A program made the translations under genes and the position numbers. From Peronospora farinosa (Eukaryota > Oomycota > Peronosporomycetes > Peronosporales > Peronosporaceae), in assembly GCA_947646735.1 (NCBI GenBank), contig CANTFK010000991.1:186001-250000 (forward strand): a stretch of 64,000 bases of DNA, written 5' to 3'. Below the pieces are notes generated by a model, which saw only the letters and a list, made by a program, of their open reading frames with translations, searched no databases and was not told where the DNA came from. This document shows positions 1-64,000 of the stretch, piece by piece (the first letter of the stretch is position 1; every line of letters starts with the position of its first letter).

Positions 1-773
1 AAGAATGGCGTCAACCCTGTTGACGCGTGTACGGCGTTGTTGAGTGCGAACTCAGCGAGTGGTAAAAATGCACTCCAACTTGTAAATGAAGTAGCGTAAC
101 TCCGAAGAACATCTTCGAGGACCCGGTTCACGCGCTCGGTCTGCCCATCCATTTCCGGATGGGCCGCAGTCGACATCAGCAGTTTTGTCCCGAAGAGCTC
201 GAAAAGTGATGTCCAAAATGCGGACGTAAATCGCGGGTCACGGTCCGAAACACTGTTTTCTGGAAGGCCATGATGACGGAACACCGCGTCGATGAAGTGC
301 GCCGCGGTCTCTGCCGCGGTGACCTTAGCGTGGACAGGCACGAGATGTGTCATCTTGCTGAATCTGTCAACAAAGACCAAAGTGCCTGTTCGAGCTTGGC
401 TATCGGGAGCAAGCCCGAAGATAAAGTTCATCGAAACTGATCTCCAGGCCTCTGCTGCAATTGGCAACGATCGCAAGGGAGCCTGTGACGATGGAGATGG
501 CTTCACACGCTGGCATATTTCGCACGTTCGGATCCAGTTGCGTACCCACTTATACATGTGGGTCCAGAAGAAGTCTCGAGACACAGCCGCGAAAGTCTTT
601 TCGCGGCCTAAATGGCCGCCAGCAGGAGCATCGTGATACTCGTGAATGATTCTTGCACGCAAATCCATGTCATTGACAATTACCGTGCGATATGCATCGA
701 ATTGGTCGATGCTATACAGAAGCAAATCGCCATCTAAACTGTATCGATGAATATGATCGCGCTTGGTACGGGA
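1..773 (-). pseudogene. Integrase region of element A, open at window edge
   Basis: This frame is open from 773 down to base 1 and is in phase with the upstream RT/RNase H frame, separated only by a TAA at 774-776. Translation shows an HHCC zinc-binding domain (HEYHD, then CEICQ) followed by the retroviral-type core with SDRDPRF and DGQTERVNRV, which supply the second Asp and the Glu of the D,D,E triad. The first catalytic Asp, normally in a (S/L)MDF-type motif, reads Asn here (SMNF, near 430), so strand transfer should be lost. Integrase would insert the cDNA into nuclear DNA. The domain runs off the window. Confidence 0.85.
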
Positions 774-2102
774 TTATGCTCCCAGTGCAGCATCGCTGGG
801 AGCACGCAGATAGTCGATAATGTCTGCATAATCTGAGTCACCCTTGTACGCTGCGACGATCTCATCAAATAAACACGGCTCGGGTGTAACCCGAGTTAAG
901 TTCAGCGATACACACATTGCGCATCGGTCATCATCGTCCTCGTCATCAGTAGCCTGACGACTCAGAGCAGTCCGAGGATCATAGTCGGGACGTCTTGACA
1001 AGGCGTCAGCGAGAATATTAGTTCTGCCTGGCTGGTAATATATGACAAATTTGTACTCTGAAAAGAATGAGAGACATCGTGCCATCCGTTGGGACAGGTG
1101 TGGGCTCTTCATCGCTGTGCGCAGCGATGCATGATCGGTGTACAAAGCAAATGTACGTTCACCAAGGAGATGCACGCGAAACTTGATGAGTGCATAGCGC
1201 ATCGCTAATAACTCCTTGTCGTGAACCGGATAGTTCTTCTCAGCTGGCTTCATCTGTCGCGACTGGTAACTCACGACTCGTTCACGGCCCTCATCATTAA
1301 ATTGCATGAGAGCACAACCGATTGCAAAATCACTGGCGTCGCAAACCACGTGGAACGGCTTGGAGTCGTCTGGTAGGACCAGGACTGGCGCTGACGCCAG
1401 GCTCTTCTTTACTGCTTCGAAGGCTGCTTGGTGCTCGGGACGCCACAACCACGTGGCGTCTTTCTTCAAGAGTGACGACAAAGGCTGGATAGAACCAGCA
1501 TAATCCTTCGTATACTTATGCAAGTAATTAGCCATAACGAGCCACTGGCGCAGCTCCGTAGGGTTCTTGGGCGTGGGCCAAGAACAGATGGACGACACCT
1601 TCTCTGGATCAGCTCGAACTCCCGATTTACTCACATAGCAACCTAACACCAGAATCTCCGGTGCACAAAAGACACACTTCTTGAGATTCGCGTACAACTT
1701 GTTGTCCCGCATAACTTGAATAACTTTCTTCAGGTGTTGAAGGTGAACTTGGACATCGTTGAGGTTGCCCTCGGCGCGACTATGGACGAAGATATCGTCA
1801 AAATAACTTGGGGCAAAGTTCCGAAGGGGTCTCAACACTTGAAACACCATTCGATTGAAAGTGGCCGGAGCGTTCTTCAATCCTTGTGGCATAACCATCC
1901 ACTCCCATAACATGCCACTCGGGGTGCTCACCGCGGTGAGTGGGATATCGCTCGGGTGCATCAAAATCTGGTAAAAGCCATCGGTCAAGTCGATGGCACT
2001 GAAGATGACACTACCTGACATGGAATTCAGCACCATGTCCTTCCTGGGAATTGGCGTTTGCGCAGGAATAGTGGCATCATTCAACTTATTTTTCGCATGC
2101 AC
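774..2102 (-). pseudogene. Reverse transcriptase and RNase H of element A
   Basis: This segment holds most of the RT domain and the whole RNase H. Near the start are the [17 protein letters not shown] stretch, then SAIDLTDGFYQ (first catalytic Asp) and YFDDIFVHS (the YxDD box). RNase H shows [13 protein letters not shown] and TDHASLRTA, then the SRRPDY end of the connection. The true pol frame continues upstream in phase: a TGG codon for the expected Trp has become TAG near 2109-2111, which separates this part from 2109-4013. A second in-phase stop (774-776) separates it from the integrase. It would copy element RNA into DNA in cytoplasmic particles if intact. Confidence 0.9.
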
Positions 2103-2108
2103 TAAATT

Positions 2109-4013
2109 CTAGCCTCCCGTAGCCTTCTTCACGCAGAAGGTTGGACTCGAATGTGGAGAGATACTTTCACGCACATGACCCGTTTTGCGGCGGCCTTCGA
2201 AGAATGCGTCAATAGCTTCGACTTGATCTCGAGGCAACGGCCACTGCCGTGTCACACAATACTTCGACCCTGGCACGAGATCAATCTCGTGCCGAACACC
2301 GCGGTCCGCAGGAAGTTCAGCCGGGATCTTGTCCGGGAACACGTCTGCATACTCACGAGCAATGTCGTAGACAGGGTTACCAGAATCTCGCAGAGCCTCC
2401 CATGACTGTGATGCAAACCTTTCTTCACGCGCAGACTTCGGCTCAGCGCTTCGAGGACGCGCCATATGCTCCTCGTTTGCCACGGTAACCACCTCGTTGG
2501 TAATTAGACACACTTGTTCCACAGTGCCTCCCTTAAGGTCACGTAGTAAATGCTTCCAGGAAAGCCCTGGAAGGCTTGTAATGGAAGACGCATGACGAGG
2601 AGGACTCTCGACCTCGATATATTGGCGCCTTTGTGGACTCCCTTCCACGTACACGATAGCGTGGAAACATTCCAACGCTAAATTCTCGGTGCTGTTGTCC
2701 CCATCGTGCTTCGAGTCACTACTCGAAGCTGGCGAACCGCAGTCAGGTGATAAACCATCACCCTCTAGGCACTGGATGTCGTCATCCAAGATGCCGGAAA
2801 CACTGGACGGGAGTACCCCAAACTCGACCGTCGACACTTGATGCGGGAGCTCCTGCTCGGCCGCCGTAAACCCGTGTGGGAGCCCCTGCTCAACCACAGT
2901 ATGCTCAAGTGGGAACCTCGGTTCGACCACAGTGGGTGATGATGGGAACCCCGGCTCGACCATCATGCTCTCGCGTGGGGACTCCTGTCCGTCCACGTTG
3001 TACTCGTGTGGGAGACCCTGCTCGACCACAATATGCCCATGTGGGAACCTCGGTTCGACCACAGTGGGTGATGATGGGAACCCCGGTTCGACCATCATGC
3101 TCTCGCGTGGGGACTCCTGTCCGTCCACGTCACACTCGCTGGCGAGCTCTTGCTCGTCGTCACAATGCCCTTGTGGGAGCCCCTGCTCGACCACAATAGG
3201 TGCAGATGGGAACCCCGGTTCAACCATTGCATTCACTTGCGGGAACCCCTGTTCAACCGCATTAATGACGCGCGGGAACCCCTGTTCGACCGCGTCGTCC
3301 TCATCGTCCTCTTCGCTCTGTAGCGAGGAGTCACTGTCACTTGTGTCTCGAAGAACAGCACAAGCAGTACAGAGAGGGCCATTGCTCGCTCTGTGCACCG
3401 CCAACGTCGTGGATTCACGATCCACGAATGTGACGTTTGGCCAGTCACTTGGAGATACCAAGAGATGGGTAAACACTTCACTGACATCGAACTTGCGTCG
3501 ACGTCTCACTGATCTGGCTAACCAGTCGATCTGGGGCTTATAACGTGCCAACCATGGCATGCCCAGTATGCAATCGAATGCATAATTCATTGCGATCACC
3601 AAGAAATCATCATTACTGCGAAAGTCATCAAACGTATACGGCAACGACACTTCGCGCCGCGATACGCGGTGTGGTTTCCCGTCAGCTAACTTGACGACGA
3701 CTTGGCCAGGTCCCTCACGGACCTGAATGCTGGGAGGCAGCATCGACAAACAAGATTCACGAAAGAAATTGTTTGTTGCTCCTGAGTCCAAGAGTGCTCG
3801 CAGAGGTCGCCGGACGCCTGCGACATGTAAACTGACAATAATCAGACGTGAATCACCACTCGTAGTGGTGGCATTTAATCGTGCGCGTAGCGCAGGAGGA
3901 CTGGAAGGTTGGGCTGCCACCGGGGGACCCGGACCTCCGTTCCAACCAGTAGGGCGCCCTGCACCTACTGGTCCCGACCGTTTTTTGGACGTCGGCCGGT
4001 ACAGCATCCTCAT
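2109..4013 (-). pseudogene. Protease, repeat linker and RT start of element A
   Basis: The frame starts in a Pro/Gly-rich gag-pol junction (GAGRPTGW) and enters an aspartic protease with an intact active site, [10 protein letters not shown], and the second motif [11 protein letters not shown]. After the protease comes an acidic linker of about 250 residues with a tandem peptide repeat built on VEQGFP and VEPGFP. It ends in the RT N-terminus ([10 protein letters not shown] and [12 protein letters not shown]), where a TAG replaces the expected Trp codon. The gag zinc-knuckle frame overlaps the beginning in another phase, as in Gypsy elements that use frameshifting. The protease would cut Gag and Gag-Pol. 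Confidence 0.88.
2850..3310 (-). repeat. In-frame tandem repeat in the PR-RT linker of element A
   Basis: Peptide units of about 13-14 residues with the core V(E)xGFP or VEQGLP recur about ten times, and a higher-order block ([16 protein letters not shown]) occurs twice. The unit is about 40-45 bp. The repeat keeps the pol reading frame throughout. Open frames on the plus strand here are shadows of the repeat. Confidence 0.8.
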
Positions 4014-4372
4014 GATGGGCGTCCACTACTTGCACCGATATTGGGGCTGGCGCACGGCACTCTGCCGCGCGATGTCCTGGCTTGCGACAACGAAAGCAAA
4101 CCATTTGACGCCCTTTGCGAGCGTCACCTTTATAGGAAATGACACGTCGTCGGTCACCCGACGACTCAATCACGTTGATATCCATAGGTTCTGGGCCAGA
4201 AGGCCGGGGAACGCTGACGACCGAGGGTTTGGCATAGGCCTTTGTGACCCTAAAGGCTTCACGGAGTGCGATGGCGAATGCCTCCTCCAATGTGGCAGGC
4301 TCGGCGCGCTCCAGCGATAAGCGGGTCTGCCCCTCACGCATACCATCCACAAAGACAGTACATGTCCATGGG
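3853..4372 (-). pseudogene. Gag C-terminal part with zinc knuckle, element A
   Basis: This frame contains the end of the capsid-like region (EEAFAIALREAFRV) and a CCHC zinc knuckle, CFRCRKPGHRAAEC, in a basic context typical of nucleocapsid. It ends in the junction peptide CRAPYW before the protease frame takes over. It is in a different phase from the upstream gag frame (4334-5002), and both read well up to about 4370, so one indel there has broken gag. The knuckle would bind element RNA during packaging. Confidence 0.8.
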
Positions 4373-5002
4373 GTGCGTGATAATACACGACGCCAGATGC
4401 CTAGCCATCTGTACGTAGTCGCGCATCGCCATTTTACCCTGTCGCATCGACAGGAATCTTGATCGCACCAGTTTCTCCTCTTGTGGTGGCTCGAAGGCAA
4501 GACGGAGATCGTCCTGGATGGTATCCAAGGTGGGAAATGCATGCTCGTCCACAACGACTTTACCAAGGTCCCACACCTTGGCCTTTCCGTTGAGGTGGGA
4601 AAGAAGAAAGTTGACCTTCGCCTGGGGAGCCTCAAGAAGTATCGAGGCGATGGCGATATCAACTTCTCGGAACCACCGATTCAGCGAAAACCGGTCCTTA
4701 CCTTCTCCAGAGTAGGAGGAGGTTTCCATCTTCACGGCCTCATTACGTGAAGGGCGCGAGGGAGTTAAGCCTCGCCGGTTGGATTCGGCGAGCTCGCGTG
4801 CCATAAACTCATGTATGGCGAGACGTTGCGCGTCAGGGGTCGCTGATCTCATCAACGACGCGACGAATGCCTCTCCCGATATCGCCGCGAGTCGAATAAG
4901 GGCATCCCACTCAACACCAGTAAGATGGGGGAAGGTCGCTTGCTCCAGAAATAAATCTGGAGCGCCAAAGTACGACGATTCGCTCATCCCAAACTCGGGC
5001 AT
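4334..5002 (-). pseudogene. Gag N-terminal and capsid part, element A
   Basis: A 222-codon frame begins 27 bases after the LTR edge. It contains a retrotransposon Gag capsid-like section ([51 protein letters not shown]), a pattern shared with the gag genes of elements B, C and D in this window. Gag would form the particle shell. The last ten or so residues are out of phase with the zinc-knuckle frame and should be read as the result of an indel near 4370. Confidence 0.82.
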
Positions 5003-5017
5003 AGGAAGGACTACAAA

Positions 5018-5026
5018 GTGCTACCA
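5018..5026 (-). promoter_or_regulatory. Primer-binding site of element A
   Basis: On the minus strand TGGTAGCAC follows the LTR end after two bases. The same nine bases follow the 5' LTR in D, D2 and C. The first eight match the complement of the 3' end of eukaryotic initiator tRNA-Met, so that tRNA is the likely primer (inference). Confidence 0.6.
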
Positions 5027-5028
5027 GG

Positions 5029-5370
5029 TATAACGGGGCTAGAACGTACCGTCACTAGCTTACACGCGCGCTTGAGGAAGACTCAAGCCCGAGTATTAGG
5101 TATTAAGTAAATGTAACTCTGGTTTTTATTTTGGTTTTAATTCGTACTAATTACGAGGATTTTAGTCGTAATAAATACGACAGTGTTCCCGCCTTTCGGG
5201 AACCACACAATTTCAGGTTGATTTATCATTGGTCGATATTGGGGACTTTAGGCCCAATAATAAACCAATAATAAATTACCACGCTGTGCCCGCTATTCGG
5301 GCCCAGCACTTGCCTACATATGTAATTGTTTATTTGTGTTAATACTATATGTGTAATGTAGCCCATTACA
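5029..5370 (-). repeat. 5' LTR of element A
   Basis: On the minus strand it starts TGTAATG and ends CCCCGTTATA (expected CGTTACA). The edges are fixed by comparison with the solo copy at 24418-24742, and by the abrupt switch at 5371 to B-type gag sequence. It is about 342 bp. Confidence 0.85.
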
Positions 5371-5993
5371 CGCTGCCTGGTCGTGGGCCTGCCAGAGCAT
5401 CGTTACCTCATAACGCATGAAGGCCTCAAGGCGAGCATTCAGAACCTCCGGGCCTTGAGCCAAAAGAGCCAAGATTTGATCGATACCAAAGAACGCAGAT
5501 AGTTTATCTAATGCGAGTGGTTGCGCCTCAAAGAGGTTATTTTGAATCTCCATCTTCACAAAGAGTCATTCTTAAAGAATCAGACGTAGAATTGACTCTG
5601 GGTGCTATTGAGTATAGGGAAGCTCGCAGCCGTAAAAATGATGAAGACTTTTAGGCTGAAAGCCTCTTAGTTCTAGAGAACTAAATAGAGTTGAGGCTAA
5701 AAGCCACTTAGTTCTAAAGAACTAATTAAACGACTTAAAGTCATCCTGTTCTAAGGAACGAGGAGGGACTTTTAGTCTGCAAGCAATAAGCTTAAGATTC
5801 AGAGAACCAACACACAGAGTGCAAGAGCAAGCTAGAAGCTTAAGGTTCAGAGAACCAACGCACGAAGTGCACAAGAGAACAAGTCAGAACGACTTGCGAT
5901 CTTAAACTCAAAATGAGAACTGATTTTATTTATGCATTAGGATTTTATGAAAAGTCCTACTCGAAGTGCCCTACACTAGATTAATTACTATAA
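5371..5993 (-). mobile_element. Remnant B': gag start and 3' part of a B-family 5' LTR
   Basis: Inverted copy of the region found at 25118-25745 in element B. It holds the first 60 or so gag codons (start ATG at 5551-5553, residues MEIQNNLFEAQ, identical in style to element B) and the 3' 381 bp of its 5' LTR (5613-5993). Element A cuts the gag at 5371 and the Helitron array cuts the LTR at 5993/5994. The missing LTR start lies at 24112-24362; together they make about 632 bp, against 634 bp for the 5' LTR of B. Confidence 0.88.
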
Positions 5994-7343
5994 TCTATAT
6001 AATAATACTTTACTGTCCGTCTGTCCGTCCGTCTGTCCGTTTGATCCTTTTCCGGCATTCGGATTGGCTACTTTTGCATTAATCGCTAATTTTGGATTGG
6101 CTGATTGTGCATTTTTGGCTCATTTTCCATTGGCAGAGTTTGCCTTTTTGTATCGATAATTACATGTGCGAATAATTACATGTGCGATTTCCATATCAGA
6201 GTGTCCATATGTCGGCTTCTATCTATAAACACTGATATACGAAACGATTGCACACATACGTGTTCATATTTGATATAAACACAGCTTATTTATAAATATA
6301 AGATGAGACATGCTTTATAATCGTTTTAATTTATGGGCTCAGTGCTTTATTAATACACTAGAAAGGTGGCAAAAGCAAGCGTTTTCATCAGGTTGTATTA
6401 AATTGCTTACAATAAGTGATGTGACCCATATGTGTTGTATTTGCATTTTGTATAGATTGTTACGTAAGCAGAATTCATAATTTGATTTAGTCCATCCCTG
6501 GGTGTCCACATCACGTGCTTCTATCTATAAATTGAATATACGAAACGATGGCACACATAAATGTTCATATGTATCATTACATATTGCAATATCAAACATA
6601 GATTTTTTAGGAGAGTAGATGAGACACATACTTTCACTTCGTTTTTCAAACATGGGCTCCGTGCTCATATAATACACTAAATAGTGGCAAAAGCAAGCGT
6701 AGTGATCAGGTTCAAGTGGATGCAGTTACAATAAAGCAAATCGAGTCAAATGTAATGCATCATACATATTCATTTACCTGAGTCAACCGTATATTCTAAA
6801 TTACGGAACGATGGATTTACATTTACATTTATATTCATCAATTTATCTATTGAACCGGATATATAGAAGTAATATATATGGGTACGAAGATCAAAAAAAC
6901 TTTGCTTACTGTGTCCGTCAAAACGACGGATACACATTGATCTGCGAAACGACAGGTATACATTGGCCGGCGTCGACGCGTACACATTGACTTTTTTACA
7001 TATTGACCATAAAATAAATTAATTTACCTTAGTAAAACCGGATATATAATAAGGTAAAATGGTGGGCCAATATGCTATCAGCGTAAAAATTGCGCACCCA
7101 TATGTCAGAACGACGGATTAACATCCTAGACCTTAGTATCAAAAAGCTGCATATAGGTTGAAAGTAGCATGGAAAAAGCTGATTGACACACCAACATTCG
7201 GTCCTTTCCATTTATTATGTTAAAATTTATGGTCCGCTCGGACCTTATCGTCGCAACGTCAGATGAACACAACTACTTATTTGCAATAACGCAAGTAGAT
7301 TTCCATCACTTATATATTCAATTAGTAATATGTATCAGGTATA
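5994..7343 (+). mobile_element. Non-autonomous Helitron H1, 5' part
   Basis: Starts TCTATATAATAATAC directly after an A, the 5'-TC start expected of a Helitron inserted at A|T. A short CCGT-rich tandem (GTCCGTCTGTCCGTCC) follows at about 6008. The body is AT-rich, has no coding capacity and carries recurrent hairpin motifs of the type (C)CGTCGGAACGACGG. It is interrupted at 7343/7344 by element D and continues at 15448. No Rep/helicase is encoded, so movement would depend on another element. Confidence 0.75.
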
Positions 7344-7941
7344 TGTAGACGGGCACTTCTATGAAGTTGCCTCGTACTACGAGCACACACCTTATGCACA
7401 AGCGAGGAAGCGGTTATACCGTCTTACCTTCGCGTGCGAGGGTGGTTGGGAGGTTGGTCGACTGCTTAAGCAGTCGTACCACCAGTTGCCTCTCGCTTAA
7501 GCGAGAGTGCAACGAACTTCTTAACAAGAAGGCACCGACGTCACGTAGAAGCTTTTCAGCTTCTCGTGCGTGGTGCTTCGGTTTAAGGAAATTCAAGACT
7601 GAGCTATATTTAATTAATTATAACTAAATATATGTTTTAACTACTGATTGGCTATATAGGTATATAGATCGGATACGCGACTCTTTAGAAGCGTATCCTG
7701 TCGCATGATCTTAAATCTAGATTTAAGATCGCAACTGACGTCCTTCTGAGACGTCGCGATGCCTAGCTTCAACTAGCGTCATCCCTTCTCATGTGAATCC
7801 ATCAATGGATATCACATTCACGAGGGTGGATCACATTTGTGTATCGCACCCAAGTGACTGGTCAAAAGTAATCATGGATACTTTTAGACCAAACATTAAG
7901 TATATTACTTAATGTTTACGTGTAACTAGTACCCTGTTACA
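7344..7941 (-). repeat. 3' LTR of element D
   Basis: 598 bp, TGTAACAG...TCTACA on the minus strand. It resembles the 5' LTR closely but has 30 extra bases (7354-7383) near its U5 end. It is rich in short palindromes, for example around 7700-7760. Confidence 0.92.
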
Positions 7942-7958
7942 CCATCCCCCGTTTTAGA
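7942..7958 (-). promoter_or_regulatory. Polypurine tract of element D
   Basis: Minus-strand AAAACGGGGGATGG lies directly before the 3' LTR, where plus-strand DNA synthesis is primed in LTR retrotransposons. The same tract lies before the D2 3' LTR at 52089-52102. Confidence 0.7.
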
Positions 7959-7961
7959 ACG

Positions 7962-9335
7962 ATGTTTACATTTTGTAAAACATCGCCTAAGAGACAGAGA
8001 GACTGGCGAGCCGTTTATAAACGCGCCGCTTTAGTCTGCTCAGTACTCATGCCACCGAAACGTGGTAAGGCTGATGGGTCGCCTGCAAAGGCACCCATGC
8101 AGCCCAGCACTAAGCGCACGCGCCGCGATTTATCGCAGCCGTCGCAAAGTGCGTCAGGCACTGGAGTGGATCTTCCATCTCACGATAATGTGGATGAAGA
8201 TTTATTTCTCATTGTAGATTACAATGAGAGTACGCCATTGCCATTACCCCAAAGTGGAGATGAGCAAAGCGCATTGATGAGACATATGTCCCCATCGTTC
8301 GAGGCACCCGTCCTTGAGGGAGCGTCTATGCTTCCTACAAGCGAAGGTAACGCCTCGTCGCCTGCGCCTACGAGCGCAGCGACTAAGACTGAGCACGCTA
8401 CTTCGAAAGGAGTAGTCGCGACTCAGTCAGATGTGACTCTTCAAGCTGATGTCTTGACAATTCATAATGGAGAGTCAGACTTAGGTGAGTGTGAGCTTAA
8501 AGCTCCACCAAGTACACCTTCGGCCTCACTAGCCCGCCGTCGCGAGGGCGGCTACGTGAGTGGTGGCTTGCCACCAATGCCACCTCCATCTGAGTGGATG
8601 CACTCAGATGGGTCTAGCGCATCGCTTTTGCAGCGTGCCACTATAGACGCTCATAGATTCTATAGCGTCTTTCATTTGTGGAAAAAGCAGGGCAAAGCAC
8701 TTGGTCGTGCTTTCCCAATTCCAGTCGTGCTGCGTTCTAACGAAACAGCCGACGACTATGAAGCTGAACTTCGGCGCCGTGTTACCTTGCATGAAGATGC
8801 AACGAAACAGCGGTCGCAGCGAATCAGCTTCGCCATGAAGCGTGCGCATGAAATTATGGGCGGTAAACGACCCCCAATTAATTCTCGCCACGCTTCTTCT
8901 GCTAGTCCTTCCGGACCTAGCAGAAAGAAGACAGCTGGTGCTGCTTCACATAAGCAGCCACCAGCCCAGGCACGTCAACGCGCAAAGCGTCCACAGGCTC
9001 CCACGAGTCAAAGCTCGTTGGGTAACCCTTCCATTGGACAAGGATTTGGAGCTTTCGCTTCACAAACCGGTGGGCCAACAGCCTTCCAACAAGGAAGCGC
9101 GTATTCCCTTCCGTGTCCACCAACACAGGTGGCGCCCGATAGGAGTGGCGATTACGCCCACCTACTCGCGGCTGCCTACCCTGCTGCTATTCAGTCGCAG
9201 GCTGAGTTCGCTGCGCTGAAGAGGCAGGTGACAGATCTCGAGAGTCACGTCTCGCAACTGAACTCGGATCTGCGCGATGTGAGGACGAGGGAACGTCAGG
9301 GGTATGACCGCCTGAAGACCCGTTTGGACATCTAA
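7962..9335 (+). CDS. Antisense accessory ORF of element D (aORF-D), intact
   Basis: An uninterrupted 457-residue frame on the strand opposite to gag-pol, with its ATG 20 bases inside the 3' LTR edge. Its function is not recognised. The N-terminus is basic (SPKRQRDW and PPKRGK, possibly nuclear-targeting) and is followed by a Ser/Thr/Pro-rich acidic section. Next comes a conserved-looking helical part around residues 225-300 (DAHRFYSVFHLWKKQ, DDYEAELRRRVTLHED, FAMKRAHEIMGGKRP), then a Ser/Gln/Pro-rich stretch. The last 45 residues or so look like a coiled coil (QAEFAALKRQVTDLESHV). Positions 8917-9335 overlap the chromodomain code on the minus strand. D2, E and B carry counterparts in the same place. 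Transcription might start in the LTR reading inwards (inference). Confidence 0.65.
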   Translation: MFTFCKTSPKRQRDWRAVYKRAALVCSVLMPPKRGKADGSPAKAPMQPSTKRTRRDLSQPSQSASGTGVDLPSHDNVDEDLFLIVDYNESTPLPLPQSGDEQSALMRHMSPSFEAPVLEGASMLPTSEGNASSPAPTSAATKTEHATSKGVVATQSDVTLQADVLTIHNGESDLGECELKAPPSTPSASLARRREGGYVSGGLPPMPPPSEWMHSDGSSASLLQRATIDAHRFYSVFHLWKKQGKALGRAFPIPVVLRSNETADDYEAELRRRVTLHEDATKQRSQRISFAMKRAHEIMGGKRPPINSRHASSASPSGPSRKKTAGAASHKQPPAQARQRAKRPQAPTSQSSLGNPSIGQGFGAFASQTGGPTAFQQGSAYSLPCPPTQVAPDRSGDYAHLLAAAYPAAIQSQAEFAALKRQVTDLESHVSQLNSDLRDVRTRERQGYDRLKTRLDI

Positions 9336-9432
9336 GAGCGACTGGTGATGAGAGACCCGCGTCAAGTGCGTAGTCCTCCTCGATCACCGAGTCCTCTATC
9401 GCCTCGTTCATATACGGGGAGCCTCTCGGCAT
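8917..9432 (-). pseudogene. Chromodomain tail of the element D polyprotein
   Basis: After a frameshift at about 9408-9432 the minus strand encodes a Ser/Pro-rich spacer and then a chromodomain (FLVGRLLAHRFVKRKLQILVQWKGYP, then DSWEPVDAL) ending at 8917. Chromodomains at the integrase C-terminus steer insertion to marked chromatin in chromoviruses. A TAG at about 9187-9189 interrupts the spacer; D2 has CAG at that place. All of 8917-9335 is also coding on the other strand. Confidence 0.8.
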
Positions 9433-11641
9433 CCTCGTCGCCTGATCGGCCGCGACGCTCGACTCACAGTCAACGTAACCATCTTCTCGTTAGAATGATG
9501 TGGATATGTGATCTGTTCTGGATCAACATACCGTTTCAGACGACCCACGTAGAATACGGACGGCGTCTTCATATACGGTGGGAGAGTGAGTCTATAATAT
9601 AGGTCTCCAACTTCTTCAACCACTGTAAAGAGCCCAATGAATCGGGGCAATAGCTTAGTGGTACCACCAGGTAGTACAGAAATTGCATGTTTAGGTAGGG
9701 TAGCAGTACTTAATAGCACTTTGTCCCCCACACTAAAGTGTTCATTGTTTTTGCGACCATGCTGGTCTGCATATTGTTTTTGCTTGTTCTGTGCGCTTGC
9801 CATTGCGTCACGGACTCTACGTGAAATGGCGAATTGCTCATTCACGAAGCGCTGAGATTCGCTCACGCTTTTAGCATCCAGCTCGCCTATGACGCCTCCA
9901 AGAGGTCGTTCATGGGTCGACGCTGTTGATAACACTATGGTGTCATCGTCAAGGAGCACTGGCATTTCTTGCCGTGCCTCCTTTGTGACACCTATAGGCG
10001 ACGTGACCACTGCTAAATTAGCAGTGTCACTAGGGCAACCTTGGCCCTCTTTGGCATTCGCACCGAGCGAAGTGAGGGGCCCTCCCCCACTAAGACTCGG
10101 GCTGCGTACAAACGAGACTGGCGTTCGAGGATGACGCAGTCCGTTAATGTAAAACGGTGTTTCACCCGTACTGGCGTGAACACTGTTATTAATAGCGAAC
10201 TCCACGAATGGCAATTGCTTTCTCCATTCTATAGGAGTCGCTATTGTACGCAACACATCCGCCACGACTCGATTGGCCCGTTCTGTTTGGCCATCGGTCT
10301 GGGGATGATCAGCGGTTGACATGTGGAGCTTGCTACCCAGCTGCTCGAACACATGTCGCCAAAAACCCGACGTAAAACGCGGATCCCGGTCCGATACTAT
10401 GGACTCGGGCATCCCGTGTAGTCGATACACGTGATCCAGGAACAAGAGGGCAGCCTCTTTTCCTGAGATCTTCGTGCTACATGGTGCCAAATGCACCATC
10501 TTGCTCAGTCGGTCTACAAAGACGACGAGCCCCGTCCTGCCTTTATGGTCAGGCGGTAAGCCAAACATGAAGTCCAAACTGACCGACTTCCAACATTCAG
10601 TTGGAATCGGCAGTGGCTTCAGTGGCGCACTGTTTGAGGGTGCAGGCTTTATGCGCTGACACTCTTCGCAAGAGCAAATATAGTTGGCCACCCAACGATA
10701 TAGGTGGGGCCACCCCCAAAATTCCTCTGACACTCGTAAGAATGTCGTTTCACGGCCCAGATGCTTACTAGATGGCGGATCATGGCACTCGTGAAGTATC
10801 ATCAGCTTGAGATCTGTGTCATGAGGAACATAGATTCTCGAGGGATCACAGGGTGACAGCTGATGCCATAACAGGCCATCACTGTAACTAAAGCGATTTA
10901 ACTTCGCTTTGAGGTGCGACGGAAGGGTAACCTTTCGTCCACCAAAATGATCCAACAGCAGGCGACAATGTTCGTCCTGACTGTAACACTCCTTGATATC
11001 GGAGGCCATTGAGCTCGTCACATGGTAGGCCTTCATGGCTGCCAAGGTTGACGACTCAACTTGTGCTTTCGCACGAGACACACTATCCTGGTGTCTTGCC
11101 TCGAAGTCTGGTCTGCGCGATAACGCGTCAGCCAAGACATTCGACTTACCCGGCTTATATTCAACTTTGAAATTAAATTCAGAGAAGAATGTTAGCAGTC
11201 TCGCCATTCTCGGCGAGAGGTGCGGTGAATTTATAGCGGTCCGCAGTGATGCGTGATACGTATAAACCACAAAAGGTTCGGTGCCCAAGAGGTGCACCCG
11301 AAACTTTACAAGGGCATACTTAATTGAAAGTAGCTCCTTGTCATGCACAGGGTAATTCAGCTCTGCTGATTTCAAAAGCCGAAACTGATAAGAAATGACA
11401 CGGTCAACGCCGTCGTCATCCTTCTGCATCAGCGCGCTGCCGATTGCAAAATTGCTTGCATCGCAGACGACGCTAAAGGGCTTATCCGCGTCTGGCGCAA
11501 TGCCAAGACCGGTGCCTCTACAAGAGATTGCTTCACTGAAGTTAACGCATCTTCTTGTTCCTTTGACCAAGTCCCTTCTGCATCTTTTTTAAATGGTCAG
11601 ACAACGGCTTGGTCTGCTCCGCATAATTCTTGCTGTACTTA
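9408..11641 (-). pseudogene. RNase H and integrase of element D
   Basis: A 720-codon frame with RNase H (VCDASNFAIGSAL), the HHCC zinc domain (HECHD to CEEC), and an integrase core with a complete triad: SLDFMFGL, VSDRDPRFTS and DGQTERANRV. The GPF/GPY-like segment (LLPRFIGLFTVVEEVGD) follows. In RNase H the expected TDHASL reads TYHASL, which loses an acidic residue retained in D2. The frame is offset from the RT frame by an indel near 11641, shared with D2, and ends at a frameshift before the chromodomain, also shared. Confidence 0.88.
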
Positions 11642-11650
11642 TGCAAGTAA

Positions 11651-13249
11651 TTAGCGATCCCAAGGAATTGGCGCAGATCCTTCACGTGTCGTGGAACTGT
11701 CCATTCTTTGATAGCCTTCTATCTTTTCTGGGTCTGCTCGTACACCATGTGCACCTACGATGCAGCCCAGTACAGGTATCTCGGGGACCCCTATTACGCA
11801 CTTTTGCAAGTTCACGTATAATTTGGCGTCACCCAGAGTCTGCAACACAGCGTCTAAATGACGCTTGTGCGACTCTATCGCGCTCAGACCGTCCTCCGCC
11901 CTATGCACGAATAAATCGTCAAAGTAATGGGGCGCGTAGGCACGGTGCTGACGCATCACGTGAGCCACTACTCGGTTGAATGTTGCCGGAGCATTTTTCA
12001 ACCCTTGTGGCATCACAAGCCACTCCCACAGCATACCGCTTGGGGTGCTTACTGCCGTTTTGGCTACATCGGTATCTCTCATGAGAACTTGATAGTAGCC
12101 ATCCTTCAGATCCAACGCGGAAAGGAAAGTTGACTTTCCCATGGAATTCAACAAGACATCTTTCCGCGGGATCGGCGTTTGAGCTGGAATGGTGGCCGTG
12201 TTCAGCTTGTTATAAGCATGAACCACGCGCCATCCACCTGTTGCTTTACGCACACAGAAGGTCGGGCTGCAGTGAGGCGACTTGCTCTCACGTACATGTC
12301 CCGCATTAGCTCGCTTGTCGAAGAACTCATCGATGTAATCGACTTGTTCCTTCGGCAACGGCCATTGACTGGTCACACAATACTTGGTGCCAGGCTCCAG
12401 GTCAATTTCGTGCCTGATGCCCCTATCGGCCGGTAGGCGGCTCGGCACTTCTGCTGGAAACACATCACGGTGTTTCCACAGAACATCGTAGAACGGGCTG
12501 TCCTTCAAGGCATCCCAGCCTTGAGCAGCGAACCGTTTCTTTTTTTCGGTCTCCAAGACGCTCTCATCCATTGTGGATGAAGAGCAACAGTCCACCACGT
12601 TCTCTTCTGGAACTGGTGCGACTATCTCGTGGATCTTTCCTTCCTTTAGTTCGGACAGGAACAGATCCCACGTCATCTCCGAGAGATTTACTATCTCCTC
12701 GGCAGATGCCAAGACAAGTTGGAGCACCTCAACTGAGGATGCCTCCGGCGTTTTGTCTTCGACGGCCTCGAACAACTCGTTCGTAGGTCCGTTCTGTTGG
12801 ATCGAGACTGATCCAAGGGTCACTCGTTTCGACGTGCCCTTGATCGTCTTAATACGTCTGGTGCTCGTTCTTCGAGTCACCACGACCTTTGACCTGGAAG
12901 AAGGTGTCGTTGCTATCTCAGCTAACGTACTCCTTCCAACCGCACCAGGCTCTTGGCTATGTGCCGGTTCTTGTGGCGCTTGACTTCCTGTCAGCCCACG
13001 ATCAACTGCCACAGGCTCTCGGCTCTGTGCAGGACTATTGGACGCATGACTACCTGTCATCGCCCCATTCACTACACCAGTCTTTTCGACCTGGGTAGGA
13101 ATATGTGTCACCTGGCTTTCCGCCAGTGCACTTCCAACTACACCACTCCTTTCGAGCTGGGTAGTTCCTGGTGTCGATTGACATACCTTCATCGCACCCT
13201 CGACTGTGTTGGACACAGCATCAGTCACATAAGCCTCTCGCAAGAGCAC
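11651..13249 (-). pseudogene. Repeat linker and reverse transcriptase of element D
   Basis: A 532-codon frame. The first 110 residues or so are a tandem-repeat linker with units around TGVVNGAMTGSH and EPVAVDRGLTGSQ. The RT follows with YCVTSQWPLP, SALDLKDGYYQ and YFDDLFVH, so both catalytic motifs are present. It ends prematurely after a frameshift (GYQRMDSSTTREGS) that is identical in D2, so the break predates both copies. Confidence 0.88.
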
Positions 13250-13299
13250 ATCCTTTCCGGTGTCTTGCGTGGAGCTAGCGACTGTGCGTGTACGCCAGT

Positions 13300-13690
13300 C
13301 TATCCATGGTTAGTGTTTAGCCAACTAAGGCATGCCTAGGATGAGGTCGTACGGACTCTCCATACCTAGCACTGTGAGCTTCTCTTTACAAGAGAAGCCA
13401 CTAAAACTGAAGGCGAGTTCAACTTGAACTCCCTCCGATTTGACGAGCGCGCCGTTCGCTAAACGAACGGTCGCCTCTTCTCGCTTGCCATCCTGGCAAA
13501 GCGACTCATAACTCGCCGGTCTCGTTTTTAGAGCCGCGAGTTTCCACAAAGTTTTGTGATGCACCCAAATTCACGAGAAGGGTCATCACTTGTTCATAGC
13601 CTCGTTCTCGAGCGCTATAGACCAAAAGGGTTGAGGTCCGACCTTTCGGAACCTCAGGGACTATGCTACCCATTTGTTCGATCCCTCTCT
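13300..13690 (-). pseudogene. Protease of element D, active site altered
   Basis: The region encodes a retropepsin fold with the second motif LILGMP, but the active-site triplet, DSG or DTG in retropepsins, reads NLG (LVNLGASQNF, near 13590). The same change is in D2. Stops follow at the expected Trp after LGMP and a few codons later. The chain is broken into two phases around 13560. Without the aspartate the protease cannot work, so this family would need a protease from elsewhere. Confidence 0.78.
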
Positions 13691-13704
13691 ACTTAGGGGT
13701 AGCT

Positions 13705-13938
13705 TCAGAGTCCGCGACAGTAGGGCATCCCGCCCCTACTGCGCTCCTGCATTTCCCGACTGTCGGAGGCCAAATCTGAGCCCGTGCGACGTGCACGGTT
13801 CTTCGAACCATCCTTCGGGTTGGGAGACCTTTTGCTGGCTGCCTTAGCACCAGCAGCTACTTTGGCATAGCAGCGAGCCATCATATGGCCTCGCTTGCCG
13901 CACTTGTAGCAGATCACATCTGCATTGCCTAACTCCAT
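13705..13938 (-). pseudogene. Gag zinc knuckle of element D
   Basis: A complete CCHC knuckle, CYKCGKRGHMMARC, in a basic Lys/Arg/Ser-rich context, ending with the junction peptide GGMPYC just before the protease, at the place where A, B and C have (G)RAPYW. It is out of phase with the capsid part upstream. D2 has the same sequence and the same break (40279-40512). Confidence 0.82.
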
Positions 13939-14773
13939 AGGAGTGGCATCAGACCTCTCGGACGACGCCTGTAGTAGGCTGTCGCCGAGGCGCTGTTGTA
14001 GGATTGCTCCTCAACTAAGGCAATATCAATTGCCTCTTCCATCGTCGCTGGCACCTTTCTGAAAAGGTCCTGACGCGATAGGCCGTGCCGTAGACCATTC
14101 ATGAACGTGGTCACCTTAATACGTTCCGGTATCGGTTCCCCATTATTGGACGCCGACAGCGAACGCATCTCCTGCACAAATTCTTGCAGAGAGCGTTTCG
14201 CCTGTCGTGCTTCAAAGAAGCGCGTCATAAGCAACACTTCGTTGTTAGGCGGCTGATACATGGTGCAAATCTTTGTTTTGAAAGATAGTCCATGATAGAA
14301 ACGCATCAGCATTTTCCATTAGCGAAGAGTATGCCCACTCTGACGCTTTGCCACGCAAGTTGGACATGGCATACGACACCATCCTGGTGTCGTCTTCGAT
14401 GAGCGGAGCCACTCCACATTGCTCAACTGCTAATAGCCAGCGAATAATCGTGTGAGGGCTAGTTCCATCGAGCTTCGGAGGGTCCATCCAGATGAGCCTC
14501 GGTTGAGTAGGCCGGGCAGAGAGCGTCTCAACAGTTCTGTTGAGCGCCTCATTACGTGCCTGCTCAAGCCTAAGCTCATCCTGAGTCTTAGTGATGGACT
14601 CAGCGGTGGATTGGCTGTTTACCTCGGACGCGTTTCTACGCTGTCCGAGCACAAACGCCACAAATTGCTCCAACTGAGCAACATGTTGCTCAGGAGGACA
14701 ATGCAAGAGGTTGACCAGGGCTTGTTCGCCAAGTCCCTACGCCATATGCTCTGCCAACTCCTATGATGTTGAG
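13929..14773 (-). pseudogene. Gag capsid region of element D
   Basis: Two overlapping phases (14245-14706 and 13929-14312) give an N-terminal coiled section (HVAQLEQFVAFVLGQ, ELRLEQARNEALNRT) and a capsid part (RGKASEWAYSSLM, FFEARQAKRSLQEFVQEMRSLS, TTFMNGLRHGLSRQDLF). D2 shares the phase break. Upstream in phase, the expected ATG-GCG-CAG reads ATG-GCG-TAG near 14735, an early stop specific to this copy. Gag would build the particle. Confidence 0.78.
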
Positions 14774-14861
14774 AGAGGTGAAGGAAGGCACTCCATTTCA
14801 TATTAAGGACCATGTCAACCACACGCACGATCAGAGAGACGGGTCGTGGGAAGGACTACTA

Positions 14862-14870
14862 GTGCTACCA
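14862..14870 (-). promoter_or_regulatory. Primer-binding site of element D
   Basis: TGGTAGCAC on the minus strand, two bases after the 5' LTR end, identical to the sites in A, D2 and C. Confidence 0.65.
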
Positions 14871-14872
14871 AG

Positions 14873-15442
14873 TGTAGACGGGCACACACCTTACGCACAA
14901 GCGAGGAAGCGGTCAGACCGTCTTACCTTCGCGTGCGAGGGTGGTTAGGAGGTTGGTCAACTGATTAATCAGTCGTACCACCAGTTGTCTCTCGCTTAAG
15001 CGATATTGCAACGAACTTCTAAGACAAGAAGGCACCGACGTCAAGTAGAAGCTTTTTAGCTTCTCGTGCGCGGTGCTTTGGATTTAGCAAATTCAAGACT
15101 GAGCTATATTTAATTAATTATAACTAAATATATGTTTTAACTACTGATTGGCTATATAGGTATATAGATCGGATACGCGACTCTTTAGAAGCGTATCCTG
15201 TCGCATGATCTTAAATCTAGATTTAAGATCGCAACTGACGTCCTTCTGAGACGTCGCGATGCCTAGCTTCAACTAGCGTCATCCCTTCTCATGTGAATCC
15301 ATCAATGGATATCACATTCACGAGGGTGGATCACATTTGTGTATCGCACCCAAGTGACTGGTCAAAAGTAATCATGGATACTTTTAGACCAAACATTAAG
15401 TATATTTCTTAATGTTTACGTGTAACTAGGTACCCTGTTACA
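14873..15442 (-). repeat. 5' LTR of element D
   Basis: 570 bp, TGTAACAG...GTCTACA on the minus strand, followed by the GTATA duplication. It lacks the 30 bp found near the end of the 3' LTR. Confidence 0.92.
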
Positions 15443-15447
15443 GTATA

Positions 15448-16191
15448 TATATATATATTTCGTCGGACATCCATCTACAGGAGTGGGTATCATGACTATA
15501 ATTTGTATTGTATAATCTATATGATATCTCCATCCATCATGCTATATCATGCTATATAATTAAGTGGAAAATGCACGAAACGACGGGTACACGTTGAGTT
15601 CCATACCCATCACTTCACCATAGCCGACCCTATCTTTTAAGTAAAAATGCATATATATACTACTTCGCACTGTCGGAATGACCGGTGAATGCCCTAACGA
15701 AACGCTGCGTTAAAATTGCCCATATGAGTACACATTGACCTTTATATCATCATCTAAATGTAGTCAACAAAACGGTTAAGCAATGATATAGAGGTCAGTA
15801 TATTACCAGCGTCGACTCGCCCACCATATCCGTCGGAATGACGGGTATACACCCTAGCAAATTGCGGCGTTTAACATGCCAAAATTTGTTACTTTGCACC
15901 ATCAGAACGACGGGTGAACACCATAATATGGTGAGTCGATGAAACATGGTGCAATCGTCTATCGATTCACTAGGGTGTAGGCATCATCTAAATGCAAATG
16001 ACTGTATATTAACGCGTTACAGAAATTCGCTAATGTGTACCCGGTGGAACGACGGGTTTACATTGACCTGAATACACATTGACTTCAATCCCTATTAAAT
16101 TCCTAATTCAAAATGATGTTCTAAGCAGAGTGATTGACCAGTATACATGTACTGTAGGGGTATCCGTCGAATCGACGGGTAAATACCCTCG
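15448..16191 (+). mobile_element. Helitron H1, 3' part
   Basis: Continues H1 after element D; the junction reads through when D and one GTATA are removed, matching the order seen in H2 near 18250. It contains hairpin motifs and ends with CCGTCG-AAT-CGACGG (16164-16178), nine bases and CTCG, a one-base variant of the Helitron CTRR end. H2 starts three bases later. Confidence 0.72.
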
Positions 16192-16194
16192 TCT

Positions 16195-19007
16195 TCTATA
16201 TAATAAAAGAATACTGTCCGTCCGTCCGTCCGTCCGTTTGATCCTTTTCCGGCATTCGGATTGGCTACTTTTGCATAATTCGCTCATTTTGCATTGGCTG
16301 ATATTGCATTATTTGCTAATTTTGGATTGGCTGATTTTGCATTTTTGGCTCATTTGCAATGGCTGACTATGCATTTTTGTATTGATTGTTACATGTGCAG
16401 ATATCCATAACAGAGTGTCCATATGTCGTGCTTCTATCTATAAACACTGATATACGAAACGATTGCACACATACGTGTTCATATTTGATATAAACACAGC
16501 TTATTTATAAATATAAGATGAGACATGCTTTATAATCGTTTTAATTTATGGGCTCAGTGCTTTATTAATACACTAGAAAGGTGGCAAAAGCAAGCGTTTT
16601 CATCAGGTTGTATTAAATTGCTTACAATAAGTGATGTGACCCATATGTGTTGTATTTGCATTTTGTATAGATTGTTACGTAAGCAGAATTCATAATTTGA
16701 TTTAGTCCATCCCTGGGTGTCCACATCACGTGCTTCTATCTATAAATTGAATATACGAAACGATGGCACACATAAATGTTCATATGTATCATTACATATT
16801 GCAATATCAAACATAGCTTTTTTAAAAGAGTAGATGAGACACATACTTTCACTTCGTTTTTCAAACATGGGCTCCGTGCTCATATAATTCACTTAAAGTG
16901 GCAAAAGCAAGCGTAGTTATCGGGTTCAAGTGGATGCAGTTACAATAAAGCAAATCGAGTCAAATGTAATGCATCATACTTATTCATTTACCTGAGTCAA
17001 TAGGACATTCTACATGACGGGCTTACATCTACCTTTATACCGATAAATTTACCTTATTAAACCGCATATATAGATGTAAAGAGATGGGTACGAAAATCAA
17101 AAGACAGACTTCGCTTACTGTGTCCGTTGGAACGACGGGTACACATGGTCCTGCGAAACGACAGGTACACATTGACCAGCGTCGACAGGTAGACGTTGAC
17201 TTTCATACTTATTGACTTCATATGTAGCAATTACCTGACTTAACCAGAATGATTAGTGGGTACGACAATTATTTAGCCGATGTTTGCTTACCATGTCCGT
17301 CGGGGCGATGAGTGAGCATCCCTATTTTAAGATATATGGTGGGCCAGGGTACTATCAGCGTAGAATCGCGCCCCTATCCGACGGAACAATGGGCACTACC
17401 AAAAGCTGCACACAGGCAAAAAGTTGTATCTAAAATTGATTGACGCACATAGAAAAAATAACATTCGGTCCTGTATACATAATTACATTGATATATTCGG
17501 TCCGCACGCTACTATTCGTCGGAACGACGGGTCCACATCGAGCCTTATATTCATCACTTTACCTTGATATTGTAAGGTAAAATGTTGGGTTCGAAGGTCA
17601 AAAGACGAATTTTAGTCACCATGTCCGTTAAAACGACGAGTACACATTGACCTTTATATCATCATTTTAATGTAGTCAACCAAAATGGTAAAACGATGAC
17701 TAAAGGTCAGTATATTACCAGCGTCGACTCGCGCACCATATCCGTCGGTATGACGGGTATACACCCTAGCAAATCGCGGCGTTTAACATGCCAATATATT
17801 ATACTTTGCATCATCAGAACGACGGATGAACACCATAATATGGTGAGTCGATGAAACATGGTGCAATCGTCTATCGATTCACTAGGGTGTAGGCATCATC
17901 TAAAAATAAATGACTGTATATTAACGCGTACCATAAATTCGTCAATTTGTACCCGGTGGAACGACGGGTTTACATTGGGCTGGATACATATTGACTCTAA
18001 TACCTATTAATCTACCAAATATCACCTGATATTCTAAGCAGAGTGATTGACCAGTATACATGTACTGTAGGAGTATCCGTCGGAACGAGGGGTCAAACCG
18101 TATGTAAAGCAAACTACTTTTCAAAGGAAAGTGATAAATCCAAATACTGTCAGCGTAGAATTTGTGCACCTTTCCGTCGGAACGACGGGTGAACACCATT
18201 ACTTATTTGCATTAACGCAAGCACATTTCCATCTTTTTAATTTTAATTAGTAATTTACTATGAGGTAACGCAATAAAATTCGTCGGACATCCACTATAGA
18301 AATGGGTATCATGACTGAAACTTGTAAAGCAAATCTATATAATAACTCCGTCCATCATGCTATAATAATAAACAAAAAGTTCACGGAACGCGTGTACACA
18401 TTAAGCTTCATACCCATCACTTTATAGAGTCATCCTGGATATTCTAAATAATAGGAAATAGGTATGAACATTTACAGGCACCATGTCCGTCGGAACGACA
18501 GGTGTAAATCCTATATTGGACAATATACTATCAGCGTAGGGTTCGCGTTCCTATTTGTCGGAGCGACGGGCACCATATAGCTGCGTTGAGTTCGCGCAGC
18601 GTTCCATCAAAACAACGTAATATTCTTAGTAGATAAACTATTTTGTGTAGACTTCGCGTACTTAAATTGTCGGAAAGGCGGGTAAGCACCCTAGCAAATC
18701 GCTGCATTTAAGATGCCTATATATGCTACTTTGCACCGTCGAAACGACGGGTGCACACCTTAATTTGATACAAACATCAGTCTATTTGCACTAATATAGC
18801 AAACAAAATTTTGTAACAGATCTTAGCATTAAAAAGATGTTTGACCATATTCAGTCCTTTATATAATAAAATCTAAAAATTTGGTCTGCGCGAACCTACC
18901 CGTCGGACGACGGGTGAACATCCTAGCGAATTGCTGCTCTTCATGAAGATGCCTACAGTGTATCTATTACTTTTCGCACCGTCGGAACGACGGGTGAATA
19001 TCCTAGT
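16195..19007 (+). mobile_element. Non-autonomous Helitron H2
   Basis: Starts TCTATATAATAAAAG followed by the CCGT tandem and closely repeats the H1 sequence (for example 16440-16990 against 6230-6780). At least eight hairpin-plus-tail motifs occur in it. It ends with CCGTCG-GAA-CGACGG (18979-18993), nine bases and CTAG (19003-19006). No coding frame of note. A non-LTR element is inserted at its last bases; H2's end is duplicated at 22240-22251. Confidence 0.78.
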
Positions 19008-19090
19008 ATGTTGTATGTAAACGCTTTACGCGAGCCGTCTTGCCACCAAAGTGGCTCAACTTCCGCATGCGTCGGGTTATCTCTCTCTTT

Positions 19091-21300
19091 CTACAAATCT
19101 CTCTCTCTCGGCCAGGGTCCATCAAGCGGCGTGTGCGCTACAAGAGCCTCTGTCAAGTCCTTCCAGGCTGCACGATCCTGTGCACAAAGGCGAAGGAGGT
19201 ACAGGTCTGGGGCACGTCGAAGGTGATGTCCTGCGGAAAGTGTCTGAAGGTCGGCATCGAGGACCATCGGTAGCGTTAGTCGGCGTCTGCCTCTCCATTT
19301 GCCGGTCTCGCTGGGGTTGAAGAAAGCTTCCATGAACCGGTATGCTGGAATGCATGCAGGTCTGCGGAGGATGTGGCCCTAAAGTCTCCATCGACTGCGA
19401 AGCAAGTGTAATCGGAGTGGCTGCGTCTTCGTACGGTCGTAGAGCTTCTCATTCGAAATCGTGGCTAAATAACGGACTCCGATCACTTTGCGGAGCTGTT
19501 GACGATAAAAACTCTCGAGGCTACGTAGGACGGAATCGGTGAGAGCCCAAATCCCGCAGTTGTAAAGCAGGATCGGCAAGACGTAGCAGTTGTAGAGGCG
19601 CAGGCGCGTAGCTTCCGAGGTCTTCGATGGCCGGAGCTAAACTTTCCACAGGCGGTGTAGTGCAGCAGTCGCTAAATTCTTGCGACGGGAGACGTCTTCG
19701 GCGTCTCCGAGGAGAGAACCTAAATTTACGCGTAATTCGCCAATCCTCATCCTTAGCACGAGTAATCCGGTTGGACAGCGCAGTTGTGCTGAGGTGTACG
19801 ATGGTGTGTTCGGTCTTGGACGTGTTCATCTGAAGTGATCATTTGGCTAGAACGGCAGGGGCTTCAGTCTCGATCAGGGTAGCTATGTCAGCGCTCTGAC
19901 AAATTAAGTCGGCGTCGTCGGCGTACACGATCATGTCGCGAGAAGATCGTGGGGAACGTCGAGCTGGCCGGATAGGTCTCGTAAAGCTGCTTCGAGGTAA
20001 ACAACAAAAAGAACGGGGGAAAGTGAGTCACCTTGGGGAGTACCTGTATTGCTCTCGAACGGGGAAAACAGGCGACTGCCGAGTCGAAGTGAGAGCATTG
20101 TTTCTCGTAGTACTAACCGGATCAGTCAAATTTCGTCGTCATCACGAAGTGGCTTGAGCACGGAGACAAGTTTGTCGCGGTTGACAGTGTCAAAAGCACG
20201 TGAGAGGTCGATTCCAAGAATATGGAAGCGTTCTTGGTATCTCTGAGCGCGTGCTGCTATCCACCTGTGAGCCCACACTGCATCGGCAGTGCTGCGACAG
20301 GGTCTGAACCTGCTTTGGTGCGGGGACAAATATTGTTTGACCTTGGGGGAGATGCGGCGTAGCACCACCAAAGAGATAGCCTTACGAATGCTGTTGAGTA
20401 AGACGATGGGACGAAGGGCGGCACATTGGCCAGCCGGCTTGTTTGGCTTGTGGAGTCCGAGAAAAATCCCGTCGCCCAGGTGGATATTGTCTCCGGTGGC
20501 GAGTCCGTGGTTGATGATGTCAGAGAGTGCTTGAGCTAGTAGCTCTGATCCATACTTGAGTAGCTCTGCAGGAATGGAGTCCGGGCCCGTTGCGCGTCCA
20601 TTGCGTAAGCGGCGGAACGCGCATTCGAGTTCAAAGGCGGTGATTGGATTGTTCAGGGGTCGTTTGACGCCGTCGTCGGCGACGGGCATGCGCGTGCGAT
20701 CGAAGAGCTGGTCCTGGAAGTGTTGCTTGATCTGGATACCTGCTTCTTGGCGGCTGAGTATATATTTACCTGTAGAGTCATGTAACGAGAGTGATGGCAA
20801 GCGCCGTCGGAAAAGGGCTCGCGTGGCTTCAAACATGTGAGTCGAGCGGTTCGACTGTTCAATGATAGCGAGTTTCTCGTCGATGAAATCCCCAGCAAGA
20901 GCTTTGCTGCGTTCTCAAATCCGATGCAGAAGTCGGTTGCGTTTGGTTAGTAGAACATTGACGTCTTGCGTGTGGTCGTTGTAGATGAGCTGCCGAAGTT
21001 GACGTTGTTCGTACGTGAGGCGAGAAAGCTCGGGATCCACCTCTTTGCCATGCTTAACAAGCGGCATGTAGCCAACAGAGTCCGCCGCGGCCTCAAGCGC
21101 AGAGTGAAGAGTGCTCGTACTTAGTTGATTCGTAGTTGTCCCTCTTTGCGGTAAGTCGGCGAGGTACACCTCGAGATATTCGCGGTACATGGTGCGGTAC
21201 GTGCTGTCACGGACAAGAAGATGTTTTGCTAGGCGCGTTTCAGCTTCGCTATCACGTGCTCGTTCTTGACGTCGGCTTAGTCCGCGTAAGGCGTGGAGGT
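19091..21300 (-). pseudogene. Reverse transcriptase and C-terminal part of the non-LTR element
   Basis: From 21300 a linker (RDSTYRTMYREYLEVYLADLPQ) leads to RT motifs NGRATGPDSIPAELL, PIVLLNSIRKAIS, FRPCRSTADAVWAHRW and IDLSRAFDTVNRDK (first catalytic Asp). Past a stop at 20126 follow TGTPQGDSLSPVLF and VYADDADL (near 19925). The tail has WALTDSVLRSLESFYRQQLRKVIG and NPSETGKWRGRRRL. Breaks occur near 20900, 20126, 19830 and 19520. Plus-strand frames in this interval are shadows. Confidence 0.85.
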
Positions 21301-22223
21301 CGAAGTCGAGCGTGACGAGCTTGTGGTCGGACGGTGTGAGAGTGCCCCTTCCAGGATTGCGCGTTACTGCATAATGTCTTCGTCCGTTGGCTGCAGATGA
21401 TGTAGTCGATTTGGTTGAAGATGCAGTGGTCCTTGAGTCATAGTGTCCATGTCGTGATGTTGCGCGCACGTTTCCTAAATGCTGTGCTAGTAATAAACAA
21501 GTCGTTAGCGTCACAGAAAGAAGCGAGAATGTGGCCATTGCGGTTTCGTCGGCCACGGCCCCAATGTTCAAGAAACGATTCATTGTCGCGGCGTTGACCG
21601 ATTTTGGCATTAAAGTCTCCGAGGATGATCGTCGTGTCGCGTTGAGGGAGCTTCGATAGCGCTGTGTTCAGGTCCGCGTAGAAGCCGTCGATTGCTGTAA
21701 CAGGATTTCCACTATGGGGCGCGTATGCGTTCACGATGTTCACTCGCTGGGCTTTGGGAAGACTTAGTTGAAAAATACCAACTCGGTCGGACTGGGCCCA
21801 GTATTTGTAAAGAAACCTGCGTAGATGGGGGGCAACTGCAAAACCAATTCCGTGCCAGCGGTTGGAGCATGGAAGGGTAAGAAGATGATACGTACCGGCC
21901 TTCTGTTTACTTTGAAAGGCAATACGAGTCTCTTGAATCCCCAGGATGTCAATCTTATACGTCAACAGATCTCTGGGAAGGGTCTCATATTGCTTGCGCT
22001 GGGAACCAATGGATTGAACATTAAACGTACCTAATCGGAGATGTCGAGGCTTCGGGCGCGGCTGCGTGCGTCGTGGCGGCTTAGCTGGCGGCTGGGGGTG
22101 AGAGAGGTTAGAAAGAGGTGAGTAGAGGGAGAGGCCCGTCAAAGACTGACGGATGCCGCGAAGCACCAGTCGGAAGAACTGAGCTAGCATCATGCTGGCC
22201 CAAACTTCCCGGGAAGGCGTCAC
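21300..22223 (-). pseudogene. Endonuclease domain of the non-LTR element
   Basis: The frame 21438-22223 begins with a Pro/Arg-rich leader. The endonuclease then shows LGTFNVQSIG (metal-binding Asn), GIQETRI (catalytic Glu), VNAYAPHSG and GDFNAKIG (Asp and Asn). The last motif, SDHKL (catalytic His), lies in the next phase near 21310, so an indel around 21440 breaks the domain. It would nick target DNA to prime reverse transcription. Confidence 0.85.
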
Positions 22224-22250
22224 CCCAACCCGACCAAAAGAATATCCTAG

Positions 22251-24111
22251 TCTATATAATAATAATTTACTGTCTGTCTGTCCGTTTGATCCTTTTCCGG
22301 CATTCGAATTGGCTAAATTTGTTTCGTTTCAATTTTGGATTGGCTGATTATGTATTTTTGGCTCAACTTGCATTGGCAGAGTTTGCATTTTTGCACTATT
22401 ATTACATAGGCAGATCTCCATAAAAGAGTGTCCATAGGTCGTGCTTCTATGTATAAAACGAATATAAGAATCGATGGCACACATAAATGTTTATGTGCAT
22501 CATTACTAATTGCAATATCAACACAGCATTTCTTAAATAATTAGATGAGACACATGCTTTCACTTCGTTTTTCAATACATGGGCTCCGTGCTCAAATAAT
22601 ACACTAAAAAGTGGCAAAAGCAAGCGTTGTTATCAGGTTAAAGTGTATGCAGTCACAATAAGCGAATCGACTCAAATATCATGCATCATACTTAATCAGT
22701 TATCTGAGTCAACCGGATATTCTTCTAGACGGAACGACGGGTTTACATTCACCTTTATACCCATCACTTTACCTTATTTAACCGGGTATATAGAAGTAAA
22801 ATGATGGGTACGAAGATCGAAAGATGACTTTACTTACTGTGTCCGTCAGAACGACGGGTACACATGGTCTTGCGAAACGAAAGGTACACATTGACCAGCG
22901 TCGACAGGTAGACCTTGCCTTTCATACTTATTGACTTCATATGTAGCAATTACCTGACTCAACCAGAATAATAAGTGGGTACGAAGAATATTTAGTATAT
23001 GTTGGCTCACCATGTCCGTCGGAACGACGAGTGAGCATCCCTATTTTAATATATATGGTGGGCCATGCTTCCATCAGCGTAGAATCGCGCCCCTATCCGA
23101 CGGAACAATGGGCACTACCAAAAGCTGCACACAGGCAAAGAGTTGTAACGACGAGTGCACATTGAATCTCATACCCATCACTTTACCTTAATAGTGTTAG
23201 GGAAAATGTTGGATTTTTTTAAGGTCAAAAGGCAAACTCTAGTCACCATGTCTGTTGGAACGACAAGTACACATTGACCTTTATATCATCATTTTAATGT
23301 AGTCAACCAAAATGGTAAAGCGATGATGTAAAGGACAGTACATTACCAGCGTCGACTAAACACCATTTCCGTCGGTATGACTGGTAGACACCCTAGCAAA
23401 TCGCGGCGTTTACCCGTCGTTCCGACAGTGCGAAGTAGAATATATTGGCATTTAACGCAGCACTTTGTTGGGGTGTTCAATCTTCGTTCCAACGGTGTGC
23501 AGTATTGTATATAGGCATCATAAGCACAGCTATTTGCTTGGATGTTTATCCATCATTACGACGATTTAAGTACGCGAAGTCTACGGTAAGAGTTTATTTA
23601 TTAAAAAAATCACGTTGTTTTAATGGAAAGCTGCGCGAAGTCGACGCTGCTAGGTGTGTGCCCGTGGCTCATTTGAATAGGAAAAGCCAACGCTACGCTG
23701 ATAGTAGATTGTTCCATTCAGGGTGTTCAGGTCAATATATTACCAGCGTCGACTTGCGCACCATATCCGTCGGAATAACGAGTATACACCCTAGCAAATT
23801 GCGACGTTTAACATGCCAAAATTTGTTACTTTGCACCATCAGAACGACGAGTGAACACCATAATATGGTGAGTCGATGAAACATGGTGCAATCGTCTATC
23901 GATTCACTAGGGTGTAGGCATCATCTAAATGCAAATGACTGTATATTAACGCGTACCATAAATTCGCTAATGTGTACCCGGCGGAACGACGGGTTTACAT
24001 TGGCCTGAGTACACATTGACTTAAATACCTATTAATCCTCCTAATCCAACCTGATGTTCTAAGCAGAGTGATTGACCAGTATATCCGTCGGAACGACGGT
24101 ACACACCCTAG
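22251..24111 (+). mobile_element. Non-autonomous Helitron H3
   Basis: Starts TCTATATAATAATAAT immediately after the CTAG of H2. It shares the body of H1 and H2 but contains an internal block in the opposite orientation (about 23411-23735). It ends with CCGTCG-GAA-CGACGG (24085-24099), eight bases and CTAG (24108-24111). The B' LTR resumes at 24112. No protein is encoded. Confidence 0.78.
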
Positions 24112-24362
24112 TAGTAATAAAATGTGAGCACTTTTGCTATTGGACGATGTATCGTCTAAATACCTGTGTATGATGTACTTAGTATAGCGTTATCGATCAT
24201 CGAATTTTAATCGATAAGATACGGTATTACCGAATACCGTATTATAACGCTCAAACTTAAAACCTCTCTAAAGAGAAGTATAATAATGCATTATATGCAA
24301 TAAAAGGAAAATTAAACCGTAAGCTTTCGGAATGATGCTCTAACCGTCGTGTATTCCGTTAC
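24112..24362 (-). repeat. Remnant B': first 251 bp of its 5' LTR
   Basis: Minus-strand sequence starting TGTAACGGAATACACGACGG at 24362, as at the start of the B 5' LTR (24872). It ends at 24112 where the Helitron array begins. Joined to 5613-5993 it restores the order seen in the C LTR without loss. Confidence 0.87.
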
Positions 24363-24871
24363 ATTAAATAATTAAAAAGAGCTTGACTTGGGGTCCTTCC
24401 ATGTTTTACATCCTTCCTGTAACGGGGCAGAACGTACCTCACTAGCTCACACGTGCACTTGAGGAAGACTTAAGCCCAAGTATGAGGTATTAAGTAGATT
24501 AATCTTTTTTTATTTATTAGTACTAAATACGAAGTTGTAAAGTCGTAATAAATACGAGTGTTTTCGCCTTTCGGAATTCACACACTTTCATGTTGATTAG
24601 CTATTGGTCTATATTGGGACTTTAGGCCCCAATAATAAACCAATAATAAATTGCCACGCTGTGCCGCTATTCGGGCACAGCACCTACCTACATATGTAAT
24701 CAATAATTTCTTCGATGCTATATATGCATTAGGCTCATTACACTTCCGCACTTTTGCTCGCCCATTGTATGATGTAGATAGATTTGCAAGAACCCCATTA
24801 CAAGTCTAACGGATGTCTGAATGAATCCTTAATGGTTATAAACCAGCCGAAGTTGTACTTTTAAAATATAT
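24363..24871 (+). repeat. Flanking DNA with a solo family-A LTR (24418-24742)
   Basis: 24418-24742 is a 325-bp solo LTR of family A (TGTAACGGGG at the left, CTCATTACA at the right), in the same orientation as the A LTR, flanked by a perfect CTTCC duplication (24413-24417, 24743-24747). A solo LTR arises by LTR-LTR recombination. The remaining about 180 bp (24363-24412, 24748-24871) holds no recognisable feature. Confidence 0.85.
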
Positions 24872-25505
24872 TGTAACGGAATACACGACGGTTGGAGCAT
24901 CATTCCGAAAGTTTACGGTTGAAACTTCCTCTTTTTGCAAACAATGTATTCTTAATACTTCTCTTTAGAGAGGTTTTAAGTTTGAGCGTTATAATACGGT
25001 ATTCGGTAATACCGTATCTTATCGATTAAAATTCGATGATCGATAACGCTGTACGAAGTACATCATACACTGATGTTTGGACGACACATCGTCCAATAGC
25101 AAAAGTCTTCATATTATAATTACTATATAGTAAGTAATCTAGTGTAGGGCACTTCGAGTAGGACTTTTCATAAAATCTTAATGCATAAATAAAATCAGTT
25201 CTCATTTTGAGTTTAAGATCGCAAGTCGTTCTGACTTGTTCTCTTGTGCACTTCGTGCGTTGGTTCTCTGAACCTTAAGCTTCTAGCTTGCTCTTGCACT
25301 CTGTGTGTTGGTTCTCTGAATCTTAAGCTTATTGCTTGCAGACTAAAAGTCCCTCCTCGTTCCTTAGAACAGGATGACTTTAAGTCGTTTAATTAGTTCT
25401 TTAGAACTAAGTGGCTTTTAGCCTCAACTCTATTTAGTTCTCTAGAACTAAGAGGCTTTCAGCCTAAAAGTCTTTATCATTTTTACGGCTGCGAGCTTCC
25501 CTATA
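24872..25505 (+). repeat. 5' LTR of element B
   Basis: 634 bp beginning TGTAACGGAATACACG. Its end (CTTCCCTATA) differs from the 3' LTR end (CTCCGCTACA) but matches remnant B'. A degenerate primer site CAATAGCAC follows at 25508-25516. The stretch 25223-25464 is a run of consecutive short hairpins. Confidence 0.85.
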
Positions 25506-25564
25506 CTCAATAGCACCCAGAGTCAATTCTACGTCTGATTCTTTAAGAATGACTCTTTGTGAAG

Positions 25565-26566
25565 ATGGAGATTCAAAATAACCTCTTTGAGGCGCAACCA
25601 CTCGCATTAGATAAACTATCTGCGTTCTTTGGTATCGATCAAATCAAGGCTCTTTTGGCCCAAGGCCCGGAGGTTCTGAATGCTCGCCTTGAGGCCTTCA
25701 TGCGTTATGAAGCAACGCTACTCGGGCAGGTCCACGACCAGGCAGCGTGAGCTGCGCCTACGCAGTAAATTCAGGTACCTGTGCCCGATGCAGAGCCAAA
25801 GGCTTGCCCATTTGTTTTAAACGTAAAGACCTTTGAGGGAAAGGAGGGAGAAATTCTTCTCCTCTGGATCCGAGAAGTTGAAATGGCAATGGATGCCGCC
25901 ATGCTTGTATCAGATAAGAAACGAGCTGGCTTGTCCATTTCGAAGCTCGGTGGAAGAGCTAGAGAGTGGGCTCTAACGGGCGATGTCTCTGTAAATGCCG
26001 CGTTTTACACATGGGAAATGCTCAAAAAGCAATTAACTTGTGTGTTTGCACCGCCTAATCAGGCTTATCGTTTGCGCTCACGTTTCTTAGCTACCCGACA
26101 GGGTAAGAAAGAATTGTCGGACTATGTCCAAGAGTTGAGAACTCTCATTGCTGCTATGCAGCAGGACCCACTGGAAGAAGAAGTCCGAGTAACCATTTTT
26201 ATGGAAGGACTTCGCACTGGGGTCGCCAGGACAGAAGTTTTTCGTGTCCAGCCTTCGACTTTCAAAGAGGAAGTGAGCATAGCGTTTAACGCTGAATTTA
26301 ATTTCAAATCTTCTCGCTATGGTCTGCCATGGTACAGATTAAATGCCTCTAGCAGGGCGGAACCCATGGACCTCAGCCAGGCTGAAGAAGCTGAGCTTCA
26401 AGCTGCTGAGCAGCAAGGTAACATCCGTAGGTGTTACATGTGCAGAAGCACTAGGCATCTTCGCCCTAGCTATCCGTTGCGAAAGCAACGTTCAAATCGG
26501 CAGAGCCGAAACCCTGCTCCTAGCCAAAAGGCGAGCAGGCCAGGGAAAAACGTCAACTCCCAGTAG
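25565..26566 (+). pseudogene. Gag of element B
   Basis: Same frame as the intact gag of C (333 codons from the ATG), with two nonsense codons: TGA at 25748-25750 and TAA at about 25766. The capsid part contains [52 protein letters not shown] and [14 protein letters not shown]. The knuckle reads [14 protein letters not shown]: the fourth ligand, normally Cys, is Tyr, as in C. The frame overlaps the pol frame at the junction (RGAPYW in one phase), and pol lies in the -1 phase. Confidence 0.85.
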
Positions 26567-26599
26567 GCGCGGGGCGCCCTATTGGGAAAGAACTAAGTT

Positions 26600-29500
26600 C
26601 TGTTGAATCTTTAGGAGGTAAAGATAAACAGGGCTTAGCTCCAGGTGGTTCTGTGAATGCTTCCATGGAACAAGATTACAAGCCAGGCTTGTTGGTTGTG
26701 TCGGCAACCGTTAAGGGTTTTGAGAAGCCATGGTCAATTCTAATTGACTCAGGGGCGTCAGGAAATTATGTCCGACGTCGTTCCTTGAAGGGAGTCAGCT
26801 GTATGCTGAGGCACTGGAAGCGCAAGAGGGTGACAGTATAACCGTTCGTCTCGCGACAGGTGTACGTGTCACCGTTCCTAAAGTTCCGTTGAACTTAGGT
26901 GTAAAGCTCTTAGACTTCAATAGCGTTGAACGCTATCTTGTCCTAGATTTGGACTCGAGATATGATCTCATTCTCGGTATGGCCTGGCTGGAACGCCATG
27001 AGCCGTGGATCGATTGGAGATCCAAAACTTTAGGCGCAACGCGCAATGTTCCTAGCGAAGCTTTGAAGAGTCATGAAACCACCTTCGCTAGAAAACAAAA
27101 GTGCTATTGGCGCAAGCCATTAACTGAATTAGTGTGCTGGACATTGGAGTGTCTGAGTTGATAAACTGCAACGTTAACAATAATAGTGTCGAGCATAGCT
27201 CAGTGACACCTAGTGGAACGGCACGTACTCCGTTGAGTGATACTCATAGTAATATTGAGACACTGGATGTCGATAATGACATCGGCCATTGCAAAAAGCA
27301 AGCTAAGGTCGATGACCTTGTTAGTGATGCCACCTGTGATATTGACTCGCTGGATGTCGGTAATGACATCAGCTCTCGTATAGAGCAAGCTAAGGTCGAA
27401 GATCCTGTTAGTGATGTAACATGTGACGATGACTCACTGAATGTTAGTGATGACATCGGCTCTCGCATAGGGCAGGTTAAGGTCAAGGAAACCAACGACC
27501 TTAGGAATGATGGTACCCAAGTACTTTACAAATTACGGTCTCGTCAATGAGACGGCAGCGTCGCCAGATGGCGGCTGCGAGACGTAAAGCGTCTGCTTTA
27601 TCACATAGTAATGTCAGTGACCAGTTGTACACCCTGTTAAACGGAGTGACAGGTGATGTAGATGGTGAGGTTGACCTTGAGGCCTTCCCATCATTAAATG
27701 CTCTCTTAGAGCTAAAAGAAATGTATGTGGATGAGTTTCATCAAGCCTTGAAGGCTGGTGTTCTACCCGATATGGTGGTCATTCGACCTAATCTCGAGCT
27801 GAACTCATCCTCGCTTGTCGATGAGGCAGTCCTTGAAGATACAAAGGCAGCACTTAGTGCACGTAGTGGAGCATCTATTCTGAAGAACCCTTCAGATCCC
27901 TACTATCCTTTAGTTGAGGGATTTCAGGACGTGGTGTGTCACGATCCACCGTCGGTTCTACCGCCTGATAGGGATGTACGTCATGAGATTGATTTGGTTC
28001 CTGGAACCAAATGCTGCGTAACACGGCAGTGGACTTTACCCAAAGAACAGTGTGACGTCATTGACGAGTTCTTTCGTGCAAATCATGCGGCAGGTATGGT
28101 GCGCGAGAAGTAGATCTATGCACTCGACACCTACTTTCTGTGTCAAGAAGCCGAAGGGTAAGTGGCGTATTGTTCATGCTTATAATAAGCTCAATGCGGC
28201 CACTATACCTGCACAGACGCCAATACCCAGGAAGGATGTTCTTCAGAACAATATGGTTGGTTGTACCATGTACAGTGCGCTCGACTTAGTCGATGGTTAT
28301 TACCAATTGCTCATGCGAGCTAGCGATATTCCGCTTATTGCTGTTAGTACTCCGAGCGGTATTCTATGGGAGTGGTTGGTGATGCGTAGGGGCTATCGAA
28401 TTCTCCGTCTACGTTTAACCGTTTGGTGACGCAATTGTTTCGACACCATCGAAGTTATGCACATACGTACTTTGATGACATTTTTGTCCATAGCCGTGCT
28501 GAACATGGACGGTCAGATATTGAGAACCATATTGTTCATTTACGAGCTGTGTTCGAGTGCATGCGCACTAATAAGCTATTTGCTAATTTATCTAAGTGCA
28601 TCTTCGGGGCCGAAGAAGTTCCCTTTCTAGGGTGCTTCATTGAGAAGCGAGGACTACGAGCGGATCCCGCCAAAGTCAAAGCCATAGTCATTGGCCTGTT
28701 CCACAATCTCAGAAGGACTTGCGTAAATGGCTTGGCCTTGCCAATTACTTACACAAGTATAGCGAAAATTACGCTGATATGGCTCGGCCATTATCCAATC
28801 TCCTTGAAAAGGATGTGGAATGGTGTTGGCGTGCCGAACACGAAGACGTTTTTAAAGCGGTGAAGGCTAACCTTCTTCATGCTCCTATTTTGGCTTTGCC
28901 AGACCCTGACCGACCGTTTAGCGTCGTCTGTGACGCATCGGACTTTGCCATTGGCAGTGCTCTGTTACAAACATATGATGAAGTCCGTGAGCGTGTGATC
29001 GCTTTTAAATCTCGCCAGCTGAAAGCTGCAGAAAAGAACTATCCCGCTCATGAAAAAGAGCTACTTGCGATGAAGTATTATCTAGTCAAATTCAGAGTTC
29101 ATCTGCTGGCTCAAAGCCTTTTGTGATCTATACCGATCATGCATCCTTACGAACTGCAACCCAGTCTCCGCATCTCTCGCAGAGAATGGCCGGTTGGTTG
29201 TCATTCTTTGCCGAATATAATTTTGAGGTAAAATATAAGCCGAGCAAGCAAAATGCTTTGGCTGATGCGTTGTCACGCAGACCTGACTATGAGCTTGCTC
29301 ATGTTACGACGTTTTCGTCTTCTATTATTGATCTCGTTCGATCGGTGTATGCTAAAGATGATCATTGTATAGAGTTGCTACATGCTCTTGGCAGTGATGA
29401 GTTTAAAGACACGGACATTAAATTGTCGGCACGATTGCGTGCAAGCCTCCATCGATATTCTATCGATGAGGGGCTGTTGTACTATTGTACAGATGTGGCG

Positions 29501-30704
29501 GATCCTCCGCGTACTGTAATTCCTCACGACGAGGAACTGTAGTATCGTATCCTCTATGAGGTACATGACACCGCCGTCGGTGGTCATTTGGGTCGTGAAA
29601 AGACCTATGGGGCAGTATGCCAAAGTTACTGGTGGCCCAAATTATATAAATGGATGAGCACATATGTGCGTACGTGTGAAATGTGTAAACGGGTGAATCG
29701 TTCGCCCCATTCGTCAGCGCCGCTGGATAATTTGCCTATTCCCACTGGGTGCTGGGAATCCATTAGTATGGACTTTGTATTTGGCCTACCGAAAGATTCG
29801 CATGGCAACACAGGTATTGTGGTCTTTGTTGACCGTTTGAGCAAGATGGCTCACTTAGCGGCTGTGCCAGATTCGATCGATGGTATGGGTACAGCGGAGC
29901 TGTTTATCGATCGGGTGTTTCGCCAACATGGCTTGCCAGTGGCAATTGTTTCTGATCGTGATCCGCGTTTTACGAGTAAATTTTGGAAGACCGTTTTTCA
30001 GGTGCTATGTACCCGTTTGGACATATTCACAGCGGATCATCCGCAGACCGATGGTCAAACCGAACGCGTAAATCGCGTTGTTGAAGATATCCTCCGCAGC
30101 GTTTGTGCTGAAACGCCTAAGCGTTGGATCTGTATGCTCCCTGTAGTTTAGTTTGCACTAAATAACTCCTTGCACGCCTCTACCGGCTACACTCCGTTCT
30201 ATGTGAATGGCCTCACACACCCATGCATTCCGTTAGCACTACCACCGAGCGGTTCAAGGCTTGGTGGTGGAGAGGTTGCCGATCGGCTTGCTGATGTCAA
30301 CCCTAATACTGTTACGAAACAGGTGAATACGTTTCTCGCAACGCGACTAAATGTCTTAAGACATGTGCAAGACGCAATGGCTGAAAGCCAAGCCAAACAT
30401 ATATAATGCTAAAGGAAGAAGTTGTATTGATGATTATGAGGTTGAAGACCAAGTATTACTTAATGCAAAAAACCTACCTACCAATGTAGTATCTGCTGTC
30501 TTTAAGACGAAGTTGCGTCCGCGCTTTATCGGACACTTTACGGTCGTGTCCAAGAAAGGCTTAGCGTATACGCTTAATCTGCCGCGCAAATTGCGTACGC
30601 ACCCCGTGTTATACGTCGGCATGCTCAAGCCATATCGGTATCCGTCCCAAGTGAACGCTAAGGCGCTCGCGCCGAGCTCATCGGCACTGCCGCAGGACGG
30701 ATAA
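26600..30704 (+). pseudogene. Pol of element B, multiply broken
   Basis: Order: protease ([10 protein letters not shown] at 26740, [11 protein letters not shown]), a linker with three copies of a roughly 32-residue repeat (27250-27480), RT ([34 protein letters not shown]), RNase H ([25 protein letters not shown]), HHCC and integrase (SMDFVFGLP, VSDRDPRFTS, DGQTERVNRV) and a C-terminal LRPRFIGHFTVV segment. Breaks include a base lost near 26789 (against C), a stop at 27548, and shifts near 28100, 28420, 28700, 29125, 29540 and 30150. No chromodomain is seen; the frame ends at 30702-30704. Confidence 0.88.
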
Positions 30705-30705
30705 T

Positions 30706-31956
30706 TTAAACCAAGAGGTCAAGCTGTCTCTCTACTCGGTTCCAACTCTGCTCTACCGATTTGAGGCGAGTATGCATCGACTGCACAGTCTCACGGAGAG
30801 ACCGCACCTCTTCAAATAGCTCGGCATGAGCTTGAGTCGGTACACCGGCCTCCTCCGGCTTTGCTTGATGGACAGGGAAACCTTCAGTTCCATGTAAAAA
30901 GTCTTCTGCAGAAACGTCGCCGCATGGTCAAAACCAGCATCTGGTGAAGTGGCGGGGATATCCTGAGTCGTGGAACTCATGGGAGTTCGAGGTTCCCCTT
31001 CGTCAGGATTGCCCATTTGCCGTGGACTTTATAGAGCGTCGTGCGCAAGGCCAACCTGTTGGCGATGACGCTTCTCACCAGTAGTGTTGAGGATAGGCGA
31101 GTTAGTGGCCTCGGCCTGTCGTGAGCTCGCGGCTACAGGTGTAGCCGAATCGCTGGAGTGCTGGGTAGCAGACGCATATTGCGTTCGTTGAGACTTCAAC
31201 ATTTTTGGGCCTTCTGTTTAGCGTAATCGTAACGCATTTTTCGTTCGAGACGAACATCTGCCACGTCGGCACTTTCCCGTAGAGCCCACATGCTGCTTAA
31301 ACGTCGCGCATATGCGCCCAGCGGTTAAAAGCCGTGTCTTGTTCTTCCTCGGTTTCCCCCGCGAACAGAAGGATGGGAACGCCCTTTATGGGAGGAACTG
31401 GCGCACCGCGCACTTGCCTGTTGAGGCGTTCCAGGTATTGGATTTGCGTAGTGATATGAGGTTCCAGATAGCGTTGACGAAGGGACGTTCGCGTAGCAGC
31501 ATCCTCGGGTGAAATGGCCTCAGGCCCAATGGCCCAGCCAGAGAGGGAATGACCAGATGCCTTCTTAAGGCGTTATTCCACTGTAGGTGGTTTGAACCTA
31601 TACTGTCGGTGGTCCTGAAGTCTCGCCATGTTCTTCGTCCGGCGCTTGGCACCTTCCTCTTGGTCGATGGTCTGCTGTTGCTGCTCGTCGAGTGGGTTAG
31701 TAACCGTCGCTGCTGACGATAGTTCAGGCGGGTACCGTAACGCTGTTAGCGCATCTGCAGCACCACGTCCTGGAAACAAATTTGGTGCATTATTACTGTC
31801 ATGTTCACCCGTAAGGGTGGTTAAAGGGGACCCATCGGGTTCCACAAAGACGGTGTCACATTCGTAATCAACCGCTTCGTCAAGGTCGCCTTCGATGAGG
31901 TCCCGTAAAGTCTGTGAATCATTGCCAAGAGGCGTCATGTTATGTGCCGTGAACAA
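30706..31956 (-). pseudogene. Antisense accessory ORF of element B (aORF-B), broken
   Basis: Minus-strand frame pieces opposite to gag-pol, between pol and the 3' LTR. The first piece (31573-31956; first ATG near 31938) is acidic, followed after an in-phase stop by RLKKASGHSLSG and EEEQDTAFNRWAHMRD, then in another phase RLSSMWALRESADVADVRLERKMRYDYAKQ. The last piece ends in a coiled-coil-like AELFEEVRSLRETVQSMHTRL, then WNRVERQLDLLV and a stop at 30706-30708, one base from the pol stop. RESADVADVRLERKMRYDYAKQ resembles the helical section of aORF-D. Its function is not recognised. Confidence 0.6.
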
Positions 31957-32048
31957 ACCGTGAGGTTTAAACGTTCGCTAAAGCACTACCTCAGAGAGGA
32001 AAGATGTCGGATGACATTCTATGGGAACGTCAGTCTGGTGGGGGAGAG

Positions 32049-32681
32049 TGTAACGGGGTTACACGACGGTTGTAGCGTCTTTCCGAAAGTTTACGGTTGA
32101 ATTTTCCTTTTATTGCATATAATGCATTATTATACTTCTCTTTAGAGAGGTTTTGAGTTTGAGCGTTAAGATACGATATTCGGTAATACCGTATCCTATC
32201 GATTAGAATTCGATGATCGATAACGCTGTACGAAGTACATCATACACAGATATTTAGACGATACATCGTCCAATAGCAAAAGTCTTCATATTATAATTAC
32301 TATATAGTAAGTAATCTAGTGTAGGGCACTTAGAGTAGGACTTTTCATAAAATCTTAATGCATAAATAAAATCAGTTCTCATTTTGAGTTTAAGATCGCA
32401 AGTCGTTCTGACTTGTTCTCTTGTGCACTTCGTGCGTTGGTTCTCTGAACCTTAAGCTTCTAGCTTGCTCTTGCACTCTGTGCGTTGGTTCTCTGAACCT
32501 TAAGCTTATTGCTTGCAGACTAAAAGTCCCTCCTCGTTCCTTAGAACAGGGTGACTTTAGGTCGTTTAATTAGTTCTTTAGAACTAAGTGGCTTTTAGCC
32601 TCAACTCTATTTAGCTCTCTAGAGCTAAGAGGCCCAGCCTAAAGTCTTCCTCTGGCTAAAGAGCTGTGCAGCTCCGCTACA
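32049..32681 (+). repeat. 3' LTR of element B with preceding polypurine tract
   Basis: 633 bp, TGTAACGGGG...CTCCGCTACA. GGTGGGGGAGAG ends at 32048 and is the likely polypurine tract. The terminal 35 bp match the C LTR rather than the B 5' LTR. Confidence 0.87.
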
Positions 32682-33302
32682 CGTAGCGTTGGATGCTCGA
32701 TGAAATGATTGTTGCAGCTGACCATGAAGTAATTTTCTATCCAGAATGTTTGTAGGAACTTACTTCACCGAGAACTTCCGTGGTGCGACAAAGCGGTATA
32801 TGCGCATTATTTGCGATCATTCGTGGGCAGGCTTGCAGCGAACAGTCTCGCTTGTATTAGCTTACATCAGCGTTGAGCAAATCTGTCGGTATGCGCGGAA
32901 AGCACACCGATGCATGGATGTTTATTGGAAAGGTCTGCGTGGAAAACAGGCCGAGTACGCAGTGCTTAGATATCGGTCCCATGGTCATGTGTCGAATTCG
33001 GTCTATAGGACATCAATGCCCTTCTTATAGAAGCTCTAGGGCTGATGTTTGACACGACTCCATGGCAAGCAAGCGTTTCTATTGGTTGATACCACTTATT
33101 TTGGATCAATTTTTAATCAATATTAATTAACTTAATCATTAATAAGATGCGGCTATTTCTTGTCCACGATAAATTGCATATTCTTTTTAAACTTTAACAT
33201 CTTATAGCTCAGTCTGAAAAAGAAAGGGAGAATCCGAGACCCAGGAGTGGGCTGCTATCTCCCTCTTTTCATGCTACATTGGCAGAGTTAAGTCATTGTG
33301 AA
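32682..33302 (+). other. Unassigned DNA between element B and the solo LTR
   Basis: A 94-codon frame (32746-33030) is present, with no recognisable domain or relative; coding status is doubtful. From about 33145 to 33302 the sequence resembles 54462-54621 at the matching place of transporter copy 2, but with many more differences than in the rest of the duplication. Confidence 0.4.
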
Positions 33303-33903
33303 TGTAGCAGAGCTACACAGCTCTTTAGTCAAAGAAAAACGTTAAAGGCTAAAAGCCACTTAGTTTAATGGAACTAATTAAACGACTAAAATGTCTACCC
33401 GTTCCACTGTGAGGGACTTGTTCAGTCTACGAGATTATGCTTACAAGCTTAACAAGCTTGCGGTTCGAAAAGCCAAACGCACAAGGTGCATTAGAAAGCA
33501 AGTCTTATAGACTTGGCTTCTATAACTCATAATGAGAGCTGATTTCATTTATGCATTATGGTATCAAAAAAAACATACCTAAGTACCATACACTAGATTA
33601 CCTACTACAGTATAGCAGTAGTTATAATATGCAGACTTTGTTATTGCACGACGTATCGTCCAAACATCTGTGTACGATGCACTTCGTACAGCGATATCGA
33701 TCATCGAATCCTAACCGATATGAGACGGTATTACCGAATACCGTATCTTGACGCTCATATAGAATACCTTCCTAAAGGGAAGTATCCGAGAGGGTAGTAT
33801 CCTAAAGGAAAGTAATAAGAATACATCTATGCAATATACATAGAATTACAAACATTACAAAATTCTGGATATAATTATCCAGCGATCCTGTAACCCCGCT
33901 ACA
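33303..33903 (-). repeat. Divergent B-family solo LTR with TSD GTGAA
   Basis: 601 bp reading TGTAGCGGGGTTACAGG at 33903 to AGCTCTGCTACA at 33303 on the minus strand. Blocks such as the ACGGTATTACCGAATACCGT palindrome and the TTAATTAGTTCC-type hairpins match B and C LTRs. Perfect GTGAA duplications lie at 33298-33302 and 33904-33908. Copy 2 keeps the empty site (GTGAG at 54622-54626). Confidence 0.9.
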
Positions 33904-34009
33904 GTGAATGCCAAAAGATCCTTAGAAATTCTAGTTTATATGAGATTTAGTTGATTGTTATAAGTGTCTTGTATGAAACGTTACGCCCATTGTTATAACG
34001 TGGCAAGTG

Positions 34010-34155
34010 TTTGGTTATCTACTGGAGTAAAAACAGGCACGTGTGTGGGTCCGAAAGTACCTGTAGCTCCGAAAGTTTCCGTTAATCACAAATTGGGGGA
34101 ACTTTCAGAGCCACAGGTGCCTTTTTTACTCCGTTGATTACCAGTAGATTACCAC
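34010..34155. repeat. Imperfect foldback upstream of transporter copy 1
   Basis: Two arms of about 55-65 bp pair around a centre near 34088: GGAGTAAAAACAGGCAC with GTGCCTTTTTTACTCC, and GTAGCTCCGAAAGTTTCC with GGAACTTTCAGAGCCAC. The same structure is at about 54729-54873 in copy 2. It could be a small foldback element; no target duplication was identified. Confidence 0.5.
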
Positions 34156-34410
34156 TTTACCGTCGTGAGCTTTCCGGATGATCTCCATAACTTCCTGAGA
34201 AAATTCGAAGCGCACGATTGCGAAGAACAGGCATTCCCTGTCATACGCTTTTAGCAGGAGAATGGCCGAACTCTAGCCCGGGAAAGTCGTTTTCGACTAG
34301 AACGGCTACTAAGGATAGTGGTTTACTTCAAGCTAGACATCTCCTAAGCTAAGCATCTTCAAGGCTACTCGCTACGCGTACTAGCATACTGGCCTTCTAT
34401 CACTTCTATC

Positions 34411-34758
34411 CTACAACCTAGTTTTCTCTATATCGCGATGCCGAGATGACAATGGGGTATTTTTGCTCTCGATGATTATTACAAAGCTGCGCAGGGTTCT
34501 GCCGATCATATCTTGTCCCAAATGCATTGACGAGGATTTTATGTGAGAGTCTGTTCGGTGGATGACAACATCGAAATCATTTGTAGAGCACGAGACTTTC
34601 TCAGATGAATAGTAAGATTCTTGTATAACTTGTGCGTAAGATAAGAATCCTATACAATGAGCATTGGGATCCGTGAAAACCAACTGAGTCGAAACCGTAA
34701 TCGGAACACACGATTTAGCGATAGAGCAATCAATGCCAAAAGCGCAAGTCTCAGACAA
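34411..34758 (-). pseudogene. Unrecognised minus-strand frame, copy 1
   Basis: A 115-codon frame; the same sequence is in copy 2 (55067-55399), where it runs on longer at its C-terminus. One T more in a T run here (near 34424) shifts the last codons, and one base differs near the start in copy 2, so the two copies are broken at opposite ends. Further decayed, gene-like minus-strand sequence seems to continue to about 34150. No family was recognised; it may be a gene relic. Confidence 0.3.
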
Positions 34759-34778
34759 GAGGGCTGCTACAGCCCTCT
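34758..34778. repeat. Perfect 9-bp hairpin upstream of transporter copy 1
   Basis: AGAGGGCTG-cta-CAGCCCTCT; it is also at 55476-55496 in copy 2. Confidence 0.6.
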
Positions 34779-34783
34779 GGTTT

Positions 34784-35396
34784 TACTCGTGATGATAAAC
34801 TGAACGTCATTTTAAGTGCTTGTGACTATCTTCGATAGCAGTATGCTTCTACCAAGATTATATCATTCTTCTTCTACCTGGCTCATTCTGCTGACTCATT
34901 CTGTTGGCTCGAGACGTCGGGCTTTACAGGGGACACTCCGCAAAAGACACTTGTAATCGGTGGTCCATCCCAGGGTGCATGCAGGGCGTTGATGTCGCGG
35001 CAAGCGCCGGTTACCACCCGACTGACCGCTGACGCATCTGAGTGGGCCGATAGCCTCACGTTCTTCGCAAGTTCGCTTCGTGGGACCGGGATTTGCGCTA
35101 AGCGAACGAGTAGGCGACAAGAAGGCAAACGTAGAATTGCAGAAAATAGATGAGGGGTGACGTTTTTGGACGTCGTGCCCCCATCCCGGGGTTCTTGGTT
35201 GTTGCTCCCTTGCAGTTCGCATGCTGCGTTGCCTTTCGTAGCAAATGCAGCGAAAAGTAGGCATCCCCCTATTACCTGGAGCCCCACTTTTGGGGGACTT
35301 CCCATCCAAGGAAAGGAGACAGGTGACCCGGCTATTAAAAAGTCTTTGTCTCGTAGCCGTTGTCGCTCGAAAGCCAAAATTTGGAGGTGCTGGATT
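34784..35396 (+). other. 613-bp segment present only in copy 1
   Basis: Absent from copy 2, where the flanks join directly (CTCTGGTTT then CACTTTTGC). It is either an insertion here or a deletion there; no flanking duplication was seen. Two long minus-strand frames overlap in it but resemble no known protein. It lies between the far upstream region and the transporter start. Confidence 0.6.
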
Positions 35397-35407
35397 CACT
35401 TTTGCAA
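35395..35407 (+). promoter_or_regulatory. Candidate initiator of transporter copy 1
   Basis: TTCACTTTTGCAA resembles the oomycete initiator pattern (TCAYTYY followed by CAW). It lies 89 bases before the chosen ATG and is kept in copy 2 (55499-55511). Confidence 0.3.
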
Positions 35408-35495
35408 CAGCGCCAGAGTCCCGATTTCAAATAGCTGTGAAAGTCGAGTTCGGTCCGCCTGGAGGGTTAAGTATTCGAAGTTCTGCGGCGAAAAG

Positions 35496-37067
35496 ATGGA
35501 GTTCACTCCGTCAAGTAGTAGCTTAAGCCACGTCTGGTTAGTGCCATCGCCTTTAACTACCAGGACAGCACCAATTCAGAACATCTCAAGCCTCCAACCA
35601 ACTCGGAGACTCTACGCCAACATTCTCGTGGCAGTTTTACAAGCGGTGCAATTCGGATGGTCCACTTCGCAAATGAACAACTCAATTTTCAATAACGAAC
35701 AGGATTGCATCGCAAGACCCGTCGTACCCGGCACGTGCCTCATGTTCCCCGGACATACTAAGACAGAGTGGACTATTGCCGTCAGCTCCTGGATCGTAGG
35801 TGGTATGATCGGCAGTCTTTTGACCGGACGTGCCTCCAACAAGTTTGGACGAAAGCCTACCATGATGGCAAACTGCCTTTTCATGCTTGCAGGTGGAGTC
35901 GTGCAGGCATCTTCCAGCACCATTACTATATTCACCGTTGGGCGTGTCTTCGCAGGCATTGCAGCTGGTGGTTCGACCGCTGTTATCCCTGGATTTATCG
36001 GCGAAATCTGTCCGCCGCACCTCCGGAACAAGTTGGGTGTGTGTTTCCAGATTTCCATCACATTGGGTCATCTACTTGTTGCGATCACCTTCTTCTTCGC
36101 CAGCACTAGTACTGGTTGGAGGTATATCGCAGGATTCCCTATTGTACTGGCATTGCTTTTCTTGGGACTGGCACCTTTTGTTCTCGTGGAAAGCCCCGCG
36201 TGGTTGTTGATGGCAGGTCAGCCGGTGCTTGCCGAGCTAGCGCTGGCTCATCTCTATGGTTCGGAGAACGTGCATTTGATAAAGACCTGGATGGACCAGG
36301 ACGAAGCGGCTCCTAGAGTGGGCATTGGTAGTGAGTATGTCATGCCGATGCAAGACTTGGCGATGTCGATGTCTCCAGAAACACCCAAGCAGCGCAACGT
36401 CACCCGACTGTTATCACCTGCACTCATTCGGCAGCTACTGGTAGCAATTGGCGTGGCTGGAACCCAGCAGCTCACGGGTGTTAATGCTGTCTTCTTTTAC
36501 TCGTCTGGAATCTTCAAGCAGGCGGGACTCGCAGACGGCCGCATCGGTGTCTTGCTAGTCAATTTTGTGAATGTCCTACCGTCCTTGTTTTGCGGGCTGC
36601 TAGCTGCGCGTGTGGGTAATCGCATGCTCATCTTGTGCGGATTGGTGGGAATGTTTTGTAGCGCAGTCGGCATGACGGCTGCACTGGTTGGCCATGTGCC
36701 TGCGCTTGCTATCGTCTTTACAGCACTCTACGTTACAACGTTCAGTTCAAGTCTCGGACCGTTGGCATGGGGAGTCATGGCGGACCTTTTTCCGGACGAT
36801 GTTCGAGCCATGGGATGTTCCATTTGTGTAGGTTGTAGCTGGCTGTGTAGCCTTGCCGTGGGTCTATGCTATCCGTATGTTGCCGCTGTTTTCGGCATCT
36901 ATAGCTTCGTGCCTTTCATGTGTACCGTTACGATCGCGTTCCTCTTTGTACAAAATTTCGTGCCGGAGACGTATGGTAAGACCATACAAGAGATTCAAGA
37001 TGAGTTTGACGCGCTACGATGTAAGAAAAGCCGAGATCATATTAACCAGATTGCCGTACTAGAATAA
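35496..37067 (+). CDS. MFS sugar porter-type transporter, copy 1
   Basis: A 523-residue intronless membrane protein of the sugar porter (SLC2-like) family, expected to move a hexose or related sugar across the plasma membrane; the substrate cannot be told. Family signatures in order: GRASNKFGRK (111-120, loop 2-3), VGR (148-150), FIGE (167-170), ESPAWL (232-237), QQLTGVNAVFFYSS (324-337, helix 7) and PETYGKTIQE (490-499, tail). Hydrophobic segments fit twelve helices. The ATG at 35496 is chosen because it is shared by both copies; an in-phase extension to 35157 lies in copy-1-only sequence. The protein is identical in copy 2. Confidence 0.88.
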   Translation: MEFTPSSSSLSHVWLVPSPLTTRTAPIQNISSLQPTRRLYANILVAVLQAVQFGWSTSQMNNSIFNNEQDCIARPVVPGTCLMFPGHTKTEWTIAVSSWIVGGMIGSLLTGRASNKFGRKPTMMANCLFMLAGGVVQASSSTITIFTVGRVFAGIAAGGSTAVIPGFIGEICPPHLRNKLGVCFQISITLGHLLVAITFFFASTSTGWRYIAGFPIVLALLFLGLAPFVLVESPAWLLMAGQPVLAELALAHLYGSENVHLIKTWMDQDEAAPRVGIGSEYVMPMQDLAMSMSPETPKQRNVTRLLSPALIRQLLVAIGVAGTQQLTGVNAVFFYSSGIFKQAGLADGRIGVLLVNFVNVLPSLFCGLLAARVGNRMLILCGLVGMFCSAVGMTAALVGHVPALAIVFTALYVTTFSSSLGPLAWGVMADLFPDDVRAMGCSICVGCSWLCSLAVGLCYPYVAAVFGIYSFVPFMCTVTIAFLFVQNFVPETYGKTIQEIQDEFDALRCKKSRDHINQIAVLE

Positions 37068-37261
37068 ACTTCTTAGTAGAAGTACGACGGATTGAATACT
37101 TGCCAGTTTGATTGCTATTCCATTCCTAATGTTCATATCCATATCCATATCGTTTTCTAACGGTACAACACACACTATTCTTGTGGTATCCTAATCACAA
37201 CACATTGCAGAAGATACCCCATTACAAGAATTGACTTATCGGCTAGTGTCAATGACGTCCT

Positions 37262-37460
37262 CACACGTGCCTCATGTTTCCTTGTCACTCGAAACTGGAG
37301 TAAACATTCGCCGTGAACGTCTGGATCTTAGGCGCTGTGATCGGCTCGCTGTCCTACAGCCGCTTCAGCGCAAACAGACTTTGATGTTAAATTGCATCTT
37401 TATGATTATGGATGATATCGTGCAGGCGTCCGAGTATTCATCGGGTGGGATGAATGGGGT
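37262..37460 (+). pseudogene. Decayed MFS transporter relic, copy 1
   Basis: About 200 bp resemble the transporter's codons 79-138. CACGTGCCTCATGTT matches its TCLMF codons; a GGCGCTGTGATCGGCTCGCTG part matches GGMIGSL, and ATCGTGCAGGCGTC matches VVQAS. The middle is shortened and the frame broken. It is also present in copy 2, so it predates the duplication and records an older tandem gene. Confidence 0.65.
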
Positions 37461-38831
37461 TGGCCACATTCATTACAATCTAAGTTTAGATGATCACATC
37501 ATTCTTGCAGCACACACAATTTGAATTGTCATACTCTTGCGTGTATTAAGCAAGCACTGACGCGAATGTACGATATCAATTGCGATGCAAAAATGTTGCG
37601 CGCGACGCAGACCGACCTCTCAAGCCAATATTTAAAGTTTCAGAGCTGTTCCCAGCGGATTGTGGTGTGATGGCGGATCACTGAGCCGTATTCAATAGAA
37701 ACTGCGATTTCGATCGCTCCACCCAGACATCGTCAATATGGCAATGATCTCGAGCTTAAATGTGTAATGGATGCGGTCAATCCAATCCAGCCTTGTAACG
37801 ATAGTGTATGGTTTCCTGCATGACGTTAAGGATTCTTGTGGCGAGGAACGACGGGTACTCCTGGTCGCGAAAGGGCCCTTGAAAGCAGTGAAGGAGGCAG
37901 AGAAAAGCAAGGAAATGCAGACCTAAATCGAGTTAACAAGATGTGGATCTCATGCGAGAACTGGGTTGGTCGATTGGACAAACTCAAGGATTCACTGACG
38001 GAGCCTCGCAAGAAAGTGGTGATGGAAATGAAGAAACTGGGGGATCATTCGATGACCCTACAAGTTTGTTGGAATCAGCCCTTGAACAAGGCGCAAGAAA
38101 AAATATCAGGACTCCTTGTCTGATCAAAGAAGATACCAAGGTGCGGTGCCTCGAGGGTTAGTGCCGATCGCCAGTTTTTATATCAACGTCGCGACTATGG
38201 CAACGAGAATGTGCTGCCGATGCGGCCGATGGAGATTTGCGTGAGGAACAAGTACAAGGTAGCGAGCCAATTATATAACGCACTTGGACCTACGATGTAT
38301 AGCGCCAGAGTGGGCTTCTGATATCCAGTAGAAATTAATATTTTGATGATTCGATGGGGCAGAATTGTACCAAAGGCTAGAATCAGTTTTTGGAGTGGGG
38401 ACGGCTTTTAACATGCAAGTTGTCGGGGCTCAGTCGAATTGCGATTCTACTGGTCGGAAAATGTCAAGGGGGATTCACTTGGTCAATGGCTGAATAGTAT
38501 GATTGAGATTTAGTTTAATTGACAAGTTGAAGCATGGTGGAGTCAGACTACAACGCTTTGGTTTGCTATGGATTGTACTCACGACCACTGGCATACGCAG
38601 TCCAATGATCCATGAAAATCGTGGATTGTACTTGTAATGTAAGTAGACGCTGTCACTGAAGCATGACAGTGGAGAATCGAATTATTTGGTCCTCAACAAT
38701 AGTCCAATATGCAACATGAGATTATGCAAGTGAGGTTTAGTAGACAATTGAGCAGAGGCAGAGCGATTGTGACTTAGCTAAAATACATCCCTACTTTAAT
38801 TAAGTAAGCTCTATGTTAAAGCTAACCTTCT
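37461..38831 (+). other. Downstream part of the duplication, no gene recognised
   Basis: Short frames (37692-37910 minus; 37836-38161 plus) show no recognisable domain. The stretch around 37840-37925 (KGPLKAVKEAEKSKEMQ in one phase) looks protein-like but is stop-ridden and may be relic. The rest appears non-coding. It is repeated at 57572-58944. Confidence 0.4.
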
Positions 38832-39345
38832 TCTAAAGTATCCATAATTACTTTTGACCTTTCACTTGGGTGCGATACACAAAGGTGATCCACCCCCGTG
38901 AATGTGATATCCATTAATGGATTCACATGAGAAGGGATGACGCTAGTTGAAGCTAGGCATCAAGACGTCCCAGAAGGACGTCAGTTGCGATCTTAAATCT
39001 AGATTCAAGTTCATGCGACAGGATACGCTTCTAAAGAGTCGCGTATTCGATCTATATACATATATAGCCAATCAGTAGTTAAGTATATATTTAGTTATAA
39101 TTCATTAAATATAGCTCAGTCTTGAATTTGCTAAATCCAAAGCACCGCGCACGAGAAGCTAAAAAGCTTCTACTTGACGTCGGTGCCTTCTTGTCTTAGA
39201 AGTTCGTTGCAATATCGCTTAAGCGAGAGACAACTGGTGGTACGACTGATTAATCAGTTGACCAACCTCCTAACCACCCTCGCACGCGAAGGTAAGACGG
39301 TCTGACCGCTTCCTCGCTTGTGCGTAAGGTGTGTGCCCGTCTACA
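38832..39345 (+). repeat. 5' LTR of D2, 5'-truncated
   Basis: Matches the 3' LTR from its base 55 on (TCTAAA-GTATCC) and ends CCCGTCTACA. It lacks the 30-bp segment seen near the end of the 3' LTR. The truncation point is the end of the segmental duplication. Confidence 0.88.
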
Positions 39346-39347
39346 CT

Positions 39348-39356
39348 TGGTAGCAC
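39348..39356 (+). promoter_or_regulatory. Primer-binding site of D2
   Basis: TGGTAGCAC two bases after the LTR end, as in A, D and C. Confidence 0.65.
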
Positions 39357-39460
39357 TAGTAGTCCTTCCCACGACCCGTCTCTCTGATCGTGCGTGTGGT
39401 TGACATGGTCCTTAATATGAAATGGAGTGCCTTCCTTCACCTCTCCCAACATCATAGGAG

Positions 39461-40512
39461 TTGGCAGAGCATATGGCGCAGGGACTTGGCGAACAAGCCC
39501 TGGTCAACCTCTTGCATTGTTCTCCTGAGCAACATGTTGCTCAGTTGGAGCAATTTGGGGCGTTTGTGCTCGGACAGCGTAGAAACGCGTCCGAGGTAAA
39601 CAGCCAAGCCACCGCCGAGTCCATCAATAAGACTCAGGATGAGCTTAGGCTTGAGCAGGCACGTAATGAGGCGCTCAACAGAACTTTTGAGACGCCCTCT
39701 GCCCGGCCTGCTCAACCGAGGCCCATTCGGATGGACCCTCCGAAGTTCTATGGAACTACCCTCACACGATTGTTCACTGGCTATTAGCAGTTGAGCAATG
39801 TGGAGTGGCTCCGCTCATCGAAGACGACACCAGAATGGTGTCGTATGCCATGTCAAGTTTGCGTGGCAAAGCGTCAGAGTGGGCATACTCTTCGCTAATG
39901 GAAAATGCTGATGCGTTTCTATCATGGACTATCTTTCAAAACAAAGATTTGCACCATGTATCAGCCGCCTAACAACGAAGTGTTGCTTATGACGCGCTTC
40001 TTTGAAGCACGACAGGCGAAACGCTCTCTGCAAGAATTTGTGCAGGAGATGCGTTCGCTGTCGGCGTCCAATAATGGGGAACCGATACCGGAACGTATTA
40101 AGGTGACCACGTTCATGAATGGTCTACGGCACGGCCTATCGCGTCAGGACCTTTTCAGAAAGGTGCCGGCGACGATGGAAGAGGCAATTGACATTGCCTT
40201 AGTTGAGGAGCAATCCTACAACAGCGCCTCGGCGACAGCCTACTACAGGCGTCGTCCGAGAGGTCTGATGCCACTCCTATGGAGTTAGGCAATGCAGATG
40301 TGATCTGCTACAAGTGCGGCAAGCGAGGCCATATGATGGCTCGCTGCTATGCCAAAGTAGCTGCTGGTGCTAAGGCAGCCAGCAAAAGGTCTCCCAACCC
40401 GAAGGATGGTTCGAAGAACCGTGCACGTCGCACGGGCTCAGATTTGGCCTCCGACAGTCGGGAAATGCAGGAGCGCAGTAGGGGCGGGATGCCCTACTGT
40501 CGCGGACTCTGA
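39461..40512 (+). pseudogene. Gag of D2
   Basis: Pieces 39461-39787, 39790-40288 and 40279-40512 correspond to the D gag. The CAG codon that is TAG in D is intact here. Capsid motifs (SLQEFVQEMRSLS, TTFMNGLRHGLSRQD) and the knuckle CYKCGKRGHMMARC are identical to D, as is the phase break between them. An extra shift near 39780 is private to this copy. Confidence 0.83.
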
Positions 40513-40543
40513 AGCTACCCCTAAGTAGAGAGGGATCGAACAA

Positions 40544-40766
40544 ATGGGTAGCATAGTCCCTGAGGTTCCGAAAGGTCGGACCTCAACCCTTTTGGTCTAT
40601 AGCGCTCGAGAACGAGGCTTTGACCAAGTGATGACCCTTCTCGTGAATTTGGGTGCATCACAGAATTTTGTGAAATTCGCGGTTCTGAAAAAGTGTCCGG
40701 CAAGTTATGAGTCGCTTTGCCAGGATGGCAAGCGAGAAGAGATGATCGTTTGAATAGCGAACGTTG
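40544..40766 (+). pseudogene. Protease N-part of D2, active site altered
   Basis: LLVNLGASQNFV carries NLG in place of the retropepsin DSG, as in D. It stops after GKREEMIV at 40753; family-D sequence can be followed to about 40766 (GCGAACG). The rest of the protease is at 46648-46800. Confidence 0.8.
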
Positions 40767-40856
40767 CTGTGTAATAGTCGATTAGGGGATTTGGCTAAGT
40801 CCATGTAACAATTTGCTCGATAAATCCGGAGCCGAGTTATTGGGACTTTTCTCGCC

Positions 40857-40945
40857 AACGGTTGAATTCCTTTCCCATAACGGTCGGATCTCTTTCTCAT
40901 AACGGTCGGTTTCCTTTCTCATAACGGTTGGATCCCTTTTCCTCA
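40857..40945. repeat. Four-copy 22-bp tandem repeat
   Basis: Four units of the form CGGTYGGATYCCTTTCTCATAA in the foreign insert of D2. The stretch 40767-41220 around it has no other recognisable feature. Confidence 0.75.
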
Positions 40946-41219
40946 TTAAGTCACTTACTAGAATGACTTATTGGGTTTGATGAAGTCGATCTCAATTCAT
41001 GGACGATCGAATGGAAAAGTACCATTGAATCAATATCGTTTATTTGCTTGTTTGATAAAACGAATGAAGAAGGGATCAATGGTATCGAAGACGATGATGA
41101 TATGGATTGATATATACTTAAGGTGAAGATACATGTCATGGATCAAATTTCTGAATTATATTGGATTATACTGGATTCCAGTATCGGTTGATCCAATTAG
41201 ATGGATTGATTTTGAGAGG

Positions 41220-43246
41220 ATTATACGTGAATGTGGAATAGTGGAATTTCGCAAAGTGTAAATTGCGAGTACTTTCCACATCGGTGCCGCTTGACGGCAT
41301 ACAGTCAGACCACAAAGGATTTTTGCTTAGATTTAGAGACCCGGACCACCCAAATATAGTACACAAGCCGCCCAAGTATACCGGGGTCCATCGTATGCGC
41401 GTCAGCAAGCTCGCAAATTTATCGTTTGTAAATAGAACGTGTTTGCCGCTGATATGGAGGATAAATTTAATAAAAGGAGAAGATATATCGGAACGATGGA
41501 ACCGTTTGAAAATGTAAATTGTGGTTGGAATAACCCGGCTAAAATGCACCATTCGCCACGCTAGAACGAGCACGTATCAACGCAAGCTCCGAAGAAGGTA
41601 TCACAAGTTACATCAGCTTCAGCAGCTACGAAATCAGCCCGACGAGGGCAATCGGACATTATTCGCCTTCGACCTCATAACGACTTAATGCAACGACATT
41701 ACGCGCAAAATTTCGAATCTGAAACGGGAACGTATTCGATATAAAACATCTCTACTATTTCAGTCGCATGCGTGGCGTCCCGGACAAACTACGAGGGAAC
41801 TTTTCTGGCGAATATCGACAAAATTTGACGACCATGTTTTTCCAACACTCCGGGGCAACGATGGTAGGGCTGTTGCTACAGCACAGGAAAAAGAAAATAC
41901 AATGGCTGCAGCTTGGAAACCAATTATGATTAAGGTCTCGCTGTGGAGACCCGTATGGACAACGTTATTGAGTGGATGCCTCAGGCGAGGTAAATGCCTA
42001 CAGAGTTGTTTGATACACTATGCTGATAACGGAGGACACAGTAGCCCAGGCAATTTGCGCCTGCAAACCGGGAAAAGATTGTGGCTCGTACCAACTGGGC
42101 AACGATTTGTTTCGAGATTATATAATCGAAATGACTTTGATCCTTACTACACTATATTGCCAGTGGTATGCGCAATAACTATCTCCGGCATCGTTCACTG
42201 AGGCCAATTTTATTTGTTTAAAGAAGTCTGAAGATTAATGGAATTCGCTCAATTACCGACCACTGGCTCTCCTCACTTTGAATTATAAAGTTATCATGCG
42301 AATTGTCGCAATGGCTATACGAAAGGTGTTGAACGATCGACTTAATAAAATCCAATCTGGGTTTGTCCCGGGACGCACGATTCACACCACTCTGGACTGC
42401 TATGCTTTGGCACGACATATGGCGCTATACAGGCCGGAAGCGCGTAACGCGTTGGCCTTACTGTTAATTTTTTATAAGGCTTATGACAGCCTTGACCGAA
42501 ATTTCATGGTAAAGGGACTTAAGTGTCACGGTTTTCCACTACGTTTGATCCAAGTTATAAGACTACGCACAAGCACCAGTGTGCGCTTCTTAGTTGATGG
42601 CGCCCTCTTATCCCGAATACAAGTAACAAGGGTTTCCGGCAAGGATGTCCGATGGCACCTTGCCTATTCATCCACGAGCTAGAACCATTGTATTTAAAGC
42701 TGAATGGGGGTGAGGTTTAATCTGGAATTTTAGTGGTAACTGAATCAGCATCACAAGCGCTTCAAATGGATGGGTTGCTGATGTTACCACAGTCTATTTG
42801 CGCCACTCGGCGGATTCAAACAAAGTTTTAGACGTTATTTGTGACTGCGGAGAAGGATCAGTTCTTTTCAAATGAAAGCAAAACCGTAGCCATACCATTA
42901 CAACCGGACGGATTCAGCGACGACATCACATGGGCAAGCCGTATATAGCTTCAGAGAACTACAGCCACCACTCGCTATCTTAGCATTTCAGCGAGTTGTA
43001 AAGATTACGTAGAGGCAGCATTGGCTTCGGCCGAGCACCAAATCGTCATTCGCATCAGATTAACGAGTCACAAAACGCTTTCAGTTCGGCAGAGAGCAAA
43101 AGTCGCAGCTGCGGTCATACTACCCAAGCTCTTTTATATTGCTCGCCATTGCTGGCCTACTACACAAATAGTGAAGCGCTATGACCGTCTTATTAAAACT
43201 TTGTCTGGGCCAGTTTATTTGTGGAGGATGCCCCGAAACATGATCC
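41220..43246 (+). pseudogene. L1-like LINE relic
   Basis: Piece 41263-41517 holds the end of an endonuclease (GIQSDHKGFLLRF with the SDH motif) and the start of the following linker. 42230-42690 holds RT motifs: NYRPLALLTLNYK, IQSGFVPGRTIHTTLDC, FYKAYDSLDR (the first catalytic Asp of LDFxKAYD reads Ile), VRFLVDGALL and, across a shift, GCPMAPCLF. The 43021-43254 frame gives the tail. It is strongly decayed; the element is probably of the L1/Tx1 group. Confidence 0.75.
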
Positions 43247-43914
43247 ATGGATGACATAGGAACTAGAAATGATGCCTATGTAACCAATTTAAAGCATAAA
43301 ATCAGGAGATGTCCTTCACGCTACATCAGTGCACGTGGTGTCGGTCCTTCTGTCGATACTAATGCACATGGTGTCGGTTCTTCTGTTGACACCACGCAGG
43401 AGGCTTTAGACCGCAAAGTATTGCGTCTTGCTCCTGATCGCAAGCCGTGGATGCTATCTCAGCATCTGCTTGATCGTTGGTCTGGGAAGACCAACGAAAG
43501 GTTCCTCATACCGTTGTGTGATGCGTCAAAGCTTCACGGCCTTGACGCCAGTGAGAAGAACATTTGCACTGAGAACGATTATTACATCGATGTATTTCTT
43601 AAGCATCGATGGTGTGGCCCACACAAAAAGCGTGAGGCTGACGCGTTCCTCCATCTTGGAACGCGTTTATCACCAACGTCTTAAACGTTGGGAAAGAGGC
43701 TTGGTTTCATAGACTTTATGCTAGCCGCAATAAGTTTGAAAAACGAAGTACGTCCGGTGCATGCTATCGTTTGCACCGGTTATCTAGAGAGGCAGGCCTG
43801 TTATGCCTCTCTTAGAGCAACCCATGCCCGAGGTGTCTGAGCACCTCTTAAAGAGCGCCTAAGGAGGCTTACCTCCTTACTGAGCCCTGGTGGAGGGCTC
43901 GCATCTCTTCTGAT

Positions 43915-44610
43915 ATGCGTGAAGGGATTGCTACTTTGCAGATTCTTTACGAAGTCGCTGGGCGCTCGTTTTCCGATGATTCTTCTTCACCATCGGTTAT
44001 GCCTTGTTGTACTGTTCGACAAGGCCGGGGACGTCGGCCATCAGTTGGGCCCGAGGTTCCCAGCAATCCGCCGAAGGAGGATAGCCACGCCATCGGACGA
44101 GATAACTCGTCCGACGTCCCTTCACCTCGCAATGAATTAGCAAGTGTTCCACGACGAAGCGCTTCCCGCCATGCGAGTCCACCAACGGATGCGGTAGTGG
44201 AGGGAAAACCCTGTCCGATTCTTTCATCGGACTTGTCTGCTGAGTTAGACGGGTTTGCCCGTGTAACTCGTGAGCTACGTTGTGATGTTGATCACGAACG
44301 GGATAAGCGTCGCCTCTTCGAGGACATTGTGCGACAGCTTGAATTTGACCATGAGAAGTCTCGGGCAAACAATGCTGTCGCACTGTTGGAGAATGAACGG
44401 CGATATCATTATCTAAGTAACGAGCTGGCGACAGCTCGTCAGGAGATCGTCCGATATCATGGGAAGATATCATCTCTACACGACCAGGTATTGAACCTGG
44501 TTCGTGACAACAAGAATCTGAAGGGAATTCTGGAGAATAATGGCTATCTTCGTCGTTCGAAGAAGCCACGTATTGAACGTACAGACAAAGACGTTCCACG
44601 TAAAACGTAG
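43915..44610 (+). CDS. Antisense accessory ORF of element E (aORF-E)
   Basis: A 231-codon frame opposite to the E chromodomain tail. After a Pro/Ser/Arg-rich N-half it has a long coiled-coil-like section of about 90 residues (ELDGFARVTRELRCDVDHERDK, SNELATARQEIVRYHGKISS) and a basic end (RRSKKPRIERTDKDVPRKT). The position relative to pol and the coiled-coil C-half match aORF-D. An N-terminal extension may lie at 43247-43700 in broken phases (DYYIDVFLKHRW, KKREADAFLH). Its function is not recognised. Confidence 0.5.
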   Translation: MREGIATLQILYEVAGRSFSDDSSSPSVMPCCTVRQGRGRRPSVGPEVPSNPPKEDSHAIGRDNSSDVPSPRNELASVPRRSASRHASPPTDAVVEGKPCPILSSDLSAELDGFARVTRELRCDVDHERDKRRLFEDIVRQLEFDHEKSRANNAVALLENERRYHYLSNELATARQEIVRYHGKISSLHDQVLNLVRDNKNLKGILENNGYLRRSKKPRIERTDKDVPRKT

Positions 44611-45109
44611 GATGCGTACGCATCCTGCGTGGAAACTCGATCGTGTATGCGTTGCCTAGGCGGCGCAATACACGAAACGGACCGATGTACTTGGGCAACA
44701 ATTTATTGCTGCCTACGATAGTCACTACATGTTTAGGTAGGTTTACTGTTGACAGTAAAACAAAATCACCTTCAATAAATGTTTGAGCATTTGCCCTTCC
44801 ATTATTGTCTGCGTTTCGCTTTTGCTTATCCATCGCTTCTGCGATGGACTCTTGCACGAAACGGATTAACGAATCACGAGTCAGCAGGAAATCCTCAGCT
44901 GACTCGTTGCTTTTGGCTGCAGTGCATTGTGAGTGCACTGCAGAGGTACGTGTTACTAACTCAGCGAGAACATTACTGTTCTCACTTGTGATACCTCGAA
45001 CGATGCTGATATCTTCAGCATCGTTATCAGTAAGAGCGCCATCGCTCTTACTTTCTTCCTCTTCACCGAAGTCGAATGGTACGACTTCGGTTACTTTCGC
45101 GTCGACCAT
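43997..45109 (-). pseudogene. Pol C-terminus with chromodomain, element E
   Basis: A 370-codon frame with LLPKYIGPFRVLRRLGN (GPF-type segment), FYVERL, a Ser/Pro/His-rich spacer and a chromodomain at the end (KRFVVEHLLIHCEV, SYLVRWRGYPPSADCWEP, DVPGLVEQY). It is open over its whole length and stops at 43997. About 614 bp overlap the plus-strand frame 43915-44610. Confidence 0.82.
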
Positions 45110-45145
45110 AACGTGGTCGCGTGATGAGCAAGAGCCAGTTTGGTT

Positions 45146-45825
45146 CTAGATCGAGCGAGTCCCTCCTCCCCTTAAATTAGAGTCACCCTCTACTAAGGCG
45201 GATACACGTGGATGGCGAAGGCCATTCGCGTAGAACGGAGTATGCGTCGTGGACGCATGCACTGAGTTGTTAAAGGCGAATTCGACCATCGACAAGAACT
45301 CACTCCAACTCGTAAACGAGTGGACGTACCCTCGAAGAATCTCTTTAAGGACGTAATTGGCGCTTTCAGTATGACTATCAGATTCTGGATGGTCAGAAGT
45401 AGACATTGTGAGCCGTGTTCCAAGTGTTTGGAACATGGAACGCTAAAACTCATCGGGGGTCCCTGTCGCACACAAGTTCACGTGGTAACCCATGCAATCG
45501 AAAGATTGTATCGATAAACACTCGAGCACAGCCCTCTGCTATGATCGATCCAGGTACAGCAACAAGATGAACCATCCTGCTGAACCTGTTTACAAACGAG
45601 AATGCCATTATTCCCGTGAACGTCTGTGGGAAACCCAAAGCCGAAGTCCATTGATACGAACTCCCAGCACCCTTCCGGAACAGGTAGAGGCTGCAATGTT
45701 GCACGGAGTGAAGGACTAGGCTTCACTCGTTGACACACCTTGCAAGCACGCACGTATTTCGCAAAGTGTGGATCGCCCAATATTGAATGTGGTCCGCACC
45801 TTATAGATCGACCGTCATCCGTCAT
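45146..45825 (-). pseudogene. Integrase core of element E
   Basis: Three overlapping phases give CKVCQRVKPSPSLR (end of HHCC), VSMDFGFGFPTD (first Asp), VCDRDPRF (second Asp) and TSDHPESDSHTESANYV, where the expected GQTE reads SHTE but the Glu is kept. Breaks near 45600 and 45450. The target-proximal motif NNSVHASTTHTPFYANGLRHP matches the other families. Confidence 0.82.
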
Positions 45826-45975
45826 CGCAATTCGTCATAGCGATCCGTCGACCGCAATCTTCCATCGCGATCCGTCATCGTGATCTGTAATGGCGATCCG
45901 TCGACCGCGATCCGTCATAACTATCCGTGACCGCGATCTGTCATAGCGATTCTTCAACCGCGATCCGACATATGT
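45805..45975. repeat. Short minisatellite
   Basis: Imperfect units of about 15-16 bp around GCGATCCGTCATCGT and GCGATCCGTCGACC, roughly ten copies, next to the E integrase fragment. Confidence 0.75.
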
Positions 45976-46647
45976 GGTCCACACATTGAGATCTGATTTC
46001 TCTTGAAAGGGCAACACGTGGCAGTACATCCTAGTCTACAGATAGACAGAATCGTAGGTTTTGATATGTAATTGGTTAAAATTAAACAGAGCTCGATTTT
46101 ACTTTTAAAAAACGCAGGCTTCTCTTTCGGGTGGGATAACTTTGGCCCCCCGACGACTCAAGAGCATCTGCTACGCTAAGACACAAATGATATCTCTGGA
46201 TTGTTTAACCAGGGATTACGAGAATTTCAAACACACAACTCCCCTGCGATTGGACGCAGCACAACAAGAAAAGGACAAGGTACAAGATCGCGAGACGGCT
46301 CCAGTGGTCAGAAGATCAAGTATATCAGGTGGATCAAGTATCTACATTTTTGGACCAGGCAATCTCAAGAGAGATCATAGTGACTCGGATAGAGCACCTA
46401 CAAGAACCCCTCGACCGCGTGAAGATTTCCGCACGGTCGATCCCAACCTATTCCAAACACGGTTAAGTTTAGCATCGACTCAAGTCTACCGAGAAGAGTG
46501 CTACCCGCCCTACCGACGGGTACACAAGGTGAGGAAGGAATTGCTTTACACGGAAACGGAGTACCCCCTCCAATAGTTGGTTGAGTGGGCGCCAGTGGAG
46601 AGTTGGGATCACTTCAGAAATTTTGTGAACCCCGCTCCACCACAGTG
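45976..46647 (+). other. Unassigned part of the D2 insert
   Basis: Contains a 144-codon frame (46142-46576, non-ATG start) rich in Arg, Asp and Pro with no recognised domain. The right end (AACCCCGCTCCACCACAG, 46620-46640) faintly resembles an inverted LTR start, but no partner was found. Confidence 0.3.
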
Positions 46648-47849
46648 CGCTTGTGAAATCAAAGGGAGTTCAAGTTGAACTCGCCTTCAGCTTTAGTGAT
46701 TTTTCTTGTAAAAAGAAAAGTACAGTTCTAGGTATGGAGAGTCCGTATGGCCTCATCCTATGCATGCCGTGGCTAAGCACCACCCATGGATAGACTGGCG
46801 TACACGCATAGTACGTAGGACACCGGAAAGGATGTGATCCTGCGAGAGGCTTATGTGAATGATGATGTATTTGTGGTATGTCAATTGACACCGGGTCCTA
46901 CCCAGATCATTGAGCCTAAAGTATTTAGAAGTGTCCTGGCAGAAAGTCCGGTGAAGCAAATTTTTACCCAGGTCGAAAAGACTGGTGTAGTGGATGGGAC
47001 GATGACAAGCTGTCATGTGTCCAATAGTCCTGCACAGATCAGAGAGCCTGTAGCAGTTGATGGTGGGCTGACAGATAGCCAACGCCACAAGAACCGACAC
47101 AGAGCCAAGAGCCTGGTGCGGTTGGAAGGAGTGCGCTAGCTGAGATAGCAACGACACCTTCTTCCAGGTCAAAGGTCGTGGTGACTCGAAGAACGAGCAC
47201 CCGACGTATTAAGACGATCAAGGGCACGTCGAAGCGAGTGACCCTTGGATCAGTCTCGGTCCAACAGAACGGACCTACGAACGAGTTGTTCGAGGCCGTC
47301 GAAGACAAAATGCCGGAGGCATCCTCAGTTGAGGTGCTCCAACTTGTCTTGGCATCTGCCGAGGAGATAGTAAATCTCTCGGAGATGACGTGGGATCTGT
47401 TCCTGTCCGAACTAAAGGAAGGAAAGATCCACGAGATAGTCGCACCAGTTCCGGAAGAGAACGTGGTGGACTGTTGCTCTTCATCCACAATGGATGAGAG
47501 CGTCTTGGAGACCGACAAGAAGAAACGATTCGCTTCTCAAGTCTGGGATGCTTTGAGGGACAGCTCGTTCTATGATGTTCTGTGGAAACACCGTGATGTG
47601 TTTCCAGCAGAAGTGCCGAGCCGCCTACCGGCCGATAGGGGCATCAGGCACGAAATTGACCTGGAGCCTGGCACCAAGTATTGTGTGACCAGGCAATGGC
47701 CGTTGCCGAAGGAACAAGTCGATTACATCGATGAGTTTTTCGACAAGCGAGCTAAGGCGGTGAGAGCAAGTCACCTCACTGCAGCCCGACCTTCTGTGTG
47801 CGTAAAGCAACAGGTGGATGGCGCGTGGTTCATGCTTATAACAAGCTGA
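46648..47849 (+). pseudogene. Protease end and repeat linker of D2
   Basis: Family-D sequence resumes with the protease motif region (CTAGGTATGGAGAGTCC, then CATGCCGTGGC) in broken phase. The linker follows (46834-47139: VEKTGVVDGTMTSCH, EPVAVDGGLTDSQ) and, after a shift near 47140, the pre-RT region (47178-47849) with [13 protein letters not shown] local deletion near 47755 removes part of the ANAGHVRES stretch present in D. Confidence 0.8.
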
Positions 47850-48400
47850 ACACGGCCACCATTCCAGCTCAAACGCCGATCCCGCGGAAAGATGTTTTGT
47901 TGAATTCCATGGGAAAGTCAACTATCTTTTCCGCGTTGGATATGAAGGATGGCTACTATCCGGTTCTCATGAGAGATACCGATGTAGCCAAAACGGCAGT
48001 AAGCACCCCAAGCGGTATGCTGTGGGAGTGGCTTGTGATGCCACAAGGGTTGAAAAATGCTCCGGCAACATTCAACCGAGTAGTGGCTCACGTGATGCGT
48101 CAGCACCGTGCCTACGCGCCCCATTACTTTGACGATTTATTCGTGCATAGGGCGGAGGACGGTCTGAGCGCGATAGAGTCGCACAAGCGTCATTTAGACG
48201 CTGTGTTGCAGACTCTGGGTGACGCCAAATTATACGTGAACTTGCAAAAGTGCGTAATAGGGGTCCCCGAGATACCTGTACTGGGCTGCATCGTAGGTGC
48301 ACATGGTGTACGAGCAGACCCAGAAAAGATAGAAGGCTATCAAAGAATGGACAGTTCCACGACACGTGAAGGATCTGCGCCAATTCCTTGGGATCGCTAA
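47798..48400 (+). pseudogene. Reverse transcriptase of D2
   Basis: RT with [31 protein letters not shown] (Pro replaces the usual Gln after YY) and YFDDLFVH. It ends with the same out-of-phase tail as D (GYQRMDSSTTREGS), showing the frameshift is shared by the family. Confidence 0.86.
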
Positions 48401-50214
48401 TTACTTGCATAAGTACAGCAAAAATTATGCGGAGCAGACCAAGCCGTTGTCTGACCTTTTAAAAAAGATGCAGAATGGACTTGGTCAAAGGAACAAGAAG
48501 ATGCGTTAACTTCAGTGAAGCAATCTCTTGTAGAGGCACCGGTCTTGGCATTGCGCCAGACGCGGATAAGCCCTTTAGCGTCGTCTGCGATGCAAGCAAT
48601 TTTGCAATCGGCAGCGCGCTCATGCAGAAGGATGACAGCGGCGTTGACCGTGTCATTTCTTATCAGTCTCGGCTTTTGAAATCAGCAGAGCTCAATTACC
48701 CTGTGCATGACAAGGAGCTACTTTCAATTAAGTATGCCCTTGTAAAGTTTCGGGTGCACATCTTGGGCACCGAACCTTTTGTGGTTGATACGGATCACGC
48801 ATCACTGCGAACCGCTATAAATTCACCGCACCTCTCGCCGAGAATGGCGAGATGGCTAACATTCTTCTCTGAATTTAATTTCAAAGTTGAATATAAGTCG
48901 GGTAAGTCGAAGGTCTTGTCTGACGCGTTATCGCGCAGTCCAGACTTCGAGATAAGACATCAGGAAAGTGTGTCTCGTGCGAAAGCACAAGTTGAGTCGT
49001 CAACATTGGCAGGCATGAAGGCCTACCATGTGACGATCTCAATGGCCTCCGATATAAAGAAGTGTTACAGTCAGGACGAACATTGTCGCCTGCTGTTGGA
49101 TCATTTTGGTGGACGAAAGGTTACCCTTCCGTCGCACCTCAAAGCGAAACTAAATCGCTTTAGTTACAGTGATGGCCTGTTATGGCATCAACTGTCACCC
49201 TGTGATCCCTTGAGAATCTATGTTCCTCATGACACAGATCTCAAGCTGTTGATACTTCACGAGTGCCATGATGCGCCATCTAGTGGGCATCTGGGCCGTG
49301 AAAAGACATTCTTACGAGTGTCAGAGGAATTTTGGTGGCCTCACCTATATCGGTGGGTGGCCAACTATATTCGCTCTTGCGAAGAGTGTCAGCGCATAAA
49401 GCCTGCACCTTCGAACAGTGCGCCACTGAAGCCACTGCCGATTCCAACTGAATGTTGGAAGTCGGTCAGTTTGGACTTCATGTTTGGCTTATCGCCTGAC
49501 CATAAAGGCAGGACGGGGCTCGTCGTCTTTGTAGACAGACTGAGCAAGATGGTGCATTTGGCACCATGTAGCACAAAGATCTCAGGAATTGAGGCTGCCC
49601 TCTTGTTTCTGGATCACGTGTATTCAATACACGGGAGGCTTGAATCCATAGTATCGGATTGGGTTCCGTGTTTTACGTTAGGATTTTGGCGTCATGCAGT
49701 TGAGCTGCTGGGTAGCAAGCTCCACATGTCAACCGCTGATCATCCCCAGACCGATGGCCAAACAGAACGGGCCAATCGAGTCGTGGCGAATGTGTTGCGT
49801 ACAATAGCGACTCCTATAGAATGGAGAAAGCAATTGCCATTCGTGGAGTTCGCTATTAATAACAGTGTTCACGCCAGTACGGGTGAAACACCGTTTTACA
49901 TTAACGGACTGCGTCATCCTCGAACGCCAGTCTCGTTTGTACGCAGCCCGAGTCTTAGTGGGGGAGGGCCCCTCACTTCGCTCGGTGCGAATGCCAAAGA
50001 GGGCCAAGGTTGCCCTAGTGACACTGCTAATTTAGCAGTGGTCACGACACCTATAGGTGTCACAAAGGAGGCACGGCAAGAAATGCCAGTTCTCCTTGAC
50101 GATGGCACTATGATGTTATCAACAGCGTCGACCCATGAACGACCTCTTGGAGGCTCCATCGTCGAGATGGATGCTAAAAGCGTGAGCGAACCGCAGCGCT
50201 TCGTGGATGAGTGA
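48401..50214 (+). pseudogene. RNase H and integrase of D2
   Basis: Main frame 48475-50214: [22 protein letters not shown] (Asp kept, unlike D), HHCC (HECHD to CEEC), SLDFMFGL, VSDWVPCF (DRDPRF altered but the catalytic Asp kept) and DGQTERANRV. The same phase break as in D lies just upstream. A stop at 50212-50214 in the C-terminal part is private. Confidence 0.86.
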
Positions 50215-51127
50215 TTATCCTACGTAAAGTCCGTGACGTAATGGCAAGCGCAAAGGACAAACAAAAAATATATTTAGACCAGCATGGTCGCAAAAACAAT
50301 GAACACTTTAGTGTGGGGGACAAAGTGCTATTAAGTACTGCTACCTTACCTATACATGCAATTTCTGTACTACCTGGTGGTACTACTAAGCTATTGCCTT
50401 GATTCATTGGGCTCTTTACAGTGGTTGAAGAAGTTGGAGACCTAAATTATAGACTCACTCTCCCACCGTATATGAAGACGCACCCCGTATTTTACGTGGG
50501 TCGTCTGAAACGGTATGTTGATCCAGAACAGATCACATATCCACATCATTCTAACGAGAAGATGGTTACGTTGACTGTGAGTCGAGCGTCGCGGCCGATC
50601 AGGCGACGAGGATGCCGAGAGGCTCCCCGTATATGAACGAGGCGATAGAGGACTCGGTGATCGAGGAGGACTACGCACTTGACGCGGGTCTCTCATCACC
50701 AGTCGCTCTTAGATGTCCAAACGGGTCTTCAGGCGGTCATACCCCTGACGTTCCCTCGTCCTCACATCGCGCAGATCCGAGTTCAGTTGCGAGACGTGAC
50801 TCTCGAGATCTGTCACCTGCCTCTTCAGCGCAGCGAACTCAGCCTGCGACTGAACAGCAGCAGGGTTGGCAGCCGCGAGTAGGTGGGCGTAATCGTCACT
50901 CCTATCGGGAGCCACCTGTGTTGGTGGACACGGAAGGGAATACGCGCTTCCTTGTTGGATGGATGTTGGACCACCGGTTTGTGAAGCGAAAGCTCCAAAT
51001 CCTTGTCCAGTGGAAGGGTTACCCAACGAGCTTTGACTCGTGGGAGCCTGTGAACGCTTTGCGTGTCGACTTGCCTGGGCTGGTGGCTGCTTATGTGAAG
51101 CAGCACCAGCTGGCGTCTTTCTGCTAG
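50211..51127 (+). pseudogene. C-terminal tail and intact chromodomain of D2
   Basis: 50211-50402 and 50421-50636 give DKVLLSTATLP and the MKTHPVFYVGRLKRYVDPEQ segment, separated by a TGA in place of the expected Arg codon. After the family-wide shift, 50612-51127 (171 codons) is open through a spacer to a chromodomain (LVGWMLDHRFVKRKLQILVQW, DSWEPVNALRVDLPGL). The last 419 bp overlap the antisense frame. Confidence 0.84.
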
Positions 51128-52082
51128 GTCCGGATGGACTAGAAGAAGAAGCGTGGCGAGAATTATTTGGGGGTCGCTTACCGCCCATAATTTCATGCGC
51201 ACGCTTCATGGCGAAGCTGATTCGCTGCGACCGTTGTTTCGTTTTATCTACATGCAACGTTACACGGCGCCGAAGTTCAGCTTCATAGTCGTCGGCTGTT
51301 TCGTTAGAACGCAGCACGACTGGAATTGGGAAAGCACGACCAAGTGCTTTGCCCTGCTTTTTCCACACGGGAAAAAAGACGCTATAAAATTTATGAGCGT
51401 CTATAGTTGCACGCTGCAAAAGCGCTGCACTAGACCCATCCGAGTTGATCCACTCAGATGGAGATGACATTGGTGGCAAGCCACCACTCACGTAGCCCCC
51501 TCGCGACGGCGGGCTAGTGAGGCCGAAGGTGTACTTGTGGAGCTTTAAGCTCACACTCACCTAAGTCTGACTCTCCATTATGGATTGTCAAGACATCAGT
51601 ATGAGGAGTCACATCTGACTGATTCGCGACTACTCCTTTCGAAGTAGCGTGCTCAGTCTTAGTCGCTGCGCTCGTAGGCGCAGGCGACGAGGTTTTACCG
51701 TCGCTTGTAGGAAGCATAGACGCTCCCTCAAGGACGGGTGCCTCAAATGATGGGGACATATGTCCCATCAATGCATTATGCTCATCGCCACTTTGGGGTG
51801 ATGGCAATGGCGTGCTCTCATTGTAGTCTACAAAGAGAGATGGATCTTCATCCACATTATCGTGAGATTGAAGATTCACCTCAGTGCCTGAAGCACTTTG
51901 CGACGGCTGCGATAATCGCGGCGCGTGCGCTTAGTGCTGGACTGCATGGGTGCCTTTGCAGGCGACCCATCAGCCTTACCACGTTTCGGTGGCATGAGTA
52001 CTGAGCAGACTAAAGCGGCGCGTTTATAAACGGCTCGCCAGTCTCTCTGTCTCTTAGGCGATGTTTTACAAAATGTAAACAT
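50709..52082 (-). pseudogene. Antisense accessory ORF of D2, frameshifted
   Basis: Counterpart of the intact 457-codon frame in D, in three phases: 51876-52082, 51514-51879 and 50709-51560. Breaks are a small deletion near 51885 and a shift near 51540. Middle and C-terminal sections match aORF-D with many conservative changes (DKTKQRSQRISFAMKRAHEIM, LKRQVTDLESHVSQLNSDL). Confidence 0.7.
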
Positions 52083-52102
52083 CGTTCTAAAACGGGGGAT
52101 GG

Positions 52103-52702
52103 TGTAACAGGGTACCTAGTTACACGTAAACATTAAGTAATATACTTAATGTTTGGTCTAAAAGTATCCATGATTACTTTTGACCAGTCACTTGGGTGCG
52201 ATACACAAATGTGATCCACCCTCGTGAATGTGATATCCATTAATGGATTCACATGAGAAGGGATGACGCTAGTTGAAGCTAGGCATCGCGACGTCTCAGA
52301 AGGACGTCAGTTGCGATCTTAAATCTAGATTTAAGATCATGCGACAGGATACGCTTCTAAAGAGTCGCGTATCCGATCTATATACATATATAGCCAATCA
52401 GTAGTTAAGTATATATTTAGTTATAATTCATTAAATATAGCTCAGTCTTGAATTTGCTAAACACCGAAGCACCACGCACGAGAAGCTGAAAAGCTTCTAC
52501 GTGACGTCGGTGCCTTCTTGTCTTAGAAGTTCGTTGCAATCTCGCTTAAGCGAGAGACAACTGGTGGTACGACTGATTAATCAGTTGACCAACCTCCTAA
52601 CCACCCTCGCACGCGAAGGTAAGACGGTCTGACCGCTTCCTCGCTTGTGCATAAGGTGTGTGCTAGTAGTACGAGGCAACTTCGTAGAATTGCCCGTCCA
52701 CA
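52103..52702 (+). repeat. 3' LTR of D2
   Basis: 600 bp, TGTAACAGGG...CCCGTCCACA, preceded by the polypurine tract AAAACGGGGGATGG (52089-52102). It carries the 30-bp segment (about 52663-52692) also found only in the 3' LTR of D. Confidence 0.92.
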
Positions 52703-54457
52703 AAAGCAAGCGTTCTCATCAGGTTGTATTAGATTGCTTACAATAAGTGATGTGACCCATATGTGTTGTATTTGCATTTTGTATATATTGTTACGTGAGG
52801 AGATTTCCATTATATGATTTAGTCCATCCCCGGAAACCCTTATGCCGTGCTTCTATCTATAAAATGTATATATACGAAACGATGGCACACTTAAATGTTC
52901 ATATGCATCATTACATATTGCAATATCAAACATAGCTGTTTTAGAATAGTAGATGAGACACATGCTTTCGATTCGTTGGTCAAAACATGGACTGCATGCT
53001 CAAATTATACACTAAAAACTGGCAAAAGTAAGCGCAGTTAGCAGGTTAAAGTGGATGCAGTTACAATAAGCGAGTCGAGTCAAATGTAATGCATCATACT
53101 TAATCATTTATCTGAGTCAACCGGATATTCTTCTAGACGGAACGACGGGTTTACATTCACCTTTATAATGATAACTTTACCTTATTGAACCGGATATATA
53201 GATGTAAAGAGATGGGTACAAAGATCAAAATACAGACTTCGCTTACTGTGTTTGTCGGAACGACAGGTACACAACGCCCCAGAACGACTTAACCGGATAT
53301 TCGAAAGTGAATTAAATAGTTTAATATACCGACCTTCATTAACTTTCATACTTATCAACTTACGTAAAGCAACCTAACATTCTCAGGAAAGTATCAGCAT
53401 GTAATTTGTGCACCTATTTGTCGGAACGAGGGGTCAACACCTACGTAAAGCAACCTGATATTCTTAGGAAAGTTTTAAATATAGATACTGTCAGCATATA
53501 ATTTGTGCACCAATTTGTCGGAACGACGGGTCAACACCTAACCTGATATTCTAAGGAAAGTGATACATTTATATACTGGCAGCGCAAAATATGTGCACCT
53601 ATCAGTCGGAACGACGGATACACACCATTACTTATTGCATTAACGTAAGCACATTTCCATTATTGATATTTTAATTATATTTTTCATGAGGTTAAGCAAT
53701 GAATTTCGTCGAACATCCATCTATAGAAATGGGTATCATGACTGAAATTTATAAATAATCTATATAATATCTCCGTCCATCATGCTATAACAACAAACAG
53801 AAAATGCACAGTCGGGGTTCCCCCCTGGTGCCTTGGGTAAGCACCGGCCTGTGTCGTTAGTGGCGCAGGTGAAATCCCCCTTCAACCAACCCAAGGTCTC
53901 AAAACAATGTGGGACACACTCTCTCACTGGTACCCCCCCCCCACCAAGAACCTTGGTACCAGTGAGTACGGACTCTCGTAGAAGCATGGAGAATAGTTGG
54001 GGGTATCCGAACTGGTTGGCACCCAGAACATCCGGTTAACAAACCACCCGTCCATGGCCCGATAGCCATGACCGGTTACAAGATCAATGAGCCCTGCCGA
54101 AGAGGACAAGTATCAGGCCGCTAGAGAAATCTAAATGTGCCGGCTGGCCTATATATAAAAAAGAAATATACAGACCGCGTGTACAAATTAAGCTTCATAC
54201 CCATCACTTTACAGAATACAACCGGATATCAATAATGATAGGAAATGGGTACGAACATTTATATGCACGAGCGACGAGTGAACACTCTAACTTTCGAAAC
54301 GAGAGGTACACATTACCTTGAAATACCAATCAATTACCGAAGTCAATATACGATCAGAGTCAAATCTGTGCACCTATCGGTCGAAACGACGGGAACCCCT
54401 ATATATGTATTTATAGCATAAAACCATGTCCGTCGGAACGACGGGTACACACCCTAG
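52703..54457 (+). mobile_element. Non-autonomous Helitron H4, 3' part
   Basis: Matches H1 from its internal GCAAAAGCAAGCG position (6369) onward, so its first part lay on the other side of D2 before rearrangement. It carries several hairpin motifs and ends with CCGTCG-GAA-CGACGG (54430-54444), nine bases and CTAG (54454-54457). The site without Helitron is recognisable in copy 1 near 33140. Confidence 0.75.
53808..54165. other. GC-richer foreign cassette inside H4
   Basis: Not present at this position in H1 or H2. It contains a perfect 12-bp inverted repeat (CTCACTGGTACC 53923-53934, GGTACCAGTGAG 53955-53966) with a C-run in the loop, a smaller hairpin (GGTGC/GCACC, 53827-53845) and a right end running into TATATAAAAAAG. 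It is possibly a SINE-like or MITE-like insert; flanks GAAAATGCACAG and GAAATATACAG may be an imperfect duplication. Confidence 0.45.
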
Positions 54458-55066
54458 TCAATAAATAGATGCGGCCGATTTTTTCCCCTACAAAATTGCA
54501 TATTTTGGCCGAACTTCAACATCTTATAAACTTCAGTCAGAAAAAGATAGGAAGTATCTAAAAACGAGAGAATGGAGCTGAACTCTCCCTTTTCATGCTA
54601 CATTGGCAGAACTGGATCATTGTGAGTGCCAAAAGATCCTTAGAAATTCTAGTTTATATGAGATTTAGTTGATTGTTATAAGTGTCTTGTATGAAACGTT
54701 ACGCCCATTGTTATAACGTGGCAAGTGTTTGGTTATCTACTGGAGTAAAAACAAGCACGTGTGTGGGTCCGAAAGTATCTGTAGCTCCGAAAGTTTCCGT
54801 TAATCACAAATTGGGGGAACTTTCAGAGCCACAGGTGCCTTTTTTACTCCGTTGATTACCAGTAGATTACCACTTTACCGTCGTGAGCTTTCCGGATGAT
54901 CTCCATAACTTCCTGAGAAAATTCGAAGCGCACGATTGCGAAGAACAGGCATTCCCTGTCATACGCTTTTAGCAGGAGAATGGCCGAACTCTAGCCCGGG
55001 AAAGTCGTTTTCGACTAGAACGGCTACTAAGGATAGTGGTTTACTTCAAGCTAGACATCTCCTAAG

Positions 55067-55399
55067 CTAAGCATCTTCAAGGCTACTCGCACGCGTACTA
55101 GCATACTGGCCTTCTATCACTTCTATCCTACAACCTAGTTTCTCTATATCGCGATGCCGAGATGACAATGGGGTGTTTTTGCTCTCGATGATTATTACAA
55201 AGCTGCGCAGGGTTCTGCCGATCATATCTTGTCCCAAATGCATTGACGAGGATTTTATGTGAGAGTCTGTTCGGTGGATGACAACATCGAAATCATTTGT
55301 AGAGCACGAGACTTTCTCAGATGAATAGTAAGATTCTTGTATAACTTGTGCGTAAGATAAGAATCCTATACAATGAGCGTTGGGATCCGTGAAAACCAA
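55067..55399 (-). pseudogene. Unrecognised minus-strand frame, copy 2
   Basis: Same sequence as 34411-34758, with a longer C-terminus (CRIEVIEGQYASTRASSLEDA) because one T fewer keeps the phase. Its N-terminus is lost to a one-base change upstream. No function recognised. Confidence 0.3.
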
Positions 55400-55498
55400 C
55401 TGAGTCGAAACCGTAATCTGAACACACGATTTAGCGATAGAGCAATCAATGCCAAGAGCGACAGGTCTCAGACCAGAGGGCTGCTACAGCCCTCTGGT

Positions 55499-55511
55499 TT
55501 CACTTTTGCAA
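55499..55511 (+). promoter_or_regulatory. Candidate initiator of transporter copy 2
   Basis: TTCACTTTTGCAA, about 96 bases before the ATG; it is the same motif as in copy 1 although the sequence on both sides differs. Confidence 0.3.
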
Positions 55512-55606
55512 GTTTTTGAAACGCCAGAGTGCCGACTTCATACTGTTGTGAAAGTCGAGTTCGGTCCGCCTGGAGGGTTAAGTATTCGAAGTTCTGCGGC
55601 GAAAAG

Positions 55607-57178
55607 ATGGAGTTCACTCCGTCAAGTAGTAGCTTAAGCCACGTCTGGTTAGTGCCATCGCCTTTAACTACCAGGACAGCACCAATTCAGAACATCTCAA
55701 GCCTCCAACCAACTCGGAGACTCTACGCCAACATTCTCGTGGCAGTTTTACAAGCGGTGCAATTCGGATGGTCCACTTCGCAAATGAACAACTCAATTTT
55801 CAATAACGAACAGGATTGCATCGCAAGACCCGTCGTACCCGGCACGTGCCTCATGTTCCCCGGACATACTAAGACAGAGTGGACTATTGCCGTCAGCTCC
55901 TGGATCGTAGGTGGTATGATCGGCAGTCTTTTGACCGGACGTGCCTCCAACAAGTTTGGACGAAAGCCTACCATGATGGCAAACTGCCTTTTCATGCTTG
56001 CAGGTGGAGTCGTGCAGGCATCTTCCAGCACCATTACTATATTCACCGTTGGGCGTGTCTTCGCAGGCATTGCAGCTGGTGGTTCGACCGCTGTTATCCC
56101 TGGATTTATCGGCGAAATCTGTCCGCCGCACCTCCGGAACAAGTTGGGTGTGTGTTTCCAGATTTCCATCACATTGGGTCATCTACTTGTTGCGATCACC
56201 TTCTTCTTCGCCAGCACTAGTACTGGTTGGAGGTATATCGCAGGATTCCCTATTGTACTGGCATTGCTTTTCTTGGGACTGGCACCTTTTGTTCTCGTGG
56301 AAAGCCCCGCGTGGTTGTTGATGGCAGGTCAGCCGGTGCTTGCCGAGCTAGCGCTGGCTCATCTCTATGGTTCGGAGAACGTGCATTTGATAAAGACCTG
56401 GATGGACCAGGACGAAGCGGCTCCTAGAGTGGGCATTGGTAGTGAGTATGTCATGCCGATGCAAGACTTGGCGATGTCGATGTCTCCAGAAACACCCAAG
56501 CAGCGCAACGTCACCCGACTGTTATCACCTGCACTCATTCGGCAGCTACTGGTAGCAATTGGCGTGGCTGGAACCCAGCAGCTCACGGGTGTTAATGCTG
56601 TCTTCTTTTACTCGTCTGGAATCTTCAAGCAGGCGGGACTCGCAGACGGCCGCATCGGTGTCTTGCTAGTCAATTTTGTGAATGTCCTACCGTCCTTGTT
56701 TTGCGGGCTGCTAGCTGCGCGTGTGGGTAATCGCATGCTCATCTTGTGCGGATTGGTGGGAATGTTTTGTAGCGCAGTCGGCATGACGGCTGCACTGGTT
56801 GGCCATGTGCCTGCGCTTGCTATCGTCTTTACAGCACTCTACGTTACAACGTTCAGTTCAAGTCTCGGACCGTTGGCATGGGGAGTCATGGCGGACCTTT
56901 TTCCGGACGATGTTCGAGCCATGGGATGTTCCATTTGTGTAGGTTGTAGCTGGCTGTGTAGCCTTGCCGTGGGTCTATGCTATCCGTATGTTGCCGCTGT
57001 TTTCGGTATCTATAGCTTCGTGCCTTTCATGTGTACCGTTACGATCGCGTTCCTCTTTGTACAAAATTTCGTGCCGGAGACGTATGGTAAGACCATACAA
57101 GAGATTCAAGATGAGTTTGACGCGCTACGATGTAAGAAAAGCCGAGATCATATTAACCAGATTGCCGTACTAGAATAA
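55607..57178 (+). CDS. MFS sugar porter-type transporter, copy 2
   Basis: Encodes the same 523 residues as copy 1 with all sugar-porter signatures (GRASNKFGRK, ESPAWL, QQLTGVN, PETYGKT). The nucleotide difference noticed (GGT against GGC near 57006) is silent. The ATG is the first in-phase ATG in sequence shared by both copies. Upstream of about 55520 the two copies differ, so their expression could differ. Both are likely functional as proteins; substrate unknown. Confidence 0.88.
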   Translation: MEFTPSSSSLSHVWLVPSPLTTRTAPIQNISSLQPTRRLYANILVAVLQAVQFGWSTSQMNNSIFNNEQDCIARPVVPGTCLMFPGHTKTEWTIAVSSWIVGGMIGSLLTGRASNKFGRKPTMMANCLFMLAGGVVQASSSTITIFTVGRVFAGIAAGGSTAVIPGFIGEICPPHLRNKLGVCFQISITLGHLLVAITFFFASTSTGWRYIAGFPIVLALLFLGLAPFVLVESPAWLLMAGQPVLAELALAHLYGSENVHLIKTWMDQDEAAPRVGIGSEYVMPMQDLAMSMSPETPKQRNVTRLLSPALIRQLLVAIGVAGTQQLTGVNAVFFYSSGIFKQAGLADGRIGVLLVNFVNVLPSLFCGLLAARVGNRMLILCGLVGMFCSAVGMTAALVGHVPALAIVFTALYVTTFSSSLGPLAWGVMADLFPDDVRAMGCSICVGCSWLCSLAVGLCYPYVAAVFGIYSFVPFMCTVTIAFLFVQNFVPETYGKTIQEIQDEFDALRCKKSRDHINQIAVLE

Positions 57179-57372
57179 ACTTCTTAGTAGAAGTACAACG
57201 GATTGAATACTTGCCAGTTTGATTGCTATTCCATTCCTAATGTTCATATCCATATCCATATCGTTTTCTAACGGTACAACACACACTATTCTTGTGGTAT
57301 CCTAATCACAACACATTGCAGAAGATACCCCATTACAAGAATTGACTTATCGGCTAGTGTCAATGACGTCCT

Positions 57373-57571
57373 CACACGTGCCTCATGTTTCCTTGTCACT
57401 CGAAACTGGAGTAAACATTCGCCGTGAACGTCTGGATCTTAGGCGCTGTGATCGGCTCGCTGTCCTACAGCCGCTTCAGCGCAAACAGACTTTGATGTTA
57501 AATTGCATCTTTATGATTATGGATGATATCGTGCAGGCGTCCGAGTATTCATCGGGTGGGATGAATGGGGT
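57373..57571 (+). pseudogene. Decayed MFS transporter relic, copy 2
   Basis: Same relic as at 37262-37460, carried along by the duplication. Confidence 0.65.
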
Positions 57572-59320
57572 TGGCCACATTCATTACAATCTAAGTTTAG
57601 ATGATCACATCATTCTTGCAGCACACACAATTTGAATTGTCATACTCTTGCGTGTATTAAGCAAGCACTGACGCGAATGTACGATATCAATTGCGATGCA
57701 AAAATGTTGCGCGCGACGCAGACCGACCTCTCAAGCCAATATTTAAAGTTTCAGAGCTGTTTCCAGCGGATTGTGGTGTGATGGCGGATCACTGAGCCGT
57801 ATTCAATAGAAACTGCGATTTCGATCGCTCCACCCAGACATCGTCAATATGGCAATGATCTCGAGCTTAAATGTGTAATGGATGCGGTCAATCCAATCCA
57901 GCCTTGTAACGATAGTGTATGGTTTCCTGCATGACGTTAAGGATTCTTGTGGCGAGGAACGACGGGTACTCCTGGTCGCGAAAGGGCCCTTGAAAGCAGT
58001 GAAGGAGGCAGAGAAAAGCAAGGAAATGCAGACCTAAATCGAGTTAACAAGATGTGGATCTCATGCGAGAACTGGGTTGGTCGATTGGACAAACTCAAGG
58101 ATTCACTGACGGAGCCTCGCAAGAAAGTGGTGATGGAAATGAAGAAACTGGGGGATCATTCGATGACCCTACAAGTTTGTTGGAATCAGCCCTTGAACAA
58201 GGCGCAAGAAAAAATATCAGGACTCCTTGTCTGATCAAAGAAGATACCAAGGTGCGGTGCCTCGAGGGTTAGTGCCGATCGCCAGTTTTTATATCAACGT
58301 CGCGACTATGGCAACGAGAATGTGCTGCCGATGCGGCCGATGGAGATTTGCGTGAGGAACAAGTACAAGGTAGCGAGCCAATTATATAACGCACTTGGAC
58401 CTACGATGTATAGCGCCAGAGTGGGCTTCTGATATCCAGTAGAAATTAATATTTTGATGATTCGATGGGGCAGAATTGTACCAAAGGCTAGAATCAGTTT
58501 TTGGAGTGGGGACGGCTTTTAACATGCAAGTTGTCGGGGCTCAGTCGAATTGCGATTCTACTGGTCGGAAAATGTCAAGGGGGATTCACTTGGTCAATGG
58601 CTGAATAGTATGATTGAGATTTAGTTTAATTGACAAGTTGAAGCATGGTGGAGTCAGACTACAACGCTTTAGTTTGCTATGGATTGTACTCACGACCACT
58701 GGCATACGCAGTCCAATGATCCATGAAAATCGTGGATTGTACTTGTAATGTAAGTAGACGCTGTCACTGAAGCATGACAGTGGAGAATCGAATTATTTGG
58801 TCCTCAACAATATAGTCCAATATGCAACATGAGATTATGCAAGTGAGGTTTAGTAGACAATTGAGCAGAGGCAGAGCGATTGTGACTTAGCTAAAATACA
58901 TCCCTACTTTAATTAAGTAAGCTCTATGTTAAAGCTAACCTTCTAACTTTTTCTGGTTTATCAGACACGCGCAACTTGAGCTAGATCCTCCCCGAAAGGC
59001 TATAAGAGGCCCGAACTTCACAGTATGTATTAGGTAGACAGGCTAATCGCACTTTTTAATGAATGCATAGTCTAGATGAAATTGAAGCCATCGTTGGGTC
59101 ACATGATCGTACACCTCAGCTTTTTCATCGAAAGCTTTTCCGTAAATTAATCTGCGATTTGGTGTCTAAATTCCTTGTAGTAGAGCTCCATGTATTATCC
59201 AGCTCATTTTTCTCACGATGAAGTGAAACAGATGCCAATATGTTTAGTGCGAGCTTAATATATCCGACATGCCTTGCTAATGTATATATAACCTTAATTG
59301 TCCTTGTATATCACTAAAGG
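57572..59320 (+). other. Rest of the duplication and unique DNA before element C
   Basis: Up to 58944 this repeats 37461-38831 and holds no recognised gene. 58945-59320 is unique in the window, AT-rich, with no frame or motif that I can support. Confidence 0.4.
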
Positions 59321-59958
59321 TGTAACGGGGTTACACGACGGTTGTAGCGTCTTTCCGAGAGTTTACGCTTAAACTCTCCTTTCTATTGCATATAATGCAT
59401 TATTATACTTCTCTTTAGAGAGGTATTAAGTATGAGCGTTATAATACGGTATTCGGTAATACCGTATCTTATCGATTGGGATTCGATAAATCACTAACGC
59501 TGTATTAAGTACATATACACAGATGTTTAGACGATACGTCGTCCAATAGCAAAGTCTGCATATAATAATTACTATTATAGTAATTAATCTAGTGTAGTGT
59601 ACTTAGAGTAGGACTATTCATAAAATCTTAAAGCATAAATATAATCAGTTCTCCTTTTGAGTTTAAGATCGCAAGTCGTTCTGACTTGTTCTCTTGTGCA
59701 CTTCGTGCGTTGGTTCTCTGAACCCCTAAGCTTCTAGCTTGTTCTTGCACTCTTTGCGTTGGTTCTCTGAACCTTAAGCATATTGCTGATTGATTAAAAG
59801 TCTCTTCCTAGTTCCTTAGAACAGGGAGACTTTAAGTCGTTTAATTAGTTCCTCAGAACTAAGTGGCTTTAAGCCTTCACTCTATTTAGTTCTCTCGAAC
59901 TAAGAGGCTTCCAGCCGAAAGTCTTCCTCTGGCTAAAGAGCTGTGTAGCTCCGCTACA
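59321..59958 (+). repeat. 5' LTR of element C with primer-binding site
   Basis: 638 bp, TGTAACGGGG...CTCCGCTACA, followed after two bases by TGGTAGCAC (59961-59969). It contains the same array of short hairpins as B. Confidence 0.9.
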
Positions 59959-60019
59959 CTTGGTAGCACTTGTTGGTCAATCCTACACCTGAGTCTTTAA
60001 AGACTGACCCTCTGTGAGA

Positions 60020-61021
60020 ATGGAGAATCAAAATCACCTCTCTGAGGCACAGCGACTCGCCTTAGATAAACTATCGGCGTTCGTCGGGCCCGATCAAATC
60101 GAGGCTCTTTTGGCCCAAGGCCCGGAGGTTCTAAATGCTCGTCTTGAGGCCTTTATGCGTTATGAGGCAACGCTCCTCGGGCAGGTCCATGACCAGGCAG
60201 CGTCAGCCGCGCCTATACAGTACATTCCGGTACCTGTGCCCGATGCAGAGCCAAAGGCTCGTCCACTTGTTTTAAGTGTCAAGACCTTCGAGGGGAAGGA
60301 GGGAGAGAACCTTCTCCTCTGGATCCGAGAAGTTGAAATGGCAATGGATGCCGCCATGCTTGTATCAGATAAGAAACGAGCTGGCTTGTCCATTTCGAAG
60401 CTCGGTGGAAGAGCTAGAGAGTGGGCTCTAACGGGCGATGTCTCTGTAAATGTCGCGTTTTACACATGGGAAATGCTCAAAAAGCAATTAACTTGTGTGT
60501 TTGCACCGCCTAATCAGGCTTATCGTTTGCGCTCACGTTTCTTAGCTACCCGACAGGGTAAGAAAGAATTGTCGGACTATGTCCAAGAGTTGAGAACTCT
60601 CATTGCTGCTATGCAGCAGGACCCACTGGAAGAAGAAGTCCGAGTAACCATTTTTATGGAAGGACTTCGCACTGGGGTCGCCAGGACAGAAGTTTTTCGT
60701 GTCCAGCCTTCGACTTTCAAAGAGGAAGTGAGCATAGCGTTTAACGCTGAATTTAATTTCAAATCTTCTCGCTATGGTCTGCCATGGTACAGATTAAATG
60801 CCTCTAGCAGGGCGGAACCCATGGACCTCAGCCAGGCTGAAGAAGCTGAGCTTCAAGCTGCTGAGCAGCAAGGTAACATCCGTAGGTGTTACATGTGCGG
60901 AAGCACTAGGCATCTTCGCCCTAGCTATCCGTTGCGAAAGCAACGTTCAAATCGGCAGAGCCGAAACCCAGCTCCTAGCCAAAAGGCGAGCAGGCCAGGG
61001 AAAAACGTCAACTCCCAGTAG
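60020..61021 (+). CDS. Gag of element C
   Basis: 333 codons from the ATG at 60020 to TAG at 61019-61021, with no break. A hydrophobic N-terminal part ([18 protein letters not shown]) precedes the capsid section ([61 protein letters not shown]). The zinc knuckle reads [14 protein letters not shown], so the last ligand is Tyr instead of Cys; B has the same change. Gag would assemble the particle and bind RNA. Pol lies in the -1 phase, and its frame can be followed upstream to near the gag stop in B but not here. Confidence 0.85.
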
Positions 61022-61107
61022 GCGCGGGGCGCCCTACTGGGAAAGAACTAAGTTCTGTTGAACCTTAAGGAGGTAAAGATAAACAGGGCTTAGCTCCAGG
61101 TGGTTCT

Positions 61108-63813
61108 GTGAATGCTTCCATGGAACAAGATTACAAGCCAGGCTTGTTGGTTGTGTCGGCAACCGTTAAGGGTTTTGAGAAGCCATGGTCAATTCTAATT
61201 GACTCAGGGGCGTCAGGAAATTATGTCCGACGTCGTTCCCTTGAAGGGAGTCAGCTGTATGCTGAGGCACTGGAAGCGCAAGAGGGTGACAGTATAACCG
61301 TTCGTCTCGCGACAGGTGTACGTGTCACCGTTCCTAAAGTTCCGTTGAACTTAGGTGTAAAGCTCTTAGACTTCAATAGCGTTGAACGCTATCTTGTCCT
61401 AGATTTGGACTCGAGATATGATCTCATTCTCGGTATGGCCTGGCTGGAACGCCATGAGCCGTGGATCGATTGGAGATCCAAAACTTTAGGCGCAACGCGC
61501 AATGTTCCTAGCGAAGCTTTGGAGAGTCATGAACCCACCTTCGCTAGAAAACAAAAGTGCTATTGGCGCGAGCCATTAACTGATTCAGTTAATGTGCTGG
61601 ACATTGGAGTGTCTGAGTTGATAAACTCCGATGTCAACAATAATAGTGTCGAGCAGAGCTCAATGACACTTTGTGGAACGGCACGTACTCCGTCAAGTGA
61701 TACTCATAGTAATATTGGCTGTAAATGCGATTTACTTGATGTCGGTAATGACATCGGCTCTCGTATAGAGAAGTTAAGGTCAATGACCTTGTTAGTGATA
61801 TTGGCTGTAAATGGATTACTGGATATCGATAATGACATCGGCTCTCGTATCGAGCAAGTTAAGGTCAATGACCTTGTTAGTGATATTGGCTGTAAATGCG
61901 ATTCACTGGATGTCGATAATGACATCGGCTCTCGTATAGAGCAAGTTAAGGTCGATGACCTTGTTAGTGATATTGGCTGGAAATGCGATTCACTGGATGT
62001 CGGTAATGACATCGGCTCTCGTATAGAGCGAGTGAAGGTCAATGACCTTGTTAGTGAAGTCACTGGTACTAGTGACCCATTGGGTGTCGGTAATGACATC
62101 GGCCCTTACATAGGGCAGGTAAACGACAAGGGGTCTGTTGACCTTGGGGACGATAACATCCCAAGTACTTTGAAGAGTACGGTCTCGTCAAGGAGACGGC
62201 AGCGTCGCCAGATGGCGGCTGCGAGACGCAAAGCGTCTGTTTTATCGCATAGTAATGTCAATGACCAGTTGTACACCCTGGTCAACGGAGTGACAGGTGA
62301 TGTAGATGGTGAGGTTGACCTTGAGGCCCTCCCATCATTAAATGCTCTTTTAGAGCTAGGCGAAATGTCTGTGGATGAATTTCATCAGGCCTTGAAGGCA
62401 GGTGCTCTGTCCGATATGGTGGTCATTCGACCTAACCTCGAGCTGAACTCATCCTCGCTTGTCGATGAGACAGTCCTTGAAGATACCAAAGCGGCACTAA
62501 GTGCACGTAGTGGGGCATCTATTCTGAAGAACCCTTCATATCCCTACTATCCTTTGGTAAAGGAATTCCAGGACGTGGTGTGTCACGATCCACCGTCGGT
62601 TCTACCACCTGATAGGGGCGTACGTCATGAAATTGACTTGGTTCCCGGAACCAAGTGCTGTGTAACACGGCAGTGGCCTTTACCCAAAGAACAGTGTGAC
62701 GTCATTGACGAGTTCTTTCGTGCAAAGCACGCGGCGGGCATGGTGCGTGAAAGTAAATCTCCGCACTCGACACCCACTTTCTGTGTTAAGAAACCGAATG
62801 GTAAATGGCGTATTGTTCATGCTTATAATAAGCTCAATGCGGCCACTATACCTGCACAGACACCGATACCTAGAAAGGATGTTCTTCAGAACAATATGGT
62901 CGGTTGTACCATGTACAGTGCGCTCGACTTAGTCGATGGTTATTACCAATTGCTCATGCGAGCTAGTGATATTCCGCTTACTGCTGTTAGTACTCCGAGC
63001 GGTATGCTCTGGGAGTGGTTAGTGATGCCCCAAGGGCTATCTAATGCTCCGTCTACGTTTAACCGTTTGGTGAAGCAATTGTTTCGACCCCATCGAAGTT
63101 ATGCACAGACGTATTTTGATGACATTTTTGTCCATAGCCGAGCTGAACATGGGCGGTCAGATATTGAGAACCATATTGTTCATTTACGAGCAGTGCTCGA
63201 GTGCATGCGCACTAATAAATTATATGCTAATGCCTCTAAGTGCATCTTCGGGGCCGAAAGGGTTCCCTTTCTAGGGTGCTTCATTGAGAAGCGAGGACTA
63301 CGAGCGGATCCCGCCAAAGTCAAAGCCATATTCGATTGGCCTGTTCCACAATCTCAGAAGGACTTGCGTAAATGGCTTGGCCTTGCCAATTACTTACACA
63401 AGTATAGCGAAAATTACGCTGATATGGCTCGGCCATTATCCAATCTCCTTAAAAAGGATGTGGAATGGTGTTGGCATGCCGAACACGAAAATGCTTTTCA
63501 AGCAGTGAAGGCAAGCCTTCTACATGCTCCTATTTTGGCTTTGCCAGACCCTGACCGACCGTTTAGCGTCGTCTGTGACGCATCGGACTTTGCCATTGGC
63601 AGTGCTCTGTTACAATCAGATGATGAAGGGCGTGAGCGTGTAATCGCTTTTGAATCTCGCCAGCTGAAAGCTGCAGAAAAGAACTATCCAGTTCACGACA
63701 AAGAGCTACTTGCGATGAAGTACGCCCTGGTCAAATTCAGAGTTCATCTGCTGGGCTCAAAGCCTTTTGTGATCTATACCGATCATGCGTCGTTACGCAC
63801 TGCGACTCAGTAG
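61108..63813 (+). pseudogene. Pol of element C: protease, linker, RT, RNase H start
   Basis: A 901-codon frame. Protease [11 protein letters not shown] near residue 30 and [11 protein letters not shown] near 110; repeat linker at residues 205-350; RT with [38 protein letters not shown] and [12 protein letters not shown]; RNase H with [13 protein letters not shown] and [12 protein letters not shown]. The frame is stopped by TAG at 63811-63813, where B has a Ser codon, so one point change truncates it. Both protease and RT catalytic residues are present. Confidence 0.9.
61725..62120 (+). repeat. In-frame tandem repeat in the PR-RT linker of element C
   Basis: About five units of roughly 90-99 bp encoding (S)[26 protein letters not shown] peptides; B has three. 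One unit is out of phase internally ([15 protein letters not shown]) yet the overall frame is restored. Each unit contains three hairpins: GATGTC/GACATC, GCTCT/AGAGC and AAGGTC/GACCTT. Confidence 0.85.
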
Positions 63814-64000
63814 CCGCATCTCTCGCAGAGAATGGCCAGATGGCTGTCATTCTTTGCCGAATATAACTTCGAGGTAAAATATAAGCCGGGCAAGCAAAAT
63901 GCTTTGGCTGATGCGTTGTCACGCAGACCTGATTATGAGCTTGCTCATGTGACGATGTTGTCGTCTTCTATCACCGATCTCATTCGTACGGCGTATGCTA
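63814..64000 (+). pseudogene. Pol of element C after the nonsense codon, open at window edge
   Basis: Same phase as the upstream frame: PHLSQRMARWLSFFAEYNFEV, YKPGKQNALADALSRRPDY, the end of RNase H and the connection to integrase. It runs off the window without another stop. Confidence 0.85.

What the first reader, a model, noticed from the sequence alone, without database searches (positions are those of the whole stretch)
7962..9335. An antisense reading frame shared by three Gypsy families
Element D has an intact 457-codon frame on the strand opposite to gag-pol, starting 20 bases inside its 3' LTR. B (30706-31956), E (43915-44610) and D2 (50709-52082) have counterparts at the same place and orientation. 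All end in a coiled-coil-like segment running towards the pol stop; in B the two stops are one base apart. B and D also share a helical section (RESADVADVRLERKMRY against NETADDYEAELRRRVTL). Antisense ORFs near the 3' LTR are known from some plant Gypsy elements; I know of no such gene in oomycete elements, and its role (regulator, RNA-binding or structural) is open.
Basis: partly seen in the sequence, partly recalled or inferred. Interest (0 to 1): 0.87.

Follow-up and report, generated by a model that had tools for sequence, protein, structure and literature searches.

The report
Antisense gene in downy-mildew retrotransposons
Several families of jumping genes in a downy mildew carry an extra gene written backwards against their main genes; it is conserved and under selection, so it very probably makes a useful protein.

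Summary
D's antisense frame exists (457 codons), but the conserved start is at 8049, not 7962, and the window copy stops early: relatives run to about 480 aa. Families D, B and E, and a fourth, A, just left of the window, have antisense frames of about 430-590 codons in many copies, starting at the 3' LTR edge. In intact copies the second half overlaps the pol C-terminus, in one phase in all four. The part free of pol is under purifying selection: dN/dS D 0.51, B 0.18, E 0.55; shifted forward frames 0.97-3.4; A untested. Inside D's overlap the constraint changes strand: pol over the chromodomain, the antisense frame over the coiled coil and tail; for B and E this is not settled. Relatives occur in other Peronospora, Hyaloperonospora and Albugo. 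D and B share a core domain; E and A are not shown to be homologous to them. No known domain or fold was found. Most likely a nuclear coiled-coil regulator; function is inferred, expression untested.

The parts
7379..7941 (.). 3' LTR of element D (partner 14878-15442); ends ...GTTACA
7942..7955 (-). polypurine tract of element D, seen as its complement on the + strand
   Evidence: read from the sequence; inferred from its place next to the LTR
7942..8048 (+). leader of 107 nt between the LTR edge and the conserved ATG
8049..9335 (+). antisense gene of D from the conserved ATG (MPPKRG...) to the early stop of this copy
   Evidence: homologous proteins
9336..9485 (+). continuation of homology (end of the coiled coil and Arg/Ser/Pro-rich tail) beyond the early stop
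8049..8918 (+). codons 1-290, free of pol in intact copies; dN/dS 0.51 among 25 copies
8625..8855 (+). central helical segment (aa 193-269 of P0001, model confidence low to middling) containing IPVVLRSNET; homologous to a segment of the B protein
9144..9353 (+). predicted long helix, coiled coil (aa 366-435 of P0001); the window copy stops inside it
8917..9483 (-). pol C-terminus with chromodomain region, opposite the second half of the antisense gene; out of frame with upstream pol in this copy
50559..51995 (-). antisense gene of copy D2, frame-broken
30661..31938 (-). antisense gene of B, decayed copy (several frames)
43325..44607 (+). antisense gene of E: homology in two frames, 43325-43654 and 43654-44607; the part from 43915 is an open ORF
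43931..45109 (-). pol C-terminus of E with SH3-like and chromodomain, overlapping the E antisense gene

Best explanation
It is a true protein-coding accessory gene of a group of chromodomain-bearing Gypsy elements in downy mildews. It is read on the strand opposite to gag-pol, starts at the inner edge of the 3' LTR (ATG about 95-111 nt inside in D, B and E, about 13 nt in A if its first ATG is used), and overlaps the pol C-terminus tail to tail. Shown: the frames, their conservation, purifying selection (D, B, E), the overlap, the coiled-coil prediction. Inferred: an antisense promoter in or beside the 3' LTR makes its mRNA, and the protein enters the nucleus (basic clusters), oligomerises through the coiled coil, and regulates the element's own expression or RNA in trans, comparable in role to HTLV-1 HBZ or the nuclear Grande gene-23 protein. 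Confidence that the gene is real and selected: about 0.95; that it is a nuclear regulator: about 0.45.
For: Many open copies (35 of 93 scored D places have no stop in the aligned stretch, my count; many rows also for E, B and A). Among forward frames only the real one has dN/dS clearly below 1 (D 0.51 against 1.00 and 1.25; B 0.18 against 3.4 and 1.9; E 0.55 against 0.97 and 1.17). Variants shared by three or more D copies are biased to codon position 3 (12/8/31, p 1.4e-4), all variants are not (87/82/100, p 0.38), as expected for selection before and neutrality after insertion. Strand switch of constraint in D's overlap. Relatives in named other species, e.g. P. matthiolae 48% over 99% and P. 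destructor 41% over 99% for B, P. matthiolae 43% over 96% for E. Coiled coil with blocks above pLDDT 90 in D and E. Basic clusters, and no hydrophobic stretch typical of a membrane span.
Against: No transcript, protein or localisation data. No domain or fold match gives a function. A core-promoter match (INR+FPR-like) is found only in the one B copy scanned (shuffle fraction 0.012), weak in E (0.23-0.24 in three copies), none in D (0.55-0.94 in five copies). No bZIP match. Much of D is predicted disordered (mean pLDDT 47.7). E's codon-position bias alone is not significant (p 0.14); its first half and D's stretch 96-190 show no constraint. Reverse frames of the free regions are also below 1 in part (D 0.74, 0.61; B 0.26; E 0.86, 0.58), which for the 0.61, 0.26 and 0.58 frames is expected from shared third positions. 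Selection in A untested.
Confidence: 0.5

Rival explanations
1. RNA-handling factor: the protein coats or exports the element's genomic RNA from the nucleus, like Rev in role or CERV of Cer1, using basic or Arg/Ser arms and coiled-coil multimerisation.
For: Arg/Ser-rich tail in D (13 RS/SR dipeptides in the protein) and strongly so in A (26); D's tail is under antisense-frame constraint (0.34); precedent of CERV, a nuclear retrotransposon accessory protein needed for gRNA export (PMC10309623, abstract and outline read).
Against: CERV is made from a spliced mRNA. B has few RS dipeptides (3). In A the SR stretch overlaps pol, and one pair of copies does not show which strand is selected.
Confidence: 0.22
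2. Partner of the chromodomain/integrase: a nuclear protein that helps targeting or tethering of the pre-integration complex.
For: The gene overlaps the pol C-terminus in all four families in one phase; oligomerising nuclear-type protein.
Against: Overlap is only position; no interaction evidence. Many retroelements with a chromodomain manage without such a gene (recalled).
Confidence: 0.12
3. The antisense frame is a by-product of pol coding on the other strand, or of chance.
For: The second half does overlap pol, and over the chromodomain the constraint is on pol (D codons 291-340: pol 0.31, antisense 2.32; B codons 326-360: all changes synonymous in pol). In the coiled-coil part of B and E neither strand stands out (B 0.61 and 0.57, E 0.53 and 0.75, wide intervals).
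Against: The first 290 codons lie outside pol and have dN/dS 0.51 in D and, for the matching part, 0.18 in B; D's coiled coil is constrained in the antisense frame (0.25) and not in pol (1.93); open frame far beyond chance.
Confidence: 0.02
4. The function is antisense RNA (silencing or self-limitation), not protein.
For: Antisense transcripts of retrotransposons can act as RNA (discussed in PMC7264820).
Against: Codon-level selection in free regions of D, B and E and protein conservation. An RNA role in addition is not excluded.
Confidence: 0.05
5. An envelope-like or membrane protein in antisense.
For: Position between pol and the 3' LTR.
Against: Highest 19-residue hydropathy is 0.48-0.82 in the five A, B, D and E proteins measured; D and E models show only helices and disorder.
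Confidence: 0.02

Closest known systems
Antisense additional ORFs between pol and 3' LTR of plant Gypsy elements (Grande gene 23, RIRE2, Retand ORF4, PvRetro13), also Boty of Botrytis
   Same: Position, orientation, presence in many copies and several species, unknown function; nuclear location reported for Grande (PMC7264820, parts 1-2 of 3).
   Different: No Pfam match to the Retand TRP28 domain here; no relatives outside oomycetes among the named hits; [quoted passage not shown]
HBZ of HTLV-1
   Same: Gene on the antisense strand; coiled-coil segment near the C-terminus; nuclear role proposed here.
   Different: HBZ is a basic leucine zipper factor of a retrovirus of people (starts of abstracts in a listing; structure recalled); no bZIP match here.
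CERV of Cer1 (C. elegans)
   Same: Accessory nuclear protein of an LTR retrotransposon, called novel by its authors.
   Different: Made from a spliced mRNA, needed for gRNA export (abstract).
Chronos group of oomycete Ty3/Gypsy elements
   Same: Oomycete Gypsy with chromodomain at the end of pol (PMC5348765, passages).
   Different: Chronos has a second, plant-type RNase H; none was seen in the D pol piece scanned. The word antisense does not occur in that paper (count).

Membership tests
Antisense aORF between pol and 3' LTR (aORF-3R) | Located at the 3' LTR, opposite to gag-pol | tested here: met
   LTR pair tested for D and B, edge inferred by likeness in E and A
Antisense aORF between pol and 3' LTR (aORF-3R) | Present in many copies and conserved in other species | tested here: met
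   11, 25, 26 (other species for A not searched)
Antisense aORF between pol and 3' LTR (aORF-3R) | Own antisense transcript and promoter | not testable with these tools
   only a motif scan: B good, E weak, D none
Retand antisense ORF (TRP28, PF04195) | TRP28 domain | tested here: not met
   no PF04195 in Pfam scans of D, B and E proteins; A not scanned
HBZ-like antisense bZIP factor | bZIP domain | tested here: not met
   no bZIP family (A not scanned); coiled coil alone
Envelope-like third ORF | Membrane-spanning segment | tested here: not met
   maximum 19-residue hydropathy 0.48-0.82
Envelope-like third ORF | Sense orientation | tested here: not met
Chromodomain-bearing Gypsy element | Chromodomain at the pol C-terminus | tested here: met
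   PF00385 in E; D and B pol C-termini align to E's
Chronos | Second (archaeal/plant-type) RNase H | tested here: inconclusive
   not seen in the 720-aa D pol piece; other families not scanned, no RT tree made

The most novel reading that the evidence does not exclude
A single ancient antisense gene was present in the ancestor of four or more oomycete Gypsy families (same place, same overlap phase, coiled coil) and has been kept from Albugo to Peronospora as an HBZ-like trans-regulator driven from the LTR, while its protein diverged beyond recognition; the overlap has split the DNA into stretches ruled by one strand or the other, so that part of the pol linker is shaped by the antisense protein.
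Probability: 0.3. Interest if true: 0.82.

Novelty: new variant of a known kind. Interest (0 to 1): 0.66.

Why it matters
Antisense accessory genes of retrotransposons are known mostly from plants, and their function is unknown. Here is a set in oomycetes with codon-level evidence of selection and, in one family, a clear division of constraint between two overlapping strands, in elements with hundreds of matched places in one genome. It gives an independent lineage in which to ask why Gypsy elements, like deltaretroviruses, keep a gene facing backwards at the 3' LTR. It also warns annotators: in Hyaloperonospora such proteins are listed as an RxLR effector candidate or as a core-binding-domain protein.

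Tried and rejected

Literature: the titles and abstract starts listed by searches (20 of 34 papers; 15 of 319; 6 of 6; 12 of 86; 12 of 43) show no paper on antisense ORFs in oomycete Gypsy elements; unlisted papers were not seen. Gomez-Orte 2013, Steinbauerova 2011 and the Boty papers were not read.

Full report
What is there. Element D (LTRs 7379-7941 and 14878-15442) has gag-pol on the minus strand and an open frame 7962-9335 on the plus strand. The longest stop-free run there, 463 codons, was never approached in 2000 dinucleotide-model resamples (maximum 289). The ATG at 7962 lies 20 bp past the LTR edge, beside the complement of the polypurine tract, and is lacking in 5 of 8 other copies printed; all 9 sequences printed have an ATG at the place of window 8049 (one codes MSPK in place of MPPK; the 8 were taken from 22 of 25 copies with a recognised start). 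The window copy ends early: its best relative (P0001, 481 aa, labelled Peronospora effusa) continues with an Arg/Ser/Pro-rich tail, and translated homology in the window runs to 9485.

How widespread. In the window's own genome (46.9 Mb), one search scored 93 of 1236 candidate D places; 35 of these 93 have no stop in the aligned stretch (my count). E gave 154 matches from 150 scored places, more than a dozen with open frames above 550 codons; B gave 150 matches from 150 scored places, more than 30 with an open frame of 443; a fourth family, A, whose 3' end lies just left of the window (L087), gave 141 matches from 120 scored places, many with open frames of 460-502. These are lower bounds, and some rows are two pieces of one copy. 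Long open examples: D L002, 481 aa from the conserved start; B L031, 427-433 aa; E L023, 572-590 aa; A L088 and L089, 479 and 481 aa. The window's B copy has six internal stops in the quoted frame, and in E only the part from 43915 is an open ORF.

Other species. Protein searches found relatives of D in P. effusa and P. farinosa and in records without an organism name (sources ena, lgn) at 45-86% identity (15 hits); of B in P. effusa, P. matthiolae, P. destructor, Hyaloperonospora arabidopsidis, H. brassicae and Albugo laibachii (73 hits); of E in P. effusa, P. matthiolae and H. arabidopsidis (26 hits). The six best matches of the Albugo protein among the proteins held here are 42-48% identical, so it is no copy of one of them. 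Among the hits with a name shown none was Phytophthora; the searches see only relatives sharing short words and scored about 8000 candidates each. The window's host is probably a Peronospora near P. effusa (inference).

Geometry. Of 25 D copies with a long open frame (457-518 codons), 17 have a pol frame ending opposite antisense codon 290.3; one gives 299.3 because its start was not recognised; in 7 no long pol frame was found. So codons 1-290 are free of pol and 291-481 overlap its C-terminus with the chromodomain. B and E are arranged alike. Pol codon position 1 faces antisense position 1 in D, B, E and A: one phase in four families (chance 1 in 27 if phases are equally likely, which is not shown). 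In this phase the wobble base of one frame faces the middle base of the other. All four have ...TTACA followed by a C-rich stretch, the LTR edge and purine-tract complement (D and B by LTR pairs; E and A by likeness). The ATG follows after 107 nt in D, about 110 in B, about 95 in E, but only about 13 in A if its first ATG is used, so in A the transcript would have to begin inside the LTR (inference).

Selection. Pairwise Nei-Gojobori counts, pooled, with codon bootstrap. D: 41 loci examined, 25 used, 16 dropped; free region dN/dS 0.51 (0.37-0.71), shifted forward frames 1.00 and 1.25, reverse frames 0.74, 0.61, 1.16. B: 14 given, 5 kept; free region 0.18 (0.10-0.30), shifted forward 3.4 and 1.9, reverse 1.66, 0.26, 3.03. 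E: 12 given, 9 kept; free region 0.55 (0.35-0.91), first half 1.15, second 0.30; shifted forward 0.97 and 1.17, reverse 0.86, 0.58, 1.77. The low reverse frames (0.61, 0.26, 0.58) are those whose third positions coincide with the real frame's. In D, variants shared by three or more copies fall 12/8/31 on codon positions 1/2/3 (p 1.4e-4), all variants 87/82/100 (p 0.38); B all 10/8/34 (p 6e-6); E all 24/20/34 (p 0.14). The D stretch 96-190 shows no constraint (0.92). Copies are related, so the intervals are rough.

Strand switch in the overlap. D antisense codons 291-340, opposite the chromodomain: antisense 2.32, pol 0.31. Codons 341-395: both near 0.8. Codons 396-440 (coiled coil): antisense 0.25 (0.11-0.55), pol 1.93 (0.77-8.05). 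Codons 441-481 (tail): antisense 0.34, pol 1.43. B codons 290-360: no synonymous change in the antisense frame, pol 0.20 and 0; B 361-427: 0.61 and 0.57, undecided. E over the chromodomain: pol 0.26 and 0.32, antisense 3.4 and 0.79, wide intervals; E 446-572: 0.53 and 0.75, undecided. So the switch is shown in D alone. There it is the strongest evidence that the antisense coiled coil is a product in its own right.

The protein. D model: mean pLDDT 47.7, a helix 366-435 with blocks at 92-94, helices 193-269 at low to middling confidence. E model (P0094): mean 59.2, a helical domain about 192-310 at 71-90, a helix 453-552 mostly at 89-98. Heptad scores agree for D, B and E, less for A. D and B profiles: whole length probability 95%; free region alone probability 63%, score 39.5 against a best of 20.4 in 30 shuffles, centred on IPVVLRSNET / VPILLFAGET. 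A short VDY-acidic motif near the N-terminus occurs in D, B and E by eye; its score is within the null. By BLASTP the antisense proteins show no good likeness between families (best E-values 0.36, 0.02, 0.72), while integrases are 56-60% identical: the gene evolves much faster than pol. No Pfam, PDB or fold match beyond generic coiled coils.

Likely working. Shown: gene, selection, overlap, coiled coil. Inferred: a promoter in or beside the 3' LTR reading inward on the opposite strand. An oomycete INR+FPR-like site lies at -77 in the one B copy scanned (2 mismatches, shuffle fraction 0.012); E is weak, D has none (motif class in PMC3599244, passages read; exact consensus recalled). Basic clusters suggest the nucleus. 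The best guess is a nuclear, self-associating regulator of the element; an RNA-handling role is the main rival because of Arg/Ser-rich stretches in D and A.

Known relatives. [quoted passage not shown] PMC11963269, passages). No listed paper of searches describes them in oomycetes. It is therefore filed as a new variant of a known kind: proteins without known relatives outside oomycetes, overlap with the chromodomain, and in D a strand switch of constraint.

Noticed in passing
33904-38831 and 54622-58944: Near-identical duplicated blocks (98.5-99.4%) each holding an open frame that looks like a sugar transporter (35157-37067, 55529-57178).
   Followed up: no
20126-22223 (-): Frames that look by eye like a non-LTR element: endonuclease-like and reverse-transcriptase-like ORFs.
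   Followed up: no
61707-62129 and 27249-27489: Tandem repeats in pol of the B family, period near 86 bases, coding [21 protein letters not shown] units.
   Followed up: no
2845-3252: Repeats inside element A's gag-pol coding [12 protein letters not shown] units; the other strand is open there too (2932-3543).
   Followed up: no
L087 1425-2867 (left of the window): A fourth Gypsy family with antisense frames rich in Arg-Ser repeats; many open copies elsewhere in the genome; its first ATG lies about 13 nt from the presumed LTR edge.
   Followed up: partly
P0114 and P0103: Proteins of this retrotransposon gene are labelled RxLR effector candidate and core-binding-domain protein in Hyaloperonospora; probably misannotation.
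   Followed up: partly
P0089: An E-type protein with an internal duplication of its acidic N-terminal segment.
   Followed up: no
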